DNA of 37,294 nt from a virus: IMG/VR virus record IMGVR_UViG_3300042479_001108, positions 1-37,294 of that record, one strand, 5' to 3'. Of the stretch, positions 1 to 37,294 are shown in pieces. Within the stretch, counting starts at the first letter, position 1; every line of letters begins with the position of its first letter. Under the pieces are notes generated by a model, which saw only the letters and a list, made by a program, of their open reading frames with translations, was not told the DNA's origin and ran no database searches. The translations under genes and the position numbers were made by a program.

Positions 1-1354
1 TAAATGTTGAAAATTCTGATATAATGTCTCTATCAAAAACCAGTAGTTTATTTTCTTCTACCAAAGATTTTAAAGTTGCACATCCTATGCGCTTAACTTG
101 TTTTGTTGTTCTTACACCCAGTATAGAGCTTCTTCCAGAACTAGATAGAACTTGCCCGTATCTGGCATCGGATCCGACCCAGATCATATTCTCGTACTCT
201 AAGTCGTTGTGAATAATATCGGCAACTTGTTGACCAATATCATTAATTTCAACCAATACATATGCAGTATTGTAGTCTTTAGATACCTTATGAATAACAG
301 TAGGGTATAATAGAGGACTAATCTTATTGTTTCTATATTTAGCTACAATTTTATAAGGGTATTCTGTAGTATCTATTACAGTAAATGCAGAATAATCACC
401 ACCAATACCTCTGGAGGTATCTACGGTTGTAAAGTACACATGACCTGGTACAGGGTATTCTAAAATATCTAACCCGTCCTTTTCATGCATGAAAGGTATT
501 GGAGACATCCTAGCAATAGTATCCGGGGCAATTAATGTATTAGATGAACCAAGGAATGCACATAACACCTCTTGGTTAAACTTGAGTTCACCTAAAACTG
601 ATTTTTGCTCTTCAGCCCATTTTTCATCTCTTCCTGGAATCTTCCAGTAAGGTATTTGTAATGCAACAAAGCCGTTACGACCTTCTTGTGCATCATTCCA
701 ATACTTCCAGAAGTGATTATAACCTAGAGGAGTGGAGGTAAGCAACACCTTTGTAGTCTCACCAGCCATAATAGTTGGATATGTTGATGTAAAGAATTCT
801 TCAGCTACGTTATTAGGAATAATTGCCGCCTCATCAATATATAACCAGTTAACCGATTTACCTCGAATACCAGAAGTAGAAGTGGCAGATGTAAATACCT
901 TAGAGCCATTTTCTAATTCAACGTCACCCTTGTTCCAGGTCTTAATTCCTTGCTGCATCCACAGAGGTAAATTCTCGTACATAATTTGATAACGAGACAA
1001 TACTTCTCTGGCTGCAGTTGACTTGTTGGCTAAGATAGCAACAGTCTTATTAGAACTAAAAATAGTGTAATGAAGGATACAGGCTGCCGATGTAATGGTC
1101 TTACCCTGTTGTCGTCCTTCCATCAGAATAACTTTTCTATTATTCATAATGACATCTACTTTTTCTCTCTGACAATCATATAGACTGAATAGAATTAAAC
1201 CTCTATCCAGAGAAACAATATAACAATAGTTCTCAATGAAGTATATTGGATCTTCTTTACACTTCATTAACTCCTTTACCTGCTCGGAGGTAAATTGCAT
1301 CTCAAACCCGGCAGGCTTGAGTAGGTCGTTGCCATTATAAGAATTATTTTCCAT
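1..1354 (-). CDS. 17: Terminase large subunit gp17 (partial, C-terminus beyond left edge)
   Basis: DNA-packaging motor: ATPase that translocates genome into the prohead plus nuclease that cuts the concatemer. I translated 451 codons from the ATG at 1354 with no stop; the frame runs off the left edge. Visible motifs: Walker A EGRQQGKT (about residues 79-86), Walker B LYIDEA (171-176), coupling motif LLTSTP (204-209), then an RNase H-like nuclease with VDTSRG (acidic D312) and LVEIND (E369), in the order seen in T4 gp17 (D401, E458). The third nuclease acid would lie outside the window. The N-terminal region is shorter than in T4 (Walker A near 80 instead of near 160). The start overlaps the end of gp16 by 11 bases, so translation is probably coupled. 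Identification is firm. Confidence 0.97.
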   Translation of the reverse strand, partial: MENNSYNGNDLLKPAGFEMQFTSEQVKELMKCKEDPIYFIENYCYIVSLDRGLILFSLYDCQREKVDVIMNNRKVILMEGRQQGKTITSAACILHYTIFSSNKTVAILANKSTAAREVLSRYQIMYENLPLWMQQGIKTWNKGDVELENGSKVFTSATSTSGIRGKSVNWLYIDEAAIIPNNVAEEFFTSTYPTIMAGETTKVLLTSTPLGYNHFWKYWNDAQEGRNGFVALQIPYWKIPGRDEKWAEEQKSVLGELKFNQEVLCAFLGSSNTLIAPDTIARMSPIPFMHEKDGLDILEYPVPGHVYFTTVDTSRGIGGDYSAFTVIDTTEYPYKIVAKYRNNKISPLLYPTVIHKVSKDYNTAYVLVEINDIGQQVADIIHNDLEYENMIWVGSDARYGQVLSSSGRSSILGVRTTKQVKRIGCATLKSLVEENKLLVFDRDIISEFSTF

Positions 1355-1745
1355 TAATCATCTTCATAAGATCAGAGGTTGAACCAGCAAACACGATATT
1401 GTTCTGCTGTTTAATATTCTCCATCTTACCGCTTGCCTTATCAATATCTTTTTTAGTTTTATGTAGACCAATTAACTCTTTTGTGATAGCAGTTTGTGCT
1501 GATATTAATTGCCCGGCAACTTCAAATGCTCTTGGGTTCTCAGAGTTCTTAGCAATATGAACCAACTCAGTCATTACATCTTCATTTTTATTGATTAAAC
1601 TACGAAGGGTGTTGCGAGCCAATTGAAAGTCATCCTCTTGATCTAACTCAGAAGGATTATACGCAACAGGCATACTCGTTGGAATAGGCAAATCAACGTC
1701 TGTCTCAACATTAAAGACATCGTTAATTCTATTAAGTGATTTCAT
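1344..1745 (-). CDS. 16: Terminase small subunit gp16
   Basis: 133 residues, predicted mostly helical, acidic N-terminus followed by long amphipathic helices (about 35-110), as in T4-type small terminases that form rings, recognise DNA and stimulate gp17. The position between gp15 and gp17 is the T4 position, and the segment DDFQLARNTLRSLI resembles the conserved core of the family. Its ATG overlaps the gp15 stop (TAATG), and its last codons overlap the gp17 start, so the three genes form a translationally coupled unit. It is somewhat shorter than T4 gp16 (164 residues). The call rests on context and family pattern together. Confidence 0.88.
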   Translation of the reverse strand: MKSLNRINDVFNVETDVDLPIPTSMPVAYNPSELDQEDDFQLARNTLRSLINKNEDVMTELVHIAKNSENPRAFEVAGQLISAQTAITKELIGLHKTKKDIDKASGKMENIKQQNNIVFAGSTSDLMKMINGK

Positions 1746-2497
1746 TAGAAGTCCTCAAACGTATCTGTAATACCAATAGTATCACCAGGAACAGCGGTAC
1801 CGGGAGTAATTGTTGCGGTGTATGAGGATTGTTTATTAGCTAGTGCGGGGTCTGAGAATGTATTAACGTTTGTAGTTCTGATAATGCCCTGTCTGTTGAT
1901 AGGACCGTAAAAGTTAAGTTTCATTGTAAAGTTGAGAGTCCAGATAATGGCTCTTCTTTGAGTAAAGTCACCCTCATACTCATCTTCGTAGGTAATATTA
2001 TCTAGTATAATAGGAAGGTCGTTCTTAATGCCCATTGCTGGGATTGCATTAAGAGTCAAGTTATAGTCAGGATTAAAGTAAGGTAGAATCTGTTCAATGA
2101 TTTGTAACCCATCATCCTGGTTCTTTGTATACACATACAACGTCATCGCAATGTTATAGGGTGTAGGGGCGTACTGGGCGTTCAAAGAAGTTGTAGACGT
2201 CCCGTTTAACGCTCTGTTCTGCTGAACCAGGCTAACTCTTCTATTAGGATCATAAGTCAAGCTTATCATCTCAAAACCAAGTCTTGGTAAAAAGGTCTGA
2301 AAGCTTTGTTCAAAAGATTGAGGTTGCGCGGCAATTCTAGCTAAGAACTTTTGTTTAGGAGAATAAGCCAAAGGAACCCGAAGAGTTTGTGTAATACCTC
2401 CACTTGAATTTAATCTATCAATATGAATATTATTGAATATATTACCAAAAGCTACTATTGACTTTCGTATTGTTCCGTGATAGAATTTATCAAACAT
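1745..2497 (-). CDS. 15: Tail completion / sheath stabiliser protein gp15
   Basis: 250 residues, close to T4 gp15 (272). In T4, gp15 forms a hexamer that caps the finished tail tube and sheath and joins the tail to the neck. The N-terminus (MFDKFYHGTIRKSIVAFGNIF) and the stretch on handling of integer-like beta strands around residues 110-150 (PYNIAMTLYVYTKNQDDG, then QILPYFNPDYNLTLN) are typical of the family in marine T4-like phages. The start has a GGAG ribosome site inside the end of gp14 and overlaps that gene by 8 bases. The order gp13-gp14-gp15-gp16-gp17 supports the call. Confidence 0.92.
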   Translation of the reverse strand: MFDKFYHGTIRKSIVAFGNIFNNIHIDRLNSSGGITQTLRVPLAYSPKQKFLARIAAQPQSFEQSFQTFLPRLGFEMISLTYDPNRRVSLVQQNRALNGTSTTSLNAQYAPTPYNIAMTLYVYTKNQDDGLQIIEQILPYFNPDYNLTLNAIPAMGIKNDLPIILDNITYEDEYEGDFTQRRAIIWTLNFTMKLNFYGPINRQGIIRTTNVNTFSDPALANKQSSYTATITPGTAVPGDTIGITDTFEDF

Positions 2498-3233
2498 TTA
2501 TTTCTCCGAATGGGTTTCTCTCGGAGAAGTCCAGTACGGATATCTCACCTCTAAAGTCCTCATTATCTACATTAGGGAAGATAGTACTTAAGTTATAAGA
2601 TTGAAGAATGATACCAGCCGGACTATATTCTTCAAGTAACGCTCTATCACCATTCTGAAGTAATAAGTTAAATGCATTGATGTCAGCAGATCTATCAGCG
2701 GAAATATCATCTATTTCAGATACCCCTGTATCAAACATCTCAGAAGAGTACTGCATCAACTCACATTGGAGTTTATAAACGTATAATTTACCTACCTGGA
2801 AAAAAGGGTCGGTTGATTCAACTCTTTTAATTTCAAAGAAAGCTTTAGTTAGAGGAAAATAAACTACATCACCTTCAGCCGGTCTAGTAGTTAAGACAGC
2901 ATCCCCTGAGCTTGCGATTACCTCATCCCATCTTCTTCTTGCAACAACGAAGGTGGCGGTGTCTCTAATTTCTACACCGAACTTAGTCATAAGGTCGCCG
3001 TCACCCTCAAACCCGGTAACGTTTTGCATATACATCTCTAATGGGTAGGCTGATGCGTACTTATTAAGCACATCTTCTCCCAAAATCATATCCTCATTAA
3101 CAGCCTGTCTAGGAATATAATAAGTATCAAACCCGTATATCTTCAGGCACTCTATAATAATATCTTCCATGAGCAATTGCTCTGAAGATCTGCCTCCAGG
3201 TATACCAGATTGAAAATAAAAGTTCGTTGCCAT
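2490..3233 (-). CDS. 14: Neck protein gp14
   Basis: 247 residues against 256 in T4. gp14 works with gp13 in the neck that connects the filled head to the tail. Family signature visible at the N-terminus: FYFQSGIPGGRSSEQLLMEDIIIECLKIYGFDTYYIPR, followed by a conserved RRRWDEV segment near residue 100 and a YVYKLQCELMQYSSE segment near residue 150. The start codon shares a base with the stop of a 26-codon ORF upstream (TAATG), and the 3' end overlaps gp15. Identification is firm from sequence pattern and location. Confidence 0.93.
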   Translation of the reverse strand: MATNFYFQSGIPGGRSSEQLLMEDIIIECLKIYGFDTYYIPRQAVNEDMILGEDVLNKYASAYPLEMYMQNVTGFEGDGDLMTKFGVEIRDTATFVVARRRWDEVIASSGDAVLTTRPAEGDVVYFPLTKAFFEIKRVESTDPFFQVGKLYVYKLQCELMQYSSEMFDTGVSEIDDISADRSADINAFNLLLQNGDRALLEEYSPAGIILQSYNLSTIFPNVDNEDFRGEISVLDFSERNPFGEINV

Positions 3234-3313
3234 TATTCGGTATATCCACGTGGATTAGTTGTTGCCTTGATGGTATAATCCATAGGTGGGCTGATGAGAT
3301 AAGCTGTAAACAT
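3233..3313 (-). CDS. Small ORF of 26 residues between gp13 and gp14
   Basis: The 82-base interval between gp13 and gp14 is filled by an ATG-to-TAA frame of 27 codons. It starts two bases after the gp13 TGA (TGATAATG) and its TAA shares a base with the gp14 ATG (TAATG). The product begins MFTAYLISPP and ends NPRGYTE. There is no separate Shine-Dalgarno site, so translation would be by reinitiation after gp13. Two coupled junctions with no wasted bases suggest a real gene or a peptide that maintains coupling of the neck genes. No function is recognised, and it could instead be a remnant of an upstream extension of gp14. Confidence 0.5.
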   Translation of the reverse strand: MFTAYLISPPMDYTIKATTNPRGYTE

Positions 3314-3315
3314 TA

Positions 3316-4275
3316 TCAACCTGTAAAGAAGTCCACAGGGAGTTCATAGGTAGATCTAACTTCATCCTTTAACTCTTTTATCTCTTCCATAGCCTCGTCA
3401 AAGATCTTTTGACCGTTCAACGTTACCCCACCTGGTAATTGAACACCTTCAAACTTCTTAAGATTAATACCCCATTGACGCTTAATTAAAGCAGTTGTGT
3501 ATCTCTTTAGATAACCATCGTTATATACATCGGTAAACGTATCTGGGTCAAGCATACGATAAGCTTCAATGATAATATAATCCCCGATAGCCAGATCTCC
3601 CCCATCCCCCCAGGTAAGATCGATATGCAATCTATTCATATGACGATTAAACCTAACAGGCTTTTGTCCTGTCATCAAGTCATTTATTAAATTTATATGC
3701 ATCTTTAACATCGTAAAGTACTGAATATCAGTATTAGTTAAAGATTGAATGTTATTAAGCATCAATTGATACTTAGCATCAAAAAAGCTGATACTGTTAG
3801 ATCTACTTGATAAAGGTAGAGTCCTTACAACACTTAATACGGAATCATTTAAAGTAACGTACTTGTTATCAAAGTTACCCAGAGTAATTGTTGATAATGT
3901 GGCTGATGTACCTGAAGATGAGCCAACAATTGTTTCACCAGGTGTAAATGTACCTGCAGTATTCTTAACATTAACCCGGTTAGCTGAAACGTTAGCGTGC
4001 ACAAAGGTAGTTGCACCGGAAGAGGCTCCTGTAATTTTTTCACCAATAGAAAAAGATGCAGCATTAACCCCGGTAATCTGAATTAAAGAAGCCGTAATTT
4101 GTTCTTTGAGATATACAGCTTCAACAGCATCATAATGAAAGTCTCTGTAAAACTGTATGGCCTCGTCAACACGGTCTTCTAACTGATCTTCATCCACGTT
4201 AATTTCGAGGACAGGAAATCCGAGTGAGCGAAGGCAATAATCTATAAGGTTTTGTCTGGATGAAGGTGAAGACAT
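3316..4275 (-). CDS. 13: Neck protein gp13 with a beta-repeat insertion
   Basis: 319 residues (T4 gp13: 309). It is the head-completion/neck protein that binds the connector together with gp14. The N-terminus SSRQNLIDYCLRSLGFPVLEINV with a following DRVDEAIQFYRDFHYDAVE is the conserved family start, and the C-terminal half (LPLSSRSNS..., GDYIIIEAYRMLDPDTFTDVYND, ALIKRQWGINLKKF) fits too. Residues about 62-136 hold a strand-rich insert with two copies of a GE-x-I-x-G-x-SSG motif that T4 gp13 lacks, which means other parts are shorter than T4. The gene begins a transcription unit: late promoter at 4301-4308 and hairpin terminator just upstream. Confidence 0.92.
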   Translation of the reverse strand: MSSPSSRQNLIDYCLRSLGFPVLEINVDEDQLEDRVDEAIQFYRDFHYDAVEAVYLKEQITASLIQITGVNAASFSIGEKITGASSGATTFVHANVSANRVNVKNTAGTFTPGETIVGSSSGTSATLSTITLGNFDNKYVTLNDSVLSVVRTLPLSSRSNSISFFDAKYQLMLNNIQSLTNTDIQYFTMLKMHINLINDLMTGQKPVRFNRHMNRLHIDLTWGDGGDLAIGDYIIIEAYRMLDPDTFTDVYNDGYLKRYTTALIKRQWGINLKKFEGVQLPGGVTLNGQKIFDEAMEEIKELKDEVRSTYELPVDFFTG

Positions 4276-4300
4276 TGTATCTTTCCTAATTTATATGGTA

Positions 4301-4308
4301 TATTTATA
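4301..4308 (-). promoter_or_regulatory. T4-type late promoter for gp13
   Basis: Minus strand reads TATAAATA, an exact match to the T4 late consensus, 26 bases before the gp13 ATG and directly downstream of a terminator hairpin. It would start the neck-packaging unit gp13 to gp17. Confidence 0.85.
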
Positions 4309-4309
4309 A

Positions 4310-4330
4310 GGAAAGGGCCCTAAGGCCCTT
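4310..4330 (-). terminator. Hairpin terminator ahead of the gp13 promoter
   Basis: Perfect 7-bp stem AAGGGCC / GGCCCTT with a 4-base loop (4313-4330), followed on the minus strand by TTTCC and then the late promoter. It sits 25 bases after the stop of the 80-residue gene and would end that transcript. The T tract is short, so efficiency is uncertain. The same hairpin occurs at 15457-15476. Confidence 0.7.
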
Positions 4331-4354
4331 GCAGTATATAATGTGATGTAATGT

Positions 4355-4597
4355 TTAATCAGCAGTTTTAGAAGTTATAATTGCTGTAGAAGTTTCTTTA
4401 TCAGCAATCAAATACCCTGTACAGGTAATATTATAATCAACACCGTTAGAGTCTTTTTCACTCTTAACTGGTACTGTAATATCTAAATTTTTAAAAAGAT
4501 ATTCTTTTTTACCTTCAAACACGCGCCATGCATGATCTAAGGTCCCTCTACCTTCTTGACCCCTAGATTTATTAAACCTTATATGGTAGATGTTCAT
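4355..4597 (-). CDS. Conserved small phage protein, 80 residues
   Basis: Begins MNIYHIRFNKSRGQEGRGTLDHAWRVFE... (split here: conserved NKSRGQ and HAWRVFEG segments), a compact alpha/beta protein with no signal peptide or membrane segment. Proteins with this opening recur in marine T4-like phages beside fibre and neck genes; this is recollection of the family, not a search result. Its ATG overlaps the stop of the oxygenase-like gene by 4 bases, so the two are co-translated, and a terminator follows. Function unknown; a structural or modifying accessory role together with the oxygenase-like gene is possible. Confidence 0.8.
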   Translation of the reverse strand: MNIYHIRFNKSRGQEGRGTLDHAWRVFEGKKEYLFKNLDITVPVKSEKDSNGVDYNITCTGYLIADKETSTAIITSKTAD

Positions 4598-5325
4598 ATA
4601 ATTTCGGCAGCAGGCGGAATATCACAAGTGTTATTAGCTGCAGGCGCCGCTGGTATAACTGTTAGATTAAAATGTACAAACTTAATGGGCTTGTCTGCTG
4701 CATGGCGTGTAAAAGAATGGGATAGCCATGAATTAGCAAAGATCATTAAACCTGGTTTAGGGGTAAAATAAATCATTTTACTAGCAGGAGTTACTACACT
4801 CACATCTCGTTCTGGAAGATCAATCTGAATTTTAGCTGGTCTAGGGTCATGAAATACTACTTTTGAACCATCTTCAGGAGTCTCAAGAAAGTAAAAGCCT
4901 ACTATCTGTGAACCAAAGCCGTGAACGTGTGCATCCATTGCCGAATGCTTATGGTGTTCTTGAGTCCACATTTCTGTAAATGAAACTCCTATGTTTTGCA
5001 TGTCATAGCCTTGTTCATTAAGAATATTCCAGGCAGTTGCTCCGATAAACTGAGTAAACTCTGCCATACGGGAATCACCATAGAAACTATTCGTCATATA
5101 GACAGGGTAAATTTCGTCAAGATCACCCTTTTTACGAGAAACCTCCAGATTTTCTTCTGATACAGTACTAACAGTTTTAAGAAAATCTGGACGCTCAATT
5201 AAGTAAATAGGGCAAGGAAAATAATGATCAACCTGCAACTGCATACCAGGAGCTACCTCAGAAACCGATTCTTTAGTTTTACGAATCGGTTTCTGAGATG
5301 TTTTCTTAGGTAGAGTTTTTGTCAT
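4594..5325 (-). CDS. 2OG-Fe(II) oxygenase-like protein
   Basis: 243 residues. The C-terminal 130 residues resemble the 2OG-FeII_Oxy_5 group (Pfam PF13759 type): a histidine pair H133-x-H135 in DAHVHGFGSQ, the strand GFYFLETPEDGSKVVFHDPR, and a distal motif FANSWLSHSF (H203) followed by KPIKFVHFNL. The first metal motif reads H-x-H rather than the classical H-x-D, so which side chains bind iron is open. If active it would oxidise (for example hydroxylate) a protein or small molecule using 2-oxoglutarate and O2. Residues 1-25 are Lys/Ser-rich and probably disordered. Lying among virion genes, it may modify a fibre or neck protein, but that is inference. Confidence 0.8.
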   Translation of the reverse strand: MTKTLPKKTSQKPIRKTKESVSEVAPGMQLQVDHYFPCPIYLIERPDFLKTVSTVSEENLEVSRKKGDLDEIYPVYMTNSFYGDSRMAEFTQFIGATAWNILNEQGYDMQNIGVSFTEMWTQEHHKHSAMDAHVHGFGSQIVGFYFLETPEDGSKVVFHDPRPAKIQIDLPERDVSVVTPASKMIYFTPKPGLMIFANSWLSHSFTRHAADKPIKFVHFNLTVIPAAPAANNTCDIPPAAEII

Positions 5326-5401
5326 AGTATATCTTGTTAATAATGTATATAATTATATATACAAATTAAATTTAAAACCACTGTTAAGAGGTTAATCTAA
5401 A

Positions 5402-5899
5402 TTAACTAGGTGTTACTTCGACCCATTGCCATGCGATAAAGTCAAATTTGTACTCACCCTCTGGGCGTACAGGGGTATCTTTCCAGTTATTGTCTGCACC
5501 ACACCACCTTGTTTCAATACCTGCTTCAATTTTTGCTAAGTCAGGTTCAGGGCGAGGTACAGGAGGTACCATATTTAATGTAGTTTCATCCAGTGTCCAT
5601 GCTGACCAGTTAGAAGCATATTCAACGTTAAAGAAAAAAGAGATAGCGATTTGTTGTGCAGCTGCTTTTTCTTCTGCAGTCATATCGCGTTTATGCCATA
5701 CATCGGTCCAAACTCCGTCTACTTTTTCATAGGTAGGCTCTTCTGATGTCAGTAGTTCATAGACTCCTAATGTGGGGCGCTCTACGCGGGTAAATGGCTC
5801 CCAATGTGACGGGACAGAACCATATGCTTGAATGAGGTTTTCCTCCAAAGCCGGGTGATTCTTATATGTTCCGTTCTCTGTCTCGATATAAAGATTCAT
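5402..5899 (-). CDS. Conserved phage protein near tail fibres (165 residues)
   Basis: Soluble, acidic protein without signal peptide. Starts MNLYIETENGTYKNHPALEE, contains VDGVWTDVWHKRDMTAEEK (about 60-78), an aromatic SNWSAWTLDE stretch (about 96-105) and a proline-rich PPVPRPEPD linker (about 112-120). The Trp-rich, residue-spaced pattern and the position beside fibre genes resemble proteins that decorate or assist assembly of fibres in T4-like marine phages. No catalytic motif is visible. It has its own late promoter (5930-5937) and an AGGAGA ribosome site 8 bases before the ATG, so it is expressed with the virion genes. Function is not established. Confidence 0.78.
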   Translation of the reverse strand: MNLYIETENGTYKNHPALEENLIQAYGSVPSHWEPFTRVERPTLGVYELLTSEEPTYEKVDGVWTDVWHKRDMTAEEKAAAQQIAISFFFNVEYASNWSAWTLDETTLNMVPPVPRPEPDLAKIEAGIETRWCGADNNWKDTPVRPEGEYKFDFIAWQWVEVTPS

Positions 5900-5929
5900 A
5901 ATCTTCTCCTGAATTTCTACTAAAATATT

Positions 5930-5937
5930 TATTTATA
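5930..5937 (-). promoter_or_regulatory. T4-type late promoter
   Basis: TATAAATA on the minus strand, 31 bases before the ATG at 5899, in the 114-base gap after the S74 fibre gene. The rest of that gap (5938-6013) holds only AT-rich sequence with no clear hairpin. Confidence 0.82.
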
Positions 5938-6013
5938 AAGGTTTTTTTGGAATTTGTAGGAAAAAAGTTAAAATTTGGTAACTTGACTTTACCCTGTACT
6001 TTAATCTTAACAA

Positions 6014-6790
6014 TTAGAGTTCATCAATTCTATTTTTAAGAGCTTTAATCTGCTCCTGTTGTTCTTTAATAGCTTCGATTAAAACCCCAATTAAATTATT
6101 ATACTTTATACCAAGGTACCCGTTTTCGTCCTGAGATACTATTTCAGGAATTACTTTTTCTGCCTCTTGAGCAATTAGACCGATGGCTTTAGCACCACCT
6201 TCTTTCCAATCGAAAGAAACACCTCGAAGTGCAATAACTTTATCAAGAGCACTTTCAACAGTCTTAATGTTTTTCTTTAATCTCTTATCAGAAGATGAAT
6301 TGTAATCAGTAGAGGTTAATAAGCCTGTAGAAGGGTTGAAGAACAGTTTAGTACTTGATACCTGTTCAGCTATTGCACCTGAGGTTTCATTTGCAAAAAT
6401 AATATATCTGGTTGCATTAGTTGTCGTATCATCCGTAACGGTAATAAAGTTAGCAATATTTGCTGTTAAATTACTTGCTGTACCTGTAGCGTTAGTTAAG
6501 ACAATTGCTGATGGTGTACCAAGTGCCGGTGTAACAAGAGTTGGGCTGGTAGCAAATACTAAATTACCTGTACCTGTCTCATCACTAATCACTGCAGCAA
6601 GCTCGGCAGAAGTACTAGAAGATAATAAGCTTACATTACCCTGTCTAGCTAATTCAAAACCACCAGCTGTTAATCCGTTATGTACACGAATAGTGTTATT
6701 ACTTGTGTTGACTGTTATCTCACCTGCAGCTCCTGTAAAACTGTTGTTTTGTGCGGTAGATCCACGTCTAAATTGTACTTGGGTTGGCAT
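6014..6790 (-). CDS. Short tail fibre with C-terminal S74 self-cleaving chaperone
   Basis: 258 residues. N-terminus VQFRRGSTAQNNSFTG with AAGEITVNTSNNTIRVHNG resembles the Mtd_N-type attachment domain. One DETGTG fibre repeat follows (about 60-105), then a short beta region. Residues 165-258 are a peptidase_S74 intramolecular chaperone: SSSDKRLKKNI with Ser167 and Lys172 spaced five apart like the K1F endosialidase dyad (S911/K916), then FDWKEGG, IGLIAQEAEKVIPE, GYLGIKYNNL and a terminal coiled coil. The chaperone should trimerise the fibre and cut itself off before Ser167. It lies 15 bases after the previous gene and is read with it. Confidence 0.87.
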   Translation of the reverse strand: MPTQVQFRRGSTAQNNSFTGAAGEITVNTSNNTIRVHNGLTAGGFELARQGNVSLLSSSTSAELAAVISDETGTGNLVFATSPTLVTPALGTPSAIVLTNATGTASNLTANIANFITVTDDTTTNATRYIIFANETSGAIAEQVSSTKLFFNPSTGLLTSTDYNSSSDKRLKKNIKTVESALDKVIALRGVSFDWKEGGAKAIGLIAQEAEKVIPEIVSQDENGYLGIKYNNLIGVLIEAIKEQQEQIKALKNRIDEL

Positions 6791-6805
6791 TAATTGCTCC
6801 GTTAA

Positions 6806-7327
6806 TTATAATACCGCTAAATCTTCACTTACTATACTACCATTAGGTTCCATACAATCATATGTAGTACCTAGAGACACACCAAAGGCGTCAGCTGTAA
6901 TTGTTGTTAAGTCCCCGTAATCTACATTTCCACTATGCCCTGGAAACACAGTTGTCGTACTAACTGTAAACCCTCCAGTACCTGAAGCGGTAATTTGAGT
7001 ATCTGTAACACCAGTAATTCTACCATATTGATCAACAGTAAAAACAGGTATCAAAGAGCCACCACCGTAGGTGTTGGCAGTGACACCAGATGTATTTAAA
7101 GAGACATTACCTGTTGTAGCATTGTATGCAATTGGACCACCAGCAGCTGCATCAATTGAATTGCGTGCTCTTGATGTGGTAAAATATAAATTACTTCCTT
7201 CTTGTACAACATTAGTACTTAATGTACTAGATGCTAGAGCCCATGCATTGCCATTATAAGTCCAGGTCTTACCACTGAACGTATAGGTCGTATTTGCACT
7301 CGGCGAGGAAGGAAAATTTAAAGCCAT
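6806..7327 (-). CDS. Short fibre-like protein, paralogue of the 1437-residue fibre start
   Basis: 173 residues. The first 110 residues (LNFPSSPSANTTYTFSGKTW, then EGSNLYFTTSRARNSIDAAA and SGVTANTYGGGS) are close copies of segments in the neighbouring 1437-residue fibre, and the DNA is nearly identical too. It ends in a unique tail (DYGDLTTITADAF, YDCMEPNGSIVSEDLAVL) instead of a chaperone. Probably a short fibre, a fibre tip or an allele-like duplicate of the N-terminal attachment module. Ribosome site is weak (GAAAG). A terminator and a late promoter lie immediately upstream. Confidence 0.8.
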   Translation of the reverse strand: MALNFPSSPSANTTYTFSGKTWTYNGNAWALASSTLSTNVVQEGSNLYFTTSRARNSIDAAAGGPIAYNATTGNVSLNTSGVTANTYGGGSLIPVFTVDQYGRITGVTDTQITASGTGGFTVSTTTVFPGHSGNVDYGDLTTITADAFGVSLGTTYDCMEPNGSIVSEDLAVL

Positions 7328-7334
7328 ATTCTTT

Positions 7335-7370
7335 CAAAAAAATCAGGGAGGATTTTACTCTCTCCCTGAT
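7335..7370 (-). terminator. Rho-independent terminator after the 1437-residue fibre
   Basis: 9-bp perfect stem ATCAGGGAG / CTCCCTGAT with an 11-base loop, followed on the minus strand by seven T. It comes just after the stop of the large fibre gene. Unusually the late promoter at 7372-7379 lies upstream of the hairpin, so the predicted start point falls within its 5' arm. Confidence 0.88.
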
Positions 7371-7371
7371 A

Positions 7372-7379
7372 TATTTATA
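7372..7379 (-). promoter_or_regulatory. T4-type late promoter abutting a terminator
   Basis: TATAAATA on the minus strand, 45 bases before the ATG at 7327. With the usual T4 spacing the start would be near 7366, inside the terminator stem, so new transcripts lack part of the 5' arm. Confidence 0.75.
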
Positions 7380-7384
7380 ACAAA

Positions 7385-10300
7385 TTAAGGATGTGTTTTC
7401 TTATAGGCTTCGAAGTCAGCTTTTAATTCTTTAATGGCTTCAACCAATACACCTACCACGTTGGTATATCTGATACCCAGGTAACCGTTATCATCAGTAG
7501 AAACAATCTCAGGCAATACTTCTTGAACTTCCTGTGCGATCAAACCGATTGCCTTACCGTTGCCTTCTTTCCAGTCGAAGGTAACACCACGAAGGGCGTT
7601 AACTGTATCGAGTGCAGATGTAACAGTCTTAATATTCTTCTTTAATCTCTTATCAGAAGATGAATTAATATCTGCAGCTGTAACTTGACCTGAAGCAACA
7701 ATGTTACCCGTTACTCCAACACCACCGGCAACGATCAACGCACCTGTTGACGTGCTTGTAGAAGCAGTTTCATCACTAATGTTGAAAGGCTTGTTAGAAA
7801 CCCACTTAGTTCCGGTATGAGAATAGTTTAAAGATGCGCTTGCACCATCAACAGTAATACCAGCACCATCAGCAGCCGAGCTATCAGCAGCACCCTTGGC
7901 AACCGTAATATTCTTATCAGTAACTTCTAAGGTTGAAGAAGATACTGTTGTTGTTGTACCGCTGACTGTTAAGTTACCTGTAACTGTCAAGTTATTATTA
8001 ACAGTTGTGGTACCAGTAGCAGCTCCCATTGACAATGCAGTGGCTGCCTTAGCAAAATTAACCGTTGTGGCAGTAGTATTAACTAAGTCAAAAGAACTAC
8101 TACCAGTCGTCAAAGATGTAGTGATTGCAGGGCTTGTGCCGAACACTAATGCACCAGTACCAGTTTCATCCGATATAACACCGGCTAATTCACTAGAACT
8201 AGTTGCAGCAAAAGTACTTAACTTATCAGTAGATCGAGCAAAATTAACTGCTGCACCGCCCCCGGCTGCAGTTACTGTCAATGCTCCGCCTGTATCTTTA
8301 AGCTGTAAAGATCCTAGGAAAATAGTACTGTTAGACAAATACAGATCTTTAAACTGATTGGTCGGGCTACCCAGGCTTTGAATTAAATTACCTGAAGGGG
8401 TTAAGTTACCGACCGTAATATTCTGTCCAGTTAATGCAGTTGCAAGCATTACATTAGAGATTGCACCAGTTGATCCTCCAACTGACTCTATCAATGAGCT
8501 GATAACAGTACCGGAAGCCTGTTCAACCCACTGTGAACTTGTACCATCGTTGAAGTACAAATACGTATTACCATCAGCATCATCAATCCACAGATCACCA
8601 ATGTTAGGTGAGCCAGGAGCACTTGCAGACACTGAAACATTAGCAATATTGGTAAAGTTAAATACACCAGTAGCGTTGCTATAAGCACCTTTTGTACCTG
8701 TTATAGATAAGGCAGCTCTTGCATTAGCATCGGTATATGTACCAGATGCAGATATGATACCATTGGCAGCATCGTACGTAATACCAGTTCCGGCTGTTAA
8801 AGATTGCTTAGATATAACAATATTACCAACCATTCCTCCATGAATGGAGCATTGATAAACATAAGTACTACCGGCTAAAGAATCTGGTACTTTCCAAAAT
8901 AATTTGCCAGTAACTTTACCTTGAGCAGAAGAACCGGTAGTTACAGTTCCATCAGTTGCTACATGTGTTAAACCAGTATCGTAATTTGATCCTCCAGATG
9001 ATACTCTGATCATGAAAGGGTGACCGGTAACATTTAAATCAAATGATATAGTTTCCCCGGCAGTTACATAAATTGTAGGATTATTGCCAGAATATGAATC
9101 TAACAAGAATGCTGATGCTCCACTGTGAGAAACCGCTAGTTGTGTTACTGCTGGTATTTCTGCAAGAATAGCTCTTGAATTAGTAAAATATAAATTGGTT
9201 ACTTCAGCTACGTTAGCAGTTGTCAATACACCAGATGATGTAACGGCAGAAGCAAGTTGTGCATTAGATACAGCACCGGTTGCTCCACCAACAGAAGAAA
9301 CGCCTGATACAAGGGCTACGTTGGCGGCAGATGTAATTCTACCGAATTCATCAACGTTAATAACGGGAATATTCAACGCACTACCGTATGTAGTAGCAAT
9401 AACACCTGTCTTAGCTTCACCACTCAACAAGGTTGCAACGTTACCACCCAGACCAGATACACCAGTACTGATTGGCAATCCAGTTGCATTGGTAAGAGTA
9501 GCCGATGAAGGTGTACCAAGTGCTGGGGTTACCAACGTTGGGCTGTTACTAAATACTACATTACCAGAACCGGTTTCATCAGTAATAGCAAATGCGAGTT
9601 TAGCACTTGTTGGATCTGCTAAGAACGTTGCAACGTTAGCACCAAGACCGCTGACACCAGAACTAATTGGCAAACCAGTTGCATTGGTCAAAACGGCTGT
9701 TGAAGGAGTACCGAGATTAGGTGTTGTAAGTACTGGGCTTGTTGAGAATACAACGTTACCGGTACCTGTCTCATCAGAGATTAAAGTAGCAAGTTCAGCA
9801 GATGTGGTTGAAGCAAATTGCGCTAATGAGTTAGCAGTCGTTGCAAAACCAGTAGCAGCACCAACTTGACCGTTAACAGAAGTAACTTTAGCAGCAGTAA
9901 AAGCTGTACCAATCTCAGAACCATTCCATACACCAGTAGTAATAGTACCTAATGATGTAAGGTTAGAATTAACAACGTTAGGACCAAGGCCAGTTGCACT
10001 CAATACCTGGTTATTGTTTACTTTGTAAACCTTACCAGTAGCAAGATCAACATCTTGGCTAGAAGTAAATGCTGTAGTGGCGTGCACGTAGTTTAACGTT
10101 GCATTAGCACCATCGATTGTGATACCTGCACCATCGGCGGTTGCGCTATCAGCAGCGCCTTTGGCTAAAGTAATATTTTTATCTGCAACATTTAATGTTG
10201 TGGATGATACAGTTGTTGTAGTACCTTGAACAACCAAGTTACCAGCAATAACCATATTATTTAATATGTTAGTATTACCAGTAGCAGCACCAATGTTAAC

Positions 10301-11698
10301 TGTAGTACCTGCTCCAGCAAAATTAACTGTAGTCGCACCTGTATTAACTAAGTCAAAAGATCCACTAGGTGTAGTTAATGATGTAGTGATTGCTGGACTC
10401 GTACCAAATACCAATGCACCGGTACCGGTCTCATCGGTAATATAAGCTGCTAAGTTAGCGCTTGTAGGTTCTTGACCTAAGAATGTAGCTGTACCAGTAC
10501 CTAAACCACTGACACCAGTACTGATTGGCAGACCAGTCGCGTTTGTTAGAGTAGCAGCAGATGGTGTTCCTAAGTTAGGAGTAACCATGACTGGTGAGTT
10601 AGAGAACAGAATATTACCTGTTCCTGTTTCATCGGTGACTGCAGCTGCAAGATTAGCAGAAGAAGGTGTTGCTAAGAAAGTTGCTACACCAGAACCGAGT
10701 CCGCTGATACCAGTTGAGACTGGCAAACCTGTTGCGTTAGTCAATACTGCGTAAGAAGCTGTACCAATGTTAGGAGTAATTAGAACTGGGCTATCAGAGA
10801 ATACCAAGGAACCAGAACCGGTTTCATCTGAAACAAGAGTTCTAAGTTCGGTAGAAGTAGTGGAGGCAAATTGTGCTAATGAGTTTGCTGTAGTTGCAAA
10901 ACCTGTTGCATTACCTGTCTGACCATTAACAGAAAGAACACCGGTGTTAGTAATAACAGGTGTTGAACCTTCACCGGTTGCAGTACCAACAGTGATACCA
11001 TTACCGGCTGTCATTGAGGCAACATAATCACCAGTAGTATCTCTACCTAGAGTAACTGAATCTGGCTGAATACTTGCAGAGAAAGAGCCACCATCGGCAG
11101 TACCGATTGTGAAGGTATTACCTGAAGCACTGAATGTGGAAACACCGGCTACGTTAACGTTAGCGGCAGAAGTGATTCGACCGAATGTGTCAACTGTAAA
11201 TACTGGTACTTTTGATGCACCACCGTATGTGTTAGCTGTAACACCAGATGTGTTAAGAGAAACATTACCTGTTGTTGCATTATAAGCAATTGGACCACCA
11301 GCTGCAGCATCAATCGAATTGCGTGCTCTTGATGTGGTGAAGTAAAGATTTACACCTTCTGCAACGTTGCCTGTTGTTAGAACACCGGAGCTAGTAATAC
11401 CAGCTGCCAATTGAGCATTGGATACAGCACCTGTTGCACCACCAACCGATGTAACACCACCGGTAATTGTAATAACCCCGGTAGTATTATCATAAGAACC
11501 AGCACCTGCAACTGAAATTGCAGCTCTTGCTCTTGCATTAGTAAAATAAAGGTTTGTACCTTCAGTTACTGTTGTTGTGGTTAATGAAGCTGATTGAAGA
11601 GCCCAGGCGGCGCCATTAAACACCCATGTTTTTCCACCGAAGGAATAGGTATCATTAGTATTTGGGCTTGATGGGAAATTTAAAGTAGGGCCTGACAT
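7385..11698 (-). CDS. Long modular tail fibre with cupredoxin-like domain and S74 chaperone
   Basis: 1437 residues. N-terminal attachment module LNFPSSPNTNDTYSFGGKTW (1-40). Then repeated beta modules: several copies of a roughly 60-residue unit with DETGTG, SP-x-L-x-TP, LGTPS and NATGLPIS, plus GTTTTVS...ADGAGITVDGA units typical of T4-like marine fibres. Residues about 866-967 form a cupredoxin-like insert with H893 (GHPF), C950, H953 and M956. Residues about 1345-1437 are an S74 chaperone (SDKRLKKNI, S1348 and K1353; IGLIAQEVQEVLPE), so mature fibre should end before S1348. Probably a receptor-binding fibre. It has its own late promoter and an AAGGA ribosome site. Confidence 0.9.
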   Translation of the reverse strand: MSGPTLNFPSSPNTNDTYSFGGKTWVFNGAAWALQSASLTTTTVTEGTNLYFTNARARAAISVAGAGSYDNTTGVITITGGVTSVGGATGAVSNAQLAAGITSSGVLTTGNVAEGVNLYFTTSRARNSIDAAAGGPIAYNATTGNVSLNTSGVTANTYGGASKVPVFTVDTFGRITSAANVNVAGVSTFSASGNTFTIGTADGGSFSASIQPDSVTLGRDTTGDYVASMTAGNGITVGTATGEGSTPVITNTGVLSVNGQTGNATGFATTANSLAQFASTTSTELRTLVSDETGSGSLVFSDSPVLITPNIGTASYAVLTNATGLPVSTGISGLGSGVATFLATPSSANLAAAVTDETGTGNILFSNSPVMVTPNLGTPSAATLTNATGLPISTGVSGLGTGTATFLGQEPTSANLAAYITDETGTGALVFGTSPAITTSLTTPSGSFDLVNTGATTVNFAGAGTTVNIGAATGNTNILNNMVIAGNLVVQGTTTTVSSTTLNVADKNITLAKGAADSATADGAGITIDGANATLNYVHATTAFTSSQDVDLATGKVYKVNNNQVLSATGLGPNVVNSNLTSLGTITTGVWNGSEIGTAFTAAKVTSVNGQVGAATGFATTANSLAQFASTTSAELATLISDETGTGNVVFSTSPVLTTPNLGTPSTAVLTNATGLPISSGVSGLGANVATFLADPTSAKLAFAITDETGSGNVVFSNSPTLVTPALGTPSSATLTNATGLPISTGVSGLGGNVATLLSGEAKTGVIATTYGSALNIPVINVDEFGRITSAANVALVSGVSSVGGATGAVSNAQLASAVTSSGVLTTANVAEVTNLYFTNSRAILAEIPAVTQLAVSHSGASAFLLDSYSGNNPTIYVTAGETISFDLNVTGHPFMIRVSSGGSNYDTGLTHVATDGTVTTGSSAQGKVTGKLFWKVPDSLAGSTYVYQCSIHGGMVGNIVISKQSLTAGTGITYDAANGIISASGTYTDANARAALSITGTKGAYSNATGVFNFTNIANVSVSASAPGSPNIGDLWIDDADGNTYLYFNDGTSSQWVEQASGTVISSLIESVGGSTGAISNVMLATALTGQNITVGNLTPSGNLIQSLGSPTNQFKDLYLSNSTIFLGSLQLKDTGGALTVTAAGGGAAVNFARSTDKLSTFAATSSSELAGVISDETGTGALVFGTSPAITTSLTTGSSSFDLVNTTATTVNFAKAATALSMGAATGTTTVNNNLTVTGNLTVSGTTTTVSSSTLEVTDKNITVAKGAADSSAADGAGITVDGASASLNYSHTGTKWVSNKPFNISDETASTSTSTGALIVAGGVGVTGNIVASGQVTAADINSSSDKRLKKNIKTVTSALDTVNALRGVTFDWKEGNGKAIGLIAQEVQEVLPEIVSTDDNGYLGIRYTNVVGVLVEAIKELKADFEAYKKTHP
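8000..8215 (-). repeat. Fibre module repeat shared with the gene at 17.2-18.5 kb
   Basis: This stretch is closely matched by about 18150-18370 in the same orientation. Bases 8088-8137 are identical to 18264-18313 over 50 bases, by eye. It encodes SPAITTSLTTGSSSFDL and AKAATALSMGAATG in both fibres. Confidence 0.85.
11225..11350 (-). repeat. Fibre N-terminal module repeat shared with 7065-7190
   Basis: Near-identical DNA copies encode the SRARNSIDAAAGGPIAYN and SGVTANTYGG segments in the 1437-residue fibre and in the adjacent 173-residue protein, in the same orientation about 4.16 kb apart. Confidence 0.85.
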
Positions 11699-11734
11699 TT
11701 TATTCCTTATTGTTGGAAATTATCGTTATTCGTT

Positions 11735-11742
11735 TATTTATA
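11735..11742 (-). promoter_or_regulatory. T4-type late promoter for the 1437-residue fibre
   Basis: TATAAATA on the minus strand, 37 bases before the ATG at 11698, with an AAGGA ribosome site in between. Confidence 0.83.
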
Positions 11743-11775
11743 CTATTCAGATCGTCAAAAAATTAATTTGTATGA

Positions 11776-13011
11776 TTATAGTGTAACATAACCCCAGTAG
11801 ACTGTTTGAGATGATCCACTGGAATTGTTAATACCAAAATCAAATCTATTGGTAGTTGCACTGGGAGCAACACTGCTACGAACTATGGTGTTGGCAGTGC
11901 CTATAAATTGATTGGGTATGCTGGTAAAGTCAATAGGCGTTCCTCCACCATTGTAGACCCAGGCATACTGAGCACCCACAACAGGTACATTAGTATTTGT
12001 AACTACCGCAGTAGCATTATATGCTATAATACCGTTAGGAATATTACCTCTAACCCATATTTGATATGTGCCGCTGGCAGGAACTGTAATGCTGTAGGTA
12101 TTTGTTCCGGTAGTCACTGTCCATGAGCTTGATGTAGTTAAGGCAACTCCAGTTAGGCTAGAGCCACTACCAACAAAAGCACCAGTTGCGATAATATTAC
12201 CGCCTGCGATGTTGCCTGTTACAGTTAAGCTACCCCCAACACTTACATTACCTGATACTGTTAAGTTACTTAAAGATGTATTGGTAATGGCAGCAATTGC
12301 CCTTGCATTAGTAAAGTATAGGTTAGTTAATTCTGCAACGTTAGCTGTTTTTAAGTCGGCGACGTTAGCTTTTAACGCAACATTGGCATTAGTGGCATAA
12401 CCTAATAGCGCAACATTTGAATCACCGTAGGTACTTGTCCCTGCAGGAGAAGTTGCCGCTAATCCAGTTTCAACCCATTGGAATGTATCTCCATCACTAA
12501 AAAATAAATATTCGGTAGCAGTTTCAGCCTGAATCCACACATCACCTATATTAGGATTAATAGGTGCAGAAGTAGATACAGTTACATTGGCGGCATTAAT
12601 TGATAAAATACCGGTTGAAGAATCATATGAACCTTTACCATTAACATTACCGCTTGCAACAGATATAGATGCTCGGGCCCTTGCATTGGTAAAATAAAGA
12701 TTAGTTAATTCGGAAATATTGGCTGTAGTCAATAACCCGGATGTTGTAATACCGGAAGCCAATTGAATGTTTGAGACGTTGCCCGCTACACCGGCAACCG
12801 TATACGATGCAGCTACATTGGCCGCTTCAAAAGCAAGAGATGCAATATTACCAGCAAACCCTGAACTGATTGTAATAATATTACCAGTAGTATCTTTGGT
12901 ATATAATATTCTATCAGCTAAGTTAAATACTGGTTCTCCAACCAAAACATTAGCGGCCCCTGGGACAGAGCCAGGGGTAATAGATCGTTTTAGTTGAATA
13001 TCTGTTGCCAT
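11776..13011 (-). CDS. Tail fibre protein with C-terminal beta-sandwich
   Basis: 411 residues. N-terminal module IQLKRSITPGSVPGAANVLVGEPVFNLADRIL (split: KRSITPG and GEPVFNLADR) is the attachment type seen in neighbouring fibres. Middle has two NLYFTNARA repeats (about 115 and 235) and a TSAPINPNIGDVWIQ segment also present in the large fibre. C-terminal 130 residues (SSSWTVTTGTNTYSITVPASG, YQIWVRGNI, then GGGTPIDFTSIPNQFIG and a terminal VYWGYVTL) look like a jelly-roll head and are unlike the other fibres, so this may be the receptor-binding tip. It begins on the stop of the coiled-coil gene (TAATG). No S74 domain. Confidence 0.85.
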   Translation of the reverse strand: MATDIQLKRSITPGSVPGAANVLVGEPVFNLADRILYTKDTTGNIITISSGFAGNIASLAFEAANVAASYTVAGVAGNVSNIQLASGITTSGLLTTANISELTNLYFTNARARASISVASGNVNGKGSYDSSTGILSINAANVTVSTSAPINPNIGDVWIQAETATEYLFFSDGDTFQWVETGLAATSPAGTSTYGDSNVALLGYATNANVALKANVADLKTANVAELTNLYFTNARAIAAITNTSLSNLTVSGNVSVGGSLTVTGNIAGGNIIATGAFVGSGSSLTGVALTTSSSWTVTTGTNTYSITVPASGTYQIWVRGNIPNGIIAYNATAVVTNTNVPVVGAQYAWVYNGGGTPIDFTSIPNQFIGTANTIVRSSVAPSATTNRFDFGINNSSGSSQTVYWGYVTL

Positions 13012-13412
13012 TATTTACCAGACAAAGAAGCTATTTCAGCTTTCAGTCTTCTTATTTCTTGTAGTAGGGTTTCGTTTTGATCACGCAAATAACTAGAGCC
13101 ACTATTAACTTGCCGCTCTAGTTCTGTATTTTTAATTTCTAACGAGGTAATTAAATTTTTATAGGTAGAAATTTGTTCTTGTGCTGTACTAAGTTGATCT
13201 TGAACTTTATTAAATTCTTTTTTAAAATCTTCAAACTCTGTAATATTAAAATTTAAAGCTGGTAAATCTTCTACCTGCCTTCTATACGTATCTCTCTCTT
13301 CAATAGCCATTTGAAGTTGAGACTCAAGTACGATGACTTGAGCCTGAAACGAATTTAATTTTTGATTTGTTTTATCAATTATTACATTGAAAAACTTACT
13401 TTGATCTTCCAT
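13011..13412 (-). CDS. Coiled-coil protein upstream of a fibre gene
   Basis: 133 residues, almost entirely helical with heptad patterns: residues 13-48 (KTNQKLNSFQAQVIVLESQL), 55-110 and 105-130 (QNETLLQEIRRLKAEIASL), broken by a short PALNFN turn near residue 50. No signal peptide or enzyme motif. It is stop-start coupled to the following fibre and has its own late promoter. Possible roles are a fibre chaperone, a fibritin-like whisker element or a trimeric linker; T4 wac also lies among the fibre and neck genes but no fibritin foldon is recognisable here. Function unknown. Confidence 0.75.
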   Translation of the reverse strand: MEDQSKFFNVIIDKTNQKLNSFQAQVIVLESQLQMAIEERDTYRRQVEDLPALNFNITEFEDFKKEFNKVQDQLSTAQEQISTYKNLITSLEIKNTELERQVNSGSSYLRDQNETLLQEIRRLKAEIASLSGK

Positions 13413-13440
13413 ATCTACCCCATAAAATAACGTTATTGTT

Positions 13441-13448
13441 TATTTATA
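13441..13448 (-). promoter_or_regulatory. T4-type late promoter
   Basis: TATAAATA on the minus strand, 29 bases before the ATG at 13412. A 12-base perfect palindrome, AATAACGTTATT (13426-13437), lies in the 5' leader, followed by a GGGG ribosome site. Confidence 0.82.
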
Positions 13449-13456
13449 GGGGTAAA

Positions 13457-14830
13457 TTAGTAAGTTCCTCCGTCGATACCACCATACACTGGGGTACCAT
13501 CAGACCCTGCCTGCAGTACTTGGCCATATGTGCCTGCAGAAGTTACCTTTAAAGCACCTGTAGTATTACCGTACAATATACCATTAGTTGTAAATGTATT
13601 GCGACCAGTACCACCATCACCAACAGCAATGTTAGCAGTTAGTCCAGAAACAGTACCCCCTGTTAGATTAGATACCAAGGTGGCTACAGTGTAGTCAGCA
13701 ACAGTGACAACGTTGCCTGTTGGGCTAGTTGTCAGGTCATTAAATAATTTAAACTTACCTGAATCAGAAGCATCTCTGAACAAACCAGCGAACTTGGTAC
13801 CTGAATTAACATACTCACCAAAGAAACCAATGTCTAAGGAGTCTGAAGGATTAGCATTACCAAACTTAACCAGCGGGTCTTCAACCGTTAAGGTTGCTGT
13901 ACTTAAAGTAGTTGCATTACCGAGTACAATTAAATCCCCGTTAACAGTCAGAGTGTTACCAATTGTAACATCATTTGGCAAACCAATTGTAATAGCGCCG
14001 TTAGCTGAGCTAACTTCAACCTCGTTAGCAGTACCTGTTAGACTTGTAACACCAAGGTTGGTAACGGTAATCGTATTATCTGTAACAGCAGTACCTATCC
14101 CTGTACCACCGGCAACTCGAAGCGTATCCCCGCTGTTAAATGTATCGGCGGTACCGGTATCAGCAGCTAAGTTAAACGATGTAGATATGGCTGCATTAGC
14201 TGCAGAGGTAACTCTACCAAAAGTATCAACTGTGAATACAGGAATGTTAGTTGTTCCACCATATGTTGAGGCAGATACACCTGAGGTAGATAGGGCAACA
14301 GTGATGTTAGAGGACTCACCTGCTTGCCCTGTTAAAGTAATACCTGAACCGGATGTTAGATTAGCAACATAATCCCCAATTGTATCAGTACCTAAGGTAA
14401 CAGAATTACTGATTACATTTGCAACAATGGTAACATCTGTTGTACCATCAAATAGTACATTACCTTCAAGATCCCCACTAAGGTTGATACGTCTTGCTGT
14501 AGATAGGCTTTGTGCAGATGTAGCTACAATATTACCAACAAAAGAATTGGCAATAATAGTGTTTGCAGAAAAATTACCTAAAGAATCACGAGCAACTAAG
14601 GTACTTACTGTATTGGCGCTGGTTGCAGCATCTACCTTAGTTGTATAGTATCTACCACCAATGGTATGAATTACTTCCCCGCCGCCGGAGTCTTGTACTT
14701 CAATGTACAGTTTGGCGTTAGCACCATTGTTACTCTTGTCGTAGGAATAGGCTAATTCGCCTTCCAGCAGATCTGTAGTAGTTGCTGCCGTTACGTTGGG
14801 GGAGCGTTTAATTTGAATTGTGGTTGCCAT
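13457..14830 (-). CDS. Tail fibre protein, 457 residues
   Basis: N-terminus IQIKRSPNVTAATTTDLLEGELAYSYD is the attachment module of the array, followed by SKLYIEVQD-type strands (about 35-60). The centre carries SGVSASTYGG and PVFTVDTFGRVTSAA segments shared with the 1437-residue fibre and a LTVNGDLIVLGNATTLSTAT beta unit near 290-310. The C-terminus ends GIDGGTY, and the next gene's product ends IDGGIY, so both share a short terminal peptide. No S74 domain and no enzyme motif. Likely a trimeric fibre segment; which part of the particle it joins is not known. Confidence 0.85.
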   Translation of the reverse strand: MATTIQIKRSPNVTAATTTDLLEGELAYSYDKSNNGANAKLYIEVQDSGGGEVIHTIGGRYYTTKVDAATSANTVSTLVARDSLGNFSANTIIANSFVGNIVATSAQSLSTARRINLSGDLEGNVLFDGTTDVTIVANVISNSVTLGTDTIGDYVANLTSGSGITLTGQAGESSNITVALSTSGVSASTYGGTTNIPVFTVDTFGRVTSAANAAISTSFNLAADTGTADTFNSGDTLRVAGGTGIGTAVTDNTITVTNLGVTSLTGTANEVEVSSANGAITIGLPNDVTIGNTLTVNGDLIVLGNATTLSTATLTVEDPLVKFGNANPSDSLDIGFFGEYVNSGTKFAGLFRDASDSGKFKLFNDLTTSPTGNVVTVADYTVATLVSNLTGGTVSGLTANIAVGDGGTGRNTFTTNGILYGNTTGALKVTSAGTYGQVLQAGSDGTPVYGGIDGGTY

Positions 14831-14852
14831 GATGGTTCCTGGTTATTATTGT

Positions 14853-15089
14853 TTAGTAAATTCCACCATCAATTTCAATTGCTGCAACTGTTACAGGTTG
14901 AGCTACCCACTTATTAGTTGTTGTATCATAAATTATTGTGTATCCATCTTGTAGGTCGGTAGTATTTACATCGGCAAGCGATTGCAATTTACCACCTGTT
15001 GATTTGTTAACCGTTATACTGCCGGTTGCTCTTGAACCTTGTGCAACAGAAATACCAGTATTAGTATTTTTTCTGACTGTAATTGCCAT
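14853..15089 (-). CDS. Small fibre-associated protein, 78 residues
   Basis: Begins MAITVRKNTNTGISVAQGSRA, then SLADVNTTDLQDGYTIIYD and TTTNKWVAQPV, and ends IDGGIY, the same tail as the upstream-strand neighbour (GIDGGTY). The DGYTIIYDTTTNKWVA pattern is a common strand pair in phage fibre proteins. Short length and shared terminus suggest a fibre cap, adaptor or shortened fibre. It follows the 110-residue gene with no spacer (TAA directly followed by ATG). Real gene by context; exact role unknown. Confidence 0.75.
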   Translation of the reverse strand: MAITVRKNTNTGISVAQGSRATGSITVNKSTGGKLQSLADVNTTDLQDGYTIIYDTTTNKWVAQPVTVAAIEIDGGIY

Positions 15090-15422
15090 TTATTTTGTAG
15101 CCTCAGGGTAAACAGTGACTATACCTTCAACAAGTCTTTCGACTGTTGCAACGTTAGAAACTAATTCAACATCATATACATACCTACCGGGTTTAAGGGC
15201 ACTGGTTTGTGTAGAGGTTAAGTCCAAGGACACTGTACCATCGGCAGGACTAGCAATGTTGGCTGAAAAGGCAACATTAGCATTTGTATAATATGACCTT
15301 CTCATCTGGGAACGAACGGTGTAGTTGGTCAAATTTCTAGCCGAACCGGTGTCATCAGTTACAGTAATAGTAATACTATAAGTTGTACCTTGGTCGATTG
15401 CAAGATTGGAAACTACCGCCAT
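15090..15422 (-). CDS. Small beta-sandwich virion protein, 110 residues
   Basis: MAVVSNLAIDQGTTYSITIT opens a strand-rich domain with TDDTGSARNLTNYTVRSQMR (about 22-42), DGTVSLDLTSTQTSALKPGRYVYDVEL (about 62-88) and a final VERLVEGIVTVYPE strand. It looks like an Ig/BppU-like sandwich used as an adaptor in baseplate or fibre assemblies, common in marine T4-like phages. It starts a transcription unit: a good GAGGA ribosome site, the late promoter at 15446-15453 and an upstream hairpin. The name is structural inference only. Confidence 0.78.
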   Translation of the reverse strand: MAVVSNLAIDQGTTYSITITVTDDTGSARNLTNYTVRSQMRRSYYTNANVAFSANIASPADGTVSLDLTSTQTSALKPGRYVYDVELVSNVATVERLVEGIVTVYPEATK

Positions 15423-15445
15423 TTTATTCCTCTATTTTAATGTTA

Positions 15446-15453
15446 TATTTATA
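15446..15453 (-). promoter_or_regulatory. T4-type late promoter, part of a terminator-promoter cassette
   Basis: TATAAATA on the minus strand, 24 bases before the ATG at 15422 and four bases after the hairpin terminator. Arrangement and sequence copy the gp13 cassette. Confidence 0.85.
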
Positions 15454-15456
15454 AAT

Positions 15457-15476
15457 AAAGGGCCCTAAGGCCCTTT
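15457..15476 (-). terminator. Hairpin terminator after the glycine-rich adhesin gene
   Basis: Perfect 8-bp stem AAAGGGCC / GGCCCTTT with a 4-base loop, followed on the minus strand by ATTTAT leading into the late promoter. It lies 23 bases after the stop of the adhesin gene and shares an 18-base core with 4313-4330. Confidence 0.75.
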
Positions 15477-15498
15477 GTAAATGTTGTAATATTAATTA

Positions 15499-17235
15499 TT
15501 ACTCATCAGCTGTACGCGTGGCTGGGAATTGTCGAAGAGTACCTGGCCAAATAATACGAACTGCTCCTTTACCGCCCCTACCACCATAACCAGAGGTCCC
15601 ACTACAGAAATCATAGTAAGTTGGACCTCCTCCACCTCCATAATCACCTCCACCATGCTGACCGGGCTGTGCGTTACATCTGTAGGCGTTTACGAAGGCC
15701 GTAGCATCAGATCCCCCGCTTCCTCCCCGTCCACGATAAAAAGGAGCTTGCGGCACACCTCCATCTGCACCCTTACCTAATATACCTACACCTCCTCCCC
15801 CAGCGGCACCATATGATTGATAAACAGGACCGGGATTTGATCCAACCCCCCCCGAGGCTCCACCTGAACCAGTTGGAGGTATTGCTTGATTCGCAGTATT
15901 AGCACATCCATAACCTCTACCGCCATTACCGCAGTAGCCAGCAGCCCCGTGTCCCCCAGACGTTGAGTTAGCAGTACAGGTCGCTCCCCCTCCATTACCG
16001 CCACCTTGGCCAGTATATGTTCCTCCACCTCCTCCGGTGTAAAATCCACCAGCTGGAGCTCCACCACCTTTAACCGTACAAGCATTAATAAAGAAGCTGT
16101 CGCCTCCTGCTGTCGCACTACCCTTATAATTTCCACCACCAGTACCACCTGCGCCTACCTTAACAGGATACGAGGTACCAGGTTGAACTGACTGGTTGCT
16201 CTTCCACCCTAAACCCCCTCCTCCGGCTGGTCGATAACCGCTGTACGTGAACATTGCACCTCCGCCGCCGCCTACAGCTACAGCAGAGACTGATGTAACC
16301 CCAGTAGGAGCAACCCAGGTATAGCAGCCTGGTGTTGTAAAGGCTTGTTGACCTATGACAGGAGGTGAAACACTGTTAGAAGCGGCGCTGGCAGGTCCTT
16401 GACCGGCACTATTAGTCGCCCTGACCGTAAAGGTATACGATGTTCCAGCTGTTAGCCCAGTTACAGTAATGGTTCCGGAGCCTGCTTGAGACAGTGTCCC
16501 TGTAAGGCCTCCAGTTGAAGAGGTAGCCGTGTAGGACGTAATGGTTAGACCACCATTGTCTGCAGGTGCTGTAAACGGTACAGATGCTGTCGTCCCCGAG
16601 AGTGTAACAGTACCAATAGTTGGTGCTCCTGGAACAACACCTGCTACAGCTGCAGTTGCATTTGAATTAGCTGATACAGTACCTGCTGCGTTAGATGCAG
16701 TAACTACACATCGGATTGCACTTCCAACGTCGTCATTAACTAAGGTATATGTACTAGACGTTGCACCACTGATATTTGAACCAGCTCTCTGCCACTGATA
16801 TGCAAAGGTTGGTGTAGGTACCCCTGTCCATGTACCATCTGTTGTAGAAAGTGTCTGATCCCTGGTTGCGGTACCAGATACAACAGGTGCAACTGAATTA
16901 GATGGCATCAGGAAAGTAGTAATTGAATTACTTGCTGCACTTGCTGCACTGGTACCAACTGAGTTAGTAGCGGTAACAGTAAATGTATACGCAGTCCCAG
17001 TAGTTAAGCCTGACACTGTTATTGTACCAGAACCTGCTTGACTTAATGTACCAGTAACGCCTCCAGGAGAAGAGGTAGCAGTATAACTGGTAATAGCTAC
17101 GCCCCCATCTCTTGCAGGCGCAGTAAACGAAACAGTAGCACTAGTTGTACTAGTTGCAGTTGCTGTACCAATAGTTGGCGCATCTGGTTTGGTGGAGTAT
17201 GTTCCACCAGCGATCATTGATAATATACCTGTCAT
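15499..17235 (-). CDS. Fibronectin/Ig/glycine-rich adhesin
   Basis: 578 residues. Order: short N-terminus ILSMIAGGTYSTKPDAP; fibronectin type III domain (about 16-108); Ig-like domain with YQWQRAGSNISGAT and IRCVVTASN (about 112-200); second FN3 domain (about 202-290, SYTATSSTGGLTGTLSQAG close to the first copy); an anchor CYTWVAPTGVTSV; then about 230 residues very rich in glycine (GGGGG, GAGGTGGG, GGNGGG runs) with several cysteines; end GAVRIIWPGTLRQFP. The glycine-rich part is like the glycine-rich-motif adhesins (gp38 of T2/S16), whose loops bind host receptors; the FN3/Ig part probably binds host surface carbohydrate or spaces the tip. Likely a receptor-binding adhesin. The upstream gene ends one base before its ATG. 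Confidence 0.85.
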   Translation of the reverse strand: MTGILSMIAGGTYSTKPDAPTIGTATATSTTSATVSFTAPARDGGVAITSYTATSSPGGVTGTLSQAGSGTITVSGLTTGTAYTFTVTATNSVGTSAASAASNSITTFLMPSNSVAPVVSGTATRDQTLSTTDGTWTGVPTPTFAYQWQRAGSNISGATSSTYTLVNDDVGSAIRCVVTASNAAGTVSANSNATAAVAGVVPGAPTIGTVTLSGTTASVPFTAPADNGGLTITSYTATSSTGGLTGTLSQAGSGTITVTGLTAGTSYTFTVRATNSAGQGPASAASNSVSPPVIGQQAFTTPGCYTWVAPTGVTSVSAVAVGGGGGAMFTYSGYRPAGGGGLGWKSNQSVQPGTSYPVKVGAGGTGGGNYKGSATAGGDSFFINACTVKGGGAPAGGFYTGGGGGTYTGQGGGNGGGATCTANSTSGGHGAAGYCGNGGRGYGCANTANQAIPPTGSGGASGGVGSNPGPVYQSYGAAGGGGVGILGKGADGGVPQAPFYRGRGGSGGSDATAFVNAYRCNAQPGQHGGGDYGGGGGPTYYDFCSGTSGYGGRGGKGAVRIIWPGTLRQFPATRTADE

Positions 17236-17236
17236 T

Positions 17237-18532
17237 TTAGGTCAATCCTGTTCCTGTGATAATCCAAGAGGTAGAAGTTATTTTAAGTGCGTTTGCAACA
17301 CCGTACTGGGCAAGCGATCGATTACCTGTAGTACCCTGACCACCAAGATACATTGTGTCAGAGTTAATAGAAATTGTTACTACTTGGGAGGTCATATTTG
17401 AAAATGCTAGTACAGTACCAATAGGGTATGCAACCGATGCATTTGATGGAATTGTAAAAGTTCTTGCATTAGCATCAGAAGCTGGGTGAAAGATGTGCTT
17501 ACCAGAATCTGCTAAAACAGCGGTGTATGAAGCTGACTGACTGTTTTGAGGTACGTTTCTAAATCCAACTGCATCAGTACCATCAACGGTACAAGATGAT
17601 AATGTCCCCGATGATGGAGTGCCAAGTGCTGGAGAAACTAAAGTAGGACTATTAGCAAATACAAGGGCTCCAGAACCTGTCTCGTCAGAAATAACACCAA
17701 GCAATTGTGAAGAAGTTGTTGCACCAAATTGAGCCAGTGTTCCTGCGGTAGTTGCAAGACCAGATACAGCACCTGTACTTCCGTTGACAGATGTTACCTT
17801 AGCAGCCGTGTAGGTTGTACTGATTTCAGATCCATTCCATACACCAGTAGCAATAGTACCAACAGATGTCAAGCTAGATGCAGTAACTCCAGAACCTAAT
17901 GTTGAGCTACTCAGTACACTGGTACCATTAATCTCATAAACCTTACCTGAAGCTATAGTAATGTCCTGACTAGATGACCAGGCATTAGAAGTATTGTTAT
18001 AAAGAAAAGTTGCATTTGCTCCAGCAACAGAAATACCAGCACCATCAGCGGCCGCGCTATTAACAGAGCCACTGGCAACTATAATAACCTTATCGGCGGT
18101 GGTAAGTGTAGCAGAGGATACAGTTGTTGTTGTACCTGAAACTTGCAAGTTACCAGTTATTATCATGTCATGATTGACCGTAGTAGAACCGGTGGCTGCT
18201 CCCATTGACAATGCGGTGGCTGCTTTAGCAAAGTTAACCGTTGTAGCAGTTGTATTAATTAGATCAAAAGAACTACTACCAGTCGTCAAAGATGTAGTGA
18301 TTGCAGGGCTTGTACCAAATACTAATGCTCCTGAACCAGTTTCATCTGTAATAGCGGCCGCTAAATTAGCGCTTGATGGGGTACCTAATAATGTTGCAAC
18401 ACCAGTACCTAAAGAAGTAATTCCTGTTCCACCTTGAGCTGCTGAGAGGGGAGTAGTAAGTCCGGAAATTGAAATTCCGGTAATGTTTCTACTATCATCG
18501 ACTACGGTTGTTCCGCCTACTTTAATTGCCAT
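17237..18532 (-). CDS. Tail fibre protein, 431 residues
   Basis: N-terminus MAIKVGGTTVVDDSRNITGI is a common marine fibre attachment start. The middle holds the SPAITTSLTTGSSSFDL / ALSMGAATGSTTVN and ADGAGISVAGA modules copied from the 1437-residue fibre, two DETGSGALVF repeats and a GVWNGSEIS unit. The C-terminal 110 residues (VLADSGKHIFHPASDANARTF, IGTVLAFSN, TMYLGGQGTTGNRSLAQYGVA, SWIITG) are a recurrent beta-rich fibre tip. It is followed one base later by the adhesin gene, so fibre and adhesin may be assembled together as a shaft-and-tip pair, as for T4-like gp37-gp38. Confidence 0.86.
   Translation of the reverse strand: MAIKVGGTTVVDDSRNITGISISGLTTPLSAAQGGTGITSLGTGVATLLGTPSSANLAAAITDETGSGALVFGTSPAITTSLTTGSSSFDLINTTATTVNFAKAATALSMGAATGSTTVNHDMIITGNLQVSGTTTTVSSATLTTADKVIIVASGSVNSAAADGAGISVAGANATFLYNNTSNAWSSSQDITIASGKVYEINGTSVLSSSTLGSGVTASSLTSVGTIATGVWNGSEISTTYTAAKVTSVNGSTGAVSGLATTAGTLAQFGATTSSQLLGVISDETGSGALVFANSPTLVSPALGTPSSGTLSSCTVDGTDAVGFRNVPQNSQSASYTAVLADSGKHIFHPASDANARTFTIPSNASVAYPIGTVLAFSNMTSQVVTISINSDTMYLGGQGTTGNRSLAQYGVANALKITSTSWIITGTGLT
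18150..18370 (-). repeat. Fibre module repeat, partner of 8000-8215
   Basis: Direct repeat of the module at about 8000-8215, with a 50-base identical core at 18264-18313. Divergence rises away from the core. Confidence 0.85.
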
Positions 18533-18568
18533 CTTCGTTCCTTTTTGTTGTTAGTTAACTCGGCTTTT

Positions 18569-18576
18569 TATTTATG
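18569..18576 (-). promoter_or_regulatory. Possible late promoter variant CATAAATA
   Basis: One mismatch from TATAAATA, 37 bases before the ATG at 18532, overlapping the stop of the previous gene. Spacing is right for the array, but the first base deviates. Confidence 0.45.
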
Positions 18577-19261
18577 TTATGCTGCCAGATACTAGCGCTG
18601 TATTTGAAGTAACAAATACAATTGTTGCTATACCTCGCGTAGAAATACTAAATGAACTTACATCCCCATCAACTCCGCTCTTATATACTGTTGTAATTGC
18701 TTGAACATCACATGTAATTGCACTAGAAGTATTATTAAATATTGAAAATGCATCACCAGCGGCAAAAACGCCAGCTGTAAGTGTAATAGTTCCCCCTGTA
18801 CCTAAAATAAGTATCTTACCTACATCTCCAACAACTGGGTTATAGGTAGTTGTAATAGAGCTGGATGCAGGTAAATTTTTATAACCTACAGGGTTGGTGC
18901 CATCTGCAGTACAAGAAATAAGATTACCAGAAGCAGGAATTCCGAGATTTGGGGTAATTAGTGTTGGAGACGTTAGTGTTGCAGACGTCGAAAATACTAA
19001 ATTACCTGACCCTGTCTCATTAGAAATAATGGAAGCAAGTTGGGCTGAAGTAGTTGAGCTAAACTGACTTAAATTGCCTGCTTTAATCTCATTAACAGCA
19101 TTGACAACGTTAGCCTGAGTAATAGTAGTTAAGTTAGTTAAAACACCAATATTAGAGCTTACTATATCTCCAAACGTATTTAAATTAGAAAAGTTATTAT
19201 CAACTTCTATATTTGTTAACGGTGAACCTTTGACCGTTCTTAAAACCAGTGTTGCTGCCAT
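18572..19261 (-). CDS. Tail fibre protein, 229 residues
   Basis: N-terminus MAATLVLRTVKGSPLTNIEVDNNF with FSNLN is a fibre start found in many marine phages. One DETG-like repeat (NETGSGNLVFSTS, about 80-92) and a SPTLITPNLGIPASGNL segment lead to a C-terminal domain (PVVGDVGKILILGTGGTITL, FAAGDAFSIFNN, final TSNTALVSGSIT) that resembles the tip of the 431-residue fibre, including the preceding CTADGTNPVGYKNLP linker. So the two genes are paralogues with the same linker and diverged tips. Weak late-promoter-like sites lie at 19290 and 19301. Confidence 0.84.
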   Translation of the reverse strand: MAATLVLRTVKGSPLTNIEVDNNFSNLNTFGDIVSSNIGVLTNLTTITQANVVNAVNEIKAGNLSQFSSTTSAQLASIISNETGSGNLVFSTSATLTSPTLITPNLGIPASGNLISCTADGTNPVGYKNLPASSSITTTYNPVVGDVGKILILGTGGTITLTAGVFAAGDAFSIFNNTSSAITCDVQAITTVYKSGVDGDVSSFSISTRGIATIVFVTSNTALVSGSIT

Positions 19262-19299
19262 TTAATTTACCTTACAGTATTCTTTTGAATATTTATTGT

Positions 19300-19542
19300 T
19301 TATTTATCTGTCTTAGATTGACTGATTAAAGTACGAAGCATATCTTTAAGTTCACCAAGTTCTTGCTTCATACTAGACATTTCTTTTTCTAAGCTTTCAG
19401 TAGAATTAGCTGTCTTATGAGCCAGTGTTTTCTGATTAATATAGTTCTGTCTAGATACTTGATCTACCACTAATATAGCTTTAGAATTAGGATCCCTATA
19501 CAGAGTAGGGTGGTCCCTGACTTTTAAGACTTGTTTAATCAT
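19300..19542 (-). CDS. Small protein with C-terminal coiled coil, 80 residues
   Basis: N-terminal half VLKVRDHPTLYRDPNSKAIL with VVDQVSRQNYINQKTLAH is compact and basic; residues about 48-76 form a heptad helix (TESLEKEMSSMKQELGELKDML). It overlaps the stop of the preceding 612-residue gene by 4 bases (co-translation) and is followed by a fibre gene. Similar small proteins with an RDP-x-(T/S)-KAIL motif are remembered from marine T4-like phages, without known function. Possibly a tail or baseplate assembly adaptor. Confidence 0.75.
   Translation of the reverse strand: MIKQVLKVRDHPTLYRDPNSKAILVVDQVSRQNYINQKTLAHKTANSTESLEKEMSSMKQELGELKDMLRTLISQSKTDK
19301..19308 (-). promoter_or_regulatory. 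Possible weak late promoter (GATAAATA; second site AATAAATA at 19290-19297)
   Basis: Two one-mismatch versions of the late consensus in tandem before the 229-residue fibre (distances to ATG 40 and 29 bases). AT-rich chance matches are possible. Confidence 0.3.
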
Positions 19543-21377
19543 TCTAAAGCAATAATTCTAAGGTCTTTTACCTTGGGATATGCTGCAATACTGGTAGACT
19601 TAAGTACTATTTTAATTACAAATGCACTAAAGGAGGCTAAACTATCTACAAATTTTTCAATATCTACAAACTGACCATCAACAGTATTTTTAATTGTACC
19701 AAGATTTAACTGGGTATATTCTTTAGTATCGAATCCAGATGCCTCATTACCATTTTGAAGTTTAAAATAGACTTCAATATCAGAACCTACCGGTTTAGAT
19801 ACTGCCAATCTTACAAGTAAGCTGGTGGCGGGGGTGGCGAGTTCAATCTTCCTTGTCACATAATTTGCACGAGTACTACTTCCCGAAGCTGCTTCATCAG
19901 ATACAAACATCGGTCTGTATACGATACTGGTTACGTTGCCAGAAGGTACAGCATTAGAGACTGGTATGCTGAAAGATGCACCTTCGTTAGAGACCGCCGT
20001 CAACCTGAATGTACCATTATTGGTAACTGTACCAGAGGTGGTAATGGTCACAAAGGCTCCAGGCACCATGGTCTTAACGTTTGCTTTTTCTAATGTACCA
20101 CCTATAGTTACATTTCCGGTAGAGTTAAAAGAAATAAGGGTATTGGCATTAGCAATAGTTACCAGATCAACATTTAAGTTATCGGCAGAAGACGGTGAAT
20201 TGATATCTGGTATAATAAACACCGCACTCGCAAAGGAAGTATCAATCATAGGTGATACATACGTATCACTGGAATTCATAGTTACACGGTAGGTAAAACT
20301 TTCTGCACCTCCCATTGAGGTATCTCTATTCTTAGAGTCAACCAGAATTCTAGTATCAGAAAACTCTTTAGTATCGGAACTAATATCTTCAAAATTACTG
20401 ACTGTAAAGCTACTATCAGTTGTTTTTAACTTGTAACCTATATTTGTTCTGGGAGGTGTCACTACTCCTACAGAAGGATAGACAGCAGAGAAAGGTAGTA
20501 GAGTAGTGGCCGTAATACTGGACCTACCAAAACGACCTCCAGAGATATTCGCCAATACCATTGCATTAGCACCCACATCAACTGTATAGCTATCTAAACT
20601 TACATTACTTACTGTTAAAAAGGTATTGGCTAGTAGTGTAACTGGTATGCTGTTAAAGGTAGTAACGTTAGAGGTTGCGTTTACAGTATAGTTAAACTCC
20701 CCTGCAAGCCCGTTAAACTTAACAATTGCTCCAGAAGGAAAACCGTGTTTTTTATGTCTTACTCGGACAGTGGAAACATTATTATAAGATTGAAAAGGAT
20801 CATTTTCTAATACTGTAATAAAAGGAGTTGCTAAAGTATTCTTTTGCATTACAAAGTCTACGGTAGCTGTAGTAGCAGTAACGTTAGCTCTGTAAATCTT
20901 GAACTTGATGTCTCTGGTTTGATCTATACTCCAGTTTACACCGTTGGTAGACATAAACATAACCCCATTGTAGGGATTTTTTGAGATAATTGATCCTGTA
21001 GTAATATCTTCTCCGCCCAGTGACCCTACAAAAACTTTATGATTTTTAGTATCTGAAGATAATGCAAAACAATATTGACCTGATTCTAAATTAACTGGTA
21101 CAGGGAAGGTAAAGGATGTTGCAATATTAGCGTTTGAAGAAGTTGTAATATCAGCCGCATTTACCACTACTATAGAATTAGTAATAACGTTGGAACTTGG
21201 CCTATCGTTTTCAACTTTTCTTATAGATAATTCCACTGGTAGTTTAGAATCCTTACTACTAAAATAAAGATCTACTTTAGTAAGTAAAAGATTTCTATCA
21301 ACAAAAAAAGATTGAGCCAGAGTATCCGTATACTCACTCAGGCCTATTCCCCCATCACCATTTAAACTTGTTGCCAT
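19539..21377 (-). CDS. Virion structural protein, 612 residues (baseplate/fibre interface)
   Basis: N-terminus has GLSEYTDTLAQSFFVDRNLLLTKVDLYF and a lectin-like beta-sandwich (about 10-170, PVNLESGQYCFALSS with DIKFKIYRA) of the type found in marine T4-like virion proteins beside the DUF4815 protein. Later parts are beta-rich (SSITATTLLPFSAVYPS; GGAESFTYRVTMNSS). The C-terminus (about 510-612: RANYVTRKIEL, DIEVYFKLQNGNEAS, KVKDLRIIALE) looks like another beta domain. No enzyme motif. It follows the DUF4815 gene by 28 bases, suggesting they assemble together, perhaps as an outer baseplate unit like T4 gp10/gp11. Confidence 0.75.
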   Translation of the reverse strand: MATSLNGDGGIGLSEYTDTLAQSFFVDRNLLLTKVDLYFSSKDSKLPVELSIRKVENDRPSSNVITNSIVVVNAADITTSSNANIATSFTFPVPVNLESGQYCFALSSDTKNHKVFVGSLGGEDITTGSIISKNPYNGVMFMSTNGVNWSIDQTRDIKFKIYRANVTATTATVDFVMQKNTLATPFITVLENDPFQSYNNVSTVRVRHKKHGFPSGAIVKFNGLAGEFNYTVNATSNVTTFNSIPVTLLANTFLTVSNVSLDSYTVDVGANAMVLANISGGRFGRSSITATTLLPFSAVYPSVGVVTPPRTNIGYKLKTTDSSFTVSNFEDISSDTKEFSDTRILVDSKNRDTSMGGAESFTYRVTMNSSDTYVSPMIDTSFASAVFIIPDINSPSSADNLNVDLVTIANANTLISFNSTGNVTIGGTLEKANVKTMVPGAFVTITTSGTVTNNGTFRLTAVSNEGASFSIPVSNAVPSGNVTSIVYRPMFVSDEAASGSSTRANYVTRKIELATPATSLLVRLAVSKPVGSDIEVYFKLQNGNEASGFDTKEYTQLNLGTIKNTVDGQFVDIEKFVDSLASFSAFVIKIVLKSTSIAAYPKVKDLRIIALE

Positions 21378-21405
21378 TTATTAATCAGCCTTAAACTGTT
21401 ATATG

Positions 21406-24400
21406 TTATGTTGTTTGTCCACGAAGACCGTCTGCTGCTCCAGCTGCAACCACTTTATTAGTTACAGGAGCCTCAATTACGGCCAGGGTGAGAGCTGCGG
21501 AGTAAGCTTCAACTGCTTTTTGTATTCCAGCTTCAGTTACAGGGAACGAACCATTTGCAACTCCCACATCCCAGAATGCTTTCATATCAGCAGTAACCCC
21601 TGGTCTTTCAGTTACGCCATTAACAGTGACTTGCGCTACAGCTGCAGTCACTGCTGCTTTTGTACCCTCGTAAACTGGAATAACTACAGCATCCCAATAC
21701 GGAACTCCTACAGCAGTTCTTACATCTGCAATAAATAAATTATTTGTACTACTATTTCTTACTTCAAGAATATTAGTTGCAGTACCGTAATCTTTAAGTA
21801 AAATACCGTTATCAAGTACTTTCGTTCCTGCAGTAGGGTTAGCTTGGCTGTAATCTACACCAGAATTAAAATCATAATTAGCTGCATTAGCACCTGTTCT
21901 ATACGTTGAAGTTGCAAGAGGAGCAGTTGCTATTTGAGTAGTAAAGGTAGCCTCTGTAACGTTTTGGTTATTAAGAGCAGTTTTATAAAAACCTTCGTAT
22001 TTTGCTCTATCTGCTATACTCAGAGTATCAACATTTACACCCTTAAGGTAGGCAGCTGCATACTCTGCAAATCCTATTGATGTGGTAGTCGAAGAACTAG
22101 TACTTCCTCCACTTCCACTTCCGCCTCCGGTATTTTCCCCTACTATAACAGCTGTACTACCTGGACTTGGGGTATAGGTTGCTGGGGGAATATAGGCAAC
22201 TCTTGGAGGCTCAACCTTTGATAGGGTACCGTTAGCCACGTATACAGCATCTGCAAAAGTTTCTTTATCTATACCATTTGTTTCTGAATCAGTCAATCTA
22301 AAATTAACTCTGCCGGCAGGTATTTTTAATCCTGAACTTTGAATGTCAAAATTAAATACACCTGATACTGTACCATTAGAATCAGTAATAATGTTAGACT
22401 GATTAAATTCGCCACTTACAAATGAAGCAACTACATTAGCAGTAGTATTTTGACTGTAACAAAGCGGGGTAACGTTATACTCATTAAAAAATGCAAATAA
22501 TTTAGTATTTGGTTTTAATTTGCTACCAGTAAATTTAATAGAAGCATTTCTTAAATACGGAAACACCACACTTGAGGTGCTACCTGAAACACTGGCACTT
22601 GTAATTACCGCTCCCCCATCAATTGCCTTCACCTTATCAGTATTAGTAGGAGAGTACCAGATTTGTTTCCAGGAATTCCAGATAGAACCGTATGTAGCTT
22701 CACCTACCGAATCTGGTATCAGAGTATCATACGTCCCTGTATCATCTTGATAAACAAGAGGCTTAACAGTTTGATCGTACCAAACATCACCTGGAGGATC
22801 TATAACCACGGATCCAGCAAAAGTAAAGTTATCAAAAGGATTTATACTTTCGGTACTACTTGCAAGTTCATTGGCAATATATTCCTCTTCGGAATACGGT
22901 AACATAGCTATTCGATTATTTTTTACTACATAACCACTAGCAGCGCGCCCAGATGTTGATAACTGTACTTCACTAAGTTTTAAGTTTACAGGTATAAAGG
23001 CTGGACGCAATTCTCCTGCTTCAAAATCCATAGATATATTATGATCTAAATTTCTAACATCACCTATACCGTGCCCTTGAAAAGATTCTACTACAAAACC
23101 ATTTTTAAATCTATCTAGTCCAAAACTATCTTTTACAGAAAAGACTGCTGTATCCAGTTCTAATAAAGAAAGAGTGGTATAGTACTCTAGATTTTTAATT
23201 CTATTTTCTAACTTACCAATATCCTTCATAGTATAGCGTCTTTGATCTACCGGATAGAAGGTAGAGTCATTGGTAATATCAAACCCGTACGCAGGATGCT
23301 CAATAACATAAAGAGACATAGCATCAGAGGGCGCCTGGGGCTCTACAGGATTAAGGCTACTACTGCCTTCCCGGTAAGTAATTAAACCATCACTGGTAAG
23401 AAAGATTTTATCTATTCTAGGTAGATAATAAGAGTAATCGGTTTGGAAGTCATTTGCATAATCTAAAAATTCATTCCTTACTGCGCCAGTATTTTTAAAA
23501 TTTACCCCATCATTTGAAATACGCGGTCTGAGATCTATAGAACTTCTAAGATCGTAAACTACTCCATTGTCATTAAACTTAGGAATATCTTCATAGTCGG
23601 GATAAGATTCAGCACTAAAATAATCTCCAGTACCATGGGTATAGTAATCAAAGTTAATTTTAATAGGGCCCGTAGGAACTGGTTTACCAGGCTTAAGTTT
23701 TATTTTAGATATACCATAGTAGGTAGAGGTTTGACCGGTTTCTAAACTATAGTAGTCTGAGATATCAGAAGAATTATCTTCACTGTAAGATGTACTAAAG
23801 GCATTAGCCGACATTCTTACATTAGATACCTCGTAAACATCAGCAACACCAAGAGAAATAACGGTTGCTTGACAATCGGTTCTGGTAGTAAAGGTAGCCG
23901 ATGAAGAGGTAGAAGTTTTTGCTTTTGCAGCGGGATCATTCTTAATAATAGTGGTATAAACTAATACGTCTTGATTAGTTAACCCGTAGTCAGAAAGATC
24001 AATAGATATGTTACGATTAGTAGGCGCATCGGTGAAAGTAATTTCATCTGATTCTATCTTATAAATTTTACCAGCCGTACCACCAGTAACAGCAACTGCA
24101 AAGTAATCCTGATCGGTTCTAGATGCAAAGGTAGAACCTACAGCGGTAGTTAAAGCTACAACGTTAGCGGTAAGGGTACCAAAAAATACTCTTCTTGTAC
24201 GAATGGTTATATCACTAAGTTCTTTAATAACGTCATTAGGCATCGGGAAGATATATGATGCTTTATCATTATCAACCAATACCGCTTCATCCCTTGTTAC
24301 ATTTACACCAGCAATAGTCGTAAGTGGATAATTTCTGTCTATAGTTAGAGCAGAATTAGTAGTGACTGCAGTAACTCGATATGAATTAGAAGTATCTGAA

Positions 24401-25938
24401 TTAAATTTAATATAATCACCGACCTCTAAGTCAGTGGTAAATACAGAATTAAGACCTACAACAGCGGTACTTCCATTTGTAAGAGTAGCCGTACCGGTAA
24501 CTAAAGTACTTGTAGATGGTACAATGTTTGCTGTAAAAGCGGTTGAAACATAACCAGTATCTGATACGCTTGCATGGTATAACTGTTTTACATCTCTTTC
24601 AAACGTATACCCGCTATTCATACTAATATCAAATAAGAAGGTATTAAAGGTGGAGGCAGCCAACATAGCGTTGCTTGAAGGAGATTCAAACCCTCTAACC
24701 TTTGCATTACCTACCAATGTACCTGCAGGAGAGCCAGGAGTAGCAGTATATTGATCATATAGATTTATATCTATTAAGTTGGAAGTAAAATTAGGAATAC
24801 CGAATGCATCTTTTACTTCTACGTAGTTACCAATAGGAGTTCTAACTACAGCATTAGTGACGTTGGCGGTATCCCTGGGTTTGCTAAAAGGTAAATATCT
24901 ATTAGATACTGTATTTACCTCGTATCCTTTTACATAACTTTTACCAGGACTTAAGACTGCTAAAGCAATTTGAACATTACCACCATCAGTAGCATTAAGA
25001 AATCCATCAGGATTATTTAATGATTTACGATGCTCAATAAATTTTAAATTAAATGGCTTAACAGTATAATCACCAGATTCGTCAAAAGTACGACGTGCAA
25101 GCTCGTCCTGCAAGACGCTATAACCTGGCTTATCGACAATGTCCACAAGGGAGCCATTTTCAATACGAAGCAACTCAATAAAATTATCAGATGTAGCAGA
25201 AGAAATAGAACGTTTATTTAAAATTAATTCAATTTTATATCTATCTGCACCTGGAGCAAAATAGTTAAATGTACCAATAGCGGGATCTAAAAGTGTTTCA
25301 TCATCATCGCTGTTAACAGTAGTTTCAGATACTTCTAATCCCACCCTGTAGTTAGAATTAGTAAGATACTTGTCCAGAATAATATTATTGGAAAATACTT
25401 TTACAAAATGGTCTTTAACAAAATATACACCATCGGTGATACTTGCCCCTAGGCACTTACCAGTTGAAGAAACGGTTGCGCTGTAGGTAGTACCAGTATC
25501 ATTGGTAACAATATCTTCAGCTGCACTGAATGCACCTGCAGTTCTACTGGCACCTGAGTCTAGATATTTTACAAAAATGGTCGGGGGATCTGTAGCAGTA
25601 CCTTCTTCAACATTTATTACCTGTGCTCTTACCCCAGACGTCTGTCCAATCATCTCTCTGTTAAGATAATTAGCAACCTCAATATCTTCTGAATTAAAAG
25701 TAGTAAGTAATTTTACAAAGTTTACATTCTTATCAAATTTAATGTTACCAGGTATAACTAATGAACCGGGCTTAAATACATGATTGCCAAATCTCGATAC
25801 TTGATTTTGAAGTATAGTTTGAAGTTGGTTTAATTCTCTTGATTGAACTGCCACCCCCGGTTTAAAGAGAATGCGGTGAAAGCCATCGGCTTCACTGTAA
25901 TCATCAAAGTACGGATCGGTGTTAAAATTAATCGCCAT
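21406..25938 (-). CDS. DUF4815-type baseplate protein with C-terminal extension, 1510 residues
   Basis: Starts INFNTDPYFDDYSEADGFHR with ILFKPGVAVQSRELNQLQTIL, the hallmark of the DUF4815 family of large virion proteins in marine T4-like phages. It occupies the T4 gp9/gp10 position (after gp8), so a baseplate wedge pin role is likely. The body is mostly beta; NREMIGQTSGVRAQVINVEEG (about 90-110) shows the same SG-x-A strand motif as the insert in gp13. A Gly/Ser linker (GGGSGSGGSTSSS, near residue 1270-1285) joins a C-terminal Ala-rich domain of about 220 residues (YAAAYLKGVNVDTLS to the end), which looks separate and is not recognised. Ribosome site AGG about 10 bases before the ATG. Confidence 0.82.
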   Translation of the reverse strand: MAINFNTDPYFDDYSEADGFHRILFKPGVAVQSRELNQLQTILQNQVSRFGNHVFKPGSLVIPGNIKFDKNVNFVKLLTTFNSEDIEVANYLNREMIGQTSGVRAQVINVEEGTATDPPTIFVKYLDSGASRTAGAFSAAEDIVTNDTGTTYSATVSSTGKCLGASITDGVYFVKDHFVKVFSNNIILDKYLTNSNYRVGLEVSETTVNSDDDETLLDPAIGTFNYFAPGADRYKIELILNKRSISSATSDNFIELLRIENGSLVDIVDKPGYSVLQDELARRTFDESGDYTVKPFNLKFIEHRKSLNNPDGFLNATDGGNVQIALAVLSPGKSYVKGYEVNTVSNRYLPFSKPRDTANVTNAVVRTPIGNYVEVKDAFGIPNFTSNLIDINLYDQYTATPGSPAGTLVGNAKVRGFESPSSNAMLAASTFNTFLFDISMNSGYTFERDVKQLYHASVSDTGYVSTAFTANIVPSTSTLVTGTATLTNGSTAVVGLNSVFTTDLEVGDYIKFNSDTSNSYRVTAVTTNSALTIDRNYPLTTIAGVNVTRDEAVLVDNDKASYIFPMPNDVIKELSDITIRTRRVFFGTLTANVVALTTAVGSTFASRTDQDYFAVAVTGGTAGKIYKIESDEITFTDAPTNRNISIDLSDYGLTNQDVLVYTTIIKNDPAAKAKTSTSSSATFTTRTDCQATVISLGVADVYEVSNVRMSANAFSTSYSEDNSSDISDYYSLETGQTSTYYGISKIKLKPGKPVPTGPIKINFDYYTHGTGDYFSAESYPDYEDIPKFNDNGVVYDLRSSIDLRPRISNDGVNFKNTGAVRNEFLDYANDFQTDYSYYLPRIDKIFLTSDGLITYREGSSSLNPVEPQAPSDAMSLYVIEHPAYGFDITNDSTFYPVDQRRYTMKDIGKLENRIKNLEYYTTLSLLELDTAVFSVKDSFGLDRFKNGFVVESFQGHGIGDVRNLDHNISMDFEAGELRPAFIPVNLKLSEVQLSTSGRAASGYVVKNNRIAMLPYSEEEYIANELASSTESINPFDNFTFAGSVVIDPPGDVWYDQTVKPLVYQDDTGTYDTLIPDSVGEATYGSIWNSWKQIWYSPTNTDKVKAIDGGAVITSASVSGSTSSVVFPYLRNASIKFTGSKLKPNTKLFAFFNEYNVTPLCYSQNTTANVVASFVSGEFNQSNIITDSNGTVSGVFNFDIQSSGLKIPAGRVNFRLTDSETNGIDKETFADAVYVANGTLSKVEPPRVAYIPPATYTPSPGSTAVIVGENTGGGSGSGGSTSSSTTTSIGFAEYAAAYLKGVNVDTLSIADRAKYEGFYKTALNNQNVTEATFTTQIATAPLATSTYRTGANAANYDFNSGVDYSQANPTAGTKVLDNGILLKDYGTATNILEVRNSSTNNLFIADVRTAVGVPYWDAVVIPVYEGTKAAVTAAVAQVTVNGVTERPGVTADMKAFWDVGVANGSFPVTEAGIQKAVEAYSAALTLAVIEAPVTNKVVAAGAADGLRGQTT

Positions 25939-25950
25939 CTCTTACCTATG

Positions 25951-28089
25951 TTATAATTTGAGTACTGTTCTAAGAGTAACTAATTGTTGTTCGCTGTAAC
26001 TTACCGCTGTTCTATTATCTATAAACAGCAAGTCACCGCTAAATTTATTTATATCGGGAGTTTTATTAATTACGGTCACTACATAATTAAGATTAGAAGT
26101 TTCATCAGTTAAAACATTACCTACTACTAATGCGTAATTATTTTTGTCTTGAAGTAATAATTGATTAGAAGAACTTGTAATCTCTACGACTTCGTAACTA
26201 CGCTTGGCTCCATTTATCGTGATAGTCAATATATCATCGCGAGCAAGCCCTGAAACAGTATCGGTAGTTACTAAATAGCATGCGCTCCCGGTAACGTTAG
26301 CATATGCTTGATCGTTTGTAAACTTATCTATATCTCTTATAATACCAAACTGTCTGTAATCATTCTGTACCAAGACACCATGATTCTTTTCATTATTTAT
26401 AGTAGATGTAAACATCAACGTATCTGCAAATAATTCTTTAACAGGATCACTTCCGTGACCGCCAGTTGGAGAAATAATAGCTGATACATTAGCGTTTGCA
26501 CCATTACCTGTTATGGTTACATTAGCAAACGTATACCCTACCCCTGGTGATTGCACGGTAATATAACTTATAGTATTATTGGTAAGTACCACATTTCCTG
26601 CAAACCCTGACCCGTCTCCTGTAACTACTACATTGGCGTAAGAATAACCACTACCTACATTGGCAATTCTAAAAGCATGAATACCTCCATCAATAGCTGA
26701 CAATTCAACCACCGTCTGTAAAGTATCTAGATCATCTACTGAAAGATTAGGAAAGGCATTTGCTCCACTACCGGTAGCGCTTGCAAAAGTTATTTCTAAA
26801 TGAGTATAACCATTACCGCGTTCTTCAATTACAACATCTTCTACTTGTCCAGCGGCATTAACAAACGGAGTTAAAACTGCACCAGTACCATCACCAATTA
26901 AAGAAATGGTAGTATTTAAATTTGAGGAATAATTAACGCCACCATCTTCAATTAGCACTCTTTCCAATTGCCCATTAACCAATACAGGTGTAAGAACTGC
27001 GCTGGTAGAGAAATTTAAATTAGCAGTAGCATTTGAAGTTGGTTGACTGCTACCGGTCGTTGCTATACTGATGGTGGTATTTGATCTTGCATCAGGTGAA
27101 TAACCATAGCCTTTATTAGTTAAAGTAACCCCTACTATTGAATTACTGGTACTACCATAAACAAGACTTGCAAATGCATTAGCCGTTGGCTGAAAGGCGC
27201 CAGTAGTTGCTATAGTTACAGTAGTATTATTTCTTACATTTGTGAAGTATCCAGCTCCCGTGCTGTATATACTTACATTACTAATATTATTAAATTCACT
27301 GTGCCCAGAATAACCAGAATTGTTTATTCTTATATTTGCAGATTTATATTTTGCTCCTGCATCATCTATCAATACCTTAATAAATTCACCAGATGTATTA
27401 AATACCGGTCTAATATTAGCAATTGAGTTGCCAGAACCACCAGTAAATTCACCAAGAACCGAAAGTGAAACCAAAGCATTACCGGTGTAGCCTGAACCGT
27501 TACTATCTATAGTTATACTACTTACTTCACCTCTAGAATAAAAAGCATTAGTTACTGCTCTCTGCACCGGCATAAAGGAAGCTGTAAGAAATCTATTCTG
27601 AGCCGATAGGGGGATAGTATACATATACTTCCAAACATACCCATCAGCTGTAGTGAGAGTTGTTACATCTTGCCCAGAAGGCTCAACTGTTGAAGCTGCT
27701 CCATTGTTATTAAATATGCACTTATATACTGCAAAGGTACTGGTCAGTACATAAAATTCAGATGTCTTTAAACTAGTTGCACCAGATTCGGAAGTAAAAG
27801 TTGAACTGTAATTACCATCATACTGATCATATACAGTACCTGATTCCCAATCATATCTAGGTACAACAAAAGATACGTCTCTTAAGTTTATTCTTTTAAT
27901 ACTTAAAATACCATTTCGCGTATATTGTTCGTAGTCCTGAGTCACCTCAGGTGTCTGGGGGGTAGCAGGTACAGCCCATTCTAAAATATTACCAATAAAA
28001 TAGTAATAGTTAGCTCTACGAGACAAAAACTCATTATAAACCGATTCCACCAATGAGCGGTGAATGGTATCCTTTAAAAGAAAAGACAT
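25951..28089 (-). CDS. 8: Baseplate wedge protein gp8, expanded
   Basis: 712 residues; T4 gp8 has 334. The first 180 residues match gp8: FIGNILEWA, a V-PRYDW-x-SGTVYDQYD segment (T4: IPRRDWGDTRYPDPY), VYKCIFNN, EPSGQDV and TADGYVWKYMYTIP (T4: GDGYVWEYLFEIP). The middle (about 195-540) is an insertion of repeated strand units with G-x-GY motifs (GSGYTGNALVSL, GAGYFTNVRNNTTVTI, KGYGYSPDARSNTTISI, GNGYTHLEITF). The C-terminal end (DTLMFTSTINNEKNHGVLVQND and RQFGIIRDI) resumes the gp8-like fold. Gene 28091-28531 ends one base before its ATG. The expansion is the odd feature. Confidence 0.86.
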   Translation of the reverse strand: MSFLLKDTIHRSLVESVYNEFLSRRANYYYFIGNILEWAVPATPQTPEVTQDYEQYTRNGILSIKRINLRDVSFVVPRYDWESGTVYDQYDGNYSSTFTSESGATSLKTSEFYVLTSTFAVYKCIFNNNGAASTVEPSGQDVTTLTTADGYVWKYMYTIPLSAQNRFLTASFMPVQRAVTNAFYSRGEVSSITIDSNGSGYTGNALVSLSVLGEFTGGSGNSIANIRPVFNTSGEFIKVLIDDAGAKYKSANIRINNSGYSGHSEFNNISNVSIYSTGAGYFTNVRNNTTVTIATTGAFQPTANAFASLVYGSTSNSIVGVTLTNKGYGYSPDARSNTTISIATTGSSQPTSNATANLNFSTSAVLTPVLVNGQLERVLIEDGGVNYSSNLNTTISLIGDGTGAVLTPFVNAAGQVEDVVIEERGNGYTHLEITFASATGSGANAFPNLSVDDLDTLQTVVELSAIDGGIHAFRIANVGSGYSYANVVVTGDGSGFAGNVVLTNNTISYITVQSPGVGYTFANVTITGNGANANVSAIISPTGGHGSDPVKELFADTLMFTSTINNEKNHGVLVQNDYRQFGIIRDIDKFTNDQAYANVTGSACYLVTTDTVSGLARDDILTITINGAKRSYEVVEITSSSNQLLLQDKNNYALVVGNVLTDETSNLNYVVTVINKTPDINKFSGDLLFIDNRTAVSYSEQQLVTLRTVLKL
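26046..26053 (-). promoter_or_regulatory. Possible internal late promoter in the 3' end of gp8
   Basis: Exact TATAAATA on the minus strand, 108 bases before the start of the DUF4815-type gene. It could supply extra transcript for this large gene, but it lies in coding sequence (DINKF) and may be chance. Confidence 0.4.
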
Positions 28090-28090
28090 G

Positions 28091-28531
28091 TTATGCTACA
28101 GTAACGTTCCAGGTAATAACAATAGTATCCCCAGCTGCCTTATTAACCGTGCTGAAGGTTGTACGGCATAGCATATTACCTGTAGAGGCCGCATTTAAAA
28201 TAGCTGCTTCAGTCAAAGCACCTGTTCCGGTACCTGCAGGAAACGTAGCCACATAAGTAAGAACGTTAGATACGCGGGCAGTAGAATCTAATACTACTCG
28301 ACCCAATTCTCCTCCTAATGCAGTTTGACTGGTGGCTGCAGCAGTAGCATCGGTACCCACTGCCATATGACTGGGAACTGCAATAGTATTACCAACTAGA
28401 CGAGCAGCAATAACTTGCTTTCCAACTGCTACTACTAGGTTATCAATTTTACGATAGTCTTTTTGAATACCCTTTTCATCCAGAAGAATAACTTCAAGAT
28501 TTCCTTTTATACTTACTGATTCTGTAAACAT
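28091..28531 (-). CDS. Small virion protein between gp7 position and gp8, 146 residues
   Basis: Starts FTESVSIKGNLEVILLDEKG with NLVVAVGKQVIAARLVGNT, then PSHMAVGTDATAAATSQTALG, VLTYVATFPAGTGTGALTEA and a final TVNKAAGDTIVITWNVTVA strand. This strand-rich pattern recurs in marine phage structural proteins of both myo- and podoviruses; function is not established. Own late promoter at 28560-28567 and AAGGA ribosome site. The upstream neighbour is the gp7-position protein and the downstream one gp8, so a baseplate-wedge accessory or attachment role is the best guess. Confidence 0.78.
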   Translation of the reverse strand: MFTESVSIKGNLEVILLDEKGIQKDYRKIDNLVVAVGKQVIAARLVGNTIAVPSHMAVGTDATAAATSQTALGGELGRVVLDSTARVSNVLTYVATFPAGTGTGALTEAAILNAASTGNMLCRTTFSTVNKAAGDTIVITWNVTVA

Positions 28532-28559
28532 GTTTTTTCCTTAAAAAGTTCTTTTTATA

Positions 28560-28567
28560 TATTTATA
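28560..28567 (-). promoter_or_regulatory. T4-type late promoter
   Basis: TATAAATA on the minus strand, 29 bases before the ATG at 28531, starting a unit with the 146-residue gene, gp8 and beyond. Confidence 0.84.
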
Positions 28568-28570
28568 TTA

Positions 28571-30637
28571 TTAAAATGTAATCACTGGTGAACCAGCATA
28601 AATTTCATCAAAGTAATCTATTGCATAATCTACATTAATACCTGAACCCGAATCTGTAATAGAAACACTACTTATATTATTATCAATATTCTTACTAAAT
28701 ACTTGTGAGAGCTCTTCAGATAATGATAAGCTATCATTTACTAATGAACTTCCTGATATATCATTTAAATTAGATATCACATTTACATCATCTGAGAAAG
28801 CTGCTAGATAAAGCACAAGACCTAGGGATTCTGATACTGTTACAGTATCGTCTACAGGTTTATATACGTCTAAAGATATAAAATTATCGGATATGCTTAA
28901 GACATTTGCAAGGGGTTTTTGTAATTCAAATACTTTACTATCAAGAATATTAAATACACTGTTAAGTTGAGTAAATACATTTTTAGCAGAAACCACTTCT
29001 ACATTGGCACTAACATTCGCAATAGTAGTCAAGGCCCTATTTACAAACAAATTAGTACCAGCTTGATGAACTAGTTTTTTAACAGTATTATAAAAAACAC
29101 TTATATCAAGCTCAGATTCAACCTGATAAGCAAATGGCTGATACAGATTTTTATCTTGTAAACGTACATCTGGCTCAGATAAAAAGCCTTGAGTTGCAAT
29201 ATATTCACCGGGATATCGAGCTATGGCTCCTACATTAAACGTTATGATAGCATCAGAAGGACTAGATGTTCCACCAGCTGTTAAAGAAGTAGTTACTTGT
29301 GATGTCGTGGTGGTAGAAGATAATAAAACCCCTGTAAAATCAGAAGACGTAACATAATCTGCATCAAAATATCTGGTAGGGTCTGTATCAGGGTGAATTC
29401 TTACTAAATTAACGCTCTCTAGAAACCCCCCAGCAGTTGTAGTAAAGTATTTAGTAGATGACGCTACTCCTAAATCATTAGATAAAGTTATAGTAAAATT
29501 GCTGTTGTAATTATATCCAAAATTAATAAATTTTACTGTTTGAATTGATCCGTTAGCTCCAACTTTGGTAATTCTAACTAAAGTATCTTGGCCTCCAACG
29601 GCAAGGTTAAATATCTCCCCTACCCTAAATCCTGTGCCTCCATAACTAACTTGGTATGAATTAGTGGTTGGTTTTACAATACCAGTAAAAATGGTACTAG
29701 TTAAGTTTTTTACAAATACATCATCATCTATTTCAAAGGGAACTTCAACTAAACTCTTATAAAATATTTCATAAAGATTTGTAGCTAGAGTCTTTACTCT
29801 AACAATTTCCACTGTATAAGCAATATTATTTTTTACAAAATTTAAAAATCTATCTTGAAGATTTGTTACACTTCCTGAGGTTAATAGTACGCGTATAGAT
29901 GTACGGAAACTCCATTTTCCATCTGATGGTCTTAATACAAAATCATAAGGATGACTGGTAGTAACAACAGTATCATATAAAACTTTAAAAAGAGTTTCAA
30001 TTGAAAGAGTGCTTCCCTTTGCCTTGTATAACCCTTCTATTTTTTTAACTAAAAGTGATTTATTAACTTGAAGACTTACAGGTAGATCATTCGCATAATT
30101 TTTTAAAAAATAATTTACAAAACTAGATGTAGTTTTATCTATATCACTGTACTGTCTTGCATTTTGTACTAATTCAAGAGCACCTTGATCTTGTTCTAAA
30201 AATTTATAATAATACTTTAAGAATGCAACAAAGGTTGTATTATCAGTTCTAATAAATTCAGGTAACTGACTGCTTATTAATTCAGATACTCTGTCTTTTA
30301 TTCTTTCAGTACTCACAGTATTGGTACTAGGAGTGGTACTTATACTTAAGACTCCTTGCATGCTAGAATGAATTTGACAGATGTAGTATAAGGTAGAGGG
30401 GGCATCGTTTGGAACTGTAAAAGATATTGTTCCAACAGCAACCCCATTATTAGTAACCCCATCATTATATGCACTGCCGGTACCAGTTACAGCATTAGTC
30501 TTTATCCAAAAAGGATGACCAGTTGCATTAACGTTAAAGGTATAAGTATTCCCTCTAACTAAATTAAGAGTTGGATTACTGCTACCATCAATGCTGTAAG
30601 CTCCTGCGCCTACGTTAGTTACTGCAAAGGTGGTCAT
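28571..30637 (-). CDS. Baseplate protein at gp7 position with N-terminal cupredoxin-like domain
   Basis: 688 residues. Residues 1-105 form a cupredoxin-like domain: VNATGHPFWIK (H41), a long strand-loop region and YYICQIHSSMQG with C87, H90 and M93, the amicyanin/pseudoazurin spacing of a type-1 copper site. From about 110: KDRVSELISSQLPEFIRTDN, TFVAFLKYYYKFLEQD and later SFVNYFLKNYANDLP, a start shared by marine T4-like baseplate wedge proteins at the gp7 position. The rest is beta-rich (YGGTGFRVGEIFNL; GYNYNSNFTITL) with a helical C-terminus (SLSLSEELSQVF). T4 gp7 has 1032 residues and no cupredoxin. Gene order gp6-this-gp8 supports the wedge role; identity to gp7 is inferred from place. 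Confidence 0.77.
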   Translation of the reverse strand: MTTFAVTNVGAGAYSIDGSSNPTLNLVRGNTYTFNVNATGHPFWIKTNAVTGTGSAYNDGVTNNGVAVGTISFTVPNDAPSTLYYICQIHSSMQGVLSISTTPSTNTVSTERIKDRVSELISSQLPEFIRTDNTTFVAFLKYYYKFLEQDQGALELVQNARQYSDIDKTTSSFVNYFLKNYANDLPVSLQVNKSLLVKKIEGLYKAKGSTLSIETLFKVLYDTVVTTSHPYDFVLRPSDGKWSFRTSIRVLLTSGSVTNLQDRFLNFVKNNIAYTVEIVRVKTLATNLYEIFYKSLVEVPFEIDDDVFVKNLTSTIFTGIVKPTTNSYQVSYGGTGFRVGEIFNLAVGGQDTLVRITKVGANGSIQTVKFINFGYNYNSNFTITLSNDLGVASSTKYFTTTAGGFLESVNLVRIHPDTDPTRYFDADYVTSSDFTGVLLSSTTTTSQVTTSLTAGGTSSPSDAIITFNVGAIARYPGEYIATQGFLSEPDVRLQDKNLYQPFAYQVESELDISVFYNTVKKLVHQAGTNLFVNRALTTIANVSANVEVVSAKNVFTQLNSVFNILDSKVFELQKPLANVLSISDNFISLDVYKPVDDTVTVSESLGLVLYLAAFSDDVNVISNLNDISGSSLVNDSLSLSEELSQVFSKNIDNNISSVSITDSGSGINVDYAIDYFDEIYAGSPVITF

Positions 30638-30638
30638 A

Positions 30639-32486
30639 TTATACCGAAGAGGTTACAGTAATAGTAGTACCGGCAACTAAACCACCGGTCTTATTAGTTG
30701 TAGTATCATCTAGTAGTAAAATTTCATTTCTTGAAACAGTCAAATTATAATCAGCTTCCTGTATGCCTCCTGTAATCCGGATATCCGTTACCCCAGCAGG
30801 AATACCCGATGGGGTAATACCAGTTAAAGAGATAATTCCTGTTCCATAATCTACTGTACCGACATTTGAAGATACGATGGCATTATTAACAATGTTAACA
30901 AGTCTTAATACACCTGAACCGGTATTACTTGGGGGTGTGTCATTTGGTAGATCCGTAATTTTTACCAGAGTAGAGACCCCATTTACAGAGATAAAAAAGA
31001 AGCTTGAAAGTATAGACCCAGGCTTTAAAGAATTTCTAAACTTAACAGCAGTATCCCCGGTAAATAAATTAGTAGTATTTAAGACTGGTATAATTCTACG
31101 TTGTAACTTTAATGTAAGCAAAGCGCTGGTAATAGAGTTATTGGTACTGAGAATATCTTTTATTAAAGCTGAATGAATATAATTTTTATTAAACTTTTGT
31201 ACGTTGTTATTAAAGAAGTTAGTTATGGTAGTATTAACTTGGGCTCTTATTTGTTCAGAAGATAAGGTTGTAATAGATGAATTAAACTTTATATCAGCAG
31301 TAAGATTAACAAAGAAGAGAGAAGGATCAACAAAGACAGGGGTAACAGTAATACCTTGTTTAGACTTTAGAATATTATTTTTGATTGATTCTTTAGTAGC
31401 ATCAGAAATAGTAAAGGAGGAAAATGGTTTTAAGGATATAATTACTCTACCATAATAGGGAGGATCATTGTCCTCTCCACCCCATACCGAAACAGATTCT
31501 GCTCCTGCATAATTAGCTAAGATCAACGCCTCATAATCGGTAGCAGTAACTGCTCTATTCTTTGCTGCATTAACCCTGGGTGCATTAAACTTAATAGAGG
31601 TAATACTTTCAGCATCCGCACCACCTGTTGAATTACTGTTAACGGTAATTGCAATACTACTTGATCCTCCTATTGTGGTTCCGGCGGTAAAGGACTGAGT
31701 TATCGTACTTGATACATTAACTGCTGAACCTGTTGCAACCATGTATTGAATAGTAACAATATTACCTGCTACTAAACTCTTACCAATTATACCATCACCA
31801 AAATAAATTTGATATTTACCTTGAGGGTTTTGTTCAAGATAATAAACGGCAGATGTACTTCCTATACCAGTAATGTCTGTCGATAAGGTATAGGTGCTTG
31901 TAGTGGTATCTGAAGAAGATGTTTGAACACTAACTTTAATGGTAGTAGTGTCTACTGCTTCGTTAGGTATTTCATATTTTGCAGCCGGGGTAATATCAGA
32001 TACAACATAACTATAACTTAACAACGTACCTTCAGTAACATCTACGTCTGTAAATGTATACGTAGATCCGACTCTTGCAGCAGTTTTAGCTTCTGTAGTT
32101 AGAAACGTATATGGTACCCCATCTACAGTTGAAGTAAAGGGTGTGTACCGTTCCATTGTCAAAGACGCAGGCAAGTTAGATGGGTTAGTAACTACAATAT
32201 CTAAATTAGCAACCGAGCCCCTTGCTGATACCGGCGTATAACCTAGGTGCTTGGCAATAGAAACTGCAGAAGATCTCTTGACTGCAGAATCCAAAAACAT
32301 CTCATTTACTACCATGTTAGCAAGGTAGGCATTGTAATGGGTGTTGTAGGCAAGAACGTCTAAAAGAGTAGATAGACCGGAGCCCTCAAAATCGTAATCC
32401 GTAAACTCAGTTTGAGCGTTTAAGAACGTTTTTAAGTTAGTCTTGATTTGATCAAAGTCAAGTTCTGCTATTCTTAGATTAGACAT
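30639..32486 (-). CDS. 6: Baseplate wedge protein gp6
   Basis: 615 residues (T4 gp6: 660). gp6 forms the dimeric wedge core that clamps gp7 and, in the intact baseplate, rings the hub. Family features: N-terminus LRIAELDFDQIKTNLKTFLN, FEGSGLSTLLDVLAYNTHYNAYLANMVVNEMFLDSA (split: GSGLSTLLDVLAYNTHY and NMVVNEMFLDSA), SAVSIAKHLGYTP and, in the centre, NRAVTATDYEALIL with VSVWGGEDNDPP, typical of gp6/baseplate J-like proteins. It overlaps the gp25 stop by one base (TAATG) and is followed by the gp7-position gene with a one-base gap. Identification is firm. Confidence 0.93.
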   Translation of the reverse strand: MSNLRIAELDFDQIKTNLKTFLNAQTEFTDYDFEGSGLSTLLDVLAYNTHYNAYLANMVVNEMFLDSAVKRSSAVSIAKHLGYTPVSARGSVANLDIVVTNPSNLPASLTMERYTPFTSTVDGVPYTFLTTEAKTAARVGSTYTFTDVDVTEGTLLSYSYVVSDITPAAKYEIPNEAVDTTTIKVSVQTSSSDTTTSTYTLSTDITGIGSTSAVYYLEQNPQGKYQIYFGDGIIGKSLVAGNIVTIQYMVATGSAVNVSSTITQSFTAGTTIGGSSSIAITVNSNSTGGADAESITSIKFNAPRVNAAKNRAVTATDYEALILANYAGAESVSVWGGEDNDPPYYGRVIISLKPFSSFTISDATKESIKNNILKSKQGITVTPVFVDPSLFFVNLTADIKFNSSITTLSSEQIRAQVNTTITNFFNNNVQKFNKNYIHSALIKDILSTNNSITSALLTLKLQRRIIPVLNTTNLFTGDTAVKFRNSLKPGSILSSFFFISVNGVSTLVKITDLPNDTPPSNTGSGVLRLVNIVNNAIVSSNVGTVDYGTGIISLTGITPSGIPAGVTDIRITGGIQEADYNLTVSRNEILLLDDTTTNKTGGLVAGTTITVTSSV

Positions 32487-32881
32487 TATCTTACTCTTGT
32501 TATTAGTGTTGTTAAAGTGATGGGTCTATCAGAGTTGTTTAATCTAAAAATAATATCACATACAAGTTCATTATTATCTGCTTTTTCACTAAGTACAACT
32601 TCTAACACCGTAGCTCTTGGCTCAAACTTATTGATAGTATCAATAATAGTCTTTTTCATAACCTGTGCAGTCACAGGATTAAAGTTCTCAAATAAAAGAC
32701 CATGAATCTGACAACCAATTTCTGGATGAAAGGGACGCTCGTAGTGTCTCGTAGATATTAAATTTCTAAGAGATTGCTTAACAGCTTCTTCATCGTTCTT
32801 TCTCGTCACATCACCAGTTACAGGATGAGAAGAAAAAAGAAGATTAAAATCTGAATATTGTCTGGTATTTCGTGTAGCCAT
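32486..32881 (-). CDS. 25: Baseplate wedge protein gp25
   Basis: 131 residues, the same as T4 gp25 (132). gp25 is a lysozyme-fold relative that joins the wedge to the hub and primes sheath assembly (related to T6SS TssE). Family motifs: QYSDFNLLF at the start, SLRNLISTRHYERPFHPEIGC (T4: ITTRKGSRPFDPEFGCDL), LLFENFNPVTAQVMKKTI, FEPRATVLEV. The ATG has no Shine-Dalgarno sequence before it, and a perfect late promoter ends only 5 bases upstream. The gene is stop-start coupled to gp6. Confidence 0.95.
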   Translation of the reverse strand: MATRNTRQYSDFNLLFSSHPVTGDVTRKNDEEAVKQSLRNLISTRHYERPFHPEIGCQIHGLLFENFNPVTAQVMKKTIIDTINKFEPRATVLEVVLSEKADNNELVCDIIFRLNNSDRPITLTTLITRVR

Positions 32882-32886
32882 GTTTA

Positions 32887-32894
32887 TATTTATA
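32887..32894 (-). promoter_or_regulatory. Late promoter abutting the gp25 start
   Basis: TATAAATA on the minus strand, in the 13-base gap between the PAAR-like gene and gp25. With T4 spacing (consensus at -13 to -6) the predicted +1 is 32881, the A of the gp25 ATG, giving a leaderless gp25 message. Confidence 0.75.
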
Positions 32895-33140
32895 TTAGCC
32901 AGCGAACACGTCTGAGCTTCCCTCTCGGATACTATCGTTTCTGGTGTCTCTATCGCCTATTCTACAAACCCCCCTACCATTAGCAAAGACCGTAGAGCTT
33001 CCTCCTACCATTGTATCATTTCTTGTATCTCTATCTCCAATACGAACTACACCAAGCCCGTTTGCAAAAACGGTAGAACTACCATTATTCTTAGTGTCAT
33101 TTCTGGTGTCTTTATCACCAATTCTTGCAACCCCGGCCAT
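32895..33140 (-). CDS. 5.4: PAAR-like spike tip protein with three 27-residue repeats
   Basis: 81 residues made of three near-identical units, each V/A-RIGD-x-DTRNDT... followed by GSSTVFANG (about 5-31, 32-58 and 59-81). Position between the needle and gp25 is that of the T4 gp5.4 tip. PAAR tips sit on the trimeric needle end and have pseudo-threefold symmetry, which the three units would match. PAAR proteins usually bind zinc with three His and one Cys; this one has no histidine and a single Cys59, so the metal site is missing or different. Its ATG overlaps the needle gene stop (TAATG), and a late promoter follows. Confidence 0.88.
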   Translation of the reverse strand: MAGVARIGDKDTRNDTKNNGSSTVFANGLGVVRIGDRDTRNDTMVGGSSTVFANGRGVCRIGDRDTRNDSIREGSSDVFAG

Positions 33141-35428
33141 TATGCTAACTGTGTTAGACCCTGGGAATGAGTCTTATGATTAAAGAATGTTAATACCTGA
33201 CTTCTGTTCTTAACAGAATAGGAGACATGAATCCAAGGGTTTTTTGCATAGCTACAGTACTCTAATATCATTTGATCATATTTAAGAACTTTTGCAAGCT
33301 TGGTGGCTATTTCAAAATATTCTTTCTTTGTAATACCTTTGAATTGAATATCGACGCCTTGGCCAAGAGGATGCTGGGAGGTCTTAGCATTAGAGGCATT
33401 TCCTGGATCTCTAAATGCCGAGGTTACAAACATATTTGGATATATCTTCTTTACTGGTTCAAGTACGTTGAGTGCTATAGCCTGTAGATTAAAAACTATC
33501 TCACCGTAAGTAGCTTTTTCATGACCTCGGATAGGATCTCGGGTAACTGCTGCCTTACTTGATAACATCTCAACTGTAAAATTAGGCGATAGATTATAAT
33601 TGCCTGGTAGTTGAGTTACTGTTTTTAACTTAACATCTGGTTCTACAAAGTTTTGCTGTTCAGATTGAACCGTTGCACTATCTACAGCAGTCGGTGGTTC
33701 TGATAGATCAGCAGCATTAGCAAACCCTTCACTTATAATTAAATTCTTTTGACTATTAGAATCTTCAAGAGATTGAGTTTCTTCTTCTAATGCAATAGAA
33801 CGACTATCAGCTAAAGAAAGAACCAGAGGATCATTTTTATCATTATCAGAAATATCTTTTCTTCCAGCTATAACCCCAATATTAGATGACCCGGCAATAA
33901 TGCTTTCTTGAGATTCAGAAGCAGCACCTGCATTACCTGATTGTAAGTGGGTTTGACTACCGTCGAGATTAACGTTATTACTAGCTAACAAATTAATTGC
34001 TGCGCCTGAATCAATATTAGTATTATCTCCAGCTTTAATATTAATAGCTCCGGCTGCTTGCGTATATACAGTATCTGAAACAAAGTCATAAAGATTTGTT
34101 GCTTGAACTTTAATGTCAGCATTACTACGCATATGCATATTTTCTTTTGAATGCATATTAAAGGTAGTTGCTTTTTGATTCATAGTATAATAGGCTTCAA
34201 TATTAACATTGCCGCTTGCGATATTAAACTCTTCTACAGCTGAAAGATTAAATGTTCCCCCAGCCTGTGCAGTAATATCATTGTGACAGGTTATATTTGT
34301 ATCGCCCTCTACTTCGATGTTTGCGTCATTACCAACAAAGATATTACAAGCACCGTTAACAGAAATGTCTGCACGACCTGCGATAGATATTTTTCCATTA
34401 CGGTCAATAATTTCATATGATGATCCCTTTGTTCTTTTAACCATTGAGCCATTAGCATCAATTTCAATATACGTACCTGATCGGTGATAAATGTGAAGAC
34501 GTTCTGAACCCGGTGTATCATCAACTTCAATAATATGGCCAGATTCAGTTTGTGTTACTTTATTGTAGGGGTAAGCACCACGAAAGGCTGATTCAGGTTC
34601 ATCCCAGGCCTCACCACCAGGTAACTTAGCACCCTTCATTCTGTTACTATTTTTTTCTTGGACTATCGTACCTCTACTATCACCCTGTGCAAGTTTATTT
34701 GTTTCAGAAATACCAGCATACTCTTTTGTAGGATAGTTAGCATTAGGATCAGTAAACCCTTTATCCAACACTTCTAACTTTTCTTTATTTTCAGTTGAAT
34801 TAATATCGAATCGTTTGGCTTCTTCTAAGGCAGATGTGGCTGCACTAGAAACAAAAAGCTCATCTGTCTTTAATAAAGCTTCTTCTGGGGGTAAAGTACT
34901 GTAGAGTGTCTCAATATTATTAGTAGTTGTTTTAGGCTTTTGACCTCTACCAAATATAGAATCTGCAAACCCGCTGACTGCAGTAGTAATGGTCTTACCA
35001 ACTGCAGGCGTTATTCCCTGTACAAGACTAGCTGCTAAAGCATCAAAATTAATAATACCTAACTTGTCAGTTGGTAATGACAGTCTTAACTGGGACTGTA
35101 ATTTAGTTACAATTTTGTCTGTAGTTTGTGCAAGCAATTGCTGTTGAATAATACCATCTATATTATTACTGATAGTGATAGGGCTGTTATTACTATTAGT
35201 AATGTCAACAGGATTAATAGGCCCAATAATATTCTTAGGTATATCAGTTAACTGTTTATTAGATGCCTGGGTGACTTGCTTAACAATATCGACAGCCCCA
35301 ACTTCTGCAACCCTTGAGATTACCGCTCTCAAAATTGGATTAGGAATATTAAGGTTGAGTGCAATTATCTTATTAAAGATATTGTTCTCAAGTACCCCTT
35401 GAATTTGTTTTGTAATTAACGGATCCAT
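33140..35428 (-). CDS. Gp5-type beta-helix needle fused to an M15-like peptidase
   Basis: 762 residues. About 1-170: helical, hydrophobic N-terminus of unclear role. About 290-495: VgrG/gp5-like triple-stranded beta-helix, opening SGHIIEVDDTPGSERLHIYHR-like (motif at 296-316) and running through many N-I-x-V/NIEVEGDTNI repeats, forming the needle. About 610-745: D-Ala-D-Ala carboxypeptidase M15-type domain with zinc ligands H686 and D693 (SQHPLGQGVDIQ) and H734 (PWIHVSY), preceded by SAFRDP. T4 keeps OB, lysozyme and helix in one gp5 chain; here the needle is separate and carries a second wall-cutting activity. Its ATG overlaps the gp5 stop, so the two should be made in equal amounts. Confidence 0.88.
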   Translation of the reverse strand: MDPLITKQIQGVLENNIFNKIIALNLNIPNPILRAVISRVAEVGAVDIVKQVTQASNKQLTDIPKNIIGPINPVDITNSNNSPITISNNIDGIIQQQLLAQTTDKIVTKLQSQLRLSLPTDKLGIINFDALAASLVQGITPAVGKTITTAVSGFADSIFGRGQKPKTTTNNIETLYSTLPPEEALLKTDELFVSSAATSALEEAKRFDINSTENKEKLEVLDKGFTDPNANYPTKEYAGISETNKLAQGDSRGTIVQEKNSNRMKGAKLPGGEAWDEPESAFRGAYPYNKVTQTESGHIIEVDDTPGSERLHIYHRSGTYIEIDANGSMVKRTKGSSYEIIDRNGKISIAGRADISVNGACNIFVGNDANIEVEGDTNITCHNDITAQAGGTFNLSAVEEFNIASGNVNIEAYYTMNQKATTFNMHSKENMHMRSNADIKVQATNLYDFVSDTVYTQAAGAINIKAGDNTNIDSGAAINLLASNNVNLDGSQTHLQSGNAGAASESQESIIAGSSNIGVIAGRKDISDNDKNDPLVLSLADSRSIALEEETQSLEDSNSQKNLIISEGFANAADLSEPPTAVDSATVQSEQQNFVEPDVKLKTVTQLPGNYNLSPNFTVEMLSSKAAVTRDPIRGHEKATYGEIVFNLQAIALNVLEPVKKIYPNMFVTSAFRDPGNASNAKTSQHPLGQGVDIQFKGITKKEYFEIATKLAKVLKYDQMILEYCSYAKNPWIHVSYSVKNRSQVLTFFNHKTHSQGLTQLA

Positions 35429-36513
35429 TATTTAATTAAATTTAGTAATGCTTGTTTTTCGGATTGATAACGAGATTTAACACCGGCTTGAATGGACGCT
35501 GAACTTGACTTAAACAAGGTAGCAACATTATTAATTTTCCATTCACTCACTAAGGTTACAATATCTTTATCTGTTAATGTACTCTTATCTCTTAACGCTT
35601 CTGTAAATGCTCTTGTATTTGCAGGACCAAATTGTACTGCTCCAGACCAAATTAGATCTTGTACAGCTGGTCCGTACTTGGTCATATCTAGACCTTGACG
35701 CTGTAAGTTAGCCAATGCAACATCGTAGTATTTTTTCTGAATATAATCGTGTTGTTCTTTTTTAAAGTCTGCAGCATTTGTAGTTGCAATCTCTTTCCAT
35801 TTAGCATCAAAGGCAGCCGTGGCAGGTTCTAACCCTGCGAATTTATCTTTAAACTTAGAGTTGTTTAAAAACTGAATAACAGGTGAGTTTTTAGCTGATG
35901 GTCTTGCTTTACCTGTCGACATAACTGCTGGTAAGAAAGATGCAAGTTGATAGGTACCGTAAGATGCACCACCTAGATCGCCACCTGCGCCTCCATTGTA
36001 CGCATTAATCGTACCTGGACCCTTGCCACCGGATTCATATTTTTCAGATGTTTGACCAAGCTCCCAACCTTCAACAGTTGGTGTACCGACCTTAACTGGC
36101 TCACCTTGACCGTCAACAACTACATTACCTGAACCGTCTTTAAGTACACCATCACTTGGATTAGATACTTGAGGTTTTTCTTCTTGTACCTTAAATGCTT
36201 TCTTAGCTGCCTTGGTAGCAATAGTACCAAAGATGGCAGGTTGCTGCATGTCCTCACCATCAAGAAAGAAACCAATAACCCAGGTACCTTCAACAGGACC
36301 TAGAGGCGAAGAACCAATACCTGAAATTGCTGCTGAGGTAATTGGTTGTATAGGTGTTGCCCATGGCAGATCTTTGGTAGGTAATATTTCCTTACTATCG
36401 GTATGATACCCGTAAATACGTACTCTACATCTTCCCATTTTTTCAGGGTCCATGCGATCTTCTACCACCCCAATCCACCAATTAAAACCATCTCTGTTAA
36501 AAATTCTTTGCAT
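35428..36513 (-). CDS. 5: Baseplate hub gp5: OB-fold plus lysozyme-like domain
   Basis: 361 residues (T4 gp5: 575). About 1-105 is the gp5 OB-fold: WWIGVVEDRMDPEKMGRCRV, DLPWATPIQPITSAAISGIG and GPVEGTWVIGFFLDGED, closely like T4. A linker with DGSGNVVVDGQG follows. From about 150 is a wall hydrolase domain that is not the T4 lysozyme type: SEKYESGGKGPGT with E160 as the likely acid, GGASYGTYQLAS, and later TKYGPAVQDLIWSGAVQFG. It resembles the muramidase-like module of VgrG-type spikes. The needle is missing from this chain and sits in the next gene. The N-terminus follows the hub gene by two bases. Confidence 0.92.
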   Translation of the reverse strand: MQRIFNRDGFNWWIGVVEDRMDPEKMGRCRVRIYGYHTDSKEILPTKDLPWATPIQPITSAAISGIGSSPLGPVEGTWVIGFFLDGEDMQQPAIFGTIATKAAKKAFKVQEEKPQVSNPSDGVLKDGSGNVVVDGQGEPVKVGTPTVEGWELGQTSEKYESGGKGPGTINAYNGGAGGDLGGASYGTYQLASFLPAVMSTGKARPSAKNSPVIQFLNNSKFKDKFAGLEPATAAFDAKWKEIATTNAADFKKEQHDYIQKKYYDVALANLQRQGLDMTKYGPAVQDLIWSGAVQFGPANTRAFTEALRDKSTLTDKDIVTLVSEWKINNVATLFKSSSASIQAGVKSRYQSEKQALLNLIK

Positions 36514-36515
36514 AA

Positions 36516-37294
36516 TTAAGCTCTCTTAATACTTTCCTGATCTACCAATAAAGAATCTTTTATTACTTCCATAACCATTTCGTGGGACAGTCTGTTTATT
36601 TTATGATGAATAGCAGTTATAAGATAAAAACCTGAGTACAATTTGTCTTGACCGGTAGAGCCAGTATCACTTGCATCTTTAGGACCTAAGGAAGGGTAAT
36701 CAAAATAAATCATCCTTCCAACCTCTGCATCGGTTCTTCCCGGTACTGTCATATGCATTTTAATATTTGTTAACTCTAAAAGACTAGATAGCCGATTACC
36801 ATGTATTTCACCCATTTTTTCACTTATGTTATCTGCATAGTCATTAAATAATTTAGGATTTTTAGGATAGAAACTTATATTGGTTGCAAAGTTTCTAAAG
36901 GTATCTTTACTAAAGACAGGTTTTGCATCAGATCCTTTACCTGAAGAATGAAATTGTTTTTCATAATTTGCAACATGATCATAATCTATTAATTGATATT
37001 CTTTATTAAAAACATCTAGATATACTAACCTATTTCCAAGATACCCATTGGTATAGTTCTTTATATAGTCAGTTGTCTCTATCATTTCAACATCTTTAGC
37101 TAAAAACATCTCTCGGTTGACATCCCGTGAGCTACTATCTTTTCTAATATTAGAAGCTGATATAAGGTATCGGCCTAGATAATTTTTATTTTCATGAGCG
37201 TCTTTAAACAATCCTTCTAGAGTACAGAAGTAAAAGTTTTTATTAGACTCGAAAAATATAAAATTTTTAGCTGTACCATCTTTTGGTATAGCTT
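36516..37294 (-). CDS. 27: Baseplate hub protein, gp27-like (partial, start beyond right edge)
   Basis: The frame is open to the right edge: at least 26 residues precede the TTG at 37211 (including NFIFFESNKNFYFCTLEGLF), so the true start lies outside. At least 257 residues are visible. The C-terminal part (VPGRTDAEVGRMIYFDYPSL, SGFYLITAIHHKINRLSHEM, VMEVIKDS) matches the beta-barrel end of the T4 gp27/VgrG-type hub, and the FESNKNFYF segment fits the gp27 D-domain. gp27 trimers form the tube-baseplate hub that holds gp5. The gene ends two bases before gp5. It could be another hub-domain protein, but gp27 is the best fit. Confidence 0.78.
   Translation of the reverse strand, partial: AIPKDGTAKNFIFFESNKNFYFCTLEGLFKDAHENKNYLGRYLISASNIRKDSSSRDVNREMFLAKDVEMIETTDYIKNYTNGYLGNRLVYLDVFNKEYQLIDYDHVANYEKQFHSSGKGSDAKPVFSKDTFRNFATNISFYPKNPKLFNDYADNISEKMGEIHGNRLSSLLELTNIKMHMTVPGRTDAEVGRMIYFDYPSLGPKDASDTGSTGQDKLYSGFYLITAIHHKINRLSHEMVMEVIKDSLLVDQESIKRA

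Follow-up and report, generated by a model that had tools for sequence, protein, structure and literature searches.

Introduction

What is a domain that resembles a blue copper protein, the textbook electron carrier of cells, doing at the start of a phage baseplate protein? The question arises from an ORF of 688 amino acids (28571-30637, minus strand) in a virus record of 37,294 bases (G000), which is analyzed here at its full length as the window and holds 30 main ORFs. An earlier note on this DNA had read a cupredoxin-like domain at the N-terminus of the protein, which it placed at the gp7 position of the baseplate, and another of the same kind in a fiber protein. Cupredoxins as such, the plastocyanin (petE) that is encoded by cyanophages (PMC3037559) and metal sites on phage fibers are already known. 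We argue that residues 1-100 are probably a copper-binding accessory module, a cupredoxin with a mononuclear type 1 site, carried by a gp7-like protein. The features on which the argument is built are collected in Table 1.

Table 1. Features of the window discussed in the text, with positions, strand and basis.
Feature	Position	Strand	Basis or remark
Cupredoxin domain (predicted), residues 1-100 of the gp7-position protein	30338..30637	-	AF2, Foldseek, alignment A1
H41 codon, predicted copper ligand 1 (GHPF; ATGHPF)	30515..30517	-	His in 98% of 182 unique copies
P42 codon, near-invariant, after the first ligand His	30512..30514	-	Pro in 99%; Asn54 in amicyanin
C87 codon, predicted copper ligand 2	30377..30379	-	Sole Cys of the 688-aa protein
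H90 codon, predicted copper ligand 3	30368..30370	-	Conservation
M93 codon, predicted axial ligand	30359..30361	-	Conservation
Linker, residues 101-112	30302..30337	-	Length and sequence vary among relatives
gp7-like baseplate wedge body	28571..30301	-	Residue 113 to stop; phrog_17744 and phrog_2885, baseplate wedge subunit
gp6 homologue, directly upstream of the 688-aa ORF	30639..32486	-	phrog_219, E 1.2e-157
gp25-like baseplate wedge subunit	32486..32881	-	phrog_261, E 5e-45
gp8-like baseplate wedge subunit	25951..28089	-	phrog_438, E 1.7e-106
Second, divergent cupredoxin domain (predicted) in fiber ORF 7385-11698	8813..9136	-	Same ligand set; E 8.6e-13 to the gp7 domain

The Carrier Protein

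On the minus strand of the window, the genes run in the order hub/lysozyme, gp25, gp6, the 688-aa ORF, an ORF of 146 aa and gp8, the last of which also matches the Pfam model Phage-Gp8 with an E-value (1.1e-4) that falls short of the cut-off. The body of the 688-aa protein matches a protein of Sinorhizobium phage phiM12 annotated as similar to PHA02579. This homologue sits between the gp6 and gp8 genes of phiM12, where the gene upstream of gp6 is annotated as gp25, and some other relatives of the protein consist of the gp7-like body alone. The gene order and the phiM12 match both agree with the position proposed before. By its position and its annotated homologues, the carrier is a T4 gp7-like baseplate wedge protein; T4 gp7 itself gave no direct similarity.

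Two pairs of ORFs in the window look like divided genes. The adjacent ORFs 33140-35428 and 35428-36513 each cover another portion of the hub/lysozyme family phrog_430, which gives the impression of a split gp5-like protein, and the adjacent ORFs 21406-25938 and 19539-21377 correspond to the N- and C-terminal parts of phrog_358, resembling one large protein in two pieces.

Predicted Fold and Candidate Copper Ligands

The domain was modeled with AlphaFold2 from an alignment of 55 family members (A1), giving a beta-sandwich of eight strands with a pLDDT of 98.4 and a pTM of 0.90. The predicted fold shows the Greek-key beta-sandwich of 7-8 strands by which a cupredoxin is recognized, and a Foldseek search of the PDB with this model listed 50 matches, all 50 of which are copper proteins, at moderate TM-scores of about 0.5-0.67. 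The best among those listed are rusticyanin (E 8.6e-6) and AcoP (2.1e-5), together with copper nitrite reductase, plastocyanin, auracyanin, multicopper oxidases and amicyanin. The earlier note had staked its reading on structure prediction returning a barrel of this kind, and on this point the model bears it out. A full-length model of the gp7-position protein (from 11 relatives) was poor (pLDDT 43), so neither the placement of the domain in the baseplate nor the fold search was taken from it.

Sequence searches point in the same direction with less force. Searched against PDB sequences, the family profile matches copper nitrite reductases, azurin and plastocyanin, of which the best match alone is significant (E 4.9e-4), and it aligns C87, H90 and M93 with the Cys-His-Met loop of these proteins, while phmmer with the single domain returned unrelated weak matches only. 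The NCBIfam amicyanin model TIGR02657, the one that most members match, is hit weakly by 15 of the 55 (best E 0.0095); for Pfam Copper-bind, the plastocyanin/azurin model, the hits number 10 and are likewise weak (best E 0.0013). No Pfam or NCBIfam model, Copper-bind included, picks up the window domain itself, so automatic annotation would miss it. Membership in the plastocyanins was rejected on the missing Copper-bind match, and membership in the amicyanins on the lack of any match to TIGR02657 at E <= 1.

Two other groups of look-alikes were seen on the way. In A1, the weak Pfam match that occurs most often is to PF25489, a plant At5g54830-like domain (15 of 55, best E 6.7e-5) that could be distantly related in eukaryotes. 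Among BFVD models, the domain fold matches A0A481Z6J5 and A0A481Z7Q7 (Pithovirus LCPAC302/304) and A0A481YVH3 (Marseillevirus LCMAC201) with E 3.6e-8 to 3.1e-7; these are short, stand-alone, cupredoxin-like 'beta-sandwich proteins' of 124-169 aa.

The putative type 1 site would consist of H41, C87, H90 and the axial M93, which stand in the translation exactly where they had first been read, the His within ATGHPF. Their order is His...Cys-xn-His-xn-Met with the last three in one C-terminal loop, as expected of such a site. Amicyanin binds copper through His53, Cys92, His95 and Met98 (PMC12723479), an identical ligand order and spacing, and the loop of the C-x2-H-x2-M domain therefore has exactly the length found in amicyanin. 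Directly after the first ligand His comes a residue that tunes the potential, Asn54 in amicyanin and Ser86 in rusticyanin (PMC12723479). Here it is the near-invariant Pro42, which marks the family as a distinct subfamily on its own branch. A His-Pro pair at a type 1 site is known from multicopper oxidases.

The minus-strand fiber ORF of the window carries GHPF at residue 892 and CSIHGGM at residue 950, so that the GHPF segment and the C-x2-H-x2-M spacing are indeed common to both translations. The alignment of the fiber insert with the gp7 domain is beyond chance (40% identity over 100 residues; 39% in A1), in keeping with the view that fiber and baseplate bear the same kind of domain. The single Cys of the fiber protein is the putative copper ligand, and the motifs C-x2-H-x2-M, C-x2-H-x4-M and C-x4-H-x4-M occur in no other protein among the 30 main ORFs. 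For the fiber insert, 132 related viral stretches were found, and a close relative of the window phage also has both domains (L005 and L084 on one contig). In a domain tree of 98 columns, whose deep forks are poorly supported, the gp7 domain groups with the gp7 domain of locus L009 and the fiber inserts make up a supported branch of their own. On these separate branches and the 39% identity, the idea that the fiber insert was recently duplicated into gp7 within the genome was rejected. By alignment and tree, the two domains are distant relatives from separate lineages.

Occurrence in Phages and Bacteria

The domain is not peculiar to the window phage. A tblastn search with it matched 361 phage records. 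Nearly all of these are aquatic, and phages of Synechococcus and Prochlorococcus (cyanophages) make up most of them. The earlier note had also held that T4 gp7 has no such domain, which fits this search: none of the 361 records is from an Escherichia phage, although 627 Escherichia phage records have a relative of gp6. Its commonest phage location is the C-terminus of gp9, where Kyanoviridae isolates such as P-SSM4, Syn33, S-RIM8 and ACG-2014b carry it with the ligands kept; the N-terminal start of P-SSM4 gp9 is the Pfam domain T4_gp9_10_N. Other phage carriers include fibers, one of them from a pelagiphage, an S8 protease-like protein and, in an actinobacterial phage, a protein with a YHYH domain. 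Every one of the 55 A1 members matches phrog_677. As judged by homology, aquatic phages commonly have the module, and it is present on gp9 of many cultured cyanophages. The gp9 version belongs to the same family (PHROG 677) and differs in being C-terminal on gp9, whereas the window domain is N-terminal on gp7.

In P-SSM4, the gene after gp9 (L214:2747-5234) and its equivalents in L222, L223 and L226 contain further divergent cupredoxin-like stretches, of which one has all the ligands (HPM ... YYYCGNHRYM) and one lacks them. The virions of these phages may hold more than one kind of cupredoxin-like copy.

In cells, the relatives are for the most part secreted-looking proteins that belong to marine bacteria; in Flavobacteriaceae, for instance, the domain lies C-terminal to Lipoprotein_15 repeats. 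In OCS116, Rhodobiaceae, the PS1 clade and related records (L164, L165, L167, L168, L174, L176-L181, L185), a conserved protein of about 430 aa has two tandem copies that differ in type, first HPL ... YYYCLFHxGM and then GHPFWIK ... YYxCQxHxxM.

This distribution suggests a swappable surface module, one family fused to several exterior tail proteins of aquatic phages, and it bears on two alternative roles. A redox function would have the domain exchange electrons with a partner at the surface or protect the particle from oxidants. The structural relatives, which are all redox proteins among the 50 PDB matches listed, and the tuning of the potential by residues near the first His (PMC12723479) speak for it, but the window encodes no adjacent partner protein, and movement of the module among unrelated carriers is not what a single fixed redox partner would lead one to expect; we regard this role as unlikely.

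Equally unlikely is a metal lure, in which bound copper would let the particle engage copper-handling receptors on the host surface. Type 1 copper sites are buried and hold their copper tightly, which would make a poor lure, and no link to a host copper receptor was found, even though the carriers are tail and fiber proteins. The idea would be a copper version of the iron Trojan horse hypothesis for tail fibers, which has a precedent in the iron held by HxH motifs of T4 gp37 and further tail fibers (PMC11705849). That site resembles the one predicted here in being a metal site on the tail exterior and differs in placing iron between fiber chains through pairs of His, whereas the phage module would be a folded copper domain.

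Gain and Loss at the gp7 Position

At the gp7 position, the domain comes and goes between close relatives. Among loci with a closely related body, it is present in L001-L006, L009, L016 and L212 and absent from L202, L203 and L207-L211, while the gp6 of the tested loci, domain-bearing or domain-less, is 82-94% identical to that of the window. In the domain-less phages, gp6 is near-identical, the gp7 body is 75-87% identical, and the protein opens with MATTRINEKVS, or with a sequence close to it, immediately past the gp6 stop. A tree of the body (10 rows) needs three or four changes of state over its bootstrap trees, and none of them allows a single change. Between L212 and the window, body residues 113-346 are 92% identical and the domain is 77% identical, so that, on these comparisons, domain and body either differ in evolutionary rate or have partly separate histories. 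The pattern identifies the domain as an optional, mobile N-terminal module at gp7.

T4 gp7 and gp9 are parts of the baseplate wedge and fiber socket. The presence of the domain on proteins of both positions might point to a role in assembly, in which it would help to join the wedge to a neighboring baseplate protein. The close relatives just described lack it at gp7 and therefore show that a wedge can be assembled without it, and the domain-less L209 has no copy anywhere on its contig, a fragment of 37 kb; an assembly role thus appears quite improbable. What the carriers have in common is exposure on tails or fibers and optional presence, which would suit a surface module for docking more than a component used in assembly.

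Conservation of the Predicted Site

The conservation of the ligands was followed in 182 unique copies, taken both from viruses (contigs and phage isolates) and from cellular genomes. All four (His, Cys, His and Met) are kept in 178 of them, a count that is biased in that the ligand motif formed part of the patterns by which some of the homologues were collected. The 19 isolate copies, whose loci came from whole-domain tblastn with no motif used, all keep His-Cys-His. The four ligand columns, P42 and Y85 are the six most conserved columns, and the next one drops to 93%. Four copies are exceptions: two (QSQ and YSF) lack both His and the Cys and retain the remainder of the domain, one has Asn in place of the first His, and one is missing the Met alone. 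The joint loss of His-Cys-His in the two copies argues for selection on metal binding beyond the fold. Between the window and L005, dN/dS is about 0.03 in the domain and 0.07-0.16 in the body, by which measure the domain is under purifying selection that is stronger than in the body.

The ligand Cys is kept in phage carriers that are otherwise poor in this residue (2.24 Cys per 1000 residues outside the cupredoxin domain). Among 152 unique viral carrier ORFs of at least 300 aa, 79 have no Cys outside the domain, the ligand Cys being the only one.

Ig-like beta-sandwich decorations are frequent on phage tails, and the domain might likewise be a metal-free decoration or spacer whose ligands are retained for folding only, as the two copies that persist without all three equatorial ligands could suggest, but the ligand columns outrank nearly all core positions, their losses are joint rather than single and the Cys survives in Cys-poor carriers, which makes this reading very unlikely.

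Taken together, the near-invariance of the ligands, their joint loss and the low dN/dS speak for a metal site under selection, and we consider it quite probable that the domain binds metal. The moderate TM-scores, the lack of any curated model that recognizes the window domain and Pro42 in the place of Asn or Ser weigh against a copper-binding module. The putative clustering of H41, C87, H90 and M93 into one site is supported indirectly, by the fold, the profile alignments, the near-invariance and the joint ligand loss.

A Proposed Copper Module on the Tail Exterior

If the domain is a type 1 copper module, its life cycle might run as follows. The cytoplasm, where virions are assembled, has little free copper. 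For this reason, the apo-domain would probably fold in the host cytoplasm and acquire copper from its surroundings once the cell has lysed. With the metal in place, it would then act on the tail exterior during host contact, most likely as a metal-stabilized docking domain for a partner on the cell surface; docking, the role that we favor, is put forward tentatively.

Compared with known systems, the module stands apart mainly by its context. Amicyanin is a free redox protein with methylamine dehydrogenase as its partner and has Asn after the first His, whereas the phage domain is part of a virion protein and its family has Pro. Rusticyanin and AcoP, the best fold matches among those listed in the PDB, are acid-stable electron carriers of 150 residues and not virion proteins, with 17-24% identity to the domain; rusticyanin has Ser next to the first His, where the phage domain has Pro42. 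The petE product is likewise a cupredoxin encoded by cyanophages, but it comes from a separate photosynthesis gene, and capture of petE was rejected as an origin, the nearest relatives of the domain being other virion domains. In the open-licence literature searched, no description of a cupredoxin in a virion protein was found. The PHROGs already contain sequences of the domain under no copper-domain name (phrog_677), and the same holds for the gp9 records examined.

The copper reading is directly testable on cultured phages, as gp9 of P-SSM4, Syn33 and S-RIM8 bears the domain. If it is true, copper would join the metals that virions carry, and blue copper proteins, with their copper ligands strongly selected, would serve as swappable tail parts. 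It is conceivable, though somewhat less likely than not, that tailed phages of aquatic bacteria, among them many cultured marine T4-like cyanophages, carry exchangeable type 1 copper centers on the exterior of their tails, several per particle, and use the metal in host contact; virions would then have a kind of metalloprotein function that they are not known to have. Copper proteins as tail parts would suggest metal-dependent steps in the infection of abundant aquatic bacteria, and some of the bound copper in water might then reside in phage particles.
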